Source of the DNA: Halanaerobiales bacterium | GTDB taxonomy: Bacteria > Bacillota > Halanaerobiia > Halanaerobiales > Halanaerobiaceae | NCBI GenBank assembly: GCA_016278485.1 | Contig: JADQBT010000006.1 | Span: forward strand, 1-64,000 | Direction: 5' to 3' | DNA: 64,000 bases | In this document: one piece after another, positions 1-64,000 of the stretch | How the letters are laid out: each line of letters starts with the position of its first letter | Position numbering within the stretch: position 1 is the stretch's first letter | Program-made: the position numbers and the translations under genes | The notes under the pieces: generated by a model | Told to the model about the DNA's origin: nothing | Seen by the model: the letters and a program-made list of their open reading frames with translations, nothing else | Databases searched by the model: none

Positions 1-38
1 TAAATACTATCGCCAATTAGTTTTTTATAATATTTCAT
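1..38 (-). CDS. Start of a gene cut by the left edge (possible GNAT acetyltransferase)
   Basis: The complement of 36-38 is an ATG preceded by a GGGAG box nine bases upstream (about 48-52). The twelve complete codons left in the window read MKYYKKLIGDSI. That opening resembles the start of many GNAT N-acetyltransferases, but it is too short to prove anything. The gene would lie directly downstream of element A, as expected for the next single-gene unit of the array. Real gene start: fairly likely. Family: a guess from a few residues. Confidence 0.4.
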   Translation of the reverse strand, partial: MKYYKKLIGDSI

Positions 39-100
39 TCTCAATCACTCCCAATATTAATTTGATTGCATACTCCATTAACAAACTAGGCACAATTGCG

Positions 101-268
101 TATATCGTTCCTGGTGTTCCCGATGTGCTCGTGCCGTAAGGCCTGGCGCAAAGTTTGCTTGTTTAAAATTTTACCTCTGTTAATGCTAACTATGTGACAG
201 AGAGCATGTCCTAAAAGGTAGCCACGATCTTTGGCGAGACGGGAACACCATGTTATCCGCTGTACTGA
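101..268 (-). repeat. Structured imperfect-palindrome element A
   Basis: The outer arms GGTGTTCCCG (113-122) and CGGGAACACC (240-249) are perfectly complementary. Inside are a small hairpin GCC-GTAA-GGC (about 132-141) and a CC-TAAAA-GG hairpin followed by GGTAGCC and TCTTTGGCG. The 3' flank reads ATGTTATCCG. Element C (7637-7804) has the same plan with different but still complementary bases, so pairing has been conserved. A lies just after the GIY-YIG gene stop and before the next gene start. The strand is given as that of the adjoining genes. It could be an attC-like recombination site, a structured RNA, or a mobile palindromic repeat. Confidence 0.8.
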
Positions 269-294
269 CAGAAATTAGATGAGAGAAAATTAAA

Positions 295-1017
295 CTATAT
301 TTCCCATGTATATCTGATTGGATTTGCTGCTCCTCGTTTTCTGAATTCATTTGGTACACGTTTATTAACATATAACTGTTTAATTGTTTCAGGTGCTTCT
401 CTGCCAATAAACCCATATCGTCCTGGCTCGTCAAAGTTGCCTGGAAAGTTTTCTGCAGTTGCTTCCAACCACTCTTCTGCAATAAATGCACCGATAATCA
501 ACCCTTGAAATGTCGCAAGAATAACTTTAGCTTCTTCCGCTTTTGATTTGTTAAGTCTCCATGCAAACCGTATAGATTCGTATAATGAATTATCCCCAGC
601 ACTTCTATTAACGTTGATTAGCAATGCTTTATGTTTGAATTTTGCCTGTTCAGCTGAATACTGACGAATAATTTCCTTTGCATGCATAACACCATAATCA
701 CTAGCACCTGTCCCAGCAACAACATTTGTTAGCCCAGGATAAGCATCAATGAGTGCAGCCTCAACTTCAAGTGCAGTCTTTTCATCCATTCCATGGCGAT
801 GAATTACATGAGCAACTTCAAACCCTGCAAGCCGTATTTCACGAATTCTCTTAAGTTTATTGTCGAGATCATCACCTTCTAGATTTCCTTCGGCACAAAT
901 ATGGGAAAACACTCTACTACCTTGACCTTTTCCAACATAAAAGGTTTCCCCATTCCGTGGGTCTATAAGTCGGTAGACATAAGTTTTTAACTCCCGTACT
1001 ACTTCTTCTGAAAACAT
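295..1017 (-). CDS. GIY-YIG nuclease-domain protein (LEM-3-like type)
   Basis: This is a predicted GIY-YIG endonuclease of 240 residues. The N-terminal stretch YVYRLIDPRNGETFYVGKG (residues 13-31) gives the two characteristic strands, here YVY and FYVGKG. Arg35 follows, and a Glu in the helix ALEVEAALIDAYPGLTNVV (82-100) is the expected metal ligand. The remainder (about 100-240) is an unassigned domain. The ATG at 1017 has an AAAGGGAG box about eleven bases upstream. The gene lies between the intron-interrupted element B and element A, so it forms one unit of the single-gene array. A defence or DNA-processing role is inferred from context only. Confidence 0.75.
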   Translation of the reverse strand: MFSEEVVRELKTYVYRLIDPRNGETFYVGKGQGSRVFSHICAEGNLEGDDLDNKLKRIREIRLAGFEVAHVIHRHGMDEKTALEVEAALIDAYPGLTNVVAGTGASDYGVMHAKEIIRQYSAEQAKFKHKALLINVNRSAGDNSLYESIRFAWRLNKSKAEEAKVILATFQGLIIGAFIAEEWLEATAENFPGNFDEPGRYGFIGREAPETIKQLYVNKRVPNEFRKRGAANPIRYTWEI

Positions 1018-1140
1018 ACTATTCCAAACTCCCTTTCACCAGTATTTTCTTTTTTAATAATTAACTTTAATATAATAAAAACTGAAGTCAGTATGGCGGA
1101 GTCACGGTAGGATTAGCGGTTACCCACTCACCCCCGCACA

Positions 1141-1173
1141 GATCTCGGCATGCGGAATTACCGCACCGAGCTC
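1141..1173 (-). ncRNA. Group II intron domain V
   Basis: On the minus strand GAGCTCGGTGCGG and CCGCATGCCGAGATC form a hairpin with a two-base AT bulge and a short loop. This is the 34-nt catalytic domain V layout, with AGC in the lower stem. It lies 24 bases beyond the maturase stop codon and is followed by a domain VI-like stem, as expected. Confidence 0.85.
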
Positions 1174-1196
1174 TTCAAGAATACTCACTTCCGTAA

Positions 1197-2543
1197 TCAG
1201 ACAAATTTGAATTGTAACTGGGCTTCTGTTTTCTCTGTTATTCTAGGTTTGCATATCCCATACCAACCTACAATCTCATTGAATTTACCCCAGTTCATGC
1301 TTCTTCTCTGGCTTCTTCTGTTTAGCCATTTATACAGTATCTTTATAGATATATTGTAAAATTTCTTTAAACTATCTCCATTATTTATCAGTCCGTAGTA
1401 GTTATAGTATCCTCGTAGCTTAGAATTCAGTGTCTTAAATATTGTTTTAAGGCGTTTGTTTCTCATCATTTTACACCACTCAGTAAAACTCTTGATTGAC
1501 TTCTTTAATTTCTTCCTGGAAGTCCTTCTCTTTATAATATTTTTACCCTTATGAGATTTACTGCATCTGAATTCAAAACACAGAAACTCAAAACTACCAC
1601 TTTGATTCTTCTTATATCTTGAGAATAATATTATGTTTGTCTTCTCTATTGATAGTTCCAGGTTAAATTTTCTCAATCTCTTCTGCATTTCATGGTAAAA
1701 CATCTCTGCATCTTGTTTATATCTAAATGCACAGACATAATCATCTGCATAACGATAGATACATGCATCACTTGTCCTCTTCATTACTACTCTCTTAAAC
1801 CAGATATCCAGTACGAAATGTAAATATATATTTGCAAGGACTGGGCTAATTATTCCTCCCTGAGGGGTACCTGTTAACGGATGAATAACTTTCCCGTCTT
1901 CTTCTAGTATGCCTGCTCTCAACCACTTCTTGATTAGTCTGATAAACTGTTTGTCATTTATTCTTTCTTCCAACATCTTGACTAACCAGTCATGGTCTAT
2001 ATTGTCAAAGAAGCCTTTAATATCTGCTTCCACTATATAGTTATACTTACCAAACTGTAATTCTTCTGTCAGGTCTATTACTGCCTGTTTTGCACTTTTG
2101 TTTGGTCTATATCCATAACTTTCTTCTATGAAATCCTGTTCATAGATAGCTTCCAGTATATCAGCTACTGCTCTTTGAACTATTTTATCTGATAGTGCAG
2201 GTATTCCTAATGGACGCTTCTTCCCATTTCCTTTGTCTATGTATTTTCTTCGTACTAGTTTTGCATGATATCGTTTCTCTTTCAGCGACTCCAGTATGTT
2301 ATTGAGATTCTCCTCTAAATTTTCTTCAAATTCTTTGGCTGTAATCTTATCCACTCCTGCAGCTGCTCTCTTGTTTAATTTCTTCCAGGCTAACCTTAAT
2401 GCTCCTTTGTTTATCTGCCTGTACAAGTCACGAAAACGATATTTTACTTCTCTTTTTGCCTTCTGCGATATTCCCTCCAGTGAGGTTTGCACTAAATATT
2501 CCGACCTTGCTCGTTCGGTTAGTGTTTCCTTTGAAGACTGCAT
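1197..2543 (-). CDS. ltrA: Group II intron reverse transcriptase/maturase
   Basis: The 448-residue intron-encoded protein copies intron RNA into DNA and helps splicing. The finger and palm motifs are in order: KKRPLGIPALSDKIVQRAV (108-126), ESYGYRPNKSA (141-151), the VEADIKGFFD aspartate (171-180), TGTPQGGIISP (224-234) and the catalytic YADD (265-268). A maturase/thumb region follows to the end (GYYNYYGLINN, then GWYGICKPRI). There is no HNH endonuclease after the thumb, so mobility would use the endonuclease-free route. It looks intact. The start at 2543 has a purine-rich GGGGAAGGGG 11-20 bases upstream. The sequence does not look like typical class C proteins to me, although its target resembles the attC target of group IIC-attC introns. 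Confidence 0.92.
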   Translation of the reverse strand: MQSSKETLTERARSEYLVQTSLEGISQKAKREVKYRFRDLYRQINKGALRLAWKKLNKRAAAGVDKITAKEFEENLEENLNNILESLKEKRYHAKLVRRKYIDKGNGKKRPLGIPALSDKIVQRAVADILEAIYEQDFIEESYGYRPNKSAKQAVIDLTEELQFGKYNYIVEADIKGFFDNIDHDWLVKMLEERINDKQFIRLIKKWLRAGILEEDGKVIHPLTGTPQGGIISPVLANIYLHFVLDIWFKRVVMKRTSDACIYRYADDYVCAFRYKQDAEMFYHEMQKRLRKFNLELSIEKTNIILFSRYKKNQSGSFEFLCFEFRCSKSHKGKNIIKRRTSRKKLKKSIKSFTEWCKMMRNKRLKTIFKTLNSKLRGYYNYYGLINNGDSLKKFYNISIKILYKWLNRRSQRRSMNWGKFNEIVGWYGICKPRITEKTEAQLQFKFV

Positions 2544-3171
2544 ATTCTTGTCAACCCCTTCCCCATGTAGCCGGCTCTCCCGACCTCGGAGTACTATGAG
2601 TTGATCCGAAGTCCTGTTGGTTTCTGGTCTTCCTTCTTGTTTGGTTGGATAGACCTACCAGCCTACTTATATCCTTATTATCTTGTATCTAAGCTGGAAC
2701 CCACAGGATTCCTCCCAAGTTCCTGATATTCCTCTCTCTTCATGCCAAGTTCTTTGACCCCGACAGACCCTCCAGAGTCTCACCATTGCGACTCTTTTGT
2801 GTTGACTTCCATGACGTTAAACATGTCGTCATCTGCTCTTTGTCTGTTTCCAGACCCTCTACTAACGGGGCTGAATATGCTTCAGGAATTACGGTATTCC
2901 CTCTGGCCTAGAGAGTTCTCTGTGTACACTTCACCTGATAGTTACCTATTTCGGTGCAACACTCGATACAGGTGGTTGGCTAGACCTTACCTGACAAAGA
3001 CTGACTAGATAAAAAAATTCATTAACGACTACTGCTTTATCCCAATGGACAGCGAGGTAGCAGTAGTCGACCTTCTGTCTGGCATGTTTGTTATGACCTT
3101 ACCATCGGTTCATTTTGCGTTGAATCTTTCTTCTAAATTTCACTTTGCAAGAAATATCAAACTTCTTGGCG
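2544..3171 (-). other. Gene-free 5' part of the group II intron (domains I-III)
   Basis: No ORF with a credible ribosome-binding site is found on either strand. The stretch has paired motifs such as GACTACTGC (minus strand, about 3070) with GCAGTAGTC (about 3028), consistent with a folded ribozyme. I assign it to intron domains I-III by position and length. Confidence 0.65.
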
Positions 3172-3308
3172 TTCTAACGTCCCTGAGCTTCACGACGTCT
3201 CATCAATGCTCCTAACCTTAAATAAAGTATAAAACTTTCATATGTCATCCTTAGTTTTCATCTATGCTCAATAGACTAGATGTCGTTAAGCTCATGTTAG
3301 CTGACGTA
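3172..3308 (-). repeat. Structured imperfect-palindrome element B (intron target)
   Basis: The arms TGAGCTTCACGACGTCT (3184-3200) and AGATGTCGTTAAGCTCA (3278-3294) pair at 15 of 17 positions. They are bracketed by CTAACGTCCC on the left and ATGTTAGCTGACG on the right, matching the framing of A and C. The interior differs from A and C. It lies just beyond the stop codon of the STAND gene. The group II intron begins at its CTAAC/GTTAG core at 3173-3178. Confidence 0.72.
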
Positions 3309-3332
3309 CGGCTTTTTAGTTTAAATACTTTT

Positions 3333-6300
3333 TTATATTTTATTTCTGATACAGTATTCTTCTAATAATTCTCTACTCAAGAATAAATAAATTATTGATG
3401 GAATTTCAATTATCTCTTTTAGATTTTTTCTCCAGTTATATAATATCTGTAAAATTTCATGTAACCTATAATCTTTACTAGGATCAAATTCACTAGGATT
3501 AATCTTCTCACCCAATTCACTTACTAAATCCACAATTTCAAATCTATCCATATATTGAGGCTTAGATCTTTCAGGATGATTCTTTAAATAATCAAGTAAA
3601 CATCGAGTTCTATTTTCCAAATCATCCATAATCTTTTTTAATAATCTAGTTGTTTTTTCAAATTTAATGAATACTTTCTCTATATATTCATCAGTATAAT
3701 TTTTAAGTATTTCATTTGCTAATATTTTTTCTTCTGATAATTCTTCTAATCCTTTTAATTGGGTAACATGAAACAAATAATTATATAGTTCATAAAATTC
3801 AACTTCAAATTCTTCCAAAACCTTTAATTCTGAAATATAGTCAAACCACCCTTCAATATTTAATTCTTCTAAAATTTCCTCATTCAATAATTGAGGAACT
3901 AAATCAAAAAATTCTAAATTCTCTTCATCGATATCTAACAATCTATATAATTTAATCTCATAACTCCTTAAATTTATAACTTTTCCTTTTACTAAAGGAA
4001 TTACTCTAAACTTTTGAAAATTTAATTCTGCTAATATTCGCTTAAAATAAGAATCTTTTATAGACTGAAAGACAGTTTTTAAATTCTTAAAAGTTTTTTC
4101 TAAGCTTTCATTTAAAATTAAAAAATCAGGTATATCTAATAGTATTACCTTTTCTTTCTCTAAAGATTTAACAATATTTACATTTATATTATTATTAGAT
4201 AAATTATTAAGTTTATTTTGTATATTGTTTTCCATATCTTTTTTAAATTCTATAATTTCTGTTTCAGCCGTATTAACTATATCCATATCATATTTAAAAT
4301 ATTCAATTGCAAATTTATTCCATACACCTAATAATATTTTATAAGTTTCTTCTTCTTCAGTTTTTAAATTTATTATCTCATCATCATCCACATACTTTCC
4401 AAAAATCCGTTGAAATTCTCTTTGAAATTGATTATAAGTCTTTAAAATATTCCCTAAATTAATCATACAAATTCTATTAATATCATCATCAAATCTTATT
4501 CCATTAGCTTCAAATATTTTTTTAATTTTTCTTTTTTCCTTCATACTCTTCCCTTTAAACTCTGTTTTAGCTAATATAATATTAATAGCTTGCTGTAAAA
4601 AATTTTGAACTGCCACCTTAAAATTACTATATAAATCTTTAAATTGACTATATCTTTGAAGATTAAGTGCAATTTCAGGTAACTGATTAGAAATATCATT
4701 TACTTTCCTACCTTCACTAGTAAATCCCCAACTATCTACTACTGTTTTAGGAAATGGAACTTCATAGCAGAAAGATTTTTTTAAATTGTCCCATTCCAAA
4801 CTTGAAATATACTTTCCAAAAATGTTTACCTTACTTTGCTTTTTAAAATGTTCACCTATACCTTGAATTAATTGCTTTAATATGATAATTAATTTTTCTC
4901 TTTTACTTATAATATTTTCAACATATTCTGTCCAATTATCTGGGCGATATTTCCAACTTGCTAATTCACCAAAAATAGCATTTATATTAGTCAACCATTT
5001 TAAAGGCAGATTTCTTATTGGAATTTTTTTCTGAGTATCATCTATGTCATAAGGTATTAAATCAAACTTATGTCCATATCCTTGACTTGCAAAAATTTTT
5101 CTATCAGGATAAACTTTTCTCATTAAATTTATATTCTTCATTATCTGTGCATGAATAAAATTATCTTCTTCTATATCTTTTCCTTCAATATTAATTATAC
5201 AATGTAAAGTTAATTTCTCTCCATCATCTTCTATAATTGGAACATTAAATTCTTTTTTGAATCTACTAATAAATTTAGGTCTAATTTCGCTTAAAACTTT
5301 TCTACTATCATTTGAATTATAATAATATAACCCAGCTAATATATCAGCTATATATTCTAGTGAGTTTAATTTTAATGCTTTATTATAATCAAATTCAATT
5401 AAATTAATCTTTCTTTCTATATTCACTTTTCCTAACCAAAATAAAGCTTCACCACAATTTGACCAATCTTTGTCTGAATCAGGAAAATCAGTAGGTAATT
5501 CTACCTGTCGAAGATAATCATCTAGAAAGATGTATATGTTATCTCTATTTTTTCTTAATGTTTTATGCCATCCATTAATTTTATCTTTTATGTCTTGATT
5601 TATATTAGGTAAATCAATTTTTTCAAAAATATTAATTGGCTTATCAGACATAGAATTACTTATATCTAAACCTAAAACAATATACCATCCATATCCAAAC
5701 CTATCATATACCTCATCAATTGTATTGCGATTTTTTTCAACATATTGTTTAATACCAAACCATAATAAACTATTAATCACTCCATTAAAACCCACCCAAG
5801 AAGATAGTTTAATATCCTTCAAATAATTTAAGATTTCCTCATATTTAGTATGTTTATTTAAAGAATGTAAAATGAATATTTTTAAATCTTCTTCTGCTAA
5901 AACTGAAATACACTTCTTAATATATTCATTTTTAGGCGATATAACTGGATCAAATAAAATATCAATTAAAATTTTTGACCTAATAGAATGTAATCCTGTC
6001 AAATACTTGCCATTTTCACTTCTCCTTAGCAGATATTCTTTTTCAAATAATTGTAATATATATTTTGGAGCACTAAGTTCAAGATTTGAAAGTAAGGAGC
6101 TTAAATCTACTTTTCCATCATATGCACTAGCCAAAGAAACAATTTTTAATAATTCTAACTGCGTAGATTCTTCGCCTTGACTTATCCTTTTTTCAATATT
6201 TTCTATTTGTTGCTTTAATCTATCTTTTAATGTATTACCTTGAGTAACTAAATAAGTAAATTCTAATAAAGGTCCTTTCTCTCCAAAACTTAACCATGCT

Positions 6301-7562
6301 TCCTCGAAATCCCTAAATTTAACATCTGGCTTTCTTTCTATCAGTTTTTTATAAATTTTTTCAGCTTCTAAACGATTAAAATTTAATTCCATTTCAGAAA
6401 ATATTAAGTCAGCTCCTGTTAAAGAAGACCTCTTCCAATCTTCTTCTCTAATAGTAACTAACACTTTAAATTTTGTATAATTATTTGCAACTTCTTTCAC
6501 TATTTCTGTCCATTCGACATTACCAGGCTCAACATCTATATAAATCATTAAAGGTAAGTCTACTGATTTAGATATTCCATATAAAGTATTAATAATTCTA
6601 CGTGCATGAGATTTTCCTTCTATATAGTTAATTTGATATGAATAATTAGTTGGATGGAATTCATATAAATAACGATAAGCTAATGTACTTTTTCCTTGCC
6701 CTGAAGCCCCATGAATAATTACTATATTATCTTTTTCGAATTTTTTCTTAATCTGTCTAATCTTTTCTTCTCTAATTACATCTAAATTATTTTTAATATG
6801 AATATATTTAGCAGATACTCCAACATAAAATTCCTCTCGTACTCGTTCTATAGATTCCTCTTTTTCAACTTTCATATAATCTAATGGTAAAATAGTATTA
6901 CCATATTCTTCATGAAAACTAACTCTTTCATTTAAAAACATACCTATTTGATCTAATTTATTTAATAAGGAATGTCTATCTAGAAATCCTTCTTCTTCTG
7001 ACAATTCATAAATCCAATACATTAATAAATCAAAAGCAATTTGATAATCAACTGTTACTTGAGGATTTTTTCTTAGAGCCCTTTTTATATTTTCTATAAT
7101 TTTACTTTCTTTCACTTTTTCTATTTTTAAATTTTTAAAAATAAGTTCTATTTCTTCTTCTTTGTAATTATAATTCTCCTTCAATTTCTTTTTTACCTTA
7201 TCCCTATCTATTCCCTCTTTTATAATAGCATTATATAATTCAGGACCTACATTCCCAAAAACTACTAAATTTAATTTAGAGGCTTGTCCCTCTTTTAAAG
7301 TCTTTAAAGACCTTCTAAAAAAAGAGTCATCTTTTTGAGGAGAAAGAGAAGATAAAGATAAATTAGTAGAATAATTCTTTACTTGTACCACTTCTTTAAG
7401 ATTAATATTATTATCATAAACCGCTAAATCTTCTTTTCCTTCTGGTTGAAACTTAAACTCATCTTCAGTGTGATTCAATATTCTATTAACTATATATAAT
7501 GTTTGCGTTCTAAATCCTCGAAAAGCAGATTCAGCCCCTATATCAGATTTCAATCTACTCAC
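3333..7562 (-). CDS. Nuclease-STAND ATPase, putative anti-phage effector (about 1,409 aa)
   Basis: The N-terminal ~110 residues carry a DUF4297/Cap4-like PD-(D/E)XK pattern: IGAESAFRGFRTQTL, then PEGKEDLAV (about 40-48), then VVQVK (about 58-62). A P-loop HGASGQGKST is at 284-293 and a Walker B LMIYIDVE at about 338-345. GLHSIRSKILIDIL marks the helical part typical of STAND NTPases. About 850 further residues form a large C-terminal sensor-like region without recognisable repeats. GTG at 7562 is chosen because AGGAG lies seven bases upstream; the ORF stays open 17 codons further but has no Shine-Dalgarno there. The size and domain order resemble Avs-type defence proteins, which sense phage proteins and then cut DNA. 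That role is inferred. Confidence 0.8.
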   Translation of the reverse strand: MSRLKSDIGAESAFRGFRTQTLYIVNRILNHTEDEFKFQPEGKEDLAVYDNNINLKEVVQVKNYSTNLSLSSLSPQKDDSFFRRSLKTLKEGQASKLNLVVFGNVGPELYNAIIKEGIDRDKVKKKLKENYNYKEEEIELIFKNLKIEKVKESKIIENIKRALRKNPQVTVDYQIAFDLLMYWIYELSEEEGFLDRHSLLNKLDQIGMFLNERVSFHEEYGNTILPLDYMKVEKEESIERVREEFYVGVSAKYIHIKNNLDVIREEKIRQIKKKFEKDNIVIIHGASGQGKSTLAYRYLYEFHPTNYSYQINYIEGKSHARRIINTLYGISKSVDLPLMIYIDVEPGNVEWTEIVKEVANNYTKFKVLVTIREEDWKRSSLTGADLIFSEMELNFNRLEAEKIYKKLIERKPDVKFRDFEEAWLSFGEKGPLLEFTYLVTQGNTLKDRLKQQIENIEKRISQGEESTQLELLKIVSLASAYDGKVDLSSLLSNLELSAPKYILQLFEKEYLLRRSENGKYLTGLHSIRSKILIDILFDPVISPKNEYIKKCISVLAEEDLKIFILHSLNKHTKYEEILNYLKDIKLSSWVGFNGVINSLLWFGIKQYVEKNRNTIDEVYDRFGYGWYIVLGLDISNSMSDKPINIFEKIDLPNINQDIKDKINGWHKTLRKNRDNIYIFLDDYLRQVELPTDFPDSDKDWSNCGEALFWLGKVNIERKINLIEFDYNKALKLNSLEYIADILAGLYYYNSNDSRKVLSEIRPKFISRFKKEFNVPIIEDDGEKLTLHCIINIEGKDIEEDNFIHAQIMKNINLMRKVYPDRKIFASQGYGHKFDLIPYDIDDTQKKIPIRNLPLKWLTNINAIFGELASWKYRPDNWTEYVENIISKREKLIIILKQLIQGIGEHFKKQSKVNIFGKYISSLEWDNLKKSFCYEVPFPKTVVDSWGFTSEGRKVNDISNQLPEIALNLQRYSQFKDLYSNFKVAVQNFLQQAINIILAKTEFKGKSMKEKRKIKKIFEANGIRFDDDINRICMINLGNILKTYNQFQREFQRIFGKYVDDDEIINLKTEEEETYKILLGVWNKFAIEYFKYDMDIVNTAETEIIEFKKDMENNIQNKLNNLSNNNINVNIVKSLEKEKVILLDIPDFLILNESLEKTFKNLKTVFQSIKDSYFKRILAELNFQKFRVIPLVKGKVINLRSYEIKLYRLLDIDEENLEFFDLVPQLLNEEILEELNIEGWFDYISELKVLEEFEVEFYELYNYLFHVTQLKGLEELSEEKILANEILKNYTDEYIEKVFIKFEKTTRLLKKIMDDLENRTRCLLDYLKNHPERSKPQYMDRFEIVDLVSELGEKINPSEFDPSKDYRLHEILQILYNWRKNLKEIIEIPSIIYLFLSRELLEEYCIRNKI

Positions 7563-7636
7563 AATATCACTCCTATCATAGAAAAGAAATTTACAAAATA
7601 AAATTAATTTCACATTTTTATATAAAACTGAGTATG

Positions 7637-7804
7637 TCAGCTAACGTTCCTAGGATTTCCGACGTTATCGTCCCGTTAGGGTTGGCATGTCTTTTGCTAC
7701 TATAACCCCTTACCCCTTTATTGCAAAAGACATGACAAAGATAATGTCCCGTAGGGTAGCCGGTCTTTGGCGTAACGGAAATCCTATGTTATCCGAAGTG
7801 CTTA
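7637..7804 (-). repeat. Structured imperfect-palindrome element C
   Basis: The outer arms AGGATTTCCG (7652-7661) and CGGAAATCCT (7776-7785) are perfectly complementary. So are the inner arms CATGTCTTTTGC (7686-7697) and GCAAAAGACATG (7723-7734). Small hairpins CCC-GTTA-GGG and CCC-GTA-GGG correspond to GCC-GTAA-GGC and CC-TAAAA-GG in A, again with compensatory changes. GGTAGCC and TCTTTGGCG are shared. The ends read GTCAGCTAACG and ATGTTATCCGAAGTG. It fills the gap between the 265-residue gene and the STAND gene. Confidence 0.85.
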
Positions 7805-7811
7805 TATCTTA

Positions 7812-8609
7812 TTAGCCCATAAAATTGCTTATTAAACCCCCTAGAAATAAAGTAATAATAGTATAAATTAAATATAGTAACCAATGACTTTTAACTAATT
7901 CGAAAATACTTTGAGGATTTAATCCATATATATCAAATATACTTGAATTAGTTTTTAAGGAATTATTAGCCCATCTTTCTATTATCGTTTGAAAAATATC
8001 AACTTTTCTTAAAGTCGACTGATGTAATTTAACAAATTCTTTATTTTCAAAGCATTCAGCTTCTTTTTTACCAGTCAAAAAGTCTCTTTTTGTAATATTA
8101 TTTTTTTCCACCAAACTTTTCAATCTTGGATGGCCAATATAATTTAAACCATATAAACTAACGATAATTCTTGCTAAATCAAATTTTTTACTTTCATTAA
8201 TTTTTACAGGGTCACCACCTAAAACTGAAAATCTATTTTTTATTGCTTCAAATCCATAATTAATATCTCTCATGTTCCAATGAATCCAATTAAAATTCTT
8301 ATGTTCTTTAACAAATTCAAAATATTCATTTAGCATTTTATATTCTAAGTTATCATAGTGTGATTCAATCTTATTTAAAGCTAGTCCTTCACGCTCTGCT
8401 ATCTTATGTATCGAAAAAGATTTAGTTTGACCACTTCCAAAAAATCTAATAGCTATCGAGGTTACTCTTGGTGTTCTCCCATCTTCAATGTCATAAAAAC
8501 TTTCACAAGAATAATGAATAATCAGTATATTATCATCATTATTAATTAAATTACTCAAAGTATCTTTAGCTTTTTTTCTCTTTTTAATTTTATAACTTGG
8601 TATTCCCAA
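7812..8609 (-). CDS. Unknown 265-aa protein with C-terminal membrane anchor
   Basis: I cannot name the family. The protein opens with basic residues, then a stretch with scattered acidic positions (ILIIHYSCESFYDIEDG, about 28-44) and WIHWNMRDINYGFEAI (about 108-123). KFDLARIIVSLYGLNYIGHPRL and KLHQSTLRKVDIF follow. It ends in one hydrophobic segment (about 242-262), suggesting a tail-anchored membrane protein with a cytoplasmic domain. An RNase H-like fold is possible but unproven. The start is TTG at 8609 with AGGAGGG six bases upstream. It lies between elements C and D in accessory DNA, so a defence role is plausible but is inferred only from location. Confidence 0.7.
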   Translation of the reverse strand: MGIPSYKIKKRKKAKDTLSNLINNDDNILIIHYSCESFYDIEDGRTPRVTSIAIRFFGSGQTKSFSIHKIAEREGLALNKIESHYDNLEYKMLNEYFEFVKEHKNFNWIHWNMRDINYGFEAIKNRFSVLGGDPVKINESKKFDLARIIVSLYGLNYIGHPRLKSLVEKNNITKRDFLTGKKEAECFENKEFVKLHQSTLRKVDIFQTIIERWANNSLKTNSSIFDIYGLNPQSIFELVKSHWLLYLIYTIITLFLGGLISNFMG

Positions 8610-8628
8610 AATTTACCCTCCTATTTAT

Positions 8629-8735
8629 TAAGCATTTCGGATAACAATTTTCTTTCCGAACATAGTTTCGTATATACTTCTTCTAAATGGATATATCCCG
8701 AAGGTTATTTCGGATATACTTTCTTAGCTAAAATT
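8629..8735 (+). repeat. Divergent element D, inverted relative to A-C
   Basis: TAAGCATTTCGGATAAC (8629-8645) is the reverse complement of GTTATCCGAAGTGCTTA at the right end of C (7788-7804), with one mismatch. The other end reads TTAGC at about 8730. Short arms such as TTTCTTTCCGAA and TTTCGGATATAC suggest a stem, but pairing is poorer than in A-C. The two 17-base copies form an inverted repeat around the 265-residue gene. Confidence 0.45.
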
Positions 8736-8829
8736 ACCATTTATAACTTCAATTCTCTTATAAACTTGTTTTTCCTTTATAAAATACAAAAAAATTACAT
8801 TATTTGGACAACTAACCACAATAAAAGCA
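8736..8829. other. AT-rich spacer before the unknown gene
   Basis: No ORF is supported. The promoter of the 265-residue gene should lie here on the minus strand. TTGTCC at about 8800 is a possible -35 box, but no well-spaced -10 box stands out. Confidence 0.3.
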
Positions 8830-8858
8830 AAATCCTGCCATCTAACCCGGCAGGATTT
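8830..8858 (-). terminator. Terminator after the M42 peptidase genes
   Basis: AAATCCTGCC and GGCAGGATTT form a perfect ten-pair stem around a nine-base loop. On the minus strand it is followed by TTTTGCTTTT. It lies 38 bases past the last M42 stop codon. Confidence 0.85.
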
Positions 8859-8895
8859 CATTAATCGGTATTTAAATGTTCCTTAACAACTTAAA

Positions 8896-9885
8896 CTAAA
8901 TCTCTTCGCCAAGTACTCGTAAAATTAGCTCAATACTGGCTTTAATATCATTCAGGTCAGCCATTTCTGACGGTGTATGTACATATCTGATTGGAAGTGA
9001 AATTGTACCAGATGGAATACCTCCCCGTGTCAGATGAATGGAGCCAGCATCTGTACCACCATGTTCTAATACTTCAAGTTGATGTTTAATTCCATGTTTT
9101 TTTGCTGTTAAAATAAGTAACTCTTTAATCATCGGATGGGTAATTGAGGCCTGATCCTTAATCTTAATAGCAGTACCATTACCCAATGCAACATCCATTG
9201 TATGAGCTTCTGGTGTATCTCCTGTAATGGTCACATCAACAGCCAGGGCCAGATCAGGATTAATCTGATAGGCAGCAGTTTTTGCTCCCCTAAGCCCAAC
9301 CTCTTCCTGAACAGTAAAGACAAAGTAGATATCATGAGGTGATTTTTTGAGTTTCTCTAAAACCATAATTAAAACAGCACAACCAAGTCGATTATCTAAG
9401 TAACTAGAAATAACCCTATTCCCACTAACATCAAATTGCGGTTTATATATAGCACTATCACCGATACTCACATGTTTCTCCGCTTCTTCTCGTGAAGAGG
9501 CCCCAATATCAAGGTATAGCTTATCAAATTTAATCTCTTTCTCTTCATCAACCTTCTCTACCCCGACAGTGCCAGTCATTCCATTTGCTAAAATAAACCG
9601 CTGTCCAATGAGTCGTTTAGGATTTACCCCACCGATTTTTGTAAAACGCAAAAAACCATTTTCATCTATATGGGTAATTAATAGTCCAATCTGATCCATA
9701 TGAGCAGCCAACATTATTTTTTTGCCTTCTCCGTTTCCTTTTTTAAAAGCAATCAGATTTCCTAATTTATCTGTTTCTATTCCATCCACATAATTGCTTA
9801 TCTTTTTGTTAATAACTGTTCTAACCTTTTCCTCACTACCAGATGGACCAAATATACCGGTAATCTCTTCTATCAAATCCTTCAT
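8896..9885 (-). CDS. M42 family aminopeptidase (third of three)
   Basis: A cytoplasmic, probably multimeric di-metal aminopeptidase of 329 residues, the usual length for M42/TET-type peptidases. Expected landmarks are LAAHMDQIG (His62), YLDNRLG (bridging Asp), VQEEVGLRGA (catalytic and metal Glu pair), AVDVTITGD (Asp) and RYVHTPSEM (C-terminal His). The ATG directly follows the stop codon of the upstream M42 gene, and its AAGGAGG box lies inside that gene's last codons, so the two are probably translationally coupled. It is the last gene before a terminator. Likely role: trimming oligopeptides imported by the nearby Dpp systems (inferred). Confidence 0.93.
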   Translation of the reverse strand: MKDLIEEITGIFGPSGSEEKVRTVINKKISNYVDGIETDKLGNLIAFKKGNGEGKKIMLAAHMDQIGLLITHIDENGFLRFTKIGGVNPKRLIGQRFILANGMTGTVGVEKVDEEKEIKFDKLYLDIGASSREEAEKHVSIGDSAIYKPQFDVSGNRVISSYLDNRLGCAVLIMVLEKLKKSPHDIYFVFTVQEEVGLRGAKTAAYQINPDLALAVDVTITGDTPEAHTMDVALGNGTAIKIKDQASITHPMIKELLILTAKKHGIKHQLEVLEHGGTDAGSIHLTRGGIPSGTISLPIRYVHTPSEMADLNDIKASIELILRVLGEEI

Positions 9886-10905
9886 TTAAAAACCCTCCTT
9901 TTCCAGTTCAGCAAAATAACCTTTAACTAGTGCTTTTAATCCCTGATAATCATCAAGATTCATTAATGAAACTGGTGAATGAATATATCTACAAGGAACA
10001 GAGATAACTGCAGCGGGAATACCTTCCTTGACCAGACTAATCATTCCAGCATCAGTTCCGCCCACATTTGTTCTCCTATACTGATATTTAATCTCATTCT
10101 TTTCAGCAGCTTTAAGCAAACCCTTTAATATCTTTTTGTGAGTTATCACAGAACTATCCATAACTGTAATTGCTGGTCCCTCTCCAACTGTGGTCGAATA
10201 GCCGTGTTTTTCAGTGCCTGGTACATCTGAAGCTGAAGTACCCTCAAGTTCAATAGCCAGATCTGGTTCAATAGCATAAGCTGCTCTAGCAGAACCTCTC
10301 AGACCAACTTCTTCTTGCACCGCAAATACACCATATACCGGAAAATCAAACTCTTCTTCCTGCATAAGCTCTATAATTGCAGCACAACCTAAGCGATCAT
10401 CAAAAGCCTTTCCCGTAGCATATTCACCTATTTGAGAATATTTTGTTGTAAAAGTTGCCAGATCTCCTAATTCAACTAATTTTTCAGCTTCTTCTTTATT
10501 CTTAGCCCCAATATCAATATAAAGTTTATTAAGAGGAATTGGTTTTTTCTGCTCTTCTTTTTGTTGAAGATGAATCGCTTTAGCACCAATTACCCCAGGT
10601 ATTTTAGACTTACCAATCTGAACCTGTTTTGAGACCAGAATTCGTTCATCAATACCTCCAACAGTTTTAAACTTTAATAGACCACTATCTTCAAGCTTGG
10701 TAATCATTAAGCCTACTTCATCCATATGAGCAGATAAAACCACTCTTGGCCCAGATTTATCCTCACCCTTAACGGCAATTAAATTGCCCATCATATCAGT
10801 ATAATATCTATCAACATATGGTTCTACTTCCGCTTTTATTATCTCTCTTACTTCATCTTCATTACTGGAAACACCCATAGCTTCAGTTAGTTTTTTTAGT
10901 AACAT
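9886..10905 (-). CDS. M42 family aminopeptidase (second of three)
   Basis: This 339-residue M42 peptidase has LSAHMDEVG, KAFDDRLGCA, VQEEVGLRGS and RYIHSPVSL in the right order. At the position where its neighbours have Asp (AVDV, AIDV) it reads AIELEG, so one metal ligand is probably Glu, a substitution that may alter metal or substrate preference. It overlaps the end of the upstream M42 gene by ten bases and abuts the downstream one. The three paralogues differ enough to suggest distinct residue preferences rather than recent duplication; I infer a small peptide-processing set. Confidence 0.93.
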   Translation of the reverse strand: MLLKKLTEAMGVSSNEDEVREIIKAEVEPYVDRYYTDMMGNLIAVKGEDKSGPRVVLSAHMDEVGLMITKLEDSGLLKFKTVGGIDERILVSKQVQIGKSKIPGVIGAKAIHLQQKEEQKKPIPLNKLYIDIGAKNKEEAEKLVELGDLATFTTKYSQIGEYATGKAFDDRLGCAAIIELMQEEEFDFPVYGVFAVQEEVGLRGSARAAYAIEPDLAIELEGTSASDVPGTEKHGYSTTVGEGPAITVMDSSVITHKKILKGLLKAAEKNEIKYQYRRTNVGGTDAGMISLVKEGIPAAVISVPCRYIHSPVSLMNLDDYQGLKALVKGYFAELEKEGF

Positions 10906-11960
10906 CTTAATCCCTCCACAAAATCAGCATCAAGACTAGCAATAAACCGGGCCAGCAGCTGACCTGCCTTTTTAATGTCTGTTAATGAGAGTGTCTCTAC
11001 TGAAGTATGCATATATCTAAGCGGTATCGAAATTAATCCAGATGCCACCCCTGTTCTGGCTACCTGAATACCCCAGGTATCTGTTCCTCTTGGGGAAGGA
11101 TATGGTTCAATCTGATGTTCAATACCATAATTAACTGCAGTTTCTTTTAATCTCTGCAAGATACTTCTATGTACATGTGGTCCAACTCCAATTGCTGGAC
11201 CTTTCCCCATCTCAGCTGCATCTTCTTCATCAACTCCTGGCATAGTCGCATGACAGACATCTATCGCAATCCCAATTTCAGGATTAATATTAAATGTACT
11301 GGTAATCGCACCTCTGATACCAACCTCTTCTTGCACGGTTGCCACAGCATAGAGATCTACCTTTGTTTTAAGTTGTTGCAATTCCTTTAAAGTCTGATAA
11401 AGCACCAAAACCCCTGCCCGGTCGTCAACAGCTTTCCCTGCCGCTGAGTCACCGTGTAAAGATAAAAACTCTCTTTTAATCGAAATTAAATCACCTACAG
11501 AAATTTTCTTATCAATATCTTCTTTACCTAGTACCGGGTCTATAAACATCTTCTCCATCTCAACCGACTTCTTTCTATCATTTTCATTAGTAAGATGAGG
11601 GGGTTTGGCCCCAATAATACCTGGAATATCCTCCAGACCATGAATTACTACTTCTTGAGCAAGCAAGGTCCTTGGATCAATACCGCCAACACTTGTAAAA
11701 CGAATAAAACCTTTTTCTTCAATTTTAGTTACCATTAAGCCAATCTCATCCATGTGAGCTGCTAACATAATTCGCGGTGCCCGATTTGAACTGTCTTTAT
11801 CAGCCCGTTTGACAGCCATTAAGTTACCCATTTTATCACCTTTAATTTCATCACAATAAGGTGCAAAATTTTCACTAATAATCTGGCTTACTTGCTGCTC
11901 ATATCCCGATATACCACTTGTTTCCGATAGCTTTTTAAGCAAAGTAAAATTATCGTCCAT
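10896..11960 (-). CDS. M42 family aminopeptidase (first of three)
   Basis: This 354-residue M42 peptidase carries LAAHMDEIG, KAVDDRAGVLV, VQEEVGIRGA, AIDVCHAT and RYMHTSVETL, so all five metal positions and the catalytic Glu are present. The ATG at 11960 has GGGGAG five bases upstream; the frame is open upstream to 12029 but without a ribosome-binding site, so the shorter start is preferred. Its end overlaps the next gene by ten bases. It heads the three-gene peptidase unit, which has its own putative promoter and is separated from the NhaC gene by a terminator. Confidence 0.93.
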   Translation of the reverse strand: MDDNFTLLKKLSETSGISGYEQQVSQIISENFAPYCDEIKGDKMGNLMAVKRADKDSSNRAPRIMLAAHMDEIGLMVTKIEEKGFIRFTSVGGIDPRTLLAQEVVIHGLEDIPGIIGAKPPHLTNENDRKKSVEMEKMFIDPVLGKEDIDKKISVGDLISIKREFLSLHGDSAAGKAVDDRAGVLVLYQTLKELQQLKTKVDLYAVATVQEEVGIRGAITSTFNINPEIGIAIDVCHATMPGVDEEDAAEMGKGPAIGVGPHVHRSILQRLKETAVNYGIEHQIEPYPSPRGTDTWGIQVARTGVASGLISIPLRYMHTSVETLSLTDIKKAGQLLARFIASLDADFVEGLRCY

Positions 11961-11999
11961 CTTAACTCCCCTTCCTATTACTATGTATACATCAATAAT

Positions 12000-12028
12000 A
12001 TTATAAACTAAATAAGCAGATATTACCA
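12000..12028 (-). promoter_or_regulatory. Candidate promoter of the M42 operon
   Basis: On the minus strand a perfect TATAAT (12005-12000) follows a weak TGGTAA (12028-12023) with a 17-base spacer. It lies about 40 bases upstream of the chosen ATG and just after the terminator of the upstream unit. Confidence 0.5.
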
Positions 12029-12044
12029 TCTTAAATAAAAAAAA

Positions 12045-12076
12045 GCCAGGTACTGTGTAATCAGCACAGACCCGGC
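12045..12076 (-). terminator. Terminator after the NhaC antiporter gene
   Basis: GCCGGGTCTGTG and CACAGTACCTGGC pair with a few mismatches or wobbles. On the minus strand the stem is followed by eight T residues. It separates the oxidoreductase/antiporter operon from the M42 operon. Confidence 0.85.
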
Positions 12077-12105
12077 CATAATAAAAATATATTATAATTT
12101 ATTGA

Positions 12106-13512
12106 CTAAACCTCAGCTGCAACTGTTTTTGCATCATCACTAATAAAAGTTCTTCCATAACCTGTTATAATGGCAAAAATTAATATTATAGCAATTATCC
12201 AGGGATAAAATTGACTAGTCACAACCTGAATAGGAGTTACTGTTACTGCATCGGGAAATGGAGCATAGATTTTGCTGATCATAGAACCTACCACCACAGG
12301 CACCATATAAGGCAGCAAGTAATTTAATGTAGTTCCTGCACAGTCTAGTAAATTTGCTCTTCGATACCCATCTATATTATATTCTTTTCCTAAATTATTT
12401 GCTATTTCGCCAGTGCCAATTATTGCCGCTGTATTTAAACCTGTTGCTACATTTAAAGAAACTAAAATCATTACAATTGTTGCTTCTGCGCTTTTTACTC
12501 CGACGACAAAACGGCTCATAGATTTCATAATAATATTTATGCCACCTGCTTCACTTAATAAGTTTATATGAGCAAAAAGAATTAAAATTACAATAATGGT
12601 GGGAACTGCATTCTCTAAACCTTCTAAAATAATACCACCTGCTCCAAATTGTTCTGGTACAGAAATAATATCACCTGGCAGGATGATACCGGTAAATAAT
12701 CCAATTATAATTCCAGTAATAATACCATAACTTAATGATTCAATTAAATGTTTTTGTTTAAAGCAAAAGTAGATAATTACCGTAGGTACAAGAAGAAATA
12801 AAAGGGTAACTGGTTCTGGAGTTAGCAAATACTCTTCTGCTCCTGGTAAGATCTGGCCTTTACCACCAATAAAAGAATAAAGTAAAAGTGTAATAACTGC
12901 CGCTGGTATTGAATATTTCAAGCGACTCTTTACTACTCCACCTATATCCATGTTTTGCGTAGTTGCCGAAGCTATTGTTGTATCAGATACTGGAGAAAGA
13001 TTATCGCCAAATGCCCCTCCTGAAACAATTGCACCAATCAGTAAAGCTGGATTGGCACCAACAAGATAGCCAACTGGATATAAGATTGGGCCAACTACAA
13101 ATATTGTCCCAACAGAAGTTCCTGTAGATAATGCAACAAGTCCGGTCATGAAAAATGTGGCTGCAACATATTTGCTTCCTACAAAACTAAACTGGATTAA
13201 ATAGGAAGCCAAGGTACTTACAAGTCCACTTTTAGTTAAAATTGCCCCAGAAATACCAGCCAGCATCACAGCAGCTACTAAAATCATAGCAACTTCTGAA
13301 CTAAAACCTCTAACAATAATATCTGCATACTCTCTTTTGTTTTTAACAAAGGGCATCATAAAAATCAGAGGTAATATGAAAACTACCCAATATTCTGGAA
13401 TATTAGCATTCTTTGCTGCAATATATGCTAACCCCACTAAGGCTAATAAAATTGGGCCAAATACCATAAACTTACCACCATAAAACTCTAATTTCTTCTC
13501 ATCTCTACTCAT
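12106..13512 (-). CDS. NhaC-family Na+/H+ antiporter
   Basis: A 468-residue membrane protein with about eleven hydrophobic segments. It has conserved NhaC-type stretches: STGTSVGTIFVVGPILYP (about 128-145), GGAFGDNLSPVSDTTIAS (about 165-182, with the conserved Asp residues) and a C-terminal half with GTTLNYLLPYMVPV. It exchanges sodium, or an organic counter-ion, for protons across the cytoplasmic membrane. It starts 26 bases after the oxidoreductase gene with a good AAGGAAG box and is probably in the same operon. Pairing with ferredoxin-linked acid metabolism suggests a role in pH/ion balance or export of an acid product; substrate is not determinable. Confidence 0.88.
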   Translation of the reverse strand: MSRDEKKLEFYGGKFMVFGPILLALVGLAYIAAKNANIPEYWVVFILPLIFMMPFVKNKREYADIIVRGFSSEVAMILVAAVMLAGISGAILTKSGLVSTLASYLIQFSFVGSKYVAATFFMTGLVALSTGTSVGTIFVVGPILYPVGYLVGANPALLIGAIVSGGAFGDNLSPVSDTTIASATTQNMDIGGVVKSRLKYSIPAAVITLLLYSFIGGKGQILPGAEEYLLTPEPVTLLFLLVPTVIIYFCFKQKHLIESLSYGIITGIIIGLFTGIILPGDIISVPEQFGAGGIILEGLENAVPTIIVILILFAHINLLSEAGGINIIMKSMSRFVVGVKSAEATIVMILVSLNVATGLNTAAIIGTGEIANNLGKEYNIDGYRRANLLDCAGTTLNYLLPYMVPVVVGSMISKIYAPFPDAVTVTPIQVVTSQFYPWIIAIILIFAIITGYGRTFISDDAKTVAAEV

Positions 13513-13538
13513 CTATTTTCTTCCTTTCTCTACTCTTT

Positions 13539-15440
13539 TCATTTTAGATTAATCTTTCTTTTTTCCAGATCATTAACTATTTTTTCTAAACCAAGAGACA
13601 TTAATTTATCTCGAGACGGAATTCCAGTCTTTAGATCCCAACCTCTTGTTTGATAATATTCATCAAGCATCGGTTCCAACTCAACTATACTTCCAGTAGA
13701 TGGTCCACATTCTTCCGGCAATGGTTCATTCAAAAATCTTTGCGGTAAGTTATCGTCTTCTCTTCTAATTCCTTCGCGAACTAGATATGCTCTCTCTAGG
13801 TTGACTACTCTTTCTGTTGCTTGTCTTATTTTTTCTTCAGTAAATTCTAAATCAGTTAAGGCATTTAATAAAACTGCTGCTTCTGCAAATGAAATTATCT
13901 CCATATTGACGACAGTGTTTTTACAGACATCAAGACAATCGGCCAAGGCTGAGCGCTCTTCATAAAATTTGACTACTTTACCCTTACCTTTATATTCTAA
14001 ACGAAAGGCAGATTCTGCTACACCAAAACGCTCAATACCTAACTCACTATCTTCTACAAATTCAAACCAAGGTTCACTTCTGAGATGGTCACCTCCTCTA
14101 CTTGCTACTGCTAATCCCAGAGCATAACCTTTGATTCCTCGCGGATCAGCCTGAAAAATTTCTAATCCTTTGACCTGCATTGCCAAGTTTTTTGCCGTCT
14201 TATCTATTCTTGCTGCAGCTGCTAATGATCCATCTGCGAGCAGATCACCAAAGCCCCTACGAAAAGCTATCATTTCAATCAAATCCAACACTACTTCCGC
14301 ATTACCCCAGTTAAGTTTCAGTCCACCGGTTTGCTCTTCTGTCAACCGTCCCTCTTCAAAAAGTTCCATCGCCAGAGCGATACATTCTGAAGTAGTTATT
14401 ACATCAAGTCCATAGCGATTACATAAATCTACCCCTTTGAGAGCATCTTCTATGCTTTCAATGCCTACTCTGGAAGAAAAACCAGCCAGTCCTTCAAATT
14501 CGGGTCCTTCACTTTTTAAACCCTGATGTTTGCCTTGCTCTATTTCAAAAAAACGGCTACAAGGAATTGTACAGGCAAAACAACCTTTCCCTTTTTTCTT
14601 ATAATTTTGCTCTAGATATTCACCACTTACTTTTTCTGCAGCATTAAACCTACCTGTTTTAAAATGTTTGGTTGCTAGACAACCCAGATCATTTAATGCT
14701 TTTATAAGTTTAGTTGTTCCAAGTCTCATTCTAACTTCATATTCCTGATGATTACGAATCTGCTGATCCATGCTATCTACAGTTTCTCTAAATATTGCCG
14801 GAGATTTAGCCTTTAGATCCTGTTTGCCTCTGACTGCAATTGCTTTTATATTTTTAGAGGCCAGCACAAGACCCATACCTGTTCTAGCTGCTGCTCGCAC
14901 ATGGTTGCAAAAAATTCCAGAATATTTTACACCGTTTTCAGCTGCAGGACCAATAGAAGCGACCTGAACTCTGTCATCTGCTAGCTCTCTCATAATCTCT
15001 TCCTGGGTAAAGAAAGTATCCTTTTCTTTTAATCTTGCGGCTGATCTAATTTCTGCTCTGTTATCAGTTATATAGATATAGCTTAACTCATCTGCTTTTC
15101 CTTCTATAATTACCTGATCAAATCCAGCAAATTTTAGTTCTGGCCCAAAAAAACCACCTGTATTGGAATCACCTAAAATACCGGTTTGAGGAGACTTAGC
15201 TGAAAAATTTACTCTGGCAGCACCAGGAAAGGGAGTACCTGTTAATGGTCCAACACCAATAAACAACTTATTCTCCTCACTTAAGGGGTCTACTTCTGGT
15301 GGCACTTCATCATAAAGTCTTTTCATATTAAGACCTCTGCCTCCAATATAATCTTCAAATAATTTATCCGCTATTTTATCTATTTTAATCTCTTTCGTAG
15401 TCAAGTTTATACGTAAAGCTTGCCCACAATATCCATTCAT
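13539..15440 (-). CDS. Tungsten-type aldehyde:ferredoxin oxidoreductase family
   Basis: A 633-residue member of the AOR family, which oxidises aldehydes to acids (or the reverse) with a bis-pterin W or Mo cofactor and passes electrons to ferredoxin. The N-terminal pterin-binding domain shows GGRGLNMK, GPLTGTPFPGAARVNFSAKSP (start of domain) and NTGGFFGPELKFAGFD. The [4Fe-4S] ligands are Cys287, Cys290 and Cys294 (GCFACTIPC) plus a late Cys in ALADCLDVCKN. ATG at 15440 has GAGGTG six bases upstream, better than the GTG at 15449. It lies between the ferredoxin-like partner and the antiporter. The aldehyde substrate is unknown. Confidence 0.9.
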   Translation of the reverse strand: MNGYCGQALRINLTTKEIKIDKIADKLFEDYIGGRGLNMKRLYDEVPPEVDPLSEENKLFIGVGPLTGTPFPGAARVNFSAKSPQTGILGDSNTGGFFGPELKFAGFDQVIIEGKADELSYIYITDNRAEIRSAARLKEKDTFFTQEEIMRELADDRVQVASIGPAAENGVKYSGIFCNHVRAAARTGMGLVLASKNIKAIAVRGKQDLKAKSPAIFRETVDSMDQQIRNHQEYEVRMRLGTTKLIKALNDLGCLATKHFKTGRFNAAEKVSGEYLEQNYKKKGKGCFACTIPCSRFFEIEQGKHQGLKSEGPEFEGLAGFSSRVGIESIEDALKGVDLCNRYGLDVITTSECIALAMELFEEGRLTEEQTGGLKLNWGNAEVVLDLIEMIAFRRGFGDLLADGSLAAAARIDKTAKNLAMQVKGLEIFQADPRGIKGYALGLAVASRGGDHLRSEPWFEFVEDSELGIERFGVAESAFRLEYKGKGKVVKFYEERSALADCLDVCKNTVVNMEIISFAEAAVLLNALTDLEFTEEKIRQATERVVNLERAYLVREGIRREDDNLPQRFLNEPLPEECGPSTGSIVELEPMLDEYYQTRGWDLKTGIPSRDKLMSLGLEKIVNDLEKRKINLK

Positions 15441-15456
15441 ATCGCTCACCTCTTTT

Positions 15457-16200
15457 TTAAAGAGCTTTCAACTCTGCTGCTGTTCCAAACTGAATAGCTT
15501 CAACCGGACACCTTTTCACACATTCTACTTCTCCCTTACATAGATCGCAAATTAAGGGTGCTTCTCTATCAGCAATAAAAGAAATAGAATCAAATGGACA
15601 GGCTTCTGCACACTTCATACAGCCAATACATTTTTCTTCATTAACTAATACTGCTCCAGTCTCTTTATCTTTAGATAAAGCATTAACTGGACATGCTTTT
15701 AAACAGGAAGCATCTCCACACTGATGACAGACATGAGGTATATCTAACCCCTCTGCTTCATTTTTTATGACTTTAATACGTGCCTTTTCCCCATTAAAAC
15801 TTTCAAAATGGGTAAAACTACAGATTGTTTCACAGGCCCGACAGCCAGTACATTTTTCTTCATTAGCGATCAGCCTGGCTGGTGGTTTTATTTTTTTAGC
15901 TTGATCCTGAGCCAGAATATCACCAGTTACTGTATCCACCTGTATAATTTTAAAAATCACTCTCCCATTTGGGTCAGGACAGGTAAATCGACTTGTATGT
16001 GGAGTCCAGTCATTAGTTTCGTCTATTTTTCTTTGTTTTACTGTCAAAAATGGTAGCATACTTTGCAGAGCCCAGAGACAGATATATCCGTCATCTGGAA
16101 GTATAATTTTACCTCCCTTGACCTCAAAATAGTCTCCAGGTGACATTGGTAGATCACAGAATCCTTCTACTTTTTCAACTTCAACTCTCAGGTCATACAT
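15457..16200 (-). CDS. TIGR04076-like domain fused to a four-cluster ferredoxin
   Basis: Residues 1 to about 92 look like the small TIGR04076 family: EVEKVEGFCDLPMSPGDYFEV, CLWALQSMLPFL, then FTCPDPNGRVIFKI. From about 105 on there are four cysteine groups (CTGCRACETIC, CHQCGDASCLKAC, CIGCMKCAEAC, CDLCKGEVECVKRC), enough for up to four [4Fe-4S] clusters, as in electron-transfer subunits of the DMSO-reductase/AOR type. It starts seven codons' distance from nothing else upstream but an attenuator-like leader, and ends 16 bases before the AOR gene. It is the likely electron acceptor of that enzyme (inferred). The N-terminal domain has no known function to me. Confidence 0.85.
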   Translation of the reverse strand: MYDLRVEVEKVEGFCDLPMSPGDYFEVKGGKIILPDDGYICLWALQSMLPFLTVKQRKIDETNDWTPHTSRFTCPDPNGRVIFKIIQVDTVTGDILAQDQAKKIKPPARLIANEEKCTGCRACETICSFTHFESFNGEKARIKVIKNEAEGLDIPHVCHQCGDASCLKACPVNALSKDKETGAVLVNEEKCIGCMKCAEACPFDSISFIADREAPLICDLCKGEVECVKRCPVEAIQFGTAAELKAL

Positions 16201-16354
16201 AAGTTACACCTCTTTTTTTAAAATAAAAAAAACTGCCTAACAAGAAGTTAAGCAGCATTTAATATAAGTATAATTAAATTTAGATATAAGTATAGCTAGT
16301 CCAACTCAAATTGGACAAACTCATATTTAAATTATAATTTTCTATTCCATTATA
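16201..16354 (-). promoter_or_regulatory. Leader region with promoter and attenuator-like terminator
   Basis: On the minus strand a TATAAT at 16354-16349 could start a leader of about 140 bases. It contains a perfect hairpin GTCCAA-N6-TTGGAC (16299-16316), then CTGCTTAAC/GTTAGGCAG (16233-16255) followed at once by eight T residues and then the GAGGTG box of the ferredoxin gene. A terminator placed directly before a ribosome-binding site, with room for a promoter upstream, is the layout of an attenuator or riboswitch. The -35 box is poor (TTGAGC at about 20 bases). I cannot assign a ligand class. Confidence 0.5.
16233..16255 (-). terminator. Attenuator-like terminator before the ferredoxin gene
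   Basis: A nine-pair stem with one G-U pair and a five-base loop, followed on the minus strand by TTTTTTTTATTTT. It lies about 33 bases upstream of the ATG at 16200. Confidence 0.7.
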
Positions 16355-16467
16355 CTCAGCTAATCTCTAACTCTGCTCAACTCTACTATGCTATGGTTCT
16401 TCTAAAAAAATTTTATTAAAACTATCTTAACACTTTTTAAACTACTTGTAAAGAAAAAATGTCCAGT

Positions 16468-16503
16468 ACATGTGATTATGACAGAACAATCATAATCACA
16501 TGT
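16468..16503 (-). terminator. Perfect hairpin at the end of the peptide operon
   Basis: ACATGTGATTATGA (16468-16481) and TCATAATCACATGT (16490-16503) form a fourteen-pair stem five bases past the dipeptidase stop codon. There is no clear T-run right after it on the minus strand, so it may act with other factors or protect the 3' end. Confidence 0.65.
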
Positions 16504-16507
16504 ATGT

Positions 16508-17713
16508 TTAATACCAAATTTCTTTTAATGCTCTCAACGTATTACCACCGATAACTTTACTTATATCCTCATCAGAATATCCATGTTTAACAAGCCATCT
16601 AATGATATTAATTGATGCTTCCGTAGGATTTTCCAACCCTTTTACATAAGGAACCTCCTCAAAATTACTGGATCCTTCCTGAGAACCTTTTATTGATAAA
16701 TGCTCTGCGTACGCATGATGTAACCCGACATGATCACCATAAAGCGCATCTGGGCCAAAACTAACATAATCAATTCCAACTAAATCTTTTACATACTCAA
16801 AATGCTCCATAAAAGATTCAATAGAATGATCTGTATTATTTTCAGTCAAAGTAGTATGAGGAGCAGATTCGATACCAATTACCCCACCTTTGGCAGCACA
16901 GGCTTTAATTACTTCGTCTGTTTTTAATCTCTTGCTATTCCATAATTCTCTTGCTCCGGCATGTGAAATAAAAACAGGTTTATTACTAACATTAATTACA
17001 TCCATACACGTTTTATCACCTACATGAGATATATCTATTGCCATTCCTATTTTATTCATTCTTTCAACAGCTTTATGACCAAACGCAGTTAACCCACCAT
17101 CATTTTTTTCCTTTAATCCTGACCCAAGACCATTTGCTTCACTGTAGGTAATACCCATTAATCTAACCCCAAAACCATATAATATCTCAATCCGATCTAA
17201 TTCATTTTCAATCATTGCTGCACCCTCAATTGTAGGAATCAGAGCCAGTTTTCCATCTGCATAAGCTTTTTCAATATCTTCTACTTTTTCACATTTTACA
17301 ATATAATCTTGATGTGCAATGTCACTCAATCTAATGCCAAGATCATAAAGAACATCATTCCATTTCCAGCCATGTTTGGAAGTTATTGCACAAGTTCCAT
17401 CCATCATATTATCAAAGACTGCATCTAACGGTGAATTTGACAGAGCTTCAAAAGCTGTAAATTGTCTACCCTCTCTTGTGTACTCAAAAACTTCATTCAT
17501 ATTTGCAGGAAAAAGTACCGGGTGTTCATGTAAGGAGATAACTATTGAATCTCCCATAATTTTTTTGGTCCTTTCTTCCTCTGCCTCTGTTAAAGGCACT
17601 TTGTATTCTTCTACTCTATTAAGTTCATCTGCCAGCTCAAACTCACGATAGTCATAACCTGATTCAAGATATTCGAAAGATTTATAACCTTTATATTTTT
17701 TATCTAATCCCAT
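16508..17713 (-). CDS. M19-like membrane dipeptidase (second copy)
   Basis: A 401-residue zinc dipeptidase-like protein. Renal-dipeptidase landmarks are recognisable: Glu in ALIPTIEGAAMIEN, His in AIDISHVGDKT, His in PVFISHAGARELW with its substrate Arg, and Asp in YVSFGPDALYG. The N-terminal metal motif, normally HxD, reads LHEHPVLF, giving HxH. No signal peptide is present, so it is cytoplasmic despite the family name. M19 enzymes accept dipeptides with a C-terminal D-residue, which suits the D-aminoacylase and racemase genes upstream. RBS AAGGAG precedes the ATG. It closes the peptide operon. Confidence 0.88.
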   Translation of the reverse strand: MGLDKKYKGYKSFEYLESGYDYREFELADELNRVEEYKVPLTEAEEERTKKIMGDSIVISLHEHPVLFPANMNEVFEYTREGRQFTAFEALSNSPLDAVFDNMMDGTCAITSKHGWKWNDVLYDLGIRLSDIAHQDYIVKCEKVEDIEKAYADGKLALIPTIEGAAMIENELDRIEILYGFGVRLMGITYSEANGLGSGLKEKNDGGLTAFGHKAVERMNKIGMAIDISHVGDKTCMDVINVSNKPVFISHAGARELWNSKRLKTDEVIKACAAKGGVIGIESAPHTTLTENNTDHSIESFMEHFEYVKDLVGIDYVSFGPDALYGDHVGLHHAYAEHLSIKGSQEGSSNFEEVPYVKGLENPTEASINIIRWLVKHGYSDEDISKVIGGNTLRALKEIWY

Positions 17714-17737
17714 AATAATTCTCCTTTATAATTTTTT

Positions 17738-17771
17738 CCCCACCGGTATAACATAATTACTACCGATGGGG
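17738..17771 (-). promoter_or_regulatory. Hairpin between binding-protein and dipeptidase genes
   Basis: CCCCACCGGTA and TACCGATGGGG pair with one mismatch around a twelve-base loop. On the minus strand it is followed by A residues and the next RBS, not a T-run. A 3'-end stabiliser for the upstream binding-protein message fits better than a terminator. Confidence 0.65.
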
Positions 17772-17802
17772 TATCTAGATGGAGGTAAAATAATTTATAT
17801 AT

Positions 17803-19404
17803 TTACTTTTTATATACCTGCGATAATGATTGTGGATCAACTAATCCTTTTAAGTCACTTGGATAAATTTCAAATCCAGCAAAATCATTACTATATGCAA
17901 AATTATATTGCTGCACATAGAGAGTTACAACAGGCATTTCTTCAATAAATTCTAACTGAAATTCATCAAGGTTTTCCTGCATAATTTTCTGATTTGAAGC
18001 AAATCTTGCGTCTTCCATGTAAGTATCCAATTTTTCTGAGTTAAGGCTCATAAAATTCAATGAAGCAGTTGAATGATAAAGAGTATACATCGAATCACTT
18101 GCTTCATCGATTATACCCCAACCTCCCAGATTAATATCAAATTTTTTCTGGTTAAATAGCAAGTCACTGTAAGTTGATTTTTCCAGTGGAACCAATTCCA
18201 GTTTTAATCCAACATCCTGAAAGTTAGTGACAAGTATCTGGGCAGTTTTCTTCAGATAAATGTCATTACCATCATAAATTAGTTCTAAAACTACATCTTT
18301 ACCAGATGGGGCATTTAAGATACCATTACCATCAGTATCTTCATAACCTGAATTGGATAATATTTCTGCAGCCTGCTCAGGGTTATACTGAGGTAATTTA
18401 GCTTCAGGATTGACTACATCACCATAGACTGGTGAAATACCAGTATTAATTAATTTACCGTCTCCCCTTAAAGCAAACATAATAATTTTCTTTCTATCTA
18501 TTGCTGTTGCAATAGCCTGTCTCACAGCATCATCTTTTAGGAACTCATTTTTATAATTAAATCCAATGTAGACAAAGCCGAGGCTTGGTGTTTGCTTAAC
18601 TGTAAAATTCGGGTTGCTTTTTAATTCCTGGGCAGCAGTAAATGGAATATCTTTTGCTGTTAAATCAATTTCTCCTCTTTTTAATGCCAGAACCATTGTG
18701 TTTACATCAGGATAGATTCTGAAAATAATTTTTTCCAAATATGGTTTTCCAGCAGGAGAATCAAACCACTCATCAACTCTTGCAAGGGTATAATACTGAC
18801 CTCTTTTGAAATCTACTAATTTAAAAGGACCCATGCCTATTGGTTCTTTATTGGCAAACTCTCTTACATTTTCAATATCTTCAAAAATATGTTTAGGAAC
18901 AATTCTTTGCCAGAAACCAAATGTCCCCATAAACCCTGGATAAGACCGCTTTAAATTATATACTACTGTGGTTGCATCTGGCGTTTCAACACTTTCCACT
19001 TCATTAAAAACATCAGCCTGCCACTGTAATTTCTTTTCATAAAGCAATTCTCCAGTAAACTTAACATCTGCTGATGTAAATGGTGTTCCATCCTGCCAAG
19101 TAAGTCCTTCTTTTAATTTTACAGTTACCTTTTTTCCATTTTCTGAAGTAATTATTTCTTCAGCAACATAAGGAACTTTTACAGAATCCTGATTCATAAC
19201 CAATAAAGTTGGATAAATATTATTTAAAATCCAGGAACCAATTCGATCATTAGAAATAAATGGATTTAAACTATCAGGATCAGTTGTTATGCCAATATTC
19301 AATGTACCACCAAACTTTGCTTCTTCTTGAGCAAAAACCAACCCCGAAGTAGCAAATAAACTAACTAACAATCCTAAAACAACTAAAAAAGCAATCTTCT
19401 TCAT
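17803..19404 (-). CDS. Family 5 peptide-binding protein of an ABC importer
   Basis: A 533-residue extracytoplasmic solute-binding protein. It has a signal peptide (MKKIAFLVVLGLLVSLFATS then VFAQ; I do not see a lipobox cysteine) and the standard order of the family: GGTLNIGITTDPDSLNPFIS, TWQDGTPFTSADVKFT, IGMGPFKLVDFKRGQYYTL, DDAVRQAIATAIDRKKI, YNPEQAAEILSNSGY and a C-terminal lobe. It should deliver oligopeptides to the permeases at 22230-24069. A strong AGGAGGAG box precedes the ATG and a stable hairpin follows the stop codon. Contrast with the permuted paralogue at 30552-32204. Confidence 0.92.
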   Translation of the reverse strand: MKKIAFLVVLGLLVSLFATSGLVFAQEEAKFGGTLNIGITTDPDSLNPFISNDRIGSWILNNIYPTLLVMNQDSVKVPYVAEEIITSENGKKVTVKLKEGLTWQDGTPFTSADVKFTGELLYEKKLQWQADVFNEVESVETPDATTVVYNLKRSYPGFMGTFGFWQRIVPKHIFEDIENVREFANKEPIGMGPFKLVDFKRGQYYTLARVDEWFDSPAGKPYLEKIIFRIYPDVNTMVLALKRGEIDLTAKDIPFTAAQELKSNPNFTVKQTPSLGFVYIGFNYKNEFLKDDAVRQAIATAIDRKKIIMFALRGDGKLINTGISPVYGDVVNPEAKLPQYNPEQAAEILSNSGYEDTDGNGILNAPSGKDVVLELIYDGNDIYLKKTAQILVTNFQDVGLKLELVPLEKSTYSDLLFNQKKFDINLGGWGIIDEASDSMYTLYHSTASLNFMSLNSEKLDTYMEDARFASNQKIMQENLDEFQLEFIEEMPVVTLYVQQYNFAYSNDFAGFEIYPSDLKGLVDPQSLSQVYKK

Positions 19405-19430
19405 ACTAAACTCCTCCTACTTTTTTTATA

Positions 19431-21056
19431 CTAATTATATTTTCCATTAAGACCTAGACACTTCCCTGCATAAGCAGTCTTTACTACTCCATTTTCTAAA
19501 GTTAATTTACCGTTTACTATGACATACCTCACCCCCTCTGCATTAGTCAGTGGTTTACTATAATCAATTTGATTATTATTAGGATAATGATAATTATTAT
19601 AATCTATGATATTAATATCAGCAGCCATTCCCTCTTTCAATAAGCCACGATCACTTAACTTAAAATGTGTTGCTGGTAATGAGCTTACTCGTCGGACAAT
19701 TTCCTCTAACTTTACACCTTTGTCAGACATCATTTTAAAGAAAAGAGGGAAAGCACCACGTCTAAACAGTTCATACCAGGAATATGGATCATCGGGTTCT
19801 CCAAAAATTCTATCAGAACCTACCATAACCAAAGGATTAAAAGCTACCTGATCAGGATATTCCTTGCCAGGAAAATCTTCTCTGTTTAATCCCCCTAACC
19901 AACAGGTGAAATCTTGCTCATCATCAGCCAACAGATCAAGTAGAAAATCTGCAGGTTCTTTTCCCACCTTTTTAGCTAGTTCAGCCACAGTCTTTAATTC
20001 AAGCTTAGGATCATTGGTATTGATTAAAATAATTGAACCAGGATTTTCACCAAAAATAGTAGTATTTTCAAGAATTTTTTCTCTACCCTCCTCATCCTGA
20101 AGAGCTTCTTTAACACCCTCAATACCTTTTTCAAACAGTTCCGAAGAAAGCGCCATGATAAACTGTAACATTCTATCTTTTCTTGTACAATGTCCACTAC
20201 TTTTTGGTATTGTATCAACAGCTATTTCAACACCTGCTTTACTTGCTTTCAATATTTCGGCAAATGCTTCCGGTGCAGTTGGTGTTAAGTGAGAAACCTG
20301 AACCCTGACTCCTGCTTTTTTTCCTATCTCTATTGCTTCCTGTACAGCTTCTAACTCACCTAGATAATATCTGATATGTGAACTATAAACTCCGTCATAT
20401 TTAGCCACAACTGCTGCAGCTTCAACCAATTCTTCTGTTTTAGCATATCTACTTGGAATATATGAGAGACCAGTCGAAATTCCTAATGCACCCTGTTTCA
20501 TACCTTCGGCAATTAAACTTTTTATCTCTTCACTTTCTTCATTTGTTGGCTTTCTGGCCTTGGAACCACCCATCACACTCCAGCGTAGTGTTCCATGTCC
20601 TAAAAGAATGCCAAAATTTATATTTGTTCCTTTTGTTTTAACAATTTCAAAATACTCAGCAAGTGAGTTCCATGCAGGATGTTTTTTTGCATAGACTTCT
20701 TTGGCACTACTTGAAATAAGTCCATTTTGATACATATACTGATAAATATTTCGAGCATCATACGGAGTAACTGAATGACCACAATTGCCATTAATAATTG
20801 TGGTAACACCTTGACTTAAAAAATCTTCAAATAAACCGTTATTTAACACAACAAGTTCTTCATGGACATGGGGGTCAATAAATCCTGGTGTAACCAGTTG
20901 ACCCTCCGCATCTATTATTCTTGTAGCATCTTTTTTTAATAATTTGTGAGCAATTTTTTTAATTTTACCATCCTCGACTGCAATCTCACCCTTGAAAGCC
21001 GGTTCCCCAGATCCATCAACAATATTGGCATTTTTTATAATTAAATCATAAGACAA
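19431..21056 (-). CDS. N-acyl-D-amino-acid deacylase-like amidohydrolase
   Basis: A 541-residue metal-dependent amidohydrolase of the D-aminoacylase family, predicted to release D-amino acids from N-acyl-D-amino acids or related amides in the cytoplasm. The metal motif is DPHVHEE (about 62-68). INGNCGHS carries the conserved Cys region, SSHIRYYLG and VSHLTPT supply His ligands, and a small C-terminal beta domain ends ADINIIDYNNYHYP...GVRYVIVNGKL. The start codon is TTG at 21056 with GGAGAGG nine bases upstream. It stands between the M24 gene and the binding protein in the operon and is one of the strongest hints that the imported peptides contain D-residues. Confidence 0.87.
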   Translation of the reverse strand: MSYDLIIKNANIVDGSGEPAFKGEIAVEDGKIKKIAHKLLKKDATRIIDAEGQLVTPGFIDPHVHEELVVLNNGLFEDFLSQGVTTIINGNCGHSVTPYDARNIYQYMYQNGLISSSAKEVYAKKHPAWNSLAEYFEIVKTKGTNINFGILLGHGTLRWSVMGGSKARKPTNEESEEIKSLIAEGMKQGALGISTGLSYIPSRYAKTEELVEAAAVVAKYDGVYSSHIRYYLGELEAVQEAIEIGKKAGVRVQVSHLTPTAPEAFAEILKASKAGVEIAVDTIPKSSGHCTRKDRMLQFIMALSSELFEKGIEGVKEALQDEEGREKILENTTIFGENPGSIILINTNDPKLELKTVAELAKKVGKEPADFLLDLLADDEQDFTCWLGGLNREDFPGKEYPDQVAFNPLVMVGSDRIFGEPDDPYSWYELFRRGAFPLFFKMMSDKGVKLEEIVRRVSSLPATHFKLSDRGLLKEGMAADINIIDYNNYHYPNNNQIDYSKPLTNAEGVRYVIVNGKLTLENGVVKTAYAGKCLGLNGKYN

Positions 21057-21073
21057 CTACTTCCTCTCCTTTC

Positions 21074-22219
21074 TTAAATATCAATAATTAGATCATCAAT
21101 TTTTTTGGAGAATTTGGTCAGCACTTCAGCTCCTTTCTCAGTGATAATTACTGTATCAGAATGTCTGAAACCGGAAAAACCATCAATATAGATGCCAGGT
21201 TCACAGGAAAGAACCATGCCTGGTTGTAACTCTGTATCATCACCAGCTTCAACCCAGGGAGGCTCATGTTCTTCTAACCCTTTCCCATGGCCAGTGCGGT
21301 GTCTTAAATAATCACCATAACCAGATTTCTTAATATAATCCAATACTTGATTATCTATTTCTGCACATTTCATACCTGGTTTCATAAGTGAAATTCCCAA
21401 ATTCTGTGCTTCAGCCATAACGTTAAAAGCCATTTTTTTTCTTTTGTTCGGTTTGCCAACAAAAAATGTTCTTTCACATTCCACACGATAACCATGTACA
21501 TTGGCCCCACAACTTAAAATTAAAGTATCACCAGCACTAATTTTCCGAGCTGAAGGTAGTGAATGGGGATGGGAAGTCCTGCCTCCACTGGGAATCAAGC
21601 CACCTGCTGGTCCACCTGGCACATAAATAATTTCATCAAGTTCAGTTACCATTTTTTGTATTGTAGCTCCGGTCATTTCATGTAATAATTCAAGTTCTGA
21701 AATTCCCGGCTGACAGTTTTCACTACCAAATTGAACTATAAAATCTGCATAATTAGCTGCTTTTCTTAGAAAAGATTGTTCCAGCCTACTTTTAATTAAC
21801 CTCTGTTTATGAATAAGGTCAGTATTGAATAGATTATTGAATTCATTTGCAAAAACTTTATATAAATTAAAACTTAGTCGATCAAAATATATATTTTCAA
21901 CCTTATAGCACTGATTAATATGCTTTATCATCCATTGATAAATATTAAATTTACCAGGAAACTCAAAATATGTCTCTACTCTCGTAAAATTCTTTTTTCT
22001 TTTTGCCTCCTCTTCTTCCAATGATGGCACAAAAGCAATTGTTTCGCCATTGTGATGCAGGTAAATTGCAACAGGCCTTTCTGTTGAAACATGGAAGAAA
22101 TCAAAGAGATAAAATATATTGTATGGATTTGTAATAATCATTCCTGATGCTGTAATCTCTTTTAATGAAGCGAGTAATTTAGTTTTTCTCGTGTTAAGAT
22201 CTTCAATTAATAATTTCAT
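21074..22219 (-). CDS. Creatinase-like M24 (pita-bread) hydrolase
   Basis: A 381-residue protein with a creatinase N-terminal domain (about 1-135) and an M24 pita-bread domain. It keeps the His of HRTGHGKGLEEHEPP and the Glu of MVLSCEPGIY. At the first metal Asp it reads LILSCGANVHGY, the second Asp is Glu in VECERTF, and the last Glu is replaced in GFRHSDTVII. Such loss of metal ligands is known from creatinase, which hydrolyses its substrate without metal. I therefore call it creatinase-like rather than an Xaa-Pro peptidase. The substrate is unknown; the operon suggests an unusual C-N bond. Confidence 0.82.
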   Translation of the reverse strand: MKLLIEDLNTRKTKLLASLKEITASGMIITNPYNIFYLFDFFHVSTERPVAIYLHHNGETIAFVPSLEEEEAKRKKNFTRVETYFEFPGKFNIYQWMIKHINQCYKVENIYFDRLSFNLYKVFANEFNNLFNTDLIHKQRLIKSRLEQSFLRKAANYADFIVQFGSENCQPGISELELLHEMTGATIQKMVTELDEIIYVPGGPAGGLIPSGGRTSHPHSLPSARKISAGDTLILSCGANVHGYRVECERTFFVGKPNKRKKMAFNVMAEAQNLGISLMKPGMKCAEIDNQVLDYIKKSGYGDYLRHRTGHGKGLEEHEPPWVEAGDDTELQPGMVLSCEPGIYIDGFSGFRHSDTVIITEKGAEVLTKFSKKIDDLIIDI

Positions 22220-22229
22220 TTCTTACCCC

Positions 22230-23096
22230 CTATCTATTCCTTAACTTAGGATTAAAGCCTTCCCTAATCCCCATACCTAAAAAATTAAAAGAAATAACAA
22301 AAAACATAATAGCTATACTTGGGAAAAATGAAAACCACCAAGCTGATAAAAAAGCTCCACTTTGATGAGCATTTTCTAATATTTTTCCCCAGCTGTAACT
22401 TAAAGGATCACCTAAACCTAAAAAACTTAACCCAGCTTCAGTTAAAATTGCTGTGGCAATTACTATAGTCATATTTACCAAGATTGAAGCACTAACATTA
22501 GGTAAGATATGTCTAAATAATATTCTGGAAGTCTTTGCACCAACTGACCTAGTAGCAACAACATATTCCATATTTTTTACTGAAAGTGTTGAGGCTCTTG
22601 TAATTCTAGCCAGTTGGGGCCAGCTAAAAAGTCCAATTATCAGAGCAATATTTTTAATATCAGGACCCATTAAGGCGGCCATAATAATCATCAATGGTAA
22701 TACAGGTAAGGTTAAAAATATATCTGCTAACCCCATACCTAGAGTTGAGATTAAACCGCTGAAATAACCTGAGAATAATCCAATAGGTATACCGATCATT
22801 GCAGCGATAATTACTGTCATAAATCCTACTTTTAATGATGTTCTGGTTCCCCAGACAACCTGGGAAAAAATATCAAGCCCCATGTCATCTGTCCCAAAAG
22901 GATGTTTCAATGACGGGGGTTTTAAAATGTCAGCAACATCACCATAGCCAGAAACTGGTTCAGCTATCATTGGGGCAAATAATGCTACAAAAATAATTGC
23001 TATAACTCCAACTAATCCTATTACACCTAACCTATGCTTAAAAAAAGCTTTGAAAAATTCTTTCCATAATGAAGTCTCATTAATTTTTGCTGTCAT
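22230..23096 (-). CDS. DppC-type peptide ABC permease (set 2)
   Basis: A 288-residue inner-membrane subunit with an N-terminal OppC-type extension, about six membrane spans and the EAA loop around ATRSVGAKTSRILFRHILPN. It pairs with the DppB-type permease immediately upstream, 16 bases away. RBS GAGGTGAG is close to the ATG. No ATPase genes accompany this permease pair, so it probably uses the DppD/DppF pair encoded at 26615-28608 (inferred). Confidence 0.92.
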   Translation of the reverse strand: MTAKINETSLWKEFFKAFFKHRLGVIGLVGVIAIIFVALFAPMIAEPVSGYGDVADILKPPSLKHPFGTDDMGLDIFSQVVWGTRTSLKVGFMTVIIAAMIGIPIGLFSGYFSGLISTLGMGLADIFLTLPVLPLMIIMAALMGPDIKNIALIIGLFSWPQLARITRASTLSVKNMEYVVATRSVGAKTSRILFRHILPNVSASILVNMTIVIATAILTEAGLSFLGLGDPLSYSWGKILENAHQSGAFLSAWWFSFFPSIAIMFFVISFNFLGMGIREGFNPKLRNR

Positions 23097-23112
23097 TCTC
23101 TCACCTCACAAT

Positions 23113-24069
23113 TTAATCTAATTTTACGCGTGGATCTAAAAAAGCATAAAGTAGATCAGTAATGATATTCATAATAATTACACTTAAAGCAAGTATCAAA
23201 AAAGCTCCTTGCAAAATTGGATAATCCTGTTGACCAACAGCCTCATAGATCATCCTCCCTACCCCAGGATAAGAAAAAATAGTCTCTGTTAGAACCGCCC
23301 CACTAACCATTCTTCCTATCAAAAGTCCAGCCATGGTAACTGTTGGTATTAAAGCATTTTTTACAGCATGTTTCCAGAGAACCTTATTTTCATTAGCTCC
23401 TTTTGCTCTAGCAGTTCTAATATAATCTTCACTTAGTACATCAACCATACTAGCACGCATATATAGCACGTAATTTGCAAGATAAATTAAAGTCAATGTT
23501 AATACTGGTAAAACAAGATGTTTAATAACATTCAGATATAACTCTGTGCCATTCAAACCTGGGGTATAAGCTCCACCAATTGGAAAAATTGGAATTCGAT
23601 AACCGAAAAAATATAATAAAGTTATACCAAGCCAAGGAATAAAAACTGAAATACCGAAAATTGTAAATGCATTAATTAATTGGTCCCACGCTGAACCTTT
23701 TCTATAACCTGCAAAAACACCGAGGGGAATCCCAATAAACATAGTAACAATTTGGGTCAGTCCCATTAAAAGCAGGGTCCAGGGTAAACGACTTAATATT
23801 ACTTCACTTACAGGAGTTTTATAAATAAATGAATAACCAAGATCTCCTTTTAACAGTTGTTTAAAATACAACAGATATTGTGTAAATAAAGGTTTAGTAA
23901 GTCCAAACTCTTTTAACAAACGCTGTCTAGCAGCCTCATTCATTCTTGGATCCAACATAATTGTAGTCGGGTCCCCTGGCATAAGGCGTAATATTAAAAA
24001 GGTAATTGATACAGCTATAATTAATGTTATTAAACCACGAAATAATCTTCGAAATATATAACCTAACAA
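23113..24069 (-). CDS. DppB-type peptide ABC permease (set 2)
   Basis: A 318-residue permease starting LGYIFRRLFRGLITLIIAVS, with the RLMPGDPTTIM motif after the first span, six predicted spans and the EAA loop DYIRTARAKGANENKVLWKHAVKNA. The start is TTG at 24069 with GGAGGTGG upstream. It follows the first dipeptidase gene closely. Together with the DppC-type gene downstream it forms the membrane channel of the second peptide importer. Confidence 0.92.
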   Translation of the reverse strand: MLGYIFRRLFRGLITLIIAVSITFLILRLMPGDPTTIMLDPRMNEAARQRLLKEFGLTKPLFTQYLLYFKQLLKGDLGYSFIYKTPVSEVILSRLPWTLLLMGLTQIVTMFIGIPLGVFAGYRKGSAWDQLINAFTIFGISVFIPWLGITLLYFFGYRIPIFPIGGAYTPGLNGTELYLNVIKHLVLPVLTLTLIYLANYVLYMRASMVDVLSEDYIRTARAKGANENKVLWKHAVKNALIPTVTMAGLLIGRMVSGAVLTETIFSYPGVGRMIYEAVGQQDYPILQGAFLILALSVIIMNIITDLLYAFLDPRVKLD

Positions 24070-24087
24070 CTATTCCACCTCCATTAC

Positions 24088-25284
24088 TCAATCATGCCAG
24101 CATTCTTTTAAAACACGAACAATATTTTTTCCCATTACTTTAATAATTTCTTGATTTGAATAATTATTCTTTATTAACCAGCGAATTATGTTATCAGTGG
24201 CTTCCACAGGGTTTTCTAGTCCTTTAACATATGGTATTCTTTTATGCATAGTAGCAGTCTGCTGATCAATAGACATATTTGCACTAAATAAATCATGTAA
24301 ACCTACGTGGTCACCGAAAAGAGTATCTGCTCCAAAGGCAAGATGATCGATCCCAACCAGCTCTTTAATATACTCAAAATGTTCCATAAAAGAATCAAGG
24401 TTATGAGCTGGATTGTCTTTTGTAATTGTCGTATGAGGAGCAGCTTCAATACCAATCACTCCTCCATTAGCAGCACATGCTTTAAAGACATTATCAGGTT
24501 TTAACCTTTTAATATTCCATAATGACCGGGCACCTATGTGGGTAATGAAAACTGGTTTTTTGCTATAGTTAATCACATCAAGGGCAGTTTGATCTCCTGC
24601 ATGAGAAACATCTATTGCCATTCCCACTTTATTCATTCTTTCAACAGCCTGGCCTCCAAATATAGTTAAACCACCATCTACCTTTTCTTTCAAGCCACTA
24701 CCTAGGTTGTTACTTTCACTATAAGTGATTCCCATCATCCTGACTCCAAGTCCATATAATATTTCAATTCTTTCTACTTCATTTTCAATCATAGTTGCGC
24801 TCTCTACAGCTTTAACCCAGGCAATCTGCCCATTCTCTTTTGCTTTATAAAAATCAACTATTTTTTCTCCCTTAATTAACAAATTTTGATGATCAATATC
24901 ACAGGTACGCATACCGATATCATGGATTACGTCTTCCCATTTCCAGCCAGACTTTGAATGTATAACACAGGTTCCATCCATCATATTATCAAAGATGACG
25001 TCAATACAGGAATTTGCTAATCCGGTAAAACCTGTTACTTCTCTTCCCTGCTTTTCGTATTCCATTAATTGATTAAGATCATCTGGCATTACAGTTGGAT
25101 GTTCATGTAATGCAATTATTAAATTATTCTCAACAAGTTCATGGTATCTTTTTTTTTGTTCAACAGTTAGTTTTACTTGATAGGCTTCAACCCGGTCGGT
25201 ATCACTGGCTAATTTAAATGGCCGGTAATCAAGATTCTTTTCAAGATAATCATAGGATTGGTAGCCGTCATATTTTTTTGCCAT
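24088..25284 (-). CDS. M19-like membrane dipeptidase (first copy)
   Basis: A 398-residue paralogue of the gene at 16508-17713; the two share long identical stretches such as NMMDGTC, GVIGIE and SFMEHFEYVK. Metal residues: HEHP (HxH in place of HxD), Glu in AWVKAVESATMIEN, His in AIDVSHAGDQT, His in PVFITHIGARSLW and Asp in HLAFGADTLFG. No signal peptide. GAGGTGG precedes the ATG. Two copies in one operon suggest divided substrate ranges, or one copy with each permease set. Confidence 0.88.
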   Translation of the reverse strand: MAKKYDGYQSYDYLEKNLDYRPFKLASDTDRVEAYQVKLTVEQKKRYHELVENNLIIALHEHPTVMPDDLNQLMEYEKQGREVTGFTGLANSCIDVIFDNMMDGTCVIHSKSGWKWEDVIHDIGMRTCDIDHQNLLIKGEKIVDFYKAKENGQIAWVKAVESATMIENEVERIEILYGLGVRMMGITYSESNNLGSGLKEKVDGGLTIFGGQAVERMNKVGMAIDVSHAGDQTALDVINYSKKPVFITHIGARSLWNIKRLKPDNVFKACAANGGVIGIEAAPHTTITKDNPAHNLDSFMEHFEYIKELVGIDHLAFGADTLFGDHVGLHDLFSANMSIDQQTATMHKRIPYVKGLENPVEATDNIIRWLIKNNYSNQEIIKVMGKNIVRVLKECWHD

Positions 25285-25296
25285 TCTCTATCCACC

Positions 25297-25854
25297 TCAA
25301 ATTTTGTTATTATTGTATTTTTCGTAAAATAATATTTCTTTGCGGGGGAGACGTTTTCTTCTGGGCGGGTCAAACTCAGTATGACCAAGCGGAATTAGTG
25401 CAGTAAGCTGCACCTGTTCTGGAATCTGAAGAATTGGCCTGATCTCTGCTTCTCTAAATCCAGCAATCCAACAGGCGCCAAGATCCAATCCAGCAGCAGC
25501 TAGCAAAATATTTTCTACTGCAGCTGCTACATCCTGTGCAGAAGTAGCAGCTCCCATTTCTCCATATTTTTCTACCGTTTTTTGGTTATCAATACATACT
25601 ACTAAAAGCAGATCTGCCTCTTTTATCCAGGACTGTGGTGGATTTGTTGAAGAAGCTCCTTGATATGTTGATTCAGTAATTAATTTGATCATCTCTTCAT
25701 CTTTAACTACAATAAATCTCCAAGGCTGCAAATTTCCCGCAGATGGTGCCAGTTCTGCAGCAGTTATAATTTTGTCTAAAAAATTATCAGAAACTTTTTG
25801 CTTAGTAAATTGTCTAATACTCTTTCTCTTTCTAAAAAAATCCAAGATCTCCAT
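25297..25854 (-). CDS. Nitroreductase-family flavoprotein
   Basis: A 185-residue FMN-binding NAD(P)H oxidoreductase fold. The N-terminal RKRKSIRQFTKQKVSDNFL motif binds the FMN phosphate, APSAGNLQPWRFIVV is the classic second motif, and AAAVENILLAAAGLDLGACWIAG the third. LIPLGHTEFDPPRRKRLP ends the fold. Its ATG directly follows the racemase stop codon. A redox step on an amino-acid-derived or cyclic intermediate is possible; the physiological substrate is unknown. Confidence 0.9.
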   Translation of the reverse strand: MEILDFFRKRKSIRQFTKQKVSDNFLDKIITAAELAPSAGNLQPWRFIVVKDEEMIKLITESTYQGASSTNPPQSWIKEADLLLVVCIDNQKTVEKYGEMGAATSAQDVAAAVENILLAAAGLDLGACWIAGFREAEIRPILQIPEQVQLTALIPLGHTEFDPPRRKRLPRKEILFYEKYNNNKI

Positions 25855-26613
25855 CTATTTACCTACTTTCTTATACAATTCATCCAAATTGTTTACTTTA
25901 CCCGTTGCAAGTTTTGGAGGTAGCATAAAAGCTTTTTTGGAATGTTTAAGGCCAGAACCTAGCAGGGCTTCTGCTATTTTTAACCCCACCAAGGAAGGAT
26001 TAACTACCGGGACCCCGACTTCTTTTTCAATTTCAACCGCTACATCCAAAAAACCCATGGTCATACACCCAAGTACTAATACATCAGCTCTGTCCTCTTT
26101 GACAGCAACTCTACCAATATCAACAATTTTAGCAATTGTTCCAGCACGATCTTGAGCAAGTTCCAGGACAGGTATTTCCAGAGCACGGACTGAAGCAAGT
26201 TTGGGTTCCACACCAGCTTTATAGGCCAGTTCATAGCTACTAGCCACTGTACTTTCAGTGACTGTTAATAATGAAAAACGGTTACCTAGCATAGCTGCAA
26301 CCTGCATACTTGTCTGGCCAGGCCCAACAACTAATAACTGACTAGTGATTTCACGCATCGCATCTAGACCAGGGTCACCTGCACAACCTAGGATAGCAGC
26401 ATCCCAACCTCCCTGTTCTAATTCATATATTTTTTTGGCTGTAGCTGGTATGCTCAGATATTCTTCATACATTGATTCTACAGAAGCAGGACCTTCTGTT
26501 ATACCTATTACTTTTACTTCTACACCAGGAAAAGCCCACTTTTTTAAGAGCCCTTCTCTTCTTTTCATTTCTGCTGGATCCATAATTCCAGGCACAACAT
26601 AAGCAATTTTCAT
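25855..26613 (-). CDS. Asp/Glu/hydantoin racemase family protein
   Basis: A 252-residue protein of the cofactor-independent two-cysteine racemase superfamily. The two candidate catalytic cysteines are in AILGCAGDPGLDAM (about 75) and VLVLGCMTMGF (about 182), and GPGQTSMQVAAMLGNRFSLLTV joins them. It would interconvert L and D forms of an amino acid or hydantoin-like derivative. It is encoded between the ATPase genes and the nitroreductase, in the same run. Together with the D-aminoacylase-like gene it supports D-amino-acid metabolism, though this superfamily also includes decarboxylases. Confidence 0.85.
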   Translation of the reverse strand: MKIAYVVPGIMDPAEMKRREGLLKKWAFPGVEVKVIGITEGPASVESMYEEYLSIPATAKKIYELEQGGWDAAILGCAGDPGLDAMREITSQLLVVGPGQTSMQVAAMLGNRFSLLTVTESTVASSYELAYKAGVEPKLASVRALEIPVLELAQDRAGTIAKIVDIGRVAVKEDRADVLVLGCMTMGFLDVAVEIEKEVGVPVVNPSLVGLKIAEALLGSGLKHSKKAFMLPPKLATGKVNNLDELYKKVGK

Positions 26614-26614
26614 A

Positions 26615-27616
26615 TTAATATTTCTCCTCCTTTAAATCACAAGCTACAAAATGTTCTTCCGCTATTTCTTTTAAATCAGGCTCTTCATCACAACATTTTT
26701 TATCTGCATAACTACATCGGTCTTGAAAGATACAGCCAGCTGGCAGATCAATCGGACTTGCCACATTATTATTAATATTTATCTCTCCAGGCTGGATATC
26801 TGGATCAGGCATCGGCACAGCACTTAATAAAGCCTTTGTATAGGGATGTACAGGATTAGACATTATCTCTCTTGAAGCCCCATACTCAACAATTTTACCA
26901 AGGTACATAATTGCAGTATAATCACACATATATTGAATCAGTGATAAGTCATGTGATATATATACTGTTGTCAAACTCATTTTTTTAGCAATTTCTTTCA
27001 TTAGGTTTAAAACTCCAGCTCTTACAGAAACATCCAACATCGAAACTGGCTCATCAGCAACTATGAATTCTGGCTCAACAATCAGAGCCCTGGCTAGAAC
27101 TACCCGCTGCAATTGACCACCACTCAACTGATGTGGATATTTTTCAAAGAAACTCTCAGCTGGTTTTAAATTAACCTGTTCCAAATTATTTTTAATAATC
27201 TTTTTTCTATCTGATTTATTTTTGCCAATCTCATGAATAATAAGCGGTTCCAATAAGGATCTATAAATCGTAAAGCGAGGGTTAAGAGCTTCATATGGAT
27301 TTTGAAAAACAAGTTGCACTTTTTTTCTAAATTTCTTTAGGGCAACTTTATCCGTGAGATCTGTTATATCTTTACCATCAAAGTAATATTTTCCACCAGT
27401 AGATTGATATAATTTTAAAAGTAATTTTCCAGTAGTTGTTTTTCCACATCCACTTTCTCCGGCCAATCCCAATGTTTCTCCTTTTCTCAACTTAAGACTA
27501 ACCTTATTTACTGCTTTTAAATACCCTTTACCTTTACCTTTCTGAAAAAGATGTTGTTTAACCAGAAAAAATTTGCTTATATTATCTAATTCAACTAAAT
27601 ATTTATTTTCTGCCAT
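26615..27616 (-). CDS. DppF-type peptide ABC ATPase
   Basis: A 333-residue ATPase with Walker A GESGCGKTTTGK, signature LSGGQLQRV and Walker B FIVADEPVSMLD. The C-terminal oligopeptide-transporter extension carries PAGCIFQDRCSYADKKC and ends in an FVACDL cysteine, the pattern tied to an iron-sulfur cluster in this family. It overlaps the DppD-type gene by 22 bases and has a GGAAG box. It energises the permease pair at 28625-30491 and probably also the ATPase-less pair at 22230-24069. Confidence 0.94.
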   Translation of the reverse strand: MAENKYLVELDNISKFFLVKQHLFQKGKGKGYLKAVNKVSLKLRKGETLGLAGESGCGKTTTGKLLLKLYQSTGGKYYFDGKDITDLTDKVALKKFRKKVQLVFQNPYEALNPRFTIYRSLLEPLIIHEIGKNKSDRKKIIKNNLEQVNLKPAESFFEKYPHQLSGGQLQRVVLARALIVEPEFIVADEPVSMLDVSVRAGVLNLMKEIAKKMSLTTVYISHDLSLIQYMCDYTAIMYLGKIVEYGASREIMSNPVHPYTKALLSAVPMPDPDIQPGEININNNVASPIDLPAGCIFQDRCSYADKKCCDEEPDLKEIAEEHFVACDLKEEKY

Positions 27617-28608
27617 GTTTCCACTTCCTTTGCCTTACTTCTTAATTGATCCAAATTATTATGATATATACAGGCTGAAAAATGTCCAAGTTCCAATTCT
27701 TCTAAATCAGGTTCCTCTTTAAAACAAATTTCTTCTGCAAAAGGGCATCTGGGCGCAAATCTACATCCTGCTGGTGGATTAATCAAACTCGGTGGAGCAC
27801 CTTCAATAGATATTAATTCTTTTTCCGGTTCATTTAAATTAGGAAATGCATTTTCTAGTCCCATTGTATATGGATGGAACGCATTTTTTAATATTTGAAT
27901 ACTAGAGCCTTTTTCCACAATTTTTCCTGCATACATGACAGCAATATTGTCACATGTCTGAGCAACAACAGAGATATCATGAGTTATCATAATCATTGCT
28001 AAGCCAAGCCTTTTCCTTAGATCTTTAATCTCTTTTAGTATCTGATGTTGTACGATAACATCTAAAGCAGTTACCGGTTCATCAGCGATAATAATCTTAG
28101 GATCTAAAGCTAGTGCTAAAGCAATTACCGCTCTCTGCTTCATACCACCAGAAAATTGATGTGAGTAATAATTTAACATTTGTGGATTCAAACCAACTAA
28201 TTTAAATAGATTTTCTGCTTTATTGAGAGCCTCATTTTTCGATAAACCACCTTTTAACAGCATCACTTCTAAAAATTGATTTTTAACTGTATAAACTGGA
28301 TTTAATGAATCCATAGCAGCCTGAGGAATCATGGCAATGTCACGCCAGCGCAGTTGGTTCAACTCATCTTCTGTCAGCTTCAGAATATCTTTATTCGAAA
28401 ATTTCACTTCTCCTCCTGGTGAAAAGGCGTTTTTATCCATTACACGCACGATACCCTTTACCGTTGTACTTTTGCCACAACCAGATTCACCAACCAAGCC
28501 AATACTTTCTCCCTCTTTAAGGTTAAAAGAAATTCCATCAACGGCCCTGCTAACCCCTTTTTTTGTTTCATAAAATACTTTTAAGTCATTTACTGATAAT
28601 AGTGCCAT
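27595..28608 (-). CDS. DppD-type peptide ABC ATPase
   Basis: A 337-residue ATPase: Walker A GESGCGKSTTVK, signature FSGGMKQRAVIALALA, Walker B IIIADEPVTALD, and the C-terminal PAGCRFAPRCPFAEEIC cysteine group. ATG at 28608 is preferred to GTG at 28617 because GAGGTG is six bases upstream of it. It partners the DppF-type gene with which it overlaps. Confidence 0.94.
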   Translation of the reverse strand: MALLSVNDLKVFYETKKGVSRAVDGISFNLKEGESIGLVGESGCGKSTTVKGIVRVMDKNAFSPGGEVKFSNKDILKLTEDELNQLRWRDIAMIPQAAMDSLNPVYTVKNQFLEVMLLKGGLSKNEALNKAENLFKLVGLNPQMLNYYSHQFSGGMKQRAVIALALALDPKIIIADEPVTALDVIVQHQILKEIKDLRKRLGLAMIMITHDISVVAQTCDNIAVMYAGKIVEKGSSIQILKNAFHPYTMGLENAFPNLNEPEKELISIEGAPPSLINPPAGCRFAPRCPFAEEICFKEEPDLEELELGHFSACIYHNNLDQLRSKAKEVETWQKINI

Positions 28609-28624
28609 TCTACTCACCTCAATT

Positions 28625-29500
28625 CTAATATTTCTTTAACCTTGGATGAAGAATTTCTTCTGAACCTCTGCCAATATAAAAACCAGCCATAACAACAAGC
28701 ATGATACAGATACCCGGCGGTACAAACCAATAATAAGCTCCTCTTGATAGAGCCTGTGAAACATAAGCATCATTTAACATATAGCCCCAGCTTATAATTT
28801 GGGGATCCCCAAAACCTAAAAAACTAACTGCCGCTTCTGTCAAAATTGCCCAACCAACAGCAAGTGAACCATATAAAAAGGAAAGTGGAAGTATGTTAGG
28901 GGCAATATAGATAAAGATGATGCGCAAATCTGATGCTCCAGATACTCTGGCTCCTTCAATGAAACTCCTTTCGCGAACTGTAAGAACCTGCGCTCTAATA
29001 ACCCGAGCAGTATCTCTCCAGAGAAGAAGTGCCATTGCCACTACGATATTCCAGATACTAGGTCCTAAAAAACCAACAAGAACTATAACAAAGGGAGTAA
29101 ATGGAATACCAAAAGCAATATCAGTTATTCGCATAAGAATAGAATCTACTTTGCCACGATAATATCCAGCAATTAAACCAACTAGTGTACCGACAATCAC
29201 TACAAAAAACGCCGCACTAAATCCTACCATCAAAGCTGGCCTGGCTCCATATACAAGTTGAGAAAATAAATCCCTTCCCATATTAGTTGTACCCAACCAA
29301 AATTTTTGACTAGGCGGTTGATTGAACATAAATTTAGCGCCTTCTCGATGCATTTCGTGAGGATCATAAGGAGCTATCACCGGTGCAAATATTGCTATTA
29401 AAGTAAAAAATATATAAATCATAACCCCAACCATAGCAAATTTATCATTTTTAAGAAATGTATTTATATTTTTAAATGTATTAATTATTATTCTTTTCAT
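28625..29500 (-). CDS. DppC-type peptide ABC permease (set 1)
   Basis: A 291-residue permease with an N-terminal extension and span (DKFAMVGVMIYIFFTLIAIF), PYDPHEMHREG in the first external loop and the EAA loop SFIEGARVSGASDLRIIFIYIAPN. RBS CAGGAGA is five bases from the ATG. It starts immediately after the DppB-type gene, and the ATPase genes follow, giving the standard B-C-D-F order. Confidence 0.93.
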   Translation of the reverse strand: MKRIIINTFKNINTFLKNDKFAMVGVMIYIFFTLIAIFAPVIAPYDPHEMHREGAKFMFNQPPSQKFWLGTTNMGRDLFSQLVYGARPALMVGFSAAFFVVIVGTLVGLIAGYYRGKVDSILMRITDIAFGIPFTPFVIVLVGFLGPSIWNIVVAMALLLWRDTARVIRAQVLTVRERSFIEGARVSGASDLRIIFIYIAPNILPLSFLYGSLAVGWAILTEAAVSFLGFGDPQIISWGYMLNDAYVSQALSRGAYYWFVPPGICIMLVVMAGFYIGRGSEEILHPRLKKY

Positions 29501-29501
29501 A

Positions 29502-30491
29502 TTATCTCCTGCTTTCCAGAGTTACTCTTGGATCAAGCAGACTATAAATTATATCAGCCATAAAGTTCATAAAAACCATCACTGCAGCAATTAGGATAAA
29601 TGCTCCTTGTGCTAGTGGATAATCACTAGTTGAAACTGCTTTAACAAGCAATCTACCTAGACCAGGCCAACTAAAAACCGTCTCTATAATTACATTTCCT
29701 CCCATAGCATAACCTACCCCGACTGCCATAGCAGTCACTACAGGTAAAAAAGCGTTTCTAGCCGCATATTTAAACATAACTCTAAATTTACCAAGTCCAC
29801 GCATTTTAGCCATATCAACATATGCTTCATTCATAATATCCAACATATTGGAGCGCATTAATAGAAGCGGAAGTCCTAAAAGATAGATCGACAGAGTTAA
29901 AGCCGGTAAGAATAGATGATAATAAAAACTAATTGATGTTAATTTATCAAATTCCGAATTGAAAACTTGGCCGGCTGCTGATGCACCACCAGAAGGAAAA
30001 ATATTAAATTGAAATGAAAAAACTGCAAGTAGAATCATTCCAACCCAAAATTGGGGAGCTGCCCTTGTAAAAAGTGTAAGAATAATACCCAACGTTTCAA
30101 TTTTTTCTCCTCTATGCCAAGCAAGTAATATTCCACCAAGAATGCCAATTGTATAAGCTATTATAAGTGCAAAAATCATTAAATAAAGTGTATTAGGAAG
30201 TACCTTTGCAATTACATTAGTTACTGAATCCCTGAAGAAAAAAGAATCTCCCAACTCACCCTGAACTAAATTCTTCAAAAATACAAAATATTGTACATGA
30301 AGCGGTTTATCTAAACCAAACTGCTGCATTAAAGCCTGCTGTTGTTCTTCGGTAAATGTTGGATCAATATAAGCAACCAGCGGATTTCCTGGCATTAACC
30401 GGAAAATGAAAAAAAGAATGGTAGCAATAATCCAAAGAGTAATCAACATTTGCCCAAATCGCTCAGCAATAACTTTCCATTTATTCTGCAT
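29502..30491 (-). CDS. DppB-type peptide ABC permease (set 1)
   Basis: A 329-residue permease with RLMPGNPLVAYIDPTF after the first span, about six spans and the EAA loop AYVDMAKMRGLGKFRVMFKYAARNA. ATG at 30491 has GAGGAGGT close upstream; an open frame up to 30542 lies over the preceding hairpin and lacks an RBS, so it is not used. It lies directly behind the permuted binding-protein gene. Confidence 0.93.
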   Translation of the reverse strand: MQNKWKVIAERFGQMLITLWIIATILFFIFRLMPGNPLVAYIDPTFTEEQQQALMQQFGLDKPLHVQYFVFLKNLVQGELGDSFFFRDSVTNVIAKVLPNTLYLMIFALIIAYTIGILGGILLAWHRGEKIETLGIILTLFTRAAPQFWVGMILLAVFSFQFNIFPSGGASAAGQVFNSEFDKLTSISFYYHLFLPALTLSIYLLGLPLLLMRSNMLDIMNEAYVDMAKMRGLGKFRVMFKYAARNAFLPVVTAMAVGVGYAMGGNVIIETVFSWPGLGRLLVKAVSTSDYPLAQGAFILIAAVMVFMNFMADIIYSLLDPRVTLESRR

Positions 30492-30512
30492 CTTAATACC
30501 TCCTCTTGTTTT

Positions 30513-30542
30513 ATGAGACGGTTCATAAAAAAACCGCCTCAT
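30513..30542 (-). promoter_or_regulatory. Hairpin between binding-protein and DppB genes
   Basis: ATGAGACGGTT and AACCGCCTCAT pair with one mismatch, nine bases past the stop codon of the binding-protein gene. No T-run follows the stem on the minus strand, so partial read-through or message stabilisation is more likely than full termination. Confidence 0.65.
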
Positions 30543-30551
30543 AGATTTTGA

Positions 30552-32204
30552 TTATTCTTCTGGATACAATAATCTTCCCTGACTATCCCACTCATAACCT
30601 GCTTCACTTAAAATTCTTCTTGCTTCTTCTACTCCTCCAGACGGATACTCAATATTTGGATTGTACCAGTAAGTTAGAGCTGGTGAAATTACACTTTTAG
30701 AAGGAACGGCAAATCCTTTCCAGACAAGAGCTGCTACAAATTCTCTTTGGTTAAGTGCTGCCACTGCCCTTCTAAATGCTTTATCACTAAATGGTTTAAT
30801 TCTATGGTTTGGAGCAAGAAATCTGAAGCCAAGATCTATTGAAGACACCATTGTCAAATTATCCTGATTGTTAACTTTCTGTTCTAATAGTTGTTTGTCT
30901 CCCAAATAAGTTGCTAAAAAGTTAATTTCACCATTTTGAATCATCCCTAGGGTAGCTTCCATATTTGGAATAAACCTTACAATCCAGTCTTCAACTTTTG
31001 GTGGTTGAAAGTAATCTTTGTTGGCTGTTAATACTACTTCCTGAGAAAACTTCCAGTTAGAAAATTTAAAAGGTCCAGAACCTACAGGTAGATCCTCCTG
31101 ATAGCTTTCTGCATTTTCCGGTTTGCCTTTAAGATCTTCAATAATTGGTTCCCAAATGTGCTTAGGAATAATATTAATTTTGGCCAGACTTGCAGTTTCA
31201 AAAGCAGCCCATGGTTTGTCAAGCTTAAACTGTAATGTAAATTCATCAACAACTTTTATATTTTCTATTGGATCAACAAATGGTTTGTACATCGGCGCTT
31301 CACCAGTTTTAGGAACTTCAAAAGAAAACTTAACATCTTCAACCGTAACTGGCTGACCATCATGCCACTGCAAATCATCACGTAAAACTACTTCTACTAA
31401 TGTATCATTTACCCACTCAACACTTTTAGCTGCCCAGGGTTTAGGCAATCCATCTGCACCCATCCTCATTAATCTATCCCAAACTAACTCAGTAATCCAG
31501 GAATCAACAGAACCACTAATATATAATGGATTAATGGATTGTACAGTATCATTACTATTTAAAATAATATCTTTCTGTTCTCCTTTGGGATTAATATTTA
31601 AGTATGTCCAGAAGTTTTTAATCCCTAAACCTGCCATTTCCACTACCGAGTCTTCAACAAATACATCATTATTAAAAACTATGTTTACCATCGGATTAAC
31701 TGAAAATATATATGCACTATCTTCTGCAATAATCTCCTGTGCTTTATAAATTAACTTCTGCCTTGCTTCTTTATCAACTGTTACTCGTTGCCGTTCGGCG
31801 ACTTTGTCATATTCAGGATTTTTATAACCGATAAAATTATAGCCATTTTCAGCTGTGCTGGAATGGAAAAGATTATAAATAAACTCATCTGGATCAAGTC
31901 TTTCCGGACGGGCCGTCATTTGCCAACCTGTCATATCCCAAGCATCCCTATCATACCAGACTATATCAGCCATCTGTTCCCAGGGAACTACTTTTGCCTC
32001 TGCTTCAATCCCAACTTTTTTCATATTTTCTACCAGTAAATTTACCGTTTCAAATTCATCTGGCGAAGATGCCTTTGGTCTTGTCAAAATAGAAACTTTT
32101 TTTACTAAGCGATCTTCTTCAGCAGCAAATGCCACCTGCATTGTTAACGAAAATAAGATTATAACCATTGACAATAAAATAACTTTTTTACTTATTCTAC
32201 TCAT
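30552..32204 (-). CDS. Circularly permuted family 5 peptide-binding protein
   Basis: A 550-residue secreted binding protein with signal peptide 1-28 (LFSLTMQVAFAAEE). The domain order is reversed. Residues ~35-205 match the usual C-terminal part (LLVENMKKVGIEAEAKVVPW, YKNPEYDKVAERQR, LIYKAQEIIAEDSAYIF). Residues ~211-550 match the usual N-terminal and middle parts (ILNSNDTVQSINPLYIS, LQWHDGQPVTVEDVKFSF, VGSGPFKFSNWKFSQEVVL, FRRAVAALNQREFVAAL, VEEARRILSEAGYEWDSQG). Joining the end to the residues after the signal peptide restores the normal family 5 order. RBS GAGAGGAG. It feeds the permeases directly downstream. Confidence 0.9.
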   Translation of the reverse strand: MSRISKKVILLSMVIILFSLTMQVAFAAEEDRLVKKVSILTRPKASSPDEFETVNLLVENMKKVGIEAEAKVVPWEQMADIVWYDRDAWDMTGWQMTARPERLDPDEFIYNLFHSSTAENGYNFIGYKNPEYDKVAERQRVTVDKEARQKLIYKAQEIIAEDSAYIFSVNPMVNIVFNNDVFVEDSVVEMAGLGIKNFWTYLNINPKGEQKDIILNSNDTVQSINPLYISGSVDSWITELVWDRLMRMGADGLPKPWAAKSVEWVNDTLVEVVLRDDLQWHDGQPVTVEDVKFSFEVPKTGEAPMYKPFVDPIENIKVVDEFTLQFKLDKPWAAFETASLAKINIIPKHIWEPIIEDLKGKPENAESYQEDLPVGSGPFKFSNWKFSQEVVLTANKDYFQPPKVEDWIVRFIPNMEATLGMIQNGEINFLATYLGDKQLLEQKVNNQDNLTMVSSIDLGFRFLAPNHRIKPFSDKAFRRAVAALNQREFVAALVWKGFAVPSKSVISPALTYWYNPNIEYPSGGVEEARRILSEAGYEWDSQGRLLYPEE

Positions 32205-32285
32205 TATGAAACTCCTCTCTACTCGTTAATATTTTTTAAATGTACAACTACTAGATAATACCTTCTCAATATTACAAACAATAAT

Positions 32286-33494
32286 TTATGTTTTAATCAC
32301 CCCTCTTAAATTACCATTTTCTGCTACCAATTCCCCCGACTTATAAACCTGATCAACTTTACTTAATGCCTTAATATCTGCCAATGGATTTTCTTTTAAG
32401 ACTATAAAATCTGCAATCTTACCTGGAGTTAATGTACCAAGCATGTCATCTATCTGACATGCTTTGGCTGCCTTACTTGTTGCAGCTTCAACAGCTTGAT
32501 GTGTACTATAACCATTATCAGTTAAAAATTTTAACTCAAACCACAAAAGTCCATGCATACTATCTGTACCTACTGTTAGATTTATTTTTGACTTTAAAAT
32601 TTTGGTAAAATTATTTCTTATTACTTTGCGTGCTTTTAAAACTTTATTTTTAATAAGCAAATTTGAGAAATCTGATTTTTCAATACCTTCTTCATGAAAT
32701 AAAATTGCCTGCGTACTTACTAACCATTGTTCTTGCTCTATCATTTTTTCTAACTGTTTTTTATCAAGGTAAGCACCATGCTCAATTGTTCTTACTCCAT
32801 TTTCAATACATAAATCGAGACCTTTCCCGCCATGAGCGTGTGCTGCTACATAGCTTCCAACTCTGGCTGCCTCTTCAACAGCTGTTTTAATTTCTTTTTT
32901 ACTATATGAAGAATGCAAAAGAGTTGAATTTGGTGTACTTATACCGCCAGTAACAAATATTTTGACATGGTCTGCTCCTTTTGCAAAATTTTTGCGAATC
33001 TGTTTTTGAATTTCTACTTCACCATCCGTAAAAGTATTGGCCGCACCATGAGCATTTATAGAAGCAATTCCAATCCCACTAGCAAGTATTCTTGGACTCT
33101 TAACTAAACCTTCTGCACTAGCTTTTTTAATTTCAATATCAATATAATTTTCTTCACCCATCACTCGCATAGTAGTTACACCAGATACTAAATTTTTATA
33201 TAGATTTGGTATACTTCTTAATATATTACGATCACTAGGTAGTTTTAATTGTTCAATTTGGTTGCCTAATCCAGGTATAATTGAAAGATGAGTATGAGCA
33301 TCTATTAAACCAGGCATAATATAATAATCACTCAAATCTTGAATATCTTTAGTTTCTTCTCGAGTCAATTTTTTTAAGTCTATTTGATTACCAGTTTTGC
33401 TAATTATTCCATCTTCTATTAAGATCCAACCTTCTGGAATAATTTTTTGTTTAGTTCCTGTTATTATAGCTTTGCTTTTTATTAATTTAGGCAT
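32286..33494 (-). CDS. Amidohydrolase of the imidazolonepropionase/prolidase type
   Basis: A 402-residue cytoplasmic metal-dependent amidohydrolase. Landmarks are MPGLIDAHTHLS (HxH metal motif, about 62-73), a probable carbamylated-Lys strand in KGADHVKIFVTGG, YVAAHAHGGKGL and RTIEHGAYLD (His ligands), and TVGTDSMHG (Asp). The C-terminal beta domain ends GKIADFIVLKENPLADIKAL. This clade includes Xaa-Pro dipeptidases and imidazolonepropionase-like enzymes, so a peptide or cyclic amide substrate is plausible. It is the first gene after the -24/-12 promoter. RBS AAGGGTGG is six bases from the ATG. Confidence 0.88.
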   Translation of the reverse strand: MPKLIKSKAIITGTKQKIIPEGWILIEDGIISKTGNQIDLKKLTREETKDIQDLSDYYIMPGLIDAHTHLSIIPGLGNQIEQLKLPSDRNILRSIPNLYKNLVSGVTTMRVMGEENYIDIEIKKASAEGLVKSPRILASGIGIASINAHGAANTFTDGEVEIQKQIRKNFAKGADHVKIFVTGGISTPNSTLLHSSYSKKEIKTAVEEAARVGSYVAAHAHGGKGLDLCIENGVRTIEHGAYLDKKQLEKMIEQEQWLVSTQAILFHEEGIEKSDFSNLLIKNKVLKARKVIRNNFTKILKSKINLTVGTDSMHGLLWFELKFLTDNGYSTHQAVEAATSKAAKACQIDDMLGTLTPGKIADFIVLKENPLADIKALSKVDQVYKSGELVAENGNLRGVIKT

Positions 33495-33564
33495 TCATCT
33501 CATCCCACCCTTCTTGACTTTAACACTTTAAATCAATATATTATTAATATTTATTTTTTAATTA

Positions 33565-33581
33565 ATGCATTATTCATACCA
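33565..33581 (-). promoter_or_regulatory. Candidate sigma-54 (-24/-12) promoter
   Basis: On the minus strand TGGTATGAATAATGCAT fits the sigma-54 consensus TGGYAYR-N4-YTGCW with one mismatch, and the GG and GC dinucleotides are exactly ten bases apart. Transcription would begin near 33553, about 60 bases before the amidohydrolase ATG. The adjacent gene encodes a sigma-54 activator. Confidence 0.72.
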
Positions 33582-33679
33582 AAACTATAATTTTTATAAT
33601 TATTTTATTAAATAAATATAAAATTACTTATAATTAAACAATTTATCTTCTATTACCTAGCATATATACACCATAATGT

Positions 33680-33703
33680 TATAATATTACTGTAATAATT
33701 ATA
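33680..33703. promoter_or_regulatory. Candidate activator-binding inverted repeat
   Basis: TATAATATTAC-T-GTAATAATTATA is a near-perfect inverted repeat about 110 bases upstream of the -24/-12 element, the distance expected for an enhancer site. The region is very AT-rich, so chance is possible. Confidence 0.35.
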
Positions 33704-33730
33704 CAATAATATATTTTTGACAAAAAAATA

Positions 33731-33765
33731 GGGTATTTAGGTGACTTTAAATCACCTAAATACCC
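33731..33765 (-). terminator. Terminator after the sigma-54 activator gene
   Basis: GGGTATTTAGGTGA and TCACCTAAATACCC form a perfect fourteen-pair stem. On the minus strand it is followed by TATTTTTTTG. It lies just past the activator stop codon and insulates it from the peptide operon promoter. Confidence 0.9.
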
Positions 33766-33772
33766 TAAAATT

Positions 33773-35809
33773 TTACTTGTTTGCTTGTAAGAACCTCTTC
33801 CCTTTTAAAGTTAAACTAGTGCCTTGTCTTGTTTTTCCCACCCTTACTAGACCAAACTCAGCTAAATTATTAATTCTTGTTCTAACCATTTCTGATGAAT
33901 AATCAAAACCCTCTATCTTCATTTGTTTACATATTCTGTTTCTACCAATATTTTTATTAAATTCTTCAGCCTTAAGTAAAATTTCTAAAATTAATAGATA
34001 CACATTTAATTCATCAGTCTCTTGCAAATATTCACAGATTCTTTCGTGTTCTGGTTTTGGCAAATGGCCATCTATTTGATGAAACTCTCTAAATTCAAAT
34101 GGTAAATTTTTGGTATCTACTTGGTTTGAGTCAACAACAGTAATTATATAGTTTACTATGTTTTCAAGTTCTCTGACATTACCTGGCCAATTATGTTCTC
34201 TAAAAACATCATATACTTTTTTTGAAATATTCTTATCACAATCTTTTTGTTTTAAAAAATAATTAACCAAATAATAGATATCTTCTACCCTTTCACGCAA
34301 TGGAGGCACATTAAAATATAAGACTTTTAAACGATAAAATAAATCTTTTCTAAACTTATTCTCTAAGACAAGTTGATCTAAGTCTTTATTTGTTGCAGCT
34401 ATCACCCTTACATTAACAGGGATAATACTATTACCACCAACTCTCATTACTTCTTTTTCTTGTAAGACTCTTAAAAGTCTTGCTTGTAAGTTTGGTGGAG
34501 CATCCCCAATCTCATCAATAAAAATAGTTCCAGTATGGGCCTGTTCAAATAACCCTGGTTTGCCTCCCCTTTTTGCACCAGTAAAGGCACCTTCTTCATA
34601 ACCAAATAATTCGCTTTCAATTAGACTATCTGATAATGCAGCAAAATTGACAGCAACAAAAGGATTGTTGCATCTACCTGATTTATTATGGATAGCCTGA
34701 GCAAATAATTCTTTACCAGTCCCACTTTCTCCTCTAATTAAAACCGTTAAATCATTATTAGCAATTTTCTTTGCAATTTCAACAGTTCTTTTAATCTGTT
34801 TACTTACACCAATGATATCAGAAAAATCATACCTTGCAACAAAACCTTTTCTTCTTAATTTTTTTCTGATTTCATATTCCTGTTTTTGAATCTGTGTTAT
34901 ATCTTTAATACTTATTACTTTTGCATTAAAGATTCCATCATGTTGAATTTTTTCTTTATTTATTAAAAAGTATTTTTTTTTAAATTCGATTAATTCATTT
35001 GATTTATTTTTATCATCTATAATTAATTTTATTAACTTATTACTATCAATTAAATCCTCTATTGAATCCCCAATAACATCTTTTAAAGTTAAGTTTAGTA
35101 AACTAGCAGCAGTTTTATTAATAAACATTACTTCATGGTCCTCATTAATTGCTATTATACCATCATGTGAAGTGAAAAGTAATCCTTCCAGAAGCATATT
35201 TAATTGATTACTATATTTATTTAACTCCACCATTTTCTTGGTATAACGAGCAGTTAAAAAGTTTGTATTATTCAAGGGAAGTTTTAAAGTTAAAAGAATT
35301 TCCATAATAGTAGTTACATCTATTAACTTAAACCCAATATCAATTATCTTTTCAATTCCTGTTGGAACAAGGTATTTACCACCTGGTGTAATCGCAACCC
35401 TCGCATCTCCTTGATCTGCTCCAGGATAATACGCCCTATAATTTAAGTGGTCAATACCCATTTCTATCAATAATTCTACAGTTTCCCTTGCTGTGTAATC
35501 ATGATTACTAACGACAAGTGTCTCTGTTCCAGGTTCAATTTTAAAAATTTGATCTAGGTTTTCCAAATTAAGCGCTCTCCGAACATTAATAACCTTTATC
35601 TTAGAAGGTGTTACTGATCTAACTTTTTCATAAATTGCAGGACTAGAACACAAAACTAGTTCACAATCATCAAGTACAATATTATCATCTGTTAAAAGAT
35701 ATCTTTTTATAATAACATTATCTCCGAAAATACTACTTAATTGTTCATAAAATGATTCTCTTATAACGTCCGCCATGGTGATTAAGGCCATTACTCGCTT
35801 CTCTCTCAT
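33773..35809 (-). CDS. Sigma-54-dependent activator with PAS domain and winged-helix C-terminus
   Basis: A 678-residue enhancer-binding protein. Residues 1 to ~185 form an unassigned sensor region (ETLVVSNHDYTARETVELL). A PAS domain spans about 206-305. The AAA+ domain has Walker A GESGTGKE (360-367), the sigma-54-contacting GAFTGA (407-412) and Walker B TIFIDEIGD. The C-terminus (about 600-678) has no Fis-type helix-turn-helix; ICKQMKIEGFDYSSEMVRTRINNLAEFGLV followed by a GTSLTLKG wing looks like a winged helix. ATG at 35809 has AGGGTG six bases upstream; a TTG at 35827 is less likely. It probably controls the adjacent -24/-12 promoter. Confidence 0.9.
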   Translation of the reverse strand: MREKRVMALITMADVIRESFYEQLSSIFGDNVIIKRYLLTDDNIVLDDCELVLCSSPAIYEKVRSVTPSKIKVINVRRALNLENLDQIFKIEPGTETLVVSNHDYTARETVELLIEMGIDHLNYRAYYPGADQGDARVAITPGGKYLVPTGIEKIIDIGFKLIDVTTIMEILLTLKLPLNNTNFLTARYTKKMVELNKYSNQLNMLLEGLLFTSHDGIIAINEDHEVMFINKTAASLLNLTLKDVIGDSIEDLIDSNKLIKLIIDDKNKSNELIEFKKKYFLINKEKIQHDGIFNAKVISIKDITQIQKQEYEIRKKLRRKGFVARYDFSDIIGVSKQIKRTVEIAKKIANNDLTVLIRGESGTGKELFAQAIHNKSGRCNNPFVAVNFAALSDSLIESELFGYEEGAFTGAKRGGKPGLFEQAHTGTIFIDEIGDAPPNLQARLLRVLQEKEVMRVGGNSIIPVNVRVIAATNKDLDQLVLENKFRKDLFYRLKVLYFNVPPLRERVEDIYYLVNYFLKQKDCDKNISKKVYDVFREHNWPGNVRELENIVNYIITVVDSNQVDTKNLPFEFREFHQIDGHLPKPEHERICEYLQETDELNVYLLILEILLKAEEFNKNIGRNRICKQMKIEGFDYSSEMVRTRINNLAEFGLVRVGKTRQGTSLTLKGKRFLQANK

Positions 35810-35857
35810 TTCTATCACCCTATTCAATTAATATTTCATTAATTATAAACAAATCAA

Positions 35858-35977
35858 TTAGTTTATTAGCACTTCATAAGTTATTACTTCCTGGGGAATC
35901 CGCCGATTTGTCTCCCATAAATCTACTATATGCTCAGAAAGATGCATCTTTCTGCTAATCTGTTTAGCCATAATCAT
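35858..35977 (-). CDS. Small ORF 2 upstream of the activator gene (39 aa)
   Basis: ATG at 35977 (or 35971) has GGGGAG four (or ten) bases upstream. The product begins MIMAKQISRKMHLSEHIVDL and continues WETNRRIPQEVITYEVLIN. It overlaps the 3' end of small ORF 1 by 14 bases, suggesting translational coupling or a frameshifted single gene. I do not recognise it. Its charged, helix-forming composition is protein-like rather than random AT-rich sequence. Confidence 0.4.
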   Translation of the reverse strand: MIMAKQISRKMHLSEHIVDLWETNRRIPQEVITYEVLIN

Positions 35978-36068
35978 TTAACTCCCCTGAATCCATACCT
36001 CTCCCAAGTTCAGAAATCGCTGCTATTTTTTTTAGTCTGTCGTGTAGACCGTCACTTACCTGATACAT
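35964..36068 (-). CDS. Small ORF 1 upstream of the activator gene (34 aa)
   Basis: ATG at 36068 follows GAGGTG with a six-base spacer (TCATTG) and lies 26 bases past the predicted transcription start. The product begins MYQVSDGLHDRLKKIAAISE and ends LGRGMDSGELNDYG. The good RBS and promoter spacing argue that it is translated. It is unknown; it could be a leader peptide, a small regulator, or half of a frameshifted ~70-residue protein with small ORF 2. Confidence 0.45.
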   Translation of the reverse strand: MYQVSDGLHDRLKKIAAISELGRGMDSGELNDYG

Positions 36069-36100
36069 CAATGACACCTCAATTTAGTTGACTTACTAAT

Positions 36101-36130
36101 ATTATACACTATCAGAAAAAGGTTTAACAA
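36101..36130 (-). promoter_or_regulatory. Promoter of the small ORFs and activator gene
   Basis: On the minus strand TTGTTA (36130-36125) and a perfect TATAAT (36106-36101) are separated by 18 bases, a good housekeeping-type promoter. Start near 36094. Confidence 0.7.
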
Positions 36131-36158
36131 GAAAAACACCTCTGTAAAATAAAAAAAA

Positions 36159-36176
36159 GCCGGAGTTTCCCCCGGC
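36159..36176 (-). terminator. Terminator of the xylose operon
   Basis: A GCCGG/CCGGC stem on the minus strand is followed by eight T residues. It lies eleven bases past the SDR stop codon. Confidence 0.85.
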
Positions 36177-36186
36177 AATATATATT

Positions 36187-36975
36187 TTAAACTATAGTTT
36201 TCAACCAACCACCATCAACATAATATGATGACCCGACACTATAGCTAGCTTTATCTGAACACATAAAGACATAAAAGTTAGCCAACTCTTCCGGTGTTGC
36301 AAAACGATTAATCGGAGCATTTTCTGCCGCAATTTCATCTAAATAATCTTGATATGTTCTATCAGTGCCTTCTGTTAATTCAGTAGCTGTATTTATCCAG
36401 TCCTCTGTTAAAACAAGACCTGGATTAATGCTATTGACCCGAATATCTTTATCAATAAACTCCTCGGCCATACCTTTAGATAACATAACAAGCGCTGCTT
36501 TGGTTGTATTATAAATTGGTTCATAACCTAGCGGCTGTTTGGCACAGATTGAGGCTGTATTTAAAATTACCCCACCTTTACTCATCAATGGAACCAGGGA
36601 GCGAGAGAATCTAATAGCGGCCATAACGTGTAACTCCCAGTAATAATTCCACTTTTCATCTTCAGCTTCCATAATTGTTTCATTACTACCAGTTCCAGCG
36701 TTATTTATTAAAATATCAACTACCTCAGTCTGCTGCTTAATCTCAGCAACTGCAGCAGCAATATCTTCTGCTTTTGTCACATCAGTTGAAATACCATAAG
36801 CTTCAACATCGTAATTTTTTGTTAATTTAGCTACAGCTTCGTCTAATCTTTCTTTGCCACGGGCAATCAAAAAAACATTTACTCCTTCTGCAGCAAGTCC
36901 TTCTGCTACACCAAAGCCAATCCCCTTACTTCCACCCGTAATTACTGCATACTTGCCATTCAAATTTAAATCCAT
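36187..36975 (-). CDS. Short-chain dehydrogenase/reductase
   Basis: A 262-residue classical SDR. It has the cofactor motif TGGSKGIGFGVAEG (about 14-27), NNAGTGS, the catalytic Ser in ILNTASICAK, and Tyr/Lys in YNTTKAAL. The C-terminus GSSYYVDGGWL is typical. As the last gene of the xylose operon next to a polyol-type dehydrogenase, it probably interconverts a sugar or polyol and its keto form (inferred). RBS GGGAGGT. Confidence 0.9.
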   Translation of the reverse strand: MDLNLNGKYAVITGGSKGIGFGVAEGLAAEGVNVFLIARGKERLDEAVAKLTKNYDVEAYGISTDVTKAEDIAAAVAEIKQQTEVVDILINNAGTGSNETIMEAEDEKWNYYWELHVMAAIRFSRSLVPLMSKGGVILNTASICAKQPLGYEPIYNTTKAALVMLSKGMAEEFIDKDIRVNSINPGLVLTEDWINTATELTEGTDRTYQDYLDEIAAENAPINRFATPEELANFYVFMCSDKASYSVGSSYYVDGGWLKTIV

Positions 36976-37008
36976 CTAAATTACCTCCCTTAAACTATTA
37001 ACAAAAAC

Positions 37009-37039
37009 CCACGTATCCCGTTAAAATAAGGGATCGTGG
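37009..37039 (-). terminator. Hairpin between polyol dehydrogenase and SDR genes
   Basis: CCACGATCCC and GGGATACGTGG pair with a single-base bulge. On the minus strand it is followed by GTTTTTGTT. It may be a partial terminator within the operon. Confidence 0.6.
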
Positions 37040-37048
37040 ATTTAAAAT

Positions 37049-38095
37049 TTATTTATTCATATCAATGACTACTTTTACAGTCTCTGATTTATTTTCAACA
37101 TTATAATCAATGGCTTTCTTAACTTCAGAAAAACCAAAAGTATCTGTAACAACCTGTTTTACATCAATTGTACCATCACCAACAGCTTTAATAGCTTTTG
37201 GATAAATATTTCTATATCTAAATACAGTATTGATTGATGCTTCTTTAGATTGTAGTTTACCGAAATCATATGCAAAAACTGGATCTGCCGCCATACCGAC
37301 AAGTACAATTCTACCGCCTCTTTTAACTAAATCTGCTGTTTGCTTGGCAGTAACCTTGCTACCTGCTGTTTCAATTACTATGTCAACACCTTCATTGTTG
37401 GTAAGTTTCATTATTTCTGCAACAACATCAACTTCTTTGGCATTAAATACTTTTTTGGCACCAACTTCAGCTGCCTTTTCCAGTCTTATATCAATAAGAT
37501 CTGAAACATAAACTTCTTTTATGCCTCTGGCCCTTAAAGACATCAAAGTTACTAAACCTATACACCCTGCACCCAATATAGCCGCTGTTTCACCAATCTG
37601 AGCATCTGCCTGATTAGCTGCATGAAAACCAACTGCTAATGGTTCAATTAAAGATCCCTCGACTGTATCCATTCCTTCAGGAAGCTTAAAACACATATCT
37701 TCAGGATAAGCAATATATTCTACAAAAGCTCCATCATAAGGAGGGGTTGCTAAAAATTCTACATCTGGACATAAGTTATATTTACCTGATTTACAAAATT
37801 CACATTTGCCACATGTAATGCCAGGCTCTAATGCTACTAAATCTTCTACATCTAAGCTTTCTACATCTTTACCGACTTTAACTATTTTACCAGCTGCTTC
37901 ATGACCAAGTATCATTGGTTCTTCCACAACAAAGTCACCTATTCTACCATGTTCATAATAATGTAAGTCTGATCCGCAAAGACCAACATGTTCTATTTTT
38001 ACCAGAACCTCATTATCTTTAATTTCTGGTATTTCTCTTTCTTCAAAAATTATTTTACCTGGTTCTGTCATTACTGCTGCTTGCATCTTTTCCAT
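37049..38095 (-). CDS. Zinc-dependent polyol (xylitol/sorbitol-type) dehydrogenase
   Basis: A 348-residue medium-chain dehydrogenase. It has catalytic-zinc residues in GLCGSDLHYYEHGRIG and LGHEAAGKI, the structural-zinc group CGKCEFCKSGKYNLC (about 96-110), and the cofactor loop AAILGAGCIGLVTL with an acidic residue (SDLIDIRLE) that favours NAD. CGSDLHYYEHGRIG and EPLAVGFHAA are typical of the sorbitol/xylitol dehydrogenase branch. In this operon it would feed xylitol or a related polyol to xylulose for xylulokinase. RBS GAGAGGAG. Confidence 0.9.
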   Translation of the reverse strand: MEKMQAAVMTEPGKIIFEEREIPEIKDNEVLVKIEHVGLCGSDLHYYEHGRIGDFVVEEPMILGHEAAGKIVKVGKDVESLDVEDLVALEPGITCGKCEFCKSGKYNLCPDVEFLATPPYDGAFVEYIAYPEDMCFKLPEGMDTVEGSLIEPLAVGFHAANQADAQIGETAAILGAGCIGLVTLMSLRARGIKEVYVSDLIDIRLEKAAEVGAKKVFNAKEVDVVAEIMKLTNNEGVDIVIETAGSKVTAKQTADLVKRGGRIVLVGMAADPVFAYDFGKLQSKEASINTVFRYRNIYPKAIKAVGDGTIDVKQVVTDTFGFSEVKKAIDYNVENKSETVKVVIDMNK

Positions 38096-38152
38096 AATAC
38101 ATCTCCTCTCATAATCTGTGATAGAAAGGCCATCATCATTAATTTAAATAGT

Positions 38153-38182
38153 ATTGGTAGATGCAACTGCATCTACCAATAC
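38153..38182 (-). promoter_or_regulatory. Perfect hairpin after the xylose binding-protein gene
   Basis: TATTGGTAGATGCA and TGCATCTACCAATA form a fourteen-pair stem with a two-base loop, 31 bases past the binding-protein stop codon. No T-run follows on the minus strand. It is a good candidate for a processing or stabilising element. Confidence 0.75.
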
Positions 38183-38213
38183 TGGAATATCATATCTATC
38201 TTTTACTTTATTC

Positions 38214-39176
38214 TTACAGGTTTCCTGCCTTTTCATGCATTTCAATATACTGTTCTACATTTTCGCTTGTTACTACAGGGTTACCAATATTAGTATGAAT
38301 TTCCATAACTTTATCAGTAACTAATAGGTCAGAAACCCATAAGATTCTTTCAGCTAATGCATAAGCACTCTGTAGAGTTGTAGCAGTCATTCTACCTTCT
38401 TTGATTAAAAGAACAGCTTCTGCAGTACCGTCTACACCATAAGATAGAATATCATTATATTCTGGGTCACCTTTTACAACTTCTAAGGCGCCAGCTGCCA
38501 TATTATCATTCATAGAAATAATGGCATCAATATGATCGTTAGCTTGTACCCAGTCTTCCATATATCTCATTGCTTCATCTTTGTTCCAATTAGCAATCTG
38601 CTCACCAACGATAGTTACATCTGGTCGTTTTGCAAAGAACTCTGCTTCCCAAGCTTTGCGTCTTTCAGAAGCGTGGAAGTTTCCAGGAGGTCCGTTCAAT
38701 ACAACAACATTTGCATTTTCAGGTACTTGTTCCAATGCCATTTCTGCAACAACAGCAGCCTGCATATAAGGATCCGCATCTACAGAAGATCCTCCTTCAA
38801 TACCATCAATACGAGCATTAGTTGTAATTAAATCGATACCAGCTTCTACAACCTTTTCAGCATATGGTCTTTGTGCCTCACCATTGTTAGGCTGAATAAT
38901 AATTAAATCAAACTCATTAACAATTGCATTTTCGATTAAAGAGTTTTGTTTAGCGTCAGATCCCTGTCCGTCAAAAACTTGCAAATCAATGTTCTCATAC
39001 TTGTTTGACTCTTCAATGATAGAGTTAGCAAGCCAAGCTGCAAATGAATCTCCCTGAGCTCTAGCAATATAAGCTACTCTATACTCTTCCTGTGCCATAA
39101 CCTCATTACCACCTACAGATACGACTAAACCTAAAACTAACAATACTGACATGAACATAATTAAACTTTTTCTCAT
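38214..39176 (-). CDS. Sugar ABC binding protein (ribose/xylose type)
   Basis: A 320-residue extracytoplasmic type I periplasmic-binding-fold protein with signal peptide (about 1-28, ending EVMAQ). It has EYRVAYIARAQGDSFAAW at the first strand, LIIIQPNNGEAQRPYAEKVVEAGIDLITTN, VVVLNGPPGNFHASERRKAWEAEF and IISMNDNMAAGALEVVKG. Operon context makes xylose or a related pentose or polyol the likely ligand. It has a strong AAGGAGGAG box and lies after, rather than before, the permease gene. A perfect hairpin follows. Confidence 0.9.
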   Translation of the reverse strand: MRKSLIMFMSVLLVLGLVVSVGGNEVMAQEEYRVAYIARAQGDSFAAWLANSIIEESNKYENIDLQVFDGQGSDAKQNSLIENAIVNEFDLIIIQPNNGEAQRPYAEKVVEAGIDLITTNARIDGIEGGSSVDADPYMQAAVVAEMALEQVPENANVVVLNGPPGNFHASERRKAWEAEFFAKRPDVTIVGEQIANWNKDEAMRYMEDWVQANDHIDAIISMNDNMAAGALEVVKGDPEYNDILSYGVDGTAEAVLLIKEGRMTATTLQSAYALAERILWVSDLLVTDKVMEIHTNIGNPVVTSENVEQYIEMHEKAGNL

Positions 39177-39199
39177 TATTTCTCCTCCTTGTAGTTGTG

Positions 39200-39229
39200 A
39201 TTATATTTAAAACGGCTGTTAGCCATTTT
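39200..39229 (-). promoter_or_regulatory. Hairpin and possible internal promoter before the binding-protein gene
   Basis: On the minus strand AAAATGGCT-AAC-AGCCGTTTT (39229-39209) forms a compact hairpin, then TATAAT (39205-39200) occurs 24 bases before the ATG at 39176. This could be a weak terminator plus a new start giving extra binding-protein message. The -35 box is poor. Confidence 0.35.
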
Positions 39230-39239
39230 AACCAGATTA

Positions 39240-40217
39240 TTATTCAACATTTCCCAATTGACTCTTAGTTCTCATTTTCTTAGTCCTAGTATCATAGATT
39301 ACCGCCAGAGCAATAATTCCACCCCGTATAATCTGTTGCACATATGAGTTTACACCAACAAGGTTCATAATATTATTTAAAAACCCAACTATAAATGCAC
39401 CAATTACTGTTCCTCCAGCCGTACCTACCCCACCAGAGAAACTAGTTCCACCGATAATGGATGATGTCAGTGCTTCAAATTCAAAGCCAACAGCTCCATT
39501 AGGCAGGCCAGCATTAACACGAGACATAAAGATTACACCAGCAATACCTACAAAAACACCATTTACAATATAGGCCAACATTTTTTTCCTGTTGACATTA
39601 ATACCAGATGCAACTGCAGCCTCTTCATTACCACCTATTGCATATAAGGACCTTCCTAAACGTGTATGCTTCAGTATATACCAGGTTACAATACCAATTA
39701 ATATAAAGAATATAATTGGAGTAGGAACAAAACCAATTGATCCCTGTCCAAAGACTGTATAATCGCCAATGCGATATATATTTTGACCATTAGTATAAAG
39801 AAGTGCGGCTCCACGTGCCATAGCCATCATAGCCAGGGTCGCAATAAATGGTGGAGTTTCAAATTTGGTTACCATGATACCATTAATTATGTTACAGAAA
39901 ACTGCAACAACAATAGCAACTATAAATGCTAAAATCAAGGAGCCCGTCATTTTAAATACTGAGACCGAAAGTAATCCAGCCAGAGCTAAAACAGAACCAT
40001 TCGAAAGATCCAACAAGCCAGAAATAATCAGTATTGTTTCACCAAATGCCAGGATAGTTGTAATTGATATTTGGCGAGAAATATTCGTTAAGTTCCTAAC
40101 AGATAAGAAATTGCTATTAATTAATGATGATACTACAAAAAGTAAAATCAGTACCAGAAAAATCCCATACTTTTGCTTTATCCGCGAGAATTTATCACCT
40201 AATTTTAAGTCTTTCAT
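39240..40217 (-). CDS. Sugar ABC permease (RbsC/XylH type)
   Basis: A 325-residue permease with eight to ten membrane spans. It has ETILIISGLLDLSNGSVLALAG, the FETPPFIATLAMMAMARG region and the family loop GGNEEAAVASGINVNRKKM. SSIIGGTSFSGGVGTAGG is the conserved cytoplasmic motif that meets the ATPase. It follows the ATPase gene by 21 bases with a GGAAAGAG box. It forms the xylose-type importer with its neighbours. Confidence 0.92.
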   Translation of the reverse strand: MKDLKLGDKFSRIKQKYGIFLVLILLFVVSSLINSNFLSVRNLTNISRQISITTILAFGETILIISGLLDLSNGSVLALAGLLSVSVFKMTGSLILAFIVAIVVAVFCNIINGIMVTKFETPPFIATLAMMAMARGAALLYTNGQNIYRIGDYTVFGQGSIGFVPTPIIFFILIGIVTWYILKHTRLGRSLYAIGGNEEAAVASGINVNRKKMLAYIVNGVFVGIAGVIFMSRVNAGLPNGAVGFEFEALTSSIIGGTSFSGGVGTAGGTVIGAFIVGFLNNIMNLVGVNSYVQQIIRGGIIALAVIYDTRTKKMRTKSQLGNVE

Positions 40218-40238
40218 ATTATCACTCTTTCCGTAATT

Positions 40239-41729
40239 TTATCCTACTGCAAGTTTCATAATAGCTTCCTGTGAAAAATCTTTCCTCTTTAGTTCTCCAG
40301 TGAGCTTCCCCTCTGACATAACGTAAATTCTATCACACATTCCTATCAATTCAGGTAATTCAGAAGAAACCATTAAGATAGCTTTCCCTCTTTTAGCCAA
40401 TGCTGTCATTAGTTTATATATTTCAAATTTGGCACCCACATCAATACCACGAGTAGGTTCATCTAGCAGAAATATATCAGGGTCATTTACCATCCATTTT
40501 GCTAAAACTACTTTTTGTTGGTTACCCCCACTTAAAGCACTTACATCTGTATCAATAGAAGGTGTTTTAACATTCATCTTTTCACACATTTCTTCTACCA
40601 CTTCTATTTCTTTTTGGCGATGCAATCTGCCATTATATATAAACTCTTCTAAATTAGCTAAAGTTGTATTTTCTTTAACACTTCGCACAGGTATGATGCC
40701 ATATCTTCTTCTGTCTTCTGACAGCATAACCATACCATTATCAATACTATCATTGGTACTAGTAACATCGATTTTTTTACCGTTGATAATAATCTCACCA
40801 GAATCATATGAATCTAATCCGAAAAGAGCACGTAAAACTTCGGTTCTTCCCGCTCCAACTAGACCTGAAAAACCAATGATTTCTCCAGCATGAACATTAA
40901 AATCAATATCTTTGAAAATGCGATGACTATTTAAGCTTTTCACTTTCAATATTTCTTCGCCTATTTCTATATCTTCTTTCGGAAAATTCTCAGATAACTT
41001 TCTACCTACCATCAAAGAAATAACGGTTTCTATATCTAATTCCTCTTTTGGCTTTGTAGCAACCAATTGTCCATCTCTTAATACAGTAATCATATCTGCT
41101 ATTTTAAAAATCTCATCCATCTTATGAGAAATATAGATAATACTTTTACCTCTTTCTCTTAGAGATCTAATCTTATCAAAAAGTAGATCAATTTCTGTAT
41201 CACTAATTGCGGAGGTAGGTTCGTCCATAATTATAATATCAGCTGCATCATATGAGACTGCTTTGACAATTTCAAGTAACTGAATATCTGAGATAGAAAG
41301 ATCTTTTAACTTTGTATCTAAATCATAATCAAGTCCTTCTTTTTCTAAAATCTCTTTTGCCTGTTTTCTAATTTTTTTCCAGTTAACTTTCCCAAATTTA
41401 CTTGTTGGCCAATTTCCAGTCACAAAGTTTTCCTCTACTGTCATTTCCGGTACGAAGTCAAGTTCCTGAAATATCATAGAAATACCATGTTCCTTCGCTT
41501 TAGTCGGGCTATCAATTTCAACTAATTTGTCATCAATATATATATTTCCAGTATCCTGATGATAGACTCCATTAATAATCTTCATTAAAGTAGATTTACC
41601 AGCCCCATTTTCACCACACAAAACGTGGACTGAGCCTTTTTCTGCTGAGAAATTAATATTATCCAATGCTTTTACACCGGGAAAAGACTTATCTATGTTT
41701 TCTAATCGCAATTTCACATTTTTTCCCAT
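40239..41729 (-). CDS. Sugar ABC ATPase with two nucleotide-binding domains (RbsA/XylG type)
   Basis: A 496-residue protein. The N-terminal domain has Walker [24 protein letters not shown] and Walker [12 protein letters not shown]. The C-terminal domain has the family's degenerate Walker [13 protein letters not shown], the signature [14 protein letters not shown] and [15 protein letters not shown]. This is the usual asymmetric arrangement. It overlaps the end of xylA by 16 bases, indicating tight coupling of xylose uptake and isomerisation. Confidence 0.93.
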
Positions 41730-43054
41730 ATGACACCACCCATTATTAAATAGTTATTTATTATAGATTCCAACATTTCTTGCCTGCCTGAGGCATTTAT
41801 AATTTGATCATTTTTTAGTGCATATTCGTTTAAGCCTTCAAAATCAAGATTTCCCTCAACTATATCCAGGCCTATACCACTCTGATAACTCTTATATCTT
41901 TCTGCTAAATGATCTTCTAAAACATTATCTTCTAATAATCTATGCGCAACCTTTAAACCATAAGCAAATGTATCCATCCCAGCTAGATGACCATAAGCTA
42001 AGTCAATTGGTTCAAAAGAAGGTCTTCTTAATTTAGCATCAAAGTTTAATCCACCTGGTTTTATTCCACCATTTTTTAAAATTTCATACATCGCTAAAGT
42101 AGTTGCATAAAGATTAGTGGGAAATTGATCAGTATCCCAACCCAGTAATGGATCACCCTGGTTAATATCAATACTTCCAAGCATCTGATTAATCCTTGCA
42201 TAGTGAAGCTCATGTTGAAAAGTGTGTCCTGCCAGTAAAGCGTGATTTGCTTCAATATTTATTTTAAAATAATCTTCCAGTCCATATTTGCGTAAAAAAG
42301 CTATCACATTTGCCACATCATAATCATATTGATGTTTTGTCGGTTCTTTTGGCTTTGGCTCCAATAGGAACTGTCCTTTAAAACCAATCTTCTCAGCATA
42401 ATCAACAGCCATAGTAAAAAATCTAGCTAAATTATCCTGTTCTAAGGCCATATCTGTATTTAAAAGGGTTTCATACCCTTCTCTCCCACCCCAGAATACA
42501 TAATTCTCGCCACCAAGTCTACTGGTAATTTCTAGAGCTTTTTTTACCTGAGCTGCTGCATGAGCAAAAACATCTGCATTTGGCGAAGAAGCAGCTCCAT
42601 GCATATATCGCGGATGGCTAAATAGATTAGCAGTTCCCCATAATAATTTAATATCTGTCTTCTCCATCAATTTTTCTATAAGAGAGACAATATAATCCAA
42701 ATTTTTATTGCTTTCTTGCAGACTATTACCTTCTGGAGCAATATCACGATCATGAAAACAAAAGTAATTAATACCCAGTTTACTCATAAATTCAAAGCCG
42801 GCCTTTGCCCTCAGTTCAGCTCTTTGCATAGAATCGGTTAAAGAGTTCCAGGGACGTTCCATTGTAGCATTGCCAAATGGGTCTGTCCCATTTGCAACTA
42901 AAGTATGCCAGTAGGCCATTGAAAATCTGAGATGCTCAGCCATCGTTTTATTGCCTACTTTTTCGTCAGCATTATAATGTTTAAATGCCAATAAATTATT
43001 AGATTCTAACCCTTCATATTCAATCTTAGGTATATCTTTAAATATCTCATCCAT
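41714..43054 (-). CDS. xylA: Xylose isomerase
   Basis: A 446-residue class II xylose isomerase, converting D-xylose to D-xylulose with two divalent cations. Key stretches are [13 protein letters not shown] (catalytic His/Asp), [31 protein letters not shown] (metal Glu and Lys), [18 protein letters not shown] (metal Glu and His) and [18 protein letters not shown] (metal Asp residues). The length is normal for class II. RBS GGGGG before the ATG. It lies between xylB and the ABC genes. Confidence 0.98.
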
Positions 43055-43069
43055 AAATTTTTACCCCCA

Positions 43070-44584
43070 TTATAAACAGTCTTTATTAACTTGAGCTAAA
43101 TCTTTAAAATTACTCTTTAAAGTTGGGTATAAATTACGGTAAATATTATAGATTTTATTATAGAGCTCATGCCGCTCTGGATCTGGTTTAATTCTTTTTA
43201 CAACTTTAATTATATTAGCTTCTGCATGTTCAAAACTTTCGTAAACTCCTGTACCAACACCTGCAATAACTGCGGCTCCAAATGCTGGCCCTTCTTCAAC
43301 ATTTAAAAGACATATTTCTTCACCAAAAATGTCAGCTAAAATCTGCTGCCAAACCTGACTTTTCGCTCCACCTCCAATTACGCGTACTTCATTAATCTCA
43401 ATACCTTTTTCTTTAATTAAAGTTAGCGAATCTCTTAGTCCAAAGGTGACCCCTTCCATGACACTGCGGATAAAATGTCCCTGACTGTGTTTATCAGAAA
43501 TGCCAAAAAATACACCGCGCGCATCTGCATCTGCATGTGGAGTTCTTTCCCCAAAAAGATAAGGCAGAAAAACTAATCCTTCACTACCCGCTGCTACTGA
43601 TCCAGCCAGCTCATTTAACTTGGAGAAATCCAAGTTATCAGCATACATTTTTTTCTTTAGCCATTGATAGGACATACCTGCTGATAACATAACACCCATC
43701 ATATACCAACTATTTGGTTTAGAATAATTAAAAAGATGAATTCTTCCTTGTTCATCTGCAACAGGGGAATTAGTCTGAGCAAGTACCACACCTGAAGTAC
43801 CTAAACTTACCATTACTCTACCTTCTTTTACAATTCCACTTCCAATTGCACCACAAGATTGGTCAGCTCCTCCAGCTACAACAGATGTTCCTTCTTTAAG
43901 CCCAGTCTCATTGGCAACCGAAGCAATAATTTCACCGGCAATATCTTGTGATTCTAAAACAGGTGGTAAGATATTTGGATCAATATCTAACTCCTCTAAT
44001 AATCCTTTTGACCACTCTTTTTTCTCCACATTAAACATAAGCGTTCCAGCTGCATCTGATACATCAGTGTAGAGCTCACCTGTAAGTTTGAAGCGAATAT
44101 AATCTTTTGGTAAAAGTACATGTCTCAGCTTTTTATAATTTTCTGGTTCATTTTCTCTTAACCATAATATTTTAGGAGCAGTAAACCCTTCTAAAGCAGG
44201 ATTGGAAACATAATTAATTAAATTATTAATACCGCCTACTTTAGCATAAATATAATCACATTGTTTAGAAGTTCTGGTATCACTCCACAATATTGCTGGT
44301 CGAATAATCTCTAAATTTTCATCTAAAAAAACCGAACTATGCATTTGACCTGAAAGACTAATACCTTTTATTTCTTCAGGATTAATTTTGCTAATATTTA
44401 GTAAATTTTTAATTGTTTTCTCTGTGGCCTTCCACCATTTATCAGGATCCTGCTCTGTCCAACCAGGATAGGGTGTAGACAGGGGGTACTCTTCTGATGA
44501 ACTTCCAATAATACTTCCGTCTTTAGATATTAAAATACATTTAACTGCACTTGTCCCAATATCTAATCCTAATAAATACGACAT
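43070..44584 (-). CDS. xylB: Xylulokinase
   Basis: A 504-residue FGGY-family kinase that phosphorylates D-xylulose to xylulose 5-phosphate. N-terminal GLDIGTSAVKCILI and SGQMHSSVFLD, the substrate motif ILWSDTRTS, GGADQSCGAIGSG and VIGGGAKSQVWQQILADIFG in the C-terminal domain are all present. RBS GAAGGAGG lies close to the ATG. It is the first gene after the repressor, with an operator-like site in the 67-bp gap. Confidence 0.97.
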   Translation of the reverse strand: MSYLLGLDIGTSAVKCILISKDGSIIGSSSEEYPLSTPYPGWTEQDPDKWWKATEKTIKNLLNISKINPEEIKGISLSGQMHSSVFLDENLEIIRPAILWSDTRTSKQCDYIYAKVGGINNLINYVSNPALEGFTAPKILWLRENEPENYKKLRHVLLPKDYIRFKLTGELYTDVSDAAGTLMFNVEKKEWSKGLLEELDIDPNILPPVLESQDIAGEIIASVANETGLKEGTSVVAGGADQSCGAIGSGIVKEGRVMVSLGTSGVVLAQTNSPVADEQGRIHLFNYSKPNSWYMMGVMLSAGMSYQWLKKKMYADNLDFSKLNELAGSVAAGSEGLVFLPYLFGERTPHADADARGVFFGISDKHSQGHFIRSVMEGVTFGLRDSLTLIKEKGIEINEVRVIGGGAKSQVWQQILADIFGEEICLLNVEEGPAFGAAVIAGVGTGVYESFEHAEANIIKVVKRIKPDPERHELYNKIYNIYRNLYPTLKSNFKDLAQVNKDCL

Positions 44585-44601
44585 AGACTTTCCTCCTTCA
44601 A

Positions 44602-44621
44602 TAGTATAACTGTTAATTTAA
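44602..44621 (-). promoter_or_regulatory. Operator-like site before xylB
   Basis: On the minus strand this 20-mer matches the site before the ROK gene (45854-45873) at 18 of 20 positions; the shared pattern is TTAAWTTAACAGTTAWACTA. TATACT inside it could serve as the -10 box of a xylB promoter, with a poor -35. Confidence 0.6.
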
Positions 44622-44651
44622 GACTTAAACTTTCTGACAAACTTAAACAAG

Positions 44652-45812
44652 TTATAGCTCAAAAAACCGATTATAGACTAAATATGCAATTCCATAGACA
44701 ACGGCTGAGCCATCTAATTTGCTAAATTTTATATTAGTTTTTTCTAAAGAAACTGGTAAAGCCTCTTCTTCTACTATATTTACTAAATCATCATATATAT
44801 ATTCCTTAATTTTAGAAATATTATTTCCACCTAATATCAAATATTCAGGATTAAGACTATTAATAATATTTCTTAAACCAATGCCAATATTAATTCCGGC
44901 AGTTTTTAAAATATTAATTACTACCTGGTTATCTTGCTTAGCCAGTTCATAAATATCCTCTATATTTAAATTTTCATTTAATTTTTCATTTACAGCATTA
45001 ACTATAAAGTTCTCTGAAGCCATTGCTTCCCAACAGCCTTTATTACCACAGTGGCAATTAGGTCCTGATCTATCTATGATAATATGACCAAATTCTCCAG
45101 CATTCCCACTAGAACCTTTATAAAGTTTGCCATTAAAGATTATGCCACAGCCGATTCCTTCGTTAATAGATACATAAACCATATTGTCAATTTCAGAATT
45201 TCCGAATTCTATTTCACCTAAGGCAGCTCCATTAGCTTCATTTTCAACCACAACTGGTAAAGCAAATCTTTCCTTAATTAAGTCAGCTATCGGTACATTC
45301 GCCCAGCCCAGATTAGGTGCAAAAACCAATGAATTGTGCTCCCGGTCTATTAACCCTGGTACAGAAACTCCTATACCAATAATACTCTCTTCCTTTATAT
45401 TTCTATCTTTTAGGATGAATTCAATTTCATTTAGTACATTTTTAATAATATCAATTGGTTTACCGTTTATCGAAAAAGAAACTCTGTATTCAATTGATAA
45501 CTTCAAATTAAATAAAATTACTTCAATACGTTTTACTTCAATAGAAATAACAATTATATAAGCTTTATTAGGACTTACATCTAAATAGACTGGTTTTCTG
45601 CCACCCGTTGAATCCCCTTTTTCTGTTTCAATCACATAACCACTAGTTAATAGCCTATTAACATGATTGGTTACAGTAGCAGTACTGTAATCAGTGTTAT
45701 TTGCTAAATCCTTGCGTGAAATAGGGCCATATTTATTAATAAGTCGAAAGATACTAGCCTGATTTAAGTCCCTTATATATAAGGAGTTTCCTACCTTAAT
45801 ATTATTATTCAT
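44652..45812 (-). CDS. ROK-family xylose-type repressor
   Basis: A 386-residue regulator with a winged helix at the N-terminus (IFRLINKYGPISRKDLANNT then STATVTNHVNRLLTSGYVIE, about 20-62) and a ROK sugar-binding domain. The zinc motif NCHCGNKGCWEAMAS is complete. XylR proteins of Firmicutes have this build and leave DNA when xylose binds. Its place at the head of the xylose genes and the shared operator support that role. No separate terminator lies between it and xylB, so both may be co-transcribed. Confidence 0.9.
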   Translation of the reverse strand: MNNNIKVGNSLYIRDLNQASIFRLINKYGPISRKDLANNTDYSTATVTNHVNRLLTSGYVIETEKGDSTGGRKPVYLDVSPNKAYIIVISIEVKRIEVILFNLKLSIEYRVSFSINGKPIDIIKNVLNEIEFILKDRNIKEESIIGIGVSVPGLIDREHNSLVFAPNLGWANVPIADLIKERFALPVVVENEANGAALGEIEFGNSEIDNMVYVSINEGIGCGIIFNGKLYKGSSGNAGEFGHIIIDRSGPNCHCGNKGCWEAMASENFIVNAVNEKLNENLNIEDIYELAKQDNQVVINILKTAGINIGIGLRNIINSLNPEYLILGGNNISKIKEYIYDDLVNIVEEEALPVSLEKTNIKFSKLDGSAVVYGIAYLVYNRFFEL

Positions 45813-45853
45813 AACTATAACCTTTCCTTTTGTCTTAACTATATTTTATTGAT

Positions 45854-45901
45854 TAGTTTAACTGTTAAATTAAGTATAGCACAGCCGGACTCAACTGACA
45901 A
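45854..45901 (-). promoter_or_regulatory. Promoter and operator-like site of the ROK repressor gene
   Basis: On the minus strand TTGTCA (45901-45896) and TATACT (45878-45873) are 17 bases apart, a good promoter. A 20-base near-palindrome (45873-45854) begins at the last base of the -10 box and covers the start site. The same site precedes xylB, so autorepression is likely. Confidence 0.68.
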
Positions 45902-45996
45902 TAAATATTCTCACTTTTGTGCTAATTCACAAAAAGAAGAAATTTAAGTTATACGATTTTACTAGACCACACTAAAAATTAAGAAAGCAAAAGAAA

Positions 45997-46023
45997 ATCC
46001 TACCAGAAAAAATCCAGCAGGAT
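45997..46023 (-). terminator. Terminator after the truncated kinase ORF
   Basis: As minus-strand RNA, ATCCTGCTGG and CTGGTAGGAT form ten pairs including three G-U pairs, followed by TTTTCTTTTGC. It lies a few bases past the stop codon. Confidence 0.75.
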
Positions 46024-46029
46024 CAAATA

Positions 46030-46650
46030 TTAAGCATATTTAAAAATTTGATCTACAAGTTTAGAATACCTATTATACTTTTCACGATAAAACTTAACAT
46101 TATCTATTATAGGTATAAAAGAAGCAGTCACTTTAAAGGCTTCCTTTAATTCTGAGACGTCATTAATAAAATCCAGAGTTTTTAAGGCTAACATTTCTTT
46201 GCCAATAAATTCTGACCCCACCTTTAACTCTAATAAATTAACTCTACTCTCTAAAATATCAGCTAAGAGTTGTGGCCAAATTCTACTTTTACTTCTTCCA
46301 GCAATTAAATTAATCTGCCGATTAGCATCAAAGATATCATCTTTATTCTCCAGCATTTCTAACAAATCATTCTTTAATGAAAAACACAAACTCTCTAAAA
46401 CAGCATTTGACCGCTGCCATTTATTTGTAGCATGGTTCAAATTTACAAAAACACCATTATCCACTTCTATGCTTAGTGGATTGTACTCTCCACTTATTAT
46501 TGGAATAAATGTAACTTCATTCACTCCAGGTGAAGTGTTCTGGAACTGTTTTTCAATTTTCTGGTATTTTTCATTTAAGATGCCGCCAGTAATTATGAAG
46601 TGTTCATCCTCAATATTGCTTAAAGTAAAATATTTCTTATTGGCTAACAT
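46030..46650 (-). pseudogene. C-terminal remnant of an FGGY-family carbohydrate kinase
   Basis: The 206-residue reading frame matches only the C-terminal half of FGGY kinases: VTFIPIISGEYNP, then INLIAGRSKSRIWPQLLADILESRVNLLEL, which parallels the GGGAKSQVWQQILADIFG region of the xylulokinase nearby. The whole N-terminal ATPase half is absent, and there is no good RBS near the ATG at 46650. Catalysis is not possible as it stands. The open frame is intact, so a retained binding role cannot be excluded, but a decaying fragment is more likely. Confidence 0.65.
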
Positions 46651-46677
46651 GATGAATTATTGATCACCTACTCACTA

Positions 46678-46880
46678 CTATTTTTCCTCCAATAACTCCT
46701 GTATCCGTGCATAACCTGTCCCATACTTATCCAAGTTCTGTTTAACATAAACTAATTTTACACCAAGTCCTTTTCCTTTGTCAAAATATTTAACTAATTT
46801 TTTTCCTAGATGGCCAAACACTATTATAATTTCTTCTGTTCCAACTGACCGTAATCTACTCCTTTACCAGTAGCTGAAAT
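46678..46880 (-). pseudogene. Remnant of a sugar nucleotidyltransferase
   Basis: Translated on the minus strand, EEIIIVFGHLGKKLVKYFDK and LGVKLVYVKQNLDKYGTGYA align with residues 48-89 of the intact nucleotidyltransferase domain encoded at 46978-49230 (DIIVVIGYQGQQIVDYFG, YVKQSLDKYGTGYAG). In another frame upstream, ISATGKGVDY resembles its LAAGKGTRL start. The piece between is deleted, the frame is shifted and the end is truncated. It is a decayed paralogue beside the kinase remnant. Confidence 0.7.
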
Positions 46881-46887
46881 ATAAGAT

Positions 46888-46921
46888 AATCCTGTTAGAG
46901 ATAAAACTCTCCAGCAGGATT
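46888..46921 (-). terminator. Terminator after the nucleotidyltransferase-GH32 gene
   Basis: AATCCTGCTGGAGA and TCTCTAACAGGATT pair as minus-strand RNA with one mismatch or wobble region, followed by ATCTTATATTTC. It lies 57 bases past the stop codon. Confidence 0.65.
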
Positions 46922-46977
46922 ATTGTTTATATAAGACTAATGTTTGATCTAATTAACCTCGCGACTGGAATCAGCTT

Positions 46978-49230
46978 TCAGAGATCTTCCGTTAACATCT
47001 GAGGTATATTTGTTTTTCTCCATATTGAACTGAGCTTATATATTGTTAGATAATCTACTTTAATACTACCACCCTTAACAGATAATTGAATCTCAGTTTG
47101 CTTTAATTCAGGAAAAACTAAATTTGTAGCCACTACTTCCCCATCATTTAAAAAGATTTCAATAGAAGACCTATCAACAAAAATATTAATTTTTAATTTT
47201 TTACCTTTAATTTTTTTCTCTATTTTTTTATTCAAAAGATAATTATCACTAAAAGTTGTATTCCCAGAATTACTCAGATTAATAAAAATATTATCATCTT
47301 TCAAATTAAAAATGATTAGAGATTCTTGATCTCCGCTTTTATGAAGTGCAAAAGCAAATTTTTCCGCATCATTAATATCTATTTCCGCTTTGATTTCATA
47401 GCTTTGCTCTTTACAATCAATTGTAAAGGTGTCAAAAAGATTATAATTATTTTTTTGATAAATTTTTTCTCGTAATTTTTTTAGCTCTTTTACTGGTTTT
47501 TGTATTAATGTAATTCCCTCTTTACCCTCTCTTAATTTAATCTCCCTTGGAATAGACATCATGCCTCTCCAACCTGTTGTCGGTATTATATTCTGATATC
47601 CAATATTATTCATCCAGCCAAGCCAGATATTTCTTCCTTCAGGCAAATTAGACCAACTTTGTAAAGAATAAAGATCCTGTCCATAGTCAACTAAAAAACT
47701 CTTCTCATAATCACTACTAAACTTTTCTCCGTCAAATTCACCAACAAAATATTGTACTGAAACCCCAGCTTCACCACCATTGGTGTCACCAACCTGTAAA
47801 AGCCATTTTTTCTTTTTGCTTTTTCCTGTATTACCATCTTTGTCACTATCTACTGGCAATTTAATTAAATCCGGACACTCCCAGACTCCACCATGTGAAC
47901 CTATACCAGAACCAAATTCACTTAAATAATTCCATTCCTTTAAATCAGAAGAATTATAAAACCTGACTCTATCACCACAGGCAACCACCATAACCCATTT
48001 TCCTGTCTCCGAATGCATAAAAACTTTAGGATCACGAAAATCTGCAACTCCATAATTTTTTATTACAGGATTATTTATATATTTAATCCAACTACGTCCA
48101 TTATCTTTACTATAAGCAATAGACTGTTGTTGTAAAGAACCCTCTTCTGTCTTAAGGCGGGAGGTATAAATAGCAACCAATCCGGAATTTCCCTTAAAAA
48201 AACCAGTACTATCATTTTTATCTACAACTGCTGATCCAGAATAAATCACACCCAACTTATCATCCGGCTTTAAGGCAATAGGAAGATGTTCCCAATACAA
48301 TAAATCCTTACTAACAGCATGGCCCCAATGCATTGGGCCCCAAACTACATCTACAGGATTGTGTTGATAAAAAAGATGATATTCTCCCTGATAATAAACC
48401 AGGCCATTAGGGTCATTCGCCCAATTTTTTTTAGGTGAGAAATGATATTGTGGTCTATACTTTTCTTTATATAAATTAATTTTTCCCTTATCATAAGGTT
48501 TGGAGAGAGGTGATGATAAAATTTTCTGGATATGTTCATAGTCCTCAGGAGTTCCTATATCTTGCCAGTAACTATCTATCTTAAATGAAGAAATATCTAC
48601 CCCATCATTTATCATTAAGTTAATTGCATGGCTAATTTCATATTCTCCACGCTCTGACTTAGATATTTTTTTAAGATATTTAAATAATATGGGTGAAAAT
48701 ATAAATAAGCCAGCACTATTCCAATTAGTTTTAGAACTGCCTTGCGGAGGTTTTTCAACCAATTTTTTAACAAGTCCATCTTCTTTAATATAAACAGCTC
48801 CACCCTCACTGGGGTCATCTACCCAATTAAGAGAAATTACTGCAGAGACATTATCATAATTTTGATATTGATTATATAATCTTTGATAGTTATCTTTAGT
48901 AATAATAATATCTCCAAAAGATAGCATGAAACTATCGTCTATTAGCGGTTCAACTAAAGAACCAGCATATCCTGTTCCATATTTGTCTAAACTTTGTTTT
49001 ACATATTGTAAATTAACTCTTAATTTATTTCCATCTCCAAAGTAATCAACTATTTGCTGACCCTGATATCCAATTACCACTATAATATCTGTAATACCAG
49101 CATCTCGCATTCCCTCAATAATATGTTCCAGACAATTCTTATTCCCTACTTTTAGCAAAGCTTTTGGCTTGTTTTCTGTAAGTTCTTCTAACCTGGTTCC
49201 TTTACCTGCTGCTAAAATTACACCTTTCAT
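46978..49230 (-). CDS. Fusion of sugar nucleotidyltransferase and GH32 beta-fructosidase
   Basis: A 750-residue single frame. Residues 1 to ~238 are a sugar-1-phosphate nucleotidyltransferase: GVILAAGKGTRLEEL, KPKALLKVG, SFGDIII, LVEKPP and YWQDIGTPEDY. Residues ~256-750 are a GH32 fructosidase with nucleophile motif WANDPNG (270-276, Asp273), FRDP (398-401) and acid/base ECP (451-453), then a beta-sandwich ending with FVDRSSIEIFLNDGEV. Both active sites look complete. No signal peptide, so it acts in the cytoplasm. I saw no good internal RBS for a separate GH32. Its ATG overlaps the mutase stop codon. It probably splits an imported fructoside and activates the released sugar phosphate (inferred). 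Confidence 0.88.
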   Translation of the reverse strand: MKGVILAAGKGTRLEELTENKPKALLKVGNKNCLEHIIEGMRDAGITDIIVVIGYQGQQIVDYFGDGNKLRVNLQYVKQSLDKYGTGYAGSLVEPLIDDSFMLSFGDIIITKDNYQRLYNQYQNYDNVSAVISLNWVDDPSEGGAVYIKEDGLVKKLVEKPPQGSSKTNWNSAGLFIFSPILFKYLKKISKSERGEYEISHAINLMINDGVDISSFKIDSYWQDIGTPEDYEHIQKILSSPLSKPYDKGKINLYKEKYRPQYHFSPKKNWANDPNGLVYYQGEYHLFYQHNPVDVVWGPMHWGHAVSKDLLYWEHLPIALKPDDKLGVIYSGSAVVDKNDSTGFFKGNSGLVAIYTSRLKTEEGSLQQQSIAYSKDNGRSWIKYINNPVIKNYGVADFRDPKVFMHSETGKWVMVVACGDRVRFYNSSDLKEWNYLSEFGSGIGSHGGVWECPDLIKLPVDSDKDGNTGKSKKKKWLLQVGDTNGGEAGVSVQYFVGEFDGEKFSSDYEKSFLVDYGQDLYSLQSWSNLPEGRNIWLGWMNNIGYQNIIPTTGWRGMMSIPREIKLREGKEGITLIQKPVKELKKLREKIYQKNNYNLFDTFTIDCKEQSYEIKAEIDINDAEKFAFALHKSGDQESLIIFNLKDDNIFINLSNSGNTTFSDNYLLNKKIEKKIKGKKLKINIFVDRSSIEIFLNDGEVVATNLVFPELKQTEIQLSVKGGSIKVDYLTIYKLSSIWRKTNIPQMLTEDL

Positions 49231-50681
49231 TATAAACCATCATCCAACTGCAGTAACTCATCCCTTTTGATTAAATTAACCATAGCATCTATTTCAAATT
49301 GAGAATTCATCTCCATATATATTCTCAGCAATGGTTCAGTCCCGGAAAACCTGATCGATAACCAGGTCCCATCTGTAAAGTAATATTTCACACCATCCAT
49401 GTAGGAAATTTTTTCTATCTCCTTTTCCCTGCCACAGCTTTCTTGGGCGACAAAGCAAGGCACATATTTTTCTGTAAATAGAAGTTCTTCCAGACGTTCC
49501 TTTTCTTCTGGCTCATAATTAAGATTTAATGAATAAAAGTGCAAGTTACCGAACTTATTACTTATTTCTTTTAACAATTCACTTAATGTTTTTCCTGTTT
49601 TGGCCAGCATTTCTACTGAAAGAAGAGCTGCTTGAATCCCGTCTTTTCCATTAATCCGACCGCGTATTTTTAACCCACCACTACTTTCTCCACCGAGCAG
49701 AAGATCTTCTTCCTCCATTTTGGAAGAGATATGCTTAAATCCTACTGGTACCTCATAAGCCTTTTCACCATAGCTTTCCGCTATTCTATCGAGAATATGG
49801 GTTGTCGTTAGGTTTCTGACGACCCCACCCTTTTCACTCCTATATTCCAGAAAATAATAATAAAGCAATTTTAGAATTTGATTAGCATCCACATAGCTAC
49901 CCCGATCATCATAAAGACCTAGTCGGTCAGAATCACCATCAGTGGCAATTCCCAGATAATAGTCCTCATTTTTCATCTGGTATTCCATATCCTGCAAACT
50001 CTCCCGCTCAGGTGAAGGAACTTTGGTGCCAAACATCGTATCCCGATAATCATTAATCGTATCTACTGAGCAACGTAGTGAGGCTAAACACATCATCATA
50101 ATATCCTTAGAAACACCATACATTGGGTTAAAAAGAATCTTTAAATTTTGTTTAGCAATTGCCTCTGTGTCAACTTGTCCTAAAAGAAAATCAATATAGT
50201 TATTTTTAATTGTATAGTATTTAATCTTTTCTTCTTTAATCAGTTTAAAGAAACTACCATAGATGACAGGAGCATTATCTAAAATATTAATATATTTTTC
50301 CAGCTCTTCTGTTACCTCGAGCGGTGCATCTTTACCACCTTTGGTAAACAGTTTAATTCCATTATATTCTGGTGGATTATGGGAAGCCGTGATAGTGACC
50401 CCAAAATCAAGACCCTCTACTTCAACTGCATACATGACCATCGGAGTCGGCACTGCATCTTCAATAAAAAGTGCTTCTATGTCATTAACAGCCAGTACCT
50501 CAGCAAAAGCACGGGAAAACCGGCCAGAAAGAAAACGAAAATCATGTCCTACAATTACCCTTTTCTTACTTCCCTGATCAATAATCATATCACTTAAACC
50601 CTTGGCAACTTTTCTTACATTTTCAAAAGTAAATTCCTCTGCAATGACAGCCCGCCAACCACCTGTACCAAATTTTATCAT
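49230..50681 (-). CDS. Phosphoglucomutase/phosphomannomutase family
   Basis: A 483-residue alpha-D-phosphohexomutase moving phosphate between C6 and C1 of a hexose. Landmarks are KFGTGGWRAVIAEEFT, the phosphoserine loop TITASHNPPEYNGIK (about 97-111), the metal loop IATDGDSDRLG (about 241-251), sugar loop GGESSGGLKIRG and phosphate loop RFSGTEPLLRIYME. It immediately precedes the nucleotidyltransferase fusion, so glucose 6-phosphate to glucose 1-phosphate to NDP-glucose is the natural reading. RBS AAGGGGTG. Confidence 0.93.
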   Translation of the reverse strand: MIKFGTGGWRAVIAEEFTFENVRKVAKGLSDMIIDQGSKKRVIVGHDFRFLSGRFSRAFAEVLAVNDIEALFIEDAVPTPMVMYAVEVEGLDFGVTITASHNPPEYNGIKLFTKGGKDAPLEVTEELEKYINILDNAPVIYGSFFKLIKEEKIKYYTIKNNYIDFLLGQVDTEAIAKQNLKILFNPMYGVSKDIMMMCLASLRCSVDTINDYRDTMFGTKVPSPERESLQDMEYQMKNEDYYLGIATDGDSDRLGLYDDRGSYVDANQILKLLYYYFLEYRSEKGGVVRNLTTTHILDRIAESYGEKAYEVPVGFKHISSKMEEEDLLLGGESSGGLKIRGRINGKDGIQAALLSVEMLAKTGKTLSELLKEISNKFGNLHFYSLNLNYEPEEKERLEELLFTEKYVPCFVAQESCGREKEIEKISYMDGVKYYFTDGTWLSIRFSGTEPLLRIYMEMNSQFEIDAMVNLIKRDELLQLDDGL

Positions 50682-50685
50682 AAGA

Positions 50686-51519
50686 TCACCCCTTTGTCCC
50701 AGAAGTTAGCATGCCGCGTACAAAATATTTCTGCATTGTGATATAGATTAAAAGCAGGGGTAAGATAGAAATAACTGAACCAGCTAAAAGAAGGTGCCAC
50801 TGTGTACCGTAATTTCCTCTAAACATTGCTAACCCCATTGTTATCGTGTAAAGTGAAGGTTTATCGATATAGATTACCGGACGCAGTAAGGCATTCCAGT
50901 TATTCATAAATGCAATAATAAAGAGTGAAGCTAAAGCCGGCTTTGCATTTGGTAGAAAAACCTTATAATACATCTGCCAGTCATTTACTCCATCAATAAA
51001 TGCTGCCTCTTCCATAGAAGATGGCATATTTTCAAAAGTACTTCTGAACAAAAAAGTTCCAAAAGAACCAATTAAAATCGATGGTATAATTAAAGGCAAA
51101 AATGTATTATACCAGTCTAATTTTAACATAATAAAATACTCGGGTATAATTGTGACCTGAATCGGCATCATCATCGTGGCTAGCATTAAAGCAAAAATGA
51201 TTTCTTTTCCCCGAAAATCCATCCTGGCAAAAGCAAATCCTCCCAGGCTGCAGGTGAAAAGTTGGCCTAGAGCAGCAAAACCTGCCACCATAAAAGAATT
51301 AAGAATAAAACGAATAAAATTATATTCCTGCAAAATCATTCTGTAATTTTCCCACATACCCGGTTTGAATAATTTAGATGGAATAAATTTAGGTGTTAAG
51401 GAGAATATCTCCCCCATTGTTTTAAATGAAGATGAAAGCATCCACAGAAACGGAAAAATAGTTGTCAAAGAAATAATAAATAATATTAAATATAATAATA
51501 GCTTCCTGCTGCGACTCAT
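50686..51519 (-). CDS. Sugar ABC permease, MalG type
   Basis: A 277-residue permease with six spans and the EAA loop EEAAFIDGVNDWQMYYKVFLPNAKPAL. ATG at 51519 with GGGGG eight bases upstream is preferred over GTG at 51528. It follows its MalF-type partner by a few bases. No ATPase gene is present in this operon, so a shared MsmX-like ATPase encoded elsewhere is expected. Confidence 0.93.
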   Translation of the reverse strand: MSRSRKLLLYLILFIISLTTIFPFLWMLSSSFKTMGEIFSLTPKFIPSKLFKPGMWENYRMILQEYNFIRFILNSFMVAGFAALGQLFTCSLGGFAFARMDFRGKEIIFALMLATMMMPIQVTIIPEYFIMLKLDWYNTFLPLIIPSILIGSFGTFLFRSTFENMPSSMEEAAFIDGVNDWQMYYKVFLPNAKPALASLFIIAFMNNWNALLRPVIYIDKPSLYTITMGLAMFRGNYGTQWHLLLAGSVISILPLLLIYITMQKYFVRGMLTSGTKG

Positions 51520-51531
51520 TGAACGCACCCC

Positions 51532-52407
51532 CTATTCACTATAATTAACCCAACGGTCTTTAAATTTAAAGTTCAAATAAGTAACTACCCCAACCATAAT
51601 AAACAAAATATATGACATCGCTGAAGCATATCCCATGCGGAAATGTTTAAAGGCATTTACATAAATACTAAAGATAAGAGTAGAAGAAGCATAATTTGGT
51701 CCACCCTGAGTCATGATATATGTTAGTTCAAATGTCTTTAAGGATGTAATTAAGGACATGATCAGAATAAAAAAGGTTGTTGGTGATAAGAGAGGTAAAG
51801 TTATATGGCGAAATTTTTGCCATATACTTGCTCCATCAATAGTAGCAGCCTCATAGTATATTTCCGGAATATTCTGCAGCCCAGCCAAGAAAAGAATCAT
51901 AAAATAACCGGCCATTTTCCAGATATAGACAACGATCAGTGTTAATAATGCATAACGAGCATCACCAAGAAATGACGGCAACCTTACTACATTAAAAAAC
52001 TTACTTACCAGCTGATATAAGAGACCAAATCTCGGACTTAAGATCCAGCTCCAGATAACACCAATTGAGACTACTGATGTTATTACTGGCAGATAAAAAA
52101 GACCGCGAAAAAAGGTCATCCCTTTTAGCCTATTATTTACCAGGACAGCAAGCAAAAGTGCCACAGCCATAACTCCAGGTACAAAGAGCAGACTAAAAAT
52201 AATCGTATTACGTAAAATCAATAAAAAGACATCAGAATTAAAAAGTTCAATATAATTGCCCAGTCCTATCCATTCTGGTGGAGAAAAGACACTCCACCTG
52301 GTAAAACTAGCCAGGCCCGCTGCCAGCATCGGACCTAGACGAAACAAGATCAGACCAAGCAGGGTTGGAATCAAAAAAAGCCAGGGTGTGAATTTTCTAT
52401 ATTGCAT
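51532..52407 (-). CDS. Sugar ABC permease, MalF type
   Basis: A 291-residue permease with six spans and the EAA loop YYEAATIDGASIWQKFRHITLPLLSPT. The N-terminus KFTPWLFLIPTLLGLILFRLGPM is typical of the family. RBS AAAGGAGG precedes the ATG. It is separated from the binding-protein gene by a perfect hairpin. Confidence 0.93.
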   Translation of the reverse strand: MQYRKFTPWLFLIPTLLGLILFRLGPMLAAGLASFTRWSVFSPPEWIGLGNYIELFNSDVFLLILRNTIIFSLLFVPGVMAVALLLAVLVNNRLKGMTFFRGLFYLPVITSVVSIGVIWSWILSPRFGLLYQLVSKFFNVVRLPSFLGDARYALLTLIVVYIWKMAGYFMILFLAGLQNIPEIYYEAATIDGASIWQKFRHITLPLLSPTTFFILIMSLITSLKTFELTYIMTQGGPNYASSTLIFSIYVNAFKHFRMGYASAMSYILFIMVGVVTYLNFKFKDRWVNYSE

Positions 52408-52430
52408 AAATCCGGTCCTCCTTTAAAGAG

Positions 52431-52460
52431 AAAAAGGGGATATCTAGATATCCCCTTTTT
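52431..52460 (-). terminator. Perfect palindrome after the sugar binding-protein gene
   Basis: AAAAAGGGGATATCT and its exact complement form a 30-base palindrome, with a T-run on both strands. Lying between binding protein and permease of one operon, it most likely causes partial termination, so that more binding protein than permease is made. Confidence 0.8.
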
Positions 52461-52470
52461 TAATTATAAT

Positions 52471-53781
52471 TTACTGTTCTGGATAATATCTTTCTAGTAC
52501 TTCATTTCCGTATTTAGTAAAGGTAGTAATAGCTTCCTCGACAGTCATTTCACCATTAGTTATACTATCGAGAACACCGTTCATACCAGCGCCGCCAGTA
52601 TCAGCATAACCGCGCCATTCTCCCCAGCCAATGGTAAAGCTAGTTCTACCCATATTTTCTCCTAATTCAAGAATTATGTCCATTTCCTGAGGTTTTTTAT
52701 CCTTCTCCAACCATTCTTCTGAATTAGCAAGTGATTTATAGATAGGAACTTTACCTGCCATATAAGACTCTAATGGACGGTTTTTACCGATTAGATATTT
52801 TACTAATTTCCATGCAGCATCTTTATTACTAGTAGTTTTTGAAATAACGATTGAATCTGGCCATCCATAAGCATTATATTCGCCTGGTTCTGCTGATGGA
52901 CCTGCTGGTACTTTAGCAATACCCCAATCAAAAGCTCCCTGACTCATGTTACGAATATGCGCGATATTCCAGGAACCATCAACCCACATAGCTGTTTGCT
53001 GTAAGGGGAACATATCATTTTGTCTAATACCAACAGTATCTTTTTTAGGTGGTGATACATTATATTTATTACTAAGATCTGCTAAAAATTGAATTGCTTC
53101 TTTTGCCTTATCATCTACAGCAATTCTTGTTTTTTCTTGATTAAGAATCCGACCGCCATTAGCATAGATCCATGGTTCTACATGGGCATAACGACCGTAC
53201 CACCAAAAACCATACTGTTCTGGCACACCATCTTCATTTTCATCAAGGGTTAACTTTTGGGTAGCTTTTCGGAAATCTTCCCAGGTCCAGTTATCAGAAG
53301 GGTATTCAACACCTGCTGTGTCAAACATATCTTTATTGTAATAAAGCACTGTAGTTACCCAGGCATAAGGAATACCATACATGTCACTGCTTTCTTTATC
53401 TGGGTAACGCATTGTAGAAAATACTTTTGTAAAATAGTCGTCTGCAGGTAACTGGTCTACTTTATCCTGAATGTTCATTAAAAGACCATCTCGTGCCCAC
53501 TGATCAACATAGCCTGAAGACATGTTAAACACATCAGGTAATTCCCCGGCAGAGGCCATTGCAGAAATCTTTGGCCAATAGTTTGAGGGTTCTAAAGCAG
53601 TAAACTCAACTTTAATATCCGGGTTTTCTTTTTCAAACTGATTGATCAATTCCTGTTCTAAATCTTTAAATTCTGGATCCCACATAAAATAACGGATAGT
53701 TGTTGTCTCCGCCATAACTGCAAAAGCAAAAACCGAAACCAACAAAATAGCTAAAATAGTAATAATTAAACTTTTTCTCAT
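52471..53781 (-). CDS. Family 1 sugar ABC binding protein
   Basis: A 436-residue extracytoplasmic binding protein of the maltose/oligosaccharide type. The signal peptide is at the start (SLIITILAILLVSVFAFAVMA). Then come TTIRYFMWDPEFKDLEQELINQFEKENPDIKVEF, LPDVFNMSSGYVDQWARDGLL and YNKDMFDTAGVEYP. The start at 53781 is chosen for AGGAGG six bases upstream and because the signal peptide begins there; the frame runs open to 53856 inside the previous gene. The ligand is unknown; the GH32 domain suggests sucrose or a fructo-oligosaccharide. Confidence 0.92.
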   Translation of the reverse strand: MRKSLIITILAILLVSVFAFAVMAETTTIRYFMWDPEFKDLEQELINQFEKENPDIKVEFTALEPSNYWPKISAMASAGELPDVFNMSSGYVDQWARDGLLMNIQDKVDQLPADDYFTKVFSTMRYPDKESSDMYGIPYAWVTTVLYYNKDMFDTAGVEYPSDNWTWEDFRKATQKLTLDENEDGVPEQYGFWWYGRYAHVEPWIYANGGRILNQEKTRIAVDDKAKEAIQFLADLSNKYNVSPPKKDTVGIRQNDMFPLQQTAMWVDGSWNIAHIRNMSQGAFDWGIAKVPAGPSAEPGEYNAYGWPDSIVISKTTSNKDAAWKLVKYLIGKNRPLESYMAGKVPIYKSLANSEEWLEKDKKPQEMDIILELGENMGRTSFTIGWGEWRGYADTGGAGMNGVLDSITNGEMTVEEAITTFTKYGNEVLERYYPEQ

Positions 53782-53791
53782 ATTGTTCCTC

Positions 53792-55333
53792 CTAATTATT
53801 TGTGACAACTCCCATTGCAGGAACCATTCTCTCATAGATGACTCCTGGCAGACCACGACGGTCTGCAGTAATTAATAAATTACCATAGTGATACTGTATA
53901 TTAGTAGAACCACCTCCATCCAAATTTATTGCATATTTGTATTTTTTATCCCGGGCTAATTCTGCCATTTCCAGCAGAGTTGCTCCGGTTGATTCTCCTT
54001 TGAGTTCCATGCCGCTATTGACTGACTCAACAGTCAGCAAGCAAAATTGATTGTCACTGGTTATCCCGGCTACCATACGCGCTGCCCGCGTCTGGTCAAT
54101 ATCTGGTGCATAATCAGTTGGTACAACACGTCTAAACTGAGGACGTTTTTTCTTGAAACTCTTCCCAAAAAACTGCTCATTTTTAAGTGAATTACGATTA
54201 AGCACCAATTTATAGTCTTTTACTAATAGGGGCCCCGCCTGGATAGCTGTCCAGTAACTATTATTCCCTTTAAAACGATAACCTACTTTCACTTTAGGAG
54301 TTAGGCTGTCAAAGGCGAATTCGTCTGCAGGAAGAGAAAGCACAAAACCATTTTGAGGAATTTGACTTCCTCCTCCTTCTCTAACCCCGACAATATTATT
54401 ATCGATAATAATGAGCTCTACTTTGTTTTCTGTCAGGGGTGTTATATTTAAAGATAAACCTTTTTCTTTAATACCATAATATCTTGTATAGATACTTTTC
54501 TCGGCAGGTGAATTCACTGCAAACTGACCAAGATCCCAGGTCTGACTTTTATATGTAAGGATCAGCTCATCTAAAAAAGGCTGGCGAACCTCCCAGTTGC
54601 CATCCTTGTCCAATAACAAAGCTGAACGACGATAAATGGGAGGTCTCACTATTTCTCCCAGGGTAATCTGTAGACCATAAGGATCCCCCAAGAGTGAGTA
54701 TTTACTCTCCCAATCAGCATCTTCTAACAAGAAAAATGAACTGTTAAAACCTAGCGAATACTGATTTTTTCTGCAATATTTGGAAGGGAAAGCTAATTGG
54801 CCTACACCTACTAAATCACATTGATAATCAAAATTTTGATAAATTCGTTTCATGTTTACCTTTTGTTCTGCCATAAAAACTGCCAATCGCTCTTCTTTTT
54901 TTAAAACATCAAGGATTAAGTTCGCCTGGCGGTCTTTTTCATTATTAATTTTTTTTACAAAAAGTTCTTTATTACTAATGAGATAATTTTTGGATTTTAT
55001 CAAATACTGTAGTGTTGTTTTTATCCAGGCATTAAGACTTATATAAGAATCATTTCCGACTGGTAACAGGTCAGGAAAATAATCCTTAATTAGTTGTCCG
55101 TGATTATAACCTGCCCAAACAATGACTACAGGGTCTGCAATCCCTCTTTCATAAGCCTTTAATAGTCTTGCATGGCCAATATCAACCAGTTTTTCTTTAT
55201 GATTATCGGAATTCGTTCGTTGAAATTCTAGAATGCTAGTTGGACTTGTTTTTACTTCTACTAGCTTAAAGAAACTCCCGTCTGGCCTTCTTATTTTTTT
55301 TCGATGATAGTTTAACTTTTTTGAAAAGGTCAT
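53792..55333 (-). CDS. Phosphodiester glycosidase (NAGPA/DUF2233 domain) protein
   Basis: A 513-residue protein. The C-terminal half (about 270-513) has the phosphodiester glycosidase signature: ARMVAGITSDNQFCLLTVES, YAINLDGGGSTNIQYHYGNL and a final VIYERMVPAMGVV. The human homologue removes GlcNAc from a phosphodiester-linked mannose. The first ~270 residues are unassigned (VVIVWAGYNHGQLIKDYF, VGVGQLAFPSKYC). There is no signal peptide, so it would act in the cytoplasm, unusual for this family. Its ATG directly follows the ROK stop codon with AGGAG seven bases upstream. Confidence 0.8.
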   Translation of the reverse strand: MTFSKKLNYHRKKIRRPDGSFFKLVEVKTSPTSILEFQRTNSDNHKEKLVDIGHARLLKAYERGIADPVVIVWAGYNHGQLIKDYFPDLLPVGNDSYISLNAWIKTTLQYLIKSKNYLISNKELFVKKINNEKDRQANLILDVLKKEERLAVFMAEQKVNMKRIYQNFDYQCDLVGVGQLAFPSKYCRKNQYSLGFNSSFFLLEDADWESKYSLLGDPYGLQITLGEIVRPPIYRRSALLLDKDGNWEVRQPFLDELILTYKSQTWDLGQFAVNSPAEKSIYTRYYGIKEKGLSLNITPLTENKVELIIIDNNIVGVREGGGSQIPQNGFVLSLPADEFAFDSLTPKVKVGYRFKGNNSYWTAIQAGPLLVKDYKLVLNRNSLKNEQFFGKSFKKKRPQFRRVVPTDYAPDIDQTRAARMVAGITSDNQFCLLTVESVNSGMELKGESTGATLLEMAELARDKKYKYAINLDGGGSTNIQYHYGNLLITADRRGLPGVIYERMVPAMGVVTNN

Positions 55334-56470
55334 TTATCTACTCCTGGCGAATTGAAATTCTTTTATGTCAAAAAATTTATTCATAATTAAGCAAACAATT
55401 GCATTTTCTAGTGGATTTTTGCGGTGTTTACTTCTTTTTATCTCTGGTAAATAATTCATTTCCCCTGCCATTATTTTTTCCTTAACCTGATGGTAAATCA
55501 AATCATTATAATCAAAAACATTTCCGGTAAGTAATACTTTTTTTGGATTAAGCAGATTAATGGTGGAAAGCATCATACGAGCAATATAGGTTGTAAACTC
55601 AGCCAGTTCGATTTCATTTTGTTCATTCCGGCTGATAAATTCTTCATATTTGCGATTTAATTTTTTAATTTTTTCTTTTTGAAATTTCTCAGAATAATAT
55701 GGCTGTGCATTTATTTCTTTAAGATATTCATCATTTTTAATAATATAGTCAAGTCTTTTTAGTTCATCCCCAAAGAAACGATTTTCTCCAGCTCTGTTAG
55801 TGTAACCCTGTAAAATTTGATTTTTTACTACCAGGGCCAGGCCGATACCTTCTCCAATATATAGTACAGTAGTAATATTACGATCATCTTCTGTTTCTAA
55901 TTCATTATAGGCGTAAACTCTTACATCTGTTTCCACAAAGACCGGTATTTTCAATTCAGCTTCTAACTCTAGAGCCAGCGGTTTATCTGTCCAATCTAAC
56001 AGATTGGAACGATCAACATTTTTATTTGCAAAGTCAGTAACACCAGAGATGGAGATTCCCATAGCAAGGATTTGCTCTGCAGTCAAACTTAATTCAGTCA
56101 GCATTGTATCAACGGCACTAGTTATTTCTCCTATATAATTTGTAAATCGGTGATTTTCAAGATAATGAATCCGACTAAAAATAATTCTTCCTTTTAAGTC
56201 TGTCAGAAAAATATAAAAATGAGTGTCTTTGAGATCAAGTCCAATAATATAACGAAATTCATCATTAGTTTGATAAATAACCGCCCTGCGTCCTCCGCTT
56301 GAAACCGCTTTCTTGCGGGGAATCATCCAGTTTTTATCTACCAATTCATTTATGTAATCTGAAATAGCAGTTAGCGATAATCCCACTTCTTCTGCTAATT
56401 CTGGTTTGGTCAATGAACCTTTTTCAAAAACTTGCTGGTATAAGTTTTTTATACGAGTTCTCTTTTTCAT
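55334..56470 (-). CDS. ROK-family regulator lacking the zinc motif
   Basis: A 378-residue regulator with an N-terminal winged helix (IKNLYQQVFEKGSLTKPELA then LSLTAISDYINELVDKN, about 8-50) and a ROK domain (IIGLDLKDTHFYIFLTDLKG; VLYIGEGIGLALVVKNQILQG). The usual CxCGxxGCxE zinc group after the GExGH region is missing; the sequence there is AGENRFFGDELKRLDYII. This suggests altered sugar sensing. It heads the operon and probably binds the tandem repeat upstream. RBS GGAGAG. Confidence 0.87.
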   Translation of the reverse strand: MKKRTRIKNLYQQVFEKGSLTKPELAEEVGLSLTAISDYINELVDKNWMIPRKKAVSSGGRRAVIYQTNDEFRYIIGLDLKDTHFYIFLTDLKGRIIFSRIHYLENHRFTNYIGEITSAVDTMLTELSLTAEQILAMGISISGVTDFANKNVDRSNLLDWTDKPLALELEAELKIPVFVETDVRVYAYNELETEDDRNITTVLYIGEGIGLALVVKNQILQGYTNRAGENRFFGDELKRLDYIIKNDEYLKEINAQPYYSEKFQKEKIKKLNRKYEEFISRNEQNEIELAEFTTYIARMMLSTINLLNPKKVLLTGNVFDYNDLIYHQVKEKIMAGEMNYLPEIKRSKHRKNPLENAIVCLIMNKFFDIKEFQFARSR

Positions 56471-56501
56471 AATAATCTCTCCATGATTTAAAGACTTTAT
56501 A

Positions 56502-56526
56502 AAGTAACTTTATCAAGTAACTTTAT
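56502..56526. promoter_or_regulatory. Tandem 12-bp operator-like repeat before the ROK gene
   Basis: AAGTAACTTTAT occurs twice with one base between copies, about 35-55 bases upstream of the ROK ATG. Each copy contains the small palindrome AAGTAACTT. It is a good candidate binding site for the ROK protein. ATATAATA just upstream on the minus strand may be the -10 region. Confidence 0.55.
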
Positions 56527-56637
56527 TATATTACAATCTTTTATATTATGCAAGTAATATTTTTAATATTTTGTGATTATCTTGTGATAATTTTATAGCG
56601 AAATTATATTGATATAAAATTAGGTATAAAACCAAAA

Positions 56638-56666
56638 AAATACTCCTCTTTTTAAAAGGAGTATTT
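56638..56666 (-). terminator. Terminator of the right-hand sugar operon
   Basis: AAATACTCCT and AGGAGTATTT form a perfect ten-pair stem, with a T-run on the minus strand. It lies 30 bases past the isomerase stop codon. Confidence 0.88.
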
Positions 56667-56695
56667 CCTATAAGGAAGAAATTAGTTTAAAATTT

Positions 56696-57685
56696 TTATT
56701 TTTCCATTGAACTATCAAATGCAAGTTCTGAAGCAACAAAATCAATTTCCCTAACATATTGCAATGCCTCTTTTGCACCATATTCTCGGTCCATTCCACT
56801 ATCTTCCCATTCTACTGAGAGAGGTCCTTTATAATTCATGTTATTTAACTCTCTAATAATTTCATTAAAATTAACATCTCCATGACCTAATGAACGAAAG
56901 TCCCAACCGCGTCGTCGGTCACCAAAAGGTAAATGTGATCCTAAAATACTTTCCTTACCATTCAATGTAACTACAGCATCTTTCATATGAACATGATAAA
57001 TTCTATTAGCAAATTCCCTTAAAAAAAGATGTGGATTAATGCCTTGCCATATCAAGTGACTTGGATCAAAGTTAATTCCTATTTCAGGCCTCCAATCAAA
57101 CTTCTCAAATAATTTCTCGGCAGTATAATAATCATAGGCAATTTCTGTAGGGTGGACCTCTAAAGCAAATTTTATCTCATTTTCTGCAAAAACATCTAAA
57201 ATTGGATTCCAGAGATCAACAATTTTAGCATATCCCTGTTCAACCATTTCGGCTGTGGTCTGCGGAAAAGAGTAGAAAAACTTCCAAATCGGTGAACCAG
57301 TAAAACCTGTTACCACATTAACACCCATTTTTTTAGCTGCAACTGCTGTTAATTTCATTTCTTCAATTGCCCATTTCTTGATTTCTGCTGGTTTGCCAGT
57401 ATATTTTTTAGGCGCAAAATTGTCCAACCTTTCATCATATCTAGCACCAACACACTGACCGGCAAGATGATTTCCGATCGCCCATACACCCAGATCATAT
57501 TTAGCAAGAACTGATTTTTTTCTATCTAGATAAGCAGGATCCTCTGCCGCTTTTTTGACATCTAAATGATCACCCCAGCAAGCTATTTCTAATCCATCAT
57601 AACCAAGTTCACTAGCTTTTTTACAAATCTCTTCAAAGCTTAAATCAGCCCACTGGCCAGTAAATAATGTTACTTTTCGACTCAT
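56696..57685 (-). CDS. Sugar phosphate isomerase/epimerase (AP endonuclease 2 fold)
   Basis: A 329-residue TIM-barrel protein of the xylose-isomerase-like superfamily. It has KASELGYDGLEIACWGDHL at the N-terminus, FALEVHPTEIAYDYYTAE (metal Glu), IGINFDPSHLIWQG (Asp/His), IYHVHMKDAV (His) and GPLSVEWEDSGMDREYG. Relatives isomerise or dehydrate sugars, inosose or keto-sugars. With two Gfo/Idh/MocA oxidoreductases in the operon it probably acts on an oxidised (keto) sugar or cyclitol. It is the last gene of the operon. RBS GGAGATG. Confidence 0.9.
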   Translation of the reverse strand: MSRKVTLFTGQWADLSFEEICKKASELGYDGLEIACWGDHLDVKKAAEDPAYLDRKKSVLAKYDLGVWAIGNHLAGQCVGARYDERLDNFAPKKYTGKPAEIKKWAIEEMKLTAVAAKKMGVNVVTGFTGSPIWKFFYSFPQTTAEMVEQGYAKIVDLWNPILDVFAENEIKFALEVHPTEIAYDYYTAEKLFEKFDWRPEIGINFDPSHLIWQGINPHLFLREFANRIYHVHMKDAVVTLNGKESILGSHLPFGDRRRGWDFRSLGHGDVNFNEIIRELNNMNYKGPLSVEWEDSGMDREYGAKEALQYVREIDFVASELAFDSSMEK

Positions 57686-57726
57686 ATTTTTTTCATCTCC
57701 AATGCCTTAGTTATTTTATTACCTTT

Positions 57727-58872
57727 TTATATATTGACCCATTCTTTATTTTCATTACTTTTTAAAATAGCTTCTGTAATCTTTACTTCCGTATAACCAT
57801 CTTCAAAAGTAGCATAAGCATAATTCTCAGCTTTACCTTGATCTAAAATACATTTATAAAAAGATTTAATAGAATTCTTTAAGCCCTCAGACCAGCCTTC
57901 AATATGTCCCACAGGATAATAACAATCATCAGCAGCATCTTTAGACAAAACCCCTGGATCTCTTAATAATGTTTCATTTGCTCGATCTCTGTGGCCAACA
58001 AATAATTGATTAGCTTTTTCTTGATACCAGGAATAAGTTTTTTTACTACCATTAATTTCAACAAATATATCATTTTTATGCCCGGCACTAACTTGAGAAA
58101 CAGTAAAGTTTCCTATAGCACCATTTTCCAATTCTAATAAGACTGAACCATAATCTTCAGTATTAACTTTTATTTTTTCATATTCAGTATCTGTACTCTT
58201 ATCTTTTTCAAATGTTTTAGTTTCACTTGCTGGTTTTTTTCTATAAGGATGAATAGTTTTTAGATTTGCAAATACTTTTTTTATTTTTAAATCAGTTAAA
58301 AATTGAACCAAGTCACACCAATGAGAGCCAATATCTGCTATTGCTCTTGATGCTCCGCCAGCTTTAGAATTAACTCTCCAATTATAATCTGTTTCATAAA
58401 ACAACCAATCTTGAAGATAATGGCCGTGCACAATATTGATATTACCTGCTTCATTTTTGATTTTATTTTTCATTTCTTTTACCAGCGGATAATGTCTATA
58501 ATTAAAATTAACTCCGTGATAAACATTATTTTGATTGGCAATTCTAATCAATTCTTCAGCCTGTTTTGAATTAACTGTTAGAGGTTTTTCAGAAAATATA
58601 TCAATACCCGCTTTCATTGCAGCTTTATTTATTTCAAAGTGTAAAAAATTTGGTGTGCAATTATGAATAACATCTATTTCTTCACTATTAATCATTTCTT
58701 TATAATTTCCATAATATTTGGCTATATTCAAGTTTTCAGCACTTTTTTTAGCATGTTCTTTGCTACTTGCTGCTAAAGCAACAACTTCTACAAAGTTTAA
58801 TCTTCTCAATGCTTCAATTTGGGCTTCTCCAATAAATCCACTACCAATAATTCCAGCTTTAATTTTAGGCAT
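57727..58872 (-). CDS. Gfo/Idh/MocA-family oxidoreductase
   Basis: A 381-residue NAD(P)-dependent dehydrogenase. It has the cofactor motif AGIIGSGFIGEAQIEAL, DVIHNCTPNFLHFEINKAA, the conserved EKPLTVN lysine (about 95-101) and a catalytic-region DIGSHWCDL. The family oxidises hydroxyls of sugars, inositols or sugar phosphates. It lies between the permease gene and the isomerase gene. RBS GAAGGAGG. Confidence 0.93.
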   Translation of the reverse strand: MPKIKAGIIGSGFIGEAQIEALRRLNFVEVVALAASSKEHAKKSAENLNIAKYYGNYKEMINSEEIDVIHNCTPNFLHFEINKAAMKAGIDIFSEKPLTVNSKQAEELIRIANQNNVYHGVNFNYRHYPLVKEMKNKIKNEAGNINIVHGHYLQDWLFYETDYNWRVNSKAGGASRAIADIGSHWCDLVQFLTDLKIKKVFANLKTIHPYRKKPASETKTFEKDKSTDTEYEKIKVNTEDYGSVLLELENGAIGNFTVSQVSAGHKNDIFVEINGSKKTYSWYQEKANQLFVGHRDRANETLLRDPGVLSKDAADDCYYPVGHIEGWSEGLKNSIKSFYKCILDQGKAENYAYATFEDGYTEVKITEAILKSNENKEWVNI

Positions 58873-58932
58873 TTAAAAATCCTCCTTCTTTTCCCTAATA
58901 ATAAGAAATATTTAATTAGTTATAGTTAAGAT

Positions 58933-59985
58933 TTAATTAGCTTTCTGTTTTTTTTGCATCAGGACAGCTCCTAGCAAAATTAAGCCTTTAAAAGCTTCTC
59001 TTAAGAAAGGTGGTACACCAATTAGATTTAATAAATTATTCATTAAGCCAATAATTAAAACACCAAAAATTGTACCCATTACAGTTCCCCGGCCACCACT
59101 CATACTCGTACCACCAACGACTGCTGCCGCAATGGCATCCATCTCATAACCACTGCCGGCATTAGCAAAGTCCATGGAACCGATACGAGAAACCTGAATT
59201 ATAGCAGCAACTGCAACTAGTAATCCTGTTAAAGCATAAACTCTTCTTTTAACCCTATCTACATTAACACCTGAAAGATTTGCTGAACGTTGATTTGAAC
59301 CAACAGCAATAATCTGACGTCCGAAAGTTACTCTTTTAGAAACAAAATATAATATTCCAGCAATAATTAGCCAGTAAATAATTGGCATAATCCTGTACTC
59401 ACCTATTTCAAAACCTGAGATTGCCAAAAAATCCATTGGTACTCTTGGATTATATCCCTGCATAAAGTGCTGAGTCACACTACGATAAAGTTTCATTGTA
59501 GCTAAGGTAACTACAAAAGGAGGTATTCCACCTTTCGTAATAAACAAACCATTTAAATTACCTAAAAAGTAACCAAAAAACAAAGATATAATAACCGCAA
59601 GAAAAAAGGCAGGTAGACCGGTAATTCCCAGATTAATTAAAATTCCATTGGGACCCCTATCTATCAACATCATTAAAACTGCACCTACAGCTACCAAAGT
59701 TGAACCCACTGAAAGATCAATTCCTGCTGACATTATTACAAAAGACATGCCAAGGGCAATCAATCCAACTGCAGCACTATTGCGTAAAATATTAACCCAG
59801 TTATTACTCCAAGTAAAAAACCATTCTCCAATAGAAGCATAATCAAATCCTAATGCCAATGTCTGCAAGATAATCATAATCACTAAGGCTACAGCTGTAC
59901 TAAAAATAGGTTCACTAGACCATTTATGTAAAAACCAGTTAAAAAAGCTGTTAAGACTTCTACTTTGTTTTTTATTGTTCATCAT
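58933..59985 (-). CDS. Sugar ABC permease (RbsC type)
   Basis: A 350-residue permease with about nine spans. It has SFVIMSAGIDLSVGSTLVAVGA, the loop GSNQRSANLSGVNVDRVKRR and the coupling motif AAVVGGTSMSGGRGTVMG. It has a hydrophilic N-terminal tail of about 25 residues. RBS TAGGAGGAG; either of two adjacent ATG codons may be used. It forms an importer with the flanking ATPase and binding protein. Confidence 0.93.
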   Translation of the reverse strand: MMNNKKQSRSLNSFFNWFLHKWSSEPIFSTAVALVIMIILQTLALGFDYASIGEWFFTWSNNWVNILRNSAAVGLIALGMSFVIMSAGIDLSVGSTLVAVGAVLMMLIDRGPNGILINLGITGLPAFFLAVIISLFFGYFLGNLNGLFITKGGIPPFVVTLATMKLYRSVTQHFMQGYNPRVPMDFLAISGFEIGEYRIMPIIYWLIIAGILYFVSKRVTFGRQIIAVGSNQRSANLSGVNVDRVKRRVYALTGLLVAVAAIIQVSRIGSMDFANAGSGYEMDAIAAAVVGGTSMSGGRGTVMGTIFGVLIIGLMNNLLNLIGVPPFLREAFKGLILLGAVLMQKKQKAN

Positions 59986-60001
59986 TTGTCTCCTCCTACA
60001 A

Positions 60002-61489
60002 TTAATTCAACTGCCCGCCAGTAGCCAGCCGCATAATATCATGTTCATTCATTGTCTTTCCACTGACCTCACCCTGGATTACACCATGATACATTATTAA
60101 TGCACGGTCACAAATCCGAATAATTTCTTTAGCTTCACTGGATAAAATTACAATAGCAATCTTTTCTTTTGATAACTTAAGAATAATATCATAAATATCT
60201 TCTTTTGCTCCTACATCAACTCCTTGGGTGGGATTATCTAAAATTAACAAATCTGGATTGGCAATTAACCATTTTGCCAGCACAATTTTTTGCTGATTTC
60301 CTCCTGAAAGGCTATTAATTGAATCAGTTTTAGCGCCCATTTTAATTTTTAACTTCTTAACCTGTTCTTCAAAACCTTTTGCCTGTTTTTTTTCATCAAT
60401 TACCCCATAATCGGCAAATTTAGGCCAGGTAACAATCGAAGCATTCTCAAAAATATTCATATCTTTTATAATTCCATTTTCTTTTCGATTGCGAGGCAGA
60501 TAACCAATGCCCTTTTTTAATGCATCAGTAGTATTTTCCACTTCAACCTGCTTTTCGTTTAAATAAATTTTCCCTTCAGAAATATTCCTTCTGCCAAAAA
60601 TAGCTTCAAAAAGCTCAGTCCGACCATCACCAAGCAGACCGGTTACACCAAGAATCTCTCCTGCTTTAACAGAAAAGCTGATATTGTTAAATTCATTTTT
60701 TCTACTTATATTTTCCACTCTTAAAACTTCTTTACCCTGATCAAAGTTTCGCCCTATTGATTGACTCAGTAGATCATGACCAACCATAAAACGAGCCAGG
60801 TCATCTACAGTTACATCTTTGACCATCCCCTCGGCTACCCTTTCTCCATTCCTCAATACTGTATAGCGTTCACAAAATTCAATTACTTCCCCCAATTTAT
60901 GTGAGATAAAAACAATCCCTACATTATGACTTTTTAAAGTTTCCATCATTGTAAAGACCCGTTTAATCTCTTGATCAGTTAGTGATGTTGTAGGTTCATC
61001 CATAATAATTACCGAAGCTTCCATCATAATAGCTCGTGAAATTTCAACAATTTGCTTATATGAAGTGTCTAAGTTACGAACCATGGTTTCTGGATCAAGT
61101 TCAATACCCATTTTTTCAAAAACTTCTTTAGTTTTAGTTTTCATTTTTTTGAGATCTAAAGTTCCATTTTTTGTCTTTAATTCACGCCCGATAAACATAT
61201 TTTCATATATTGGTAGATCATTGATTAAATTTAGTTCCTGATAAATAAAAGCAATCCCGGCATTTAAAGAATCGGCTGGGGTCTGAAAATTAACTTCTTG
61301 GCCGTCAATCAAAATTTTTCCTTTATCAGCCGGCAGTACTCCGCCTAAAATATTCATTAATGTTGATTTGCCAGCTCCATTTTCTCCAATCAAGGCACAA
61401 ATTTCTCCACCTTTTACTGAAAAAGAAACATCATTTAGAGCTTTAATAGCACCAAAGGATTTAGATATATTCTTCATCTCTATCTCCAT
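60002..61489 (-). CDS. Sugar ABC ATPase with two nucleotide-binding domains (RbsA type)
   Basis: A 495-residue protein with Walker [13 protein letters not shown] and Walker B VIIMDEPTTSL in the N-terminal domain. The C-terminal domain has GLLGDGRTELFE, the signature [14 protein letters not shown] and LILDNPTQGVDVGAK. At the second Walker B the usual DEP is DNP, so the second site's catalytic Glu is replaced and it is probably ATP-binding only. RBS GGAGGTG. Confidence 0.93.
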   Translation of the reverse strand: MEIEMKNISKSFGAIKALNDVSFSVKGGEICALIGENGAGKSTLMNILGGVLPADKGKILIDGQEVNFQTPADSLNAGIAFIYQELNLINDLPIYENMFIGRELKTKNGTLDLKKMKTKTKEVFEKMGIELDPETMVRNLDTSYKQIVEISRAIMMEASVIIMDEPTTSLTDQEIKRVFTMMETLKSHNVGIVFISHKLGEVIEFCERYTVLRNGERVAEGMVKDVTVDDLARFMVGHDLLSQSIGRNFDQGKEVLRVENISRKNEFNNISFSVKAGEILGVTGLLGDGRTELFEAIFGRRNISEGKIYLNEKQVEVENTTDALKKGIGYLPRNRKENGIIKDMNIFENASIVTWPKFADYGVIDEKKQAKGFEEQVKKLKIKMGAKTDSINSLSGGNQQKIVLAKWLIANPDLLILDNPTQGVDVGAKEDIYDIILKLSKEKIAIVILSSEAKEIIRICDRALIMYHGVIQGEVSGKTMNEHDIMRLATGGQLN

Positions 61490-61511
61490 TTAATCACCTC
61501 CGGTTATTTGA

Positions 61512-61545
61512 AATCAGAGGCTATGGAAACCCATAACCTCTGATT
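61512..61545 (-). promoter_or_regulatory. Hairpin between binding-protein and ATPase genes
   Basis: AATCAGAGG-TATGG and CCATA-CCTCTGATT form a fourteen-pair stem with one mismatch, about 55 bases past the binding-protein stop codon. Only a weak T-run follows on the minus strand. It matches the pattern seen after the other four binding-protein genes. Confidence 0.7.
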
Positions 61546-61600
61546 ACTTAGAATGTTTTAATTTATTAACTTTTATCTTTAAAATGGTGCATTTTTAAGA

Positions 61601-62539
61601 TTAGTATGGTGAATTTTCATCTAAAAACTCTTTGTAATTTGTACGATCAACAATAGTTGTTGGAATAATTGTTTCTTTTGGCACATCCTTACCATTTAGT
61701 AATTTAACCGCTACATCAACTGCATCTTTAACCATGGCAGGACTATAAAGAGCTGACTGAATCCAGATATCTTTATTTTTAGGCATCATTTCGAAATATT
61801 CCTGCATTCCGCCGCCACCTGTTACAACTTTAATATCTTCCCGACCTGCTTCTTCAATCGCTTTTAAAACACCTATTGAAGTTTCATCATCCATTGAATA
61901 AACTGCATCAATCTGGTCATGTCTGATTAGAATATCTGACATATCTTTCAATCCATCTCCACGGGTAAACTTAGTAGCATAGGTGTGTAATTCCATATCA
62001 GGCGCAATTTCGTTGATTGTTTCTACAAATCCCTCTTTACGTAGTTCAGAAACTGAACCTGCTGTTGGTACCTCAAGAATTATGACCGTACCTTCTTTGC
62101 CAATTTTATCTACTATATAGTGAGCACCCTGAACACCCATATCTCTATTATCACCGGCAACACGATAAACACCTTCAACATCAATTGCAATATCAAAGTT
62201 AACAACTTTTATGCCGTCTTCAATTGCTCTGTGAATTGGTACTTCCATTCCTGTCCACTGAGGAAAAGCAACAATTGCATCTGCACCCCAGGTTTTTAAA
62301 TCATCAAGTTGGGCTGTCATTTCGGAAGCATTGGTACTGGTCTGGATATTGTATTCAATCTGATCAGATAGTTCTTTACAACGTGCTTCAGCATGATAGG
62401 CCACAGCAGCAACCCAACCGTGAGTAACGGCAGGTGCCAGAATTCCTACCTTATACTTCTCCTGAGCAGCCACACCAGTCACAAATACAGCGGTTAAAAC
62501 CAAGGAAACTAGAACCAAAACAACTAAAACTTTTTTCAT
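61601..62539 (-). CDS. Sugar ABC binding protein (type I periplasmic-binding fold)
   Basis: A 312-residue secreted binding protein with signal peptide 1 to ~25 (VLVLVSLVLTAVFVTGVAAQ). It has KVGILAPAVTHGWVAAVAYH, WGADAIVAFPQWTGMEVPIHRAIEDGIKVVNFD, TVIILEVPTAGSVSELRKEGF and AVYSMDDETSIGVLKAIEEAG. The ligand is unknown; a monosaccharide or cyclitol is likely from the operon. RBS AAAGGAGG. Followed by a strong hairpin. Confidence 0.92.
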   Translation of the reverse strand: MKKVLVVLVLVSLVLTAVFVTGVAAQEKYKVGILAPAVTHGWVAAVAYHAEARCKELSDQIEYNIQTSTNASEMTAQLDDLKTWGADAIVAFPQWTGMEVPIHRAIEDGIKVVNFDIAIDVEGVYRVAGDNRDMGVQGAHYIVDKIGKEGTVIILEVPTAGSVSELRKEGFVETINEIAPDMELHTYATKFTRGDGLKDMSDILIRHDQIDAVYSMDDETSIGVLKAIEEAGREDIKVVTGGGGMQEYFEMMPKNKDIWIQSALYSPAMVKDAVDVAVKLLNGKDVPKETIIPTTIVDRTNYKEFLDENSPY

Positions 62540-62594
62540 AAGAAATTTCCTCCTTTAAAGTTATTTACTCTACACTTAAACTAACTACAAATTA

Positions 62595-62618
62595 AACAGT
62601 AGATTATTAACTACTGTT
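62595..62618 (-). promoter_or_regulatory. Small hairpin spanning the Gfo/Idh/MocA stop codon
   Basis: AACAGTAG and CTACTGTT pair perfectly around an eight-base loop, covering the stop codon and preceding the binding-protein gene by about 55 bases. There is no T-run. Its role is unclear; possibly it helps separate the binding-protein message. Confidence 0.35.
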
Positions 62619-63575
62619 AATTTCTTCTAAAATTTCAACTACTGTTAATACTTGTTCTCTGCTGACCCGCTCTGAAGGAACTCTATTTTTTACACAATCA
62701 ATAAAATGTGAGAGTTCATTATAGAACATAGCTGTCGGCGGCAAGTTAATACCTGTAGGAATTTTAGGTTCTGCTTCAGTAGCAAAATGCCTAGGCTCTC
62801 CTTCCGCCGGATAGAAGATTAAATCTTCTTGATTAACCATTAATCCTTCTTCAAAATATACCCGCCAGCGAGCGGTAAAGGGATAATTAGCATGATACCA
62901 GGCTGCTTCAGCTCCACAATTAAAAGTACCAAAGTCGTAGTTGAAGCGGTAATGTTCTTTAAAATTACTTTCTTTACGGCCGGAAGCACTGTAAGAAAAA
63001 CTTTTGGGTCTGCCAAAAAGACTAACAATTAAATCAAGATCATGAATATGGAGGTCAAAGGGAAGTAGCCCGCTCTTTTCTTTAGCAAAGAGCCATCCTC
63101 CTTGAATCCAGTTAGGGCAAGCAGTGAGTCTTTCAAAATATGCATCCAACACCCTACCGTACTTGCCACTTTTTACTGCCTTGTGCAGAATTTCTACTTC
63201 TTTTGTAAACTGTAGCACCTGGCCGACAAATAATAAACATTCTCTTTCTTCAGCCAAATTGAACATTTCTTCTGCATCATTTTTATGTAAGGCAGCTGGT
63301 TTTTCTACAATTACATCTTTATTTAAAGAAAGTGCCTGCAGAACGAGTTCTTTATGCAGAAAAGTTGGAGTGCAGATATCCACAATATCAATTTCTTCCT
63401 GCTGCACCATAGACTCAATGTCCGGATAGGCTTTTAAGTTCCATTGAGCAGCTTTTTTCTGATCATTCTCAGATTTACCAACAATTGCTCTAACCTCAGC
63501 TCCTTCAATATGGAGATAATTATTATAGTGAACAGTTCCCATTCCCCCAACACCAACAAGTCCAATTTTTATCAT
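62607..63575 (-). CDS. Gfo/Idh/MocA-family oxidoreductase (second)
   Basis: A 322-residue NAD(P)-dependent dehydrogenase with KIGLVGVGGMGTVHYNNYL, DIVDICTPTFLHKELVLQAL, the EKPAALH lysine and LPFDLHIHDLDLIVSLFG near the active site. It is distinct from the copy at 57727-58872. Two such enzymes with two isomerase/epimerase-type genes suggest an oxidation-epimerisation route for an unusual sugar or cyclitol. RBS GGGGGGAGAGG. Confidence 0.93.
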   Translation of the reverse strand: MIKIGLVGVGGMGTVHYNNYLHIEGAEVRAIVGKSENDQKKAAQWNLKAYPDIESMVQQEEIDIVDICTPTFLHKELVLQALSLNKDVIVEKPAALHKNDAEEMFNLAEERECLLFVGQVLQFTKEVEILHKAVKSGKYGRVLDAYFERLTACPNWIQGGWLFAKEKSGLLPFDLHIHDLDLIVSLFGRPKSFSYSASGRKESNFKEHYRFNYDFGTFNCGAEAAWYHANYPFTARWRVYFEEGLMVNQEDLIFYPAEGEPRHFATEAEPKIPTGINLPPTAMFYNELSHFIDCVKNRVPSERVSREQVLTVVEILEEINSS

Positions 63576-63603
63576 CCTCTCCCCCCTTATTTAATCTCAT
63601 TTT

Positions 63604-64000
63604 TCATACATTTACTCCAATAGATTTAAGATAGTTGTAAGAATCGATTACTGCCTGATTAATTTCTGCCAGGTTTTCAGGTCCTTCTTCCGTAAATTCT
63701 ATTTCAATACTTAAGGGTGCACTGTTCTCATTCTGCTCTAAGATTTTTAGCAACATTGTAAAGTCTATATCACCTTTACCCAGGGCAGGAAAATTCCACT
63801 CATTCTGCTTACCTGCTTTATCCTTAATATGGAGGTGACCAATCTTTCCTACTGCTTCTTTAAAATCTACTTCTAAATCCACATTTCCATAAAAAATAGC
63901 ATTGGCTGTATCATAATTAATGACGACTCTTTTTGAATCGACCAATTCTACAATACTTTTTAAGTCTATGCCAGTTGCATGTTTGCCATGATTTTCTAAA
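63604..64000 (-). CDS. Sugar phosphate isomerase/epimerase, cut by the right edge
   Basis: The C-terminal part of an AP endonuclease 2-fold isomerase. The frame stays open to the edge, the outermost codons reading LENHGKHATGIDLKSIVELV, so the ATG at 63945 is internal and not the start. Motifs are VVINYDTANAIF (metal Asp), IGHLHIKDKAG (His), FPALGKGDIDF and LSIEIEFTEEG (Glu). It ends 29 bases before the Gfo/Idh/MocA gene and is the most upstream visible gene of the operon. Confidence 0.88.
   Translation of the reverse strand, partial: LENHGKHATGIDLKSIVELVDSKRVVINYDTANAIFYGNVDLEVDFKEAVGKIGHLHIKDKAGKQNEWNFPALGKGDIDFTMLLKILEQNENSAPLSIEIEFTEEGPENLAEINQAVIDSYNYLKSIGVNV

Follow-up and report, generated by a model that had tools for sequence, protein, structure and literature searches.

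This locus raises the question of why a group II intron should lie exactly at the outer core of a palindromic element; namely, whether such elements are its normal target and, if so, what kind of intron and what kind of site have been brought together. The window, by which we mean the whole 64,000-nucleotide stretch analysed, is the start of contig C5 in a 2.86-Mb genome from the family of Halanaerobium. Three palindromic elements alternate with genes near its beginning, all on the minus strand: A at the contig start (95–263; profile match, E = 8e-38), B (3175–3305) and C (7634–7799). Downstream of the intron that interrupts B is a gene for a GIY-YIG protein of the PD-T4-3 family (295–1017; PADLOC PD-T4-3, E = 9.5e-113; Pfam LEM-3 GIY-YIG), upstream of B is one for a 1426-aa nSTAND NTPase (3333–7613), and upstream of C is one for a 265-aa protein (7812–8609) for which profile searches found no family.

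A group II intron of 2,074 nt (1101–3174, minus strand) is present at element B and starts directly at its right-hand outer core, as the initial annotation had proposed. A conserved D1–D4 ribozyme region (2748–3004, minus strand) matches Rfam RF02005 (126.1 bits, E = 2e-35), and an uninterrupted open reading frame (1197–2543, minus strand) encodes a reverse transcriptase/maturase of 448 aa with RT and X domains and the YADD motif (Pfam RVT_1, E = 2e-38; TIGR04416, 375 bits against a cut-off of 300, E = 3.5e-112). Domain profile searches of the 448-aa maturase found no endonuclease domain. Domain V (1140–1174, minus strand), with the catalytic triad AGC (GAGC), and domain VI (1104–1137, minus strand), with a branch-point A bulged at 1108, come from a consensus fold of 17 D5–D6 regions of relatives, in which compensatory pairs are numerous and a UA is bulged. 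The same annotation had remarked on the lack of a clear GTGYG at the 5′ end, and the GUGYG motif is indeed absent; the intron starts with GAACG. The same start recurs in Halanaerobium saccharolyticum (L029) and in a second copy in the same genome, at the terminus of contig C10, which marks it as a feature of the lineage and not as decay. Other relatives start with GUGCG, GCGCG or GUACG, and we see GAACG as lineage variation of the consensus and no bar to group II membership.

The ends were fixed jointly by domains V and VI, the consensus of the RNA ends, the exon-pairing loop and 44 intron-free sites. At the 5′ end (GAACGCC) we used homology to the GTTA/GTGCGCC junction of relatives, most of which have GTGCGCC or a near variant right after GTTA, together with EBS1–IBS1 pairing. 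The 3′ end (CCUACCGUGAC) was set by domain VI, the AXXXXRAY rule and the divergence of flanks after GAY among relatives, most of which close with a domain VI that has a bulged A and then GAC or GAT. Two identical copies of one intron at different places in Desulfosarcina have flanks that diverge exactly at this GAC/GAT end. The exon joint is GTTA/TCCGCCAT, with the 3′ exon starting at 1100, approximately 9 nt upstream of the CTGAC from which the initial annotation had resumed the element. This 3′ exon (1093–1100, minus strand) is the remainder of the R′ box (consensus NNYGMMAT), after which the next cassette starts.

The 44 intron-free sites, all from the family of this element, gave a profile of the 8 nt after GTTA; on it, the joint scores 8.8 bits (median of the 44 sites, 9.5; minimum, 4.1), and 1100 is the top-scoring of 110 offsets tried for the start of the 3′ exon. 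The alternative joint (GCTGACTT) scores 1.7 bits, under all 44 real sites. The exact joint GTTAG/CTGAC is thus ruled out by the relatives, domain VI, the AXXXXRAY rule and the profile; intron-free sites do not show GTTAG joined to CTGAC as a fixed sequence, and the match of CTGAC to element C is a coincidence. The broader expectation, that excision rebuilds a normal site, survives this correction, as the joined site fits the intron-free profile. Elements of the B type without an intron occur in G003 (L138) and at L143 and L144; in G003 the two sides are joined as GGGACGTTA/GACGAAATGG. A search of 38 genomes of the order for an intron-free allele of the exact window locus, with the GIY-YIG cassette as anchor, returned only the window's own copy.

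The nature of the interrupted element is clearest from its family. Element C, the uninterrupted site (GTTAGCTGACAT), has a bottom strand that folds at −32.9 kcal/mol (z = −6.7), and a profile started from it recovers approximately 90 related elements in Halanaerobiales, A, B and C included. Across these elements the ends read TCRNNTAACAT...GGACGTTA-NNYGMMAT, TAAC and GTTA are nearly invariant, and AAC and GTT cores are conserved at the ends of a foldable palindrome; in B the R″ side is GTCAGCTAAC, the R′ side is CGTTA, and the interruption follows GTTA. The Halanaerobiales elements mostly carry TCRNNTAAC and GTTANNYGMMAT, and not the strict 7-nt R boxes RYYYAAC and GTTRRRY, and we therefore name them attC-like. 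They occur approximately once per gene, in a single orientation and in tandem arrays, with more than 20 elements in G017 and further arrays in G014, G010, G005 and G025. B was initially taken for a palindromic element of a different kind from attC; it instead belongs to this family of cassette arrays. By this anatomy, A–C are attC-like, putative recombination sites and the genes between them are predicted cassettes, so that the interrupted array carries a predicted anti-phage gene of the PD-T4-3 family. Cassettes elsewhere also look rich in anti-phage functions: those of Frackibacter (L133, 3726–7942) include TIR-domain, HNH and AbiH-like proteins.

Among the sampled arrays, those of G005 and Frackibacter (G038) have their first element right after an integron-type tyrosine recombinase. 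The Frackibacter protein scores 246 against TIGR02249 (cut-off, 265), and model positions of approximately 181–234, the IntI-specific region, are missing. Both array-preceding recombinases (L133, 2540–3622, in G038:C26; L135, at G005:C28:33997-34824) fall under the integron-integrase cut-off because this region is missing, and both run in the cassette direction. Halanaerobiales arrays are possibly integrons with a patch-less integrase. One could instead regard the elements as dispersed palindromic repeats to which an intron homes, given the departure from the strict R boxes and the nearby recombinase that lacks the IntI-specific insert. We consider this very improbable: the elements recur once per gene, in tandem and in one orientation, two arrays follow an integron-type recombinase, the R″ and R′ flanks mismatch within sites, and related introns sit at textbook attC sites where the genome encodes canonical IntI. 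Such flank mismatch is expected after cassette exchange. Upstream of the first cassette gene of the window, beside an M42 peptidase operon, the sequence GTTATCCGAAAT (8634–8645, minus strand) conforms to the R′ consensus and is a possible attI-like site; an integrase is absent there.

To place the intron, we built a tree with labelled class C, D, E, ML and CL proteins, taking the labels from the Sinorhizobium meliloti GR4 introns (PMC5894124); plasmid matches alone proved too general for a class assignment. As the RmInt1 row had a very long branch, the tree was rebuilt with RmInt2 added, and the result was unchanged. The window maturase falls in a clade of 16 rows (support 95/96) that is split from the class C rows with 100/94. 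Its identity is 43% to the class E protein S.me.I4 of S. meliloti, the nearest labelled maturase by this measure, compared with 35% to class D and 32% to class C, which bears out the initial impression that it does not look like class C. S.me.I4 and the window group form no supported clade and the deep forks of the tree stay open, so class E membership is likely but unproven.

How the intron would recognize its site can be read from a D1 hairpin loop. EBS1 (TAACGTC; 2813–2819, minus strand) forms 7 bp with IBS1 (GACGTTA; 3175–3181, minus strand), which is at once the last 7 nt of the 5′ exon and the R′ core of element B. This length agrees with the approximately 6 bp of EBS1–IBS1 pairing that characterize bacterial class E/IIB introns. 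The pairing is a rule of the group: among 20 related introns, EBS1 tracks the 5′ exon, with a mean of 5.55 bp for own pairs against 3.57 ± 0.30 for permuted ones (0 of 10,000 permutations reached the observed value). For the seven introns with a 5′ exon that does not end in CGTTA, the means are 5.6 and 1.8 bp (6 of 10,000 permutations), and EBS1 carries matching changes (8 bp in L033; 6 bp in L038, L046 and L051; 5 bp in L052). We found no 6–7-nt complement that could serve as IBS2 in the window intron. Hairpins at the insertion sites are significant on average and uneven by copy (mean z = −2.4; 12 of 24 exons below −2), and between the two copies of one intron at L179 and L181 the hairpins differ such that changes in one arm are matched in the other. 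The intron lies in the top strand of the attC-like site, co-directional with the cassette genes.

The position next to the core of a palindrome that can fold had initially been likened to that of group IIC-attC introns, and this likeness is borne out. Introns of that type (S.ma.I2) also target a folded attC core beside a hairpin that seems to stand for IBS2, pair through a short EBS1 and lack an endonuclease domain. They have a class C maturase and a CGC triad, however, and their insertion point is TTGT/T in R″ on the bottom strand of attC, which orients them against the cassettes (PMC7923331), whereas the window intron is class E-like, has an AGC triad, follows GTTA of R′ on the top strand and points the same way as the cassettes. 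The tree split, the triad and the strand rule out membership in IIC-attC, and we give almost no credence to an ordinary intron of that group here. Both insertion positions are on the 3′ arm of the folded strand that would be used, which suggests convergence of the two lineages.

Related introns span several phyla and are found mostly at (C)GTTA beside an attC or another hairpin. The same joint recurs at different attC sites: that of the window, one at the end of C10 (L132), and others in H. saccharolyticum (L029) and Frackibacter (L133) as well as in Chloroflexota, Planctomycetota, Ectothiorhodospira and Deltaproteobacteria; the 5′ exons of the window, C10, L029, L133, L037, L039, L040, L042 and others are attC-like, and those of L033, L046, L051 and L052 show no clear attC. 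Canonical IntI is encoded in 12 of the 16 genomes that carry the clade, compared with a background of 38% (104 of 274 gammaproteobacteria); we regard this co-occurrence, above background and not far above it, as moderately telling. No relatives were found in viral contigs. The second copy in the window's own genome is diverged, starts behind a further attC-like site and is truncated where the contig ends (L132, 7779–7825, equal to G000:C10:93778-93824); upstream of it is a 53-aa integrase remnant (G000:C10:91429-91575). G025 carries another intron lineage (maturase 48% identical) after attC-like sites (L006, L012 and L139), at a shifted joint that is apparently GTTATCTG/GTACG, and a further lineage (L015) that is not at attC sites.

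An alternative is a less specific habit, in which the intron targets hairpins or terminators in general and uses attC sites only as hairpins that end in GTTA. Copies at L031 and L034 follow terminator-like hairpins, those at L035, L036, L179 and L181 follow other hairpins, and Frackibacter has one identical intron twice, at an attC (L133) and after a terminator-like hairpin ending in AGTTA (L031). Nevertheless, EBS1 fits the attC core best: that of the Frackibacter intron forms 7 bp with the attC exon and 4 bp with the terminator exon. Intact copies, moreover, are mostly at (C)GTTA and many of their 5′ exons are attC-like. We therefore judge a generic hairpin habit to be unlikely, and the L031 copy is probably an ectopic insertion. 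Copies in unrelated targets had been named as evidence against the initial reading; the L031 copy lies after a terminator-like hairpin, so that the target is better described as hairpin plus core than as attC alone.

The reading that we prefer, with a probability of roughly 0.8, is that this is a mobile, endonuclease-less intron outside class IIC (class E-like, of IIB type) that normally targets the R′ core in attC-type sites of integrons. From the sequences one can read its ends and orientation, its exclusion from class C, the rule by which it pairs, its position in the target and the attC family to which this belongs; that it is active, recognizes a single strand and is primed there is what we infer. 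In the excised intron, with its bound maturase, EBS1 (UAACGUC) would pair with GACGTTA in the top strand of attC, and the neighbouring hairpin would assist by standing for the missing IBS2. The intron would then reverse splice after GTTA and be copied into DNA; as there is no endonuclease, the primer would presumably come from the replication fork. Top-strand entry after GTTA would leave the intron in cassette orientation and the G^TT crossover point of attC intact. With this point intact, an integrase could move the intron and the downstream cassette as one unit, and an intron that is co-directional and outside the cassette gene would, if splicing, be removed from array transcripts.

Some of this has precedent. 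A 2015 review describes homing to defined sites in all lineages except class C and presents insertion at attC as characteristic of class C (PMC4424553). Introns outside class IIC at attC sites of halophiles are nonetheless already known: Sonbol and Siam (2021) described the CL1 intron UHB.I2 and the class E fragments H.ha.F1 and H.ha.F2, and speculated on a role of the hairpin (PMC7923331). Like the window intron, these adjoin attC in halophile cassette arrays, have unusual 5′ ends and lack an endonuclease domain, and UHB.I2 is likewise co-directional with the cassettes, directly after attC. However, UHB.I2 is of another class (CL1) with the ends UUGCG..GU, H.ha.F1 and H.ha.F2 are 5′-truncated class E introns, and no conserved exon was found for them. 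What is added here is a complete element, a precise target (the core GACGTTA with a matching EBS1), a pairing rule and a clade of several phyla that shares it. As for the arrays, they resemble chromosomal integrons in their tandem gene-plus-palindrome cassettes, single orientation and adjacent tyrosine recombinase, and differ in their recombinase, from which approximately 40 residues of the IntI-specific region are missing and which has the same direction as the cassettes.

Taken as a whole, we lean slightly towards the view that a cross-phylum class E-like (IIB) clade came independently to target attC, on the other strand from that used by IIC-attC introns, through an EBS1 for the R′ core and a folded top strand, and that it rides co-directionally with cassettes, leaving the crossover point intact; in Halanaerobiales it would do so in defence-gene integrons with an integrase without the IntI-specific domain. 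That a second, unrelated lineage has reached the mirror-image position in one and the same folded site suggests that introns repeatedly find refuge in attC hairpins. With this system one can test whether IBS2 is replaceable by a hairpin in introns other than IIC, and it provides an attC-targeting ribozyme that is co-directional with cassettes. For Halanaerobiales, it marks the arrays as integron-like, using a recombinase without the IntI-specific domain.

Follow-up and report, generated by a model that had tools for sequence, protein, structure and literature searches.

The locus and its genes

The window, 64,000 nucleotides of contig JADQBT010000006.1 from a Halanaerobiales bacterium, carries on its minus strand an operon for a Dpp/Opp-type importer. 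One gene of this operon, here called cpSBP, encodes a family 5 solute-binding protein (SBP) in which the two parts of a normal family member appear in swapped order. Its parts and its neighbours, in the direction of transcription, are the following.

33773..35827, minus strand: sigma-54-dependent activator with a PAS domain, the likely regulator; kept upstream in L021 and L022
32286..33494, minus strand: amidohydrolase, first gene of the operon (PF01979, E 5e-40); also beside cpSBP in L021, L022, L023 and L068
30552..32204, minus strand: permuted family 5 SBP (cpSBP) gene, 550 amino acids, frame intact
32121..32204, minus strand: cpSBP residues 1-28, predicted Sec-type signal peptide ending ...VAFAA, cleavage site judged by eye
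31593..32105, minus strand: cpSBP residues 34-204, counterpart of the last (C-terminal) third in normal family 5 proteins, moved to the front
31890..31910, minus strand: RPERLDP loop, residues 99-105, which marks the permuted family by two inserted residues and the conserved Arg102
31572..31592, minus strand: cpSBP residues 205-211, junction of the old C terminus with the old N terminus, placed by rotation peak and alignment
30570..31571, minus strand: cpSBP residues 212-545, counterpart of the N-terminal plus middle regions in normal family 5 proteins, moved to the end
29502..30542, minus strand: DppB-type permease, same operon, within the clade of cpSBP-associated permeases
28625..29500, minus strand: DppC-type permease, without the beta-propeller insert that some relatives have
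27595..28617, minus strand: OppD/DppD-type ATPase by sequence similarity; orthologues come after cpSBP elsewhere
26615..27616, minus strand: OppF/DppF-type ATPase by sequence similarity; orthologues come after cpSBP elsewhere
25855..26613, minus strand: Asp/Glu/hydantoin racemase family protein (PF01177, E 7e-29); also at cpSBP loci L021-L024 and L092
25297..25854, minus strand: nitroreductase-family protein
24088..25284, minus strand: M19 (renal/membrane dipeptidase) family protein

The sequence agagaggagtttcataATG ahead of the cpSBP gene is plausible as a ribosome-binding site. We read no lipobox in the signal peptide, and in the AlphaFold2 model residues 12-30 form a helix, with pLDDT below 50 over residues 1-31. 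Because the frame is full-length and both halves are present, we rejected the idea of a truncation or pseudogene. A predicted signal peptide together with adjoining Dpp/Opp-type permeases and ATPases is the context of a family 5 receptor.

A scan of the window for sigma-54 promoters gave 44 matches against 33 expected by chance, that is, near chance. There is a weak GG-N10-GC site near position 33580, upstream of the amidohydrolase gene, which we do not claim as a promoter.

Several other features of the window deserve a brief description. Three successive M42-like aminopeptidase genes (8896-12029) adjoin an NhaC-type antiporter and an aldehyde:ferredoxin oxidoreductase-like gene with its Fe-S partner (12106-16200), all read from the sequences. 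A group II intron-type reverse transcriptase lies at 1197-2543 (PF00078, E 2e-38). The 1426-amino-acid protein encoded at 3333-7613 matches a STAND-type NTPase barely over the cut-off (PF25199, 34.1 against 34 bits); NTPases of this kind are often found in defence or signalling proteins. Finally, a single 750-amino-acid reading frame at 46978-49230 encodes what looks like an unusual fusion, with a nucleotidyl transferase domain at about residues 2-236 followed by a GH32 glycoside hydrolase at about 263-731.

Order of the two halves

The Pfam family SBP_bac_5 (PF00496) matches cpSBP with 211.7 bits, far above its curated cut-off of 32.4, and the match is split in two stretches. The best of these pairs residues 254-543 with profile positions 2-284. 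In a genome-wide Pfam scan, profile positions 2-286 fall in the 3' part of the gene and positions 288-366 in the 5' part. In the same scan each of the ten other family 5 loci of this genome gives one unbroken stretch. These include the paralogue at 17803-19404, which, as had been proposed, has the standard order.

A rotation test gives the same picture. A profile built from ten SBPs with normal order, all encoded in this genome, was run on cpSBP and on rotations of its mature sequence in steps of three residues. Without rotation, residues 216-542 match model positions 35 to about 352-355 with about 189 bits, and residues 45-181 match positions 360-488 with 58 bits (E 2e-20), which is the reverse of the normal order. 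The score peaks when the sequence is rotated at about residue 205, where a single match spans positions 35-488 of 512 with 254 bits. Because model positions 35-352 and 360-488 of 512 are covered, both halves of cpSBP are complete except for their extreme ends. The original prediction, in which a DppA/OppA-type protein is cleanly permuted and has complete halves at about residues 35-205 and 211-550, agrees with both profile mapping and rotation.

Among proteins of solved structure, the best sequence match for both halves is AppA of B. subtilis (1xoc). Residues 212-541 of cpSBP align with AppA 23-347 and residues 54-172 with AppA 377-490, the latter with E 3.5e-10. Profile mapping, rotation and relatives all fail to find the standard N-to-C order of the SBP_bac_5 parts in cpSBP. 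What they find is two complete segments, swapped with respect to an unpermuted homologue, which is how a natural circular permutant is recognized.

One could also argue that two unrelated half-domains have converged on something that merely resembles a permuted SBP. The front half is indeed the weaker match, at 58 bits, and folds poorly when modelled alone. Nevertheless, it is homologous by sequence, both to the profile of normal SBPs and to AppA, and profiles of the two halves also detect normal-order SBPs that carry both parts in the opposite order. We consider convergence highly improbable.

Predicted structure

The AlphaFold2 model of cpSBP, made with 13 aligned sequences, is one compact fold with a mean pLDDT of 87 and a pTM of 0.85. 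Residues 205-550 superpose on AppA 18-358 with Z 25.3 and an rmsd of 4.7 over 333 residues (VIA-align, linear). When the full model is searched with Foldseek and VIA-align, the match comprises residues 205-550 only, against the first two thirds of AppA and many family 5 proteins. This partial coverage is as expected because both aligners are linear. The model thus supports a single compact fold for cpSBP at the level of prediction. A fold unlike family 5, which would have counted against a permutation, did not appear; the model is a confident single SBP-like fold, within which the linear match covers 205-550.

Modelled alone, residues 34-204 give a poor model (pLDDT 67, pTM 0.61). Among the 50 matches listed for it all are of family 5 type, and the best PDB matches are weak (E 0.003 or worse). 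We set this model aside as proof, given its low confidence and matches that are weak though consistent.

Relatives and distribution

To classify gene order we used separate profiles of the two halves and took all proteins in which both were found. Besides the window protein, 64 proteins are permuted and 34 normal, and none is ambiguous. The permuted relatives come from other genomes and plasmids of Halanaerobiia, Alphaproteobacteria, Halobacteria, Actinomycetota and Chloroflexota. Two other Halanaerobiales assemblies (L021 and L022) encode proteins that are 76% identical to cpSBP over the whole length, with the operon conserved. Collinear identity over the whole length is 45-54% for Alphaproteobacteria, 30-34% for Halanaerobiia and neighbours, and 24-34% for haloarchaea.

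In samples of whole genomes searched with cpSBP as query, 92 of 145 Halobacteria genomes give a match at E 1e-20, which is an upper bound, a minority matching the larger half only. Among Alphaproteobacteria, 12 of 289 genomes match at E 1e-45. Permuted copies are found in 2 of 198 Actinomycetota and 1 of 201 Chloroflexota at E 1e-35, and none of 185 genomes of Gammaproteobacteria matches at E 1e-40.

The window genome is a 39-contig draft, and such a sequence could result if assembly or binning had misordered two pieces of a normal SBP gene. However, identical order and breakpoint recur in independent genomes and finished plasmids, and the whole-length similarity to L021 and L022 extends to the conserved operon. 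Since 64 relatives share this order and no protein was ambiguous, chance and assembly error are excluded, and we give an artefact practically no credence. Across phyla the proteins keep intact, full-length frames at identities of 24-76%, which implies selection. The search for further permuted members and their operons, suggested together with the original prediction, led to a large family of single origin rather than to an oddity of one genome.

In the plasmid records, permuted copies are annotated merely as "ABC transporter substrate-binding protein". The copy of Neorhizobium galegae VafX2 (L098:10010-11663) is annotated as a hypothetical protein plus an SBP, which suggests a frameshift in the record or the strain.

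A probable single origin and a shared breakpoint

We aligned the halves of 83 SBPs separately and joined them in one common order for a tree. A single branch, with bootstrap/aLRT support of 99/98 and recovered in 100% of 200 bootstrap trees, separates the permuted proteins from the rest. The tree is unrooted, and its normal-order members were sampled non-exhaustively, through their similarity to cpSBP. Within this sample, the sequences show a single origin of the permutation. The window protein and the alphaproteobacterial cpSBPs group at 100/100, which suggests lateral transfer between those lineages.

Most permuted members have an "I.xxT"-like strand straight after the signal peptide and a C-terminal end of the form "AGYxW..GRLxxP". 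This common start and common end imply that the breakpoint is shared. Nearly all permuted relatives stop, as had been noted for cpSBP, at the loop from which normal members go on.

The permuted proteins also share a marker in a ligand-side loop. Normal members read like GW.GD...DP here, whereas permuted members read like W.GRPERLDP, two residues longer. Arg102 occurs in 46 of 50 permuted and in none of 33 normal rows of the alignment. Of the 33 normal rows, 24 have a gap in the inserted column 99 and all 33 in column 100. We take this to be the loop that in DppA and OppA bears the Asp binding the ligand amine.

We found no tandem-duplicated intermediate: L025, L026 and L127 have long stop-to-stop frames, but these hold one copy of each half. 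Direct repeats at the cpSBP junctions are short and imperfect only, and uninformative. A candidate for the state before the permutation is a normal-order SBP (L032:1-7242) that, like its permease, branches close to the permuted clade, with weak support. Its operon includes an N-acyl-D-amino-acid deacylase-like gene. L129 and L130 are further candidates for an unpermuted sister.

The importer

At most permuted loci cpSBP is followed by DppB, DppC, OppD and OppF. All 25 DppB permeases that adjoin a cpSBP, and one that lies 3 kb off in Natrarchaeobius (L028), form one clade with support 99. The second DppB of the window, beside a normal SBP, falls outside this clade. The clade implies that the permuted receptor has been inherited together with its own permeases.

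One branch of cpSBP systems shows two further features of the importer. In L068-L080 and L082 (e.g., L072:11427-13217), the DppC-type permease has about 280 extra residues between the first membrane helix and the transport domain. The insert matches PSII_BNR/YCF48 (PF14870, E 1.3e-9) and probably forms a beta-propeller directed towards the binding protein. The two ATPases of this branch are apparently fused into an OppD-OppF protein of about 760 residues (L072:13156-15447, with equivalents in L068-L080).

Could the permuted proteins have lost import altogether, and serve as sensors or orphan binding proteins whose docking constraints were relaxed by the permutation? A sigma-54 activator lies upstream, the Natrarchaeobius SBP stands about 3 kb from the permeases in opposite orientation, and L030 and L031 are without an adjoining transporter gene. 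Most permuted SBPs, however, directly precede permeases and ATPases, and the permeases are co-inherited. A loss of import is therefore improbable in our view, though we rate it somewhat above convergence or an artefact.

We think it very likely, from sequence and structure prediction, that cpSBP is a true and functioning SBP of family 5 (cluster C) and the receptor of the importer encoded directly downstream. The protein would be exported by means of its signal peptide. A short linker (about residues 205-211) would join the old termini, and the new chain ends would lie at the surface, in the loop that leads from the "...AGYxWDxxGRLxYP" hairpin to the following strand. With the old ends so linked and the chain opened in a surface loop, the usual two-lobed fold would be retained. 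Ligand capture, docking and hand-over to the permeases would then proceed as in normal Dpp/Opp systems. The permutation itself probably arose once through tandem duplication followed by loss of the outer parts. Of this account, sequence comparison shows the permutation, the shared breakpoint, the wide spread and the co-inheritance of dedicated permeases.

Possible ligands

One alternative is an ordinary dipeptide or oligopeptide receptor that has kept its ligand through a neutral permutation. An M19 dipeptidase and peptidase genes are indeed nearby, and other permuted clusters carry M20 and M28. But where DppA and OppA have their conserved Asp loop, cpSBP has Arg and a two-residue insertion, and hydantoinase and racemase neighbours are atypical of Dpp/Opp systems. 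We regard an unchanged ligand as rather unlikely, while noting that it concerns the ligand only.

Since the Asp loop is replaced by an Arg loop, and racemase, hydantoinase, amidohydrolase and dipeptidase genes are neighbours, our tentative suggestion, with the odds slightly against it, is a modified or cyclic dipeptide, a ureide or a D-amino-acid derivative instead of a plain peptide. In the window, cpSBP lies near the Asp/Glu/hydantoin racemase, the amidohydrolase, the M19 dipeptidase and further peptidases. Alphaproteobacterial loci combine the importer with hydantoinase/oxoprolinase A and B, M20 and M28 hydrolases, an Asp/Glu racemase and IclR regulators, and in Halalkalicoccus the importer stands alongside creatininases and M20. 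Neighbour genes vary between permuted clades. Racemase genes occur at 5 of 24 permuted and 0 of 30 normal-order loci, and M28 genes at 6 of 24 and 0 of 30, an enrichment that is biased because the marker genes were picked from permuted loci.

Comparison with known systems and significance

With the family 5/cluster C SBPs (DppA, OppA, AppA and NikA; PF00496) cpSBP shares homology of both halves and the importer set DppB, DppC, OppD and OppF. It differs in that the halves are swapped, the termini lie inside a loop, and an Arg loop with an insertion replaces the Asp-rich loop. AppA, which among solved proteins matches both halves best in sequence and the larger half best in structure, has the standard order and binds a nonapeptide; identity over the larger half is about 24-26%.

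A natural circular permutation of an ABC transporter SBP has been described once before in the literature that we searched. TpMglB-2 (Tp0684) of Treponema pallidum is a circularly permuted glucose-binding protein that still binds its ligand and belongs to a family across bacteria, "cluster Bc" (PMC4990184). In contrast to cpSBP, TpMglB-2 is a sugar-binding, MglB-like protein of cluster B, with another fold class, breakpoint and ligand, and the two permutations are not a homologous event. A Pfam scan of cpSBP gives SBP_bac_5 only, without an MglB-type (Peripla_BP_4-like) match, and cpSBP is not a member of cluster Bc. Literature searches on permuted OppA/DppA, SBP_bac_5 or OpuA returned nothing else relevant, most subscription papers lying outside the search. 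The main text of the CIRPIN paper (PMC12667903) makes no mention of SBPs, and Pfam and NCBIfam gave no separate model for a permuted family. Permuted family 5 SBPs are apparently an undescribed family, spanning salt-loving bacteria, archaea and other bacteria.

One may speculate further that the permutation is itself functional, moving the signal-bearing or membrane-tethered end to the other lobe. The permuted proteins might then be a separate Dpp/Opp class, "cluster Cc", with dedicated permeases and, in one branch, a DppC beta-propeller, for cyclic ureides and D- or N-modified dipeptides. We consider this unlikely as a whole, less so than a loss of import.

Family 5 SBPs are among the most abundant nutrient receptors of prokaryotes, and tools and annotation assume one linear family. 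As a consequence of the swapped order, linear profiles and linear structure aligners detect only part of the permuted proteins. Assigning a ligand would put a name to a transport class common among Halobacteria. One permutation that spread across domains while keeping its breakpoint and permeases is a natural experiment on chain order and on the role that this order plays in Venus-flytrap closure, anchoring and docking.

Follow-up and report, generated by a model that had tools for sequence, protein, structure and literature searches.

Among proteins of known structure, the closest to the N-terminal half of the gene analysed here is the dual sugar-1-phosphate nucleotidylyltransferase of Sulfolobus (2ggo/5z09; E 5.6e-27), which resembles it across the whole nucleotidyltransferase domain, in its motifs and in the spacing around Q79...GTG. 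In 2ggo this domain is followed by a C-terminal left-handed beta-helix domain, at the place where our protein has GH32. Free-standing GH32 proteins of the levanase/exo-inulinase type, the group to which the C-terminal half is nearest, share its catalytic residues and, like it, have no signal peptide. However, they have their own ATG and none contains a nucleotidyltransferase, whereas in the fused gene a linker replaces the start codon.

Longer proteins that begin with a nucleotidyltransferase domain also occur among the relatives, in frames of ~820-870 aa. Their partner is probably, as is usual in such proteins, a phosphohexomutase, which is a pathway neighbour and not a glycosidase. Finally, the nucleotidyltransferases of counterpart operons in three related genomes (G012, G008 and G036) have the same domain and motifs and occupy the same place after the mutase. 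The operon copies in G008, G011 and G036 end at the position of the joint, whereas the fused protein continues into GH32.

Domain layout of the fused gene

The gene lies in a window of 64,000 nucleotides, the whole stretch of DNA that was analysed. It is an uninterrupted frame of 750 codons on the minus strand, which starts with an ATG at 49230, ends at 46978 and overlaps the mutase stop by one base. A preliminary description of this DNA gave the right coordinates (46978-49230), but the plus-strand translation of the interval has many stops and no open frame.

Two complete enzymes share the frame, a nucleotidyltransferase (residues 1-238) and a GH32 beta-fructosidase (residues ~252-740). Pfam recognizes NTP_transferase at residues 2-236 (E 2e-38, 132.8 bits, cut-off 21.2), Glyco_hydro_32N at 263-579 (E 1.7e-95, 320.6 bits, cut-off 22.1) and Glyco_hydro_32C at 582-731 (E 1.5e-26, 93.7 bits, cut-off 21.9). 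All three matches exceed their cut-offs and span nearly the whole profiles, and solved homologues cover the whole domain for both halves. The frame and the Pfam spans thus bear out the original claim of two complete enzymes. The same holds for the claim that the catalytic residues are intact in both, since the alignments described below show complete catalytic motifs in the two halves alike.

The first half is an NTP_transferase of the RmlA/GlmU type that lacks the C-terminal left-handed beta-helix domain. It stops at the same point as its free-standing relatives, which argues that no domain has been cut off. Compared with five relatives from related genomes, it keeps LAAGKGTR, PK, FGDI (D107), VEKP, WNSAG and YWQDIGTP (D224). 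With a domain score above the cut-off and with GxGxR, the Mg-binding Asp, EKP and W.D.G all present, it belongs among the sugar-1-phosphate nucleotidyltransferases. As for the specificity subfamily (RmlA, GlmU, AglF, MurU or GalU), all the NCBIfam curated models listed score far below cut-off, TIGR03992 giving 189.9 against 292.1 and TIGR01208 154.8 against 320.25. An archaeal-type GlmU bifunctional enzyme was considered and rejected, as model positions 1-228 of 393 alone match and the next domain is GH32. The spacing from Q79 to GTG, which is as in 2ggo, would point to UTP or dTTP as the nucleotide. The gene neighbours of two relatives would fit a UDP-glucose/galactose role: a further free-standing relative (47%), in G131, has beside it genes that by eye are galactokinase-like and UDP-glucose 4-epimerase-like, and in G036 an epimerase-like gene lies upstream of the operon.

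In the GH32 half, the N-terminal propeller and the C-terminal sandwich are both complete and a signal peptide is absent. When the fused protein was aligned with 29 GH32 proteins from named genomes, NDPNG (D273), RD (R399, D400) and WE (E451) were invariant in all 30 sequences; the nucleophile in NDPNG, the RDP motif and the acid/base in WEC are those of the GH32 family. Assignment to the sucrose-6-phosphate hydrolases (ScrB, TIGR01322) was rejected at 256.1 bits against a cut-off of 356.4.

In an AlphaFold2 model most of the GH32 half has a pLDDT above 90, while residues 242-252, at the joint, fall below 50. The linker is therefore predicted to be disordered and flexible next to a well-folded GH32 domain. 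The nucleotidyltransferase half was modelled poorly because the input alignment contained no relatives of that half, and a search of viral contigs for relatives that might improve the model found none.

Table 1. Features of the fused gene, its operon and the region downstream
Feature	Position	Strand	Basis
ROK-family regulator with HTH, first gene of the operon	55334..56470	-	Pfam ROK, HTH_24
NAGPA-like protein, phosphodiester glycosidase domain, 513 aa	53792..55333	-	Pfam NAGPA, E 5.2e-16
Importer solute-binding protein	52471..53778	-	Pfam SBP_bac_1, E 1.1e-44
Two CUT1-type ABC sugar importer permeases	50686-51528, 51532-52407	-	Pfam BPD_transp_1
Phosphohexomutase, PGM/PMM family	49230..50681	-	Pfam PGM_PMM I-IV
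Nucleotidyltransferase half, residues 1-238	48517..49230	-	Pfam, solved relatives, motifs
Linker SSPLSKPYDKGKI, residues 239-251	48478..48516	-	Junction DNA, starts of free-standing relatives, pLDDT
GH32 half, residues 252-740	47011..48477	-	Pfam, solved relatives 8i12 and 1y4w, pLDDT
Remnant of a second nucleotidyltransferase, same subfamily	46681..46854	-	Just downstream of the fused gene
FGGY sugar kinase, C-terminal remnant	46030-46650	-	Downstream of the fused gene

The operon and its counterparts

Pfam confirmed that the neighbours are a phosphohexomutase and a sugar importer, as had been proposed from the sequence (Table 1). The frame of the solute-binding protein was listed from 53856, but its start context makes an ATG at ~53778 the likelier start.

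The order ROK-NAGPA-SBP-permease-permease-mutase-nucleotidyltransferase is complete in G008, without GH32. The same order is found in G012, whose contig breaks off within the nucleotidyltransferase, and G036, which belongs to another family, has the operon in pieces on small contigs, its nucleotidyltransferase also without GH32. The operon without an attached GH32 therefore exists in two families. In G012, G008 and G036 the ROK regulator holds the same position; the permeases are 83-88% identical to those of G012 and G008, and mutase orthologues (60-71%) adjoin a nucleotidyltransferase in these three genomes and in G011. In G008 and G011 the gene after the nucleotidyltransferase encodes a GntR-type regulator, followed by genes that on inspection are amino-sugar-like, not by GH32.

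At third codon positions, the GC content of the genes for the mutase, the permeases and the NAGPA-like protein (0.30-0.34) falls in the upper tail of the genome-wide distribution, and it steps from 0.31 to 0.19 at the border between mutase and nucleotidyltransferase. Both halves of the fused gene (0.19-0.22) are typical of the genome. A compositional break at the joint itself was sought and rejected (nucleotidyltransferase 0.19, GH32 0.22). Downstream of the fused gene lie the remnants of two genes. The first of them has 48% identity to the fused protein over residues 41-100 of the latter, and in a separate comparison 25 of 42 residues agreed. This indicates that the operon end has been rearranged.

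Origin of the joint

Searches with the full protein covered the class (59 genomes), 398 genomes sampled from the phylum and two orders in which this GH32 is abundant (397 and 395 genomes). As the preliminary description had advised, we looked for the domain pair in other genomes, and it was absent from the 59 class and ~1,190 phylum genomes: GH32 matches ran to hundreds, and none of those listed enters the nucleotidyltransferase region beyond a few residues. Similarly, no record among 72,556 plasmids spans 80% of the query, and neither this nucleotidyltransferase nor the mutase lies near any of 80 named GH32 loci. Thus, among the genomes, plasmids and loci sampled, the in-frame join is present only in the genome of this one anaerobic bacterium. 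A literature search gave no description of a nucleotidyltransferase-GH32 fusion, which agrees with the initial statement that no enzyme of this kind had been described.

Longer GH32 frames were examined as candidate independent fusions and rejected, as the extensions in G023 and G032 (735-742 aa) and in L014 and L046 (822-840 aa) have no nucleotidyltransferase match. The GH32 proteins at L110:3226-5439 and L111:3181-5388 carry an N-terminal extension of ~290 residues, also with no nucleotidyltransferase match.

The closest GH32 proteins, from G009, G010, G005 and G012, are 60-67% identical across the whole GH32 half. They are free-standing, begin at their own ATG with MDKMIANNLYKEKYRLQ or MLVDNLYKEKYRPQ, and several adjoin other ABC transporters. 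In the tree the fused GH32 nests within a clade of such free-standing relatives (support 100/100); a search of this genome for a second GH32 gave none, which leaves the fused copy as the sole one. As the parts are separate in relatives and the fused GH32 is nested in a free-standing clade, the fused state is derived and lineage-specific. From these comparisons, it is best explained as a recent fusion at the operon end.

We consider it probable that this was an end-to-end gene fusion which left two independent enzymes on a tether, with co-expression and not channelling as its consequence. A GH32 gene like the free-standing ones of the relatives would have become continuous, in frame, with the nucleotidyltransferase, the last gene of the operon. 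Both would then be made as one cytoplasmic polypeptide with a short flexible linker and two active sites that presumably work independently. For the N-terminal half the likeliest product is UDP- or dTDP-glucose (or a closely similar sugar), with the mutase providing the sugar 1-phosphate, and the C-terminal half would hydrolyse terminal beta-fructosides, for example sucrose or short fructans. The main effect of the join may be that GH32 is co-expressed under the ROK regulator of the operon. It is worth stressing that none of the other genomes sampled carries the fusion, so that conservation gives no sign of the joined protein being expressed or under selection.

It is unlikely, but deserves attention, that sequencing or assembly produced the join by error, with one missing or extra base merging two adjacent, overlapping operon genes. 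The fusion occurs in a single genome, homologues of both halves exist as separate genes, and at the joint there is an out-of-frame ATG where one added base would close the first gene with a stop codon and open GH32 with a start resembling those of its relatives (MDK...). However, 93% of shuffled junctions permit such a one-base interpretation, so the joint sequence is compatible with an error but is not evidence for one, and we rejected it as such. No Shine-Dalgarno-like sequence precedes the out-of-frame ATG. Assembly quality, judged on a sample of 76 kb of homologue-covered coding sequence, also speaks against an error, with 0 frameshifts in 260 homologue matches. Frames throughout the window are long and intact except for the two remnants. 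Loss of one base at the joint, whether genuine or an artefact, would give the same sequence. The preliminary description would have recognized an error by reads or by split orthologues with a stop codon at the linker; split homologues do exist, and the assembled frame is open through the linker.

Possible roles of the fused protein

A chance fusion of little use seems improbable. Here the frame would be genuine, and one of the halves, GH32 more probably than the nucleotidyltransferase, would be a passenger heading for loss. The remnants directly downstream, of a nucleotidyltransferase and an FGGY kinase, would suit such decay, but both halves keep their full length and all catalytic residues, and neither departs from the usual codon composition of this genome.

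The preliminary description had also proposed a compact route from fructoside to nucleotide sugar. In such a bifunctional enzyme an imported fructoside would be cleaved and its glucosyl unit handed on, by way of the mutase, to the nucleotidyltransferase; alternatively, one domain would control the other. Importer and enzymes do together form what appears to be a single operon, and ROK-family sugar kinase candidates encoded elsewhere in this genome could phosphorylate glucose. GH32 hydrolysis, however, releases free glucose and fructose, whereas the mutase and the nucleotidyltransferase act on sugar phosphates. A direct route therefore lacks a kinase step within the operon, which contains no intact sugar kinase; the step would have to come from outside it. 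Moreover, G008 and G036 have the operon but no GH32 in it, and the importer keeps 79-88% identity in operons of this kind, so that the ligand it carries is not necessarily a fructoside. The nearest GH32 proteins stand alone by other transporters, and the fusion has no conserved counterpart. We therefore regard the bifunctional enzyme as very improbable, and think it just as doubtful that proximity or cross-sensing of substrates couples fructoside cleavage to nucleotide-sugar synthesis.

Were such coupling true, it would let the cell direct the glucose moiety of sucrose, once imported, into making polymers or glycoconjugates. Under the favoured reading of an end-to-end fusion, little is added as a pathway, as both enzymes are ordinary and their substrates are in different chemical states. 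Provided that the cell makes the joined protein, it presents a domain pair not met in ~1,250 other sampled genomes and a clean gene fusion at an operon end, with the separate parts visible in relatives. Such a fusion would permit a direct test of coupling against co-expression alone.

Some other features of this region deserve mention. In the NAGPA-like protein of 513 aa the NAGPA domain is C-terminal, with no recognised N-terminal domain and no obvious signal peptide; among the genomes searched the protein was found in this operon only, in four genomes (G000, G012, G008 and G036), and in no other genome of the 398-genome phylum sample. An intact paralogue of the FGGY kinase (about 50% identical) lies at ~77,000-78,500 on the same contig. 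Between the genes for the solute-binding protein and the first permease there is a near-perfect palindrome (52430-52461), of the kind that lowers permease expression relative to the binding protein.
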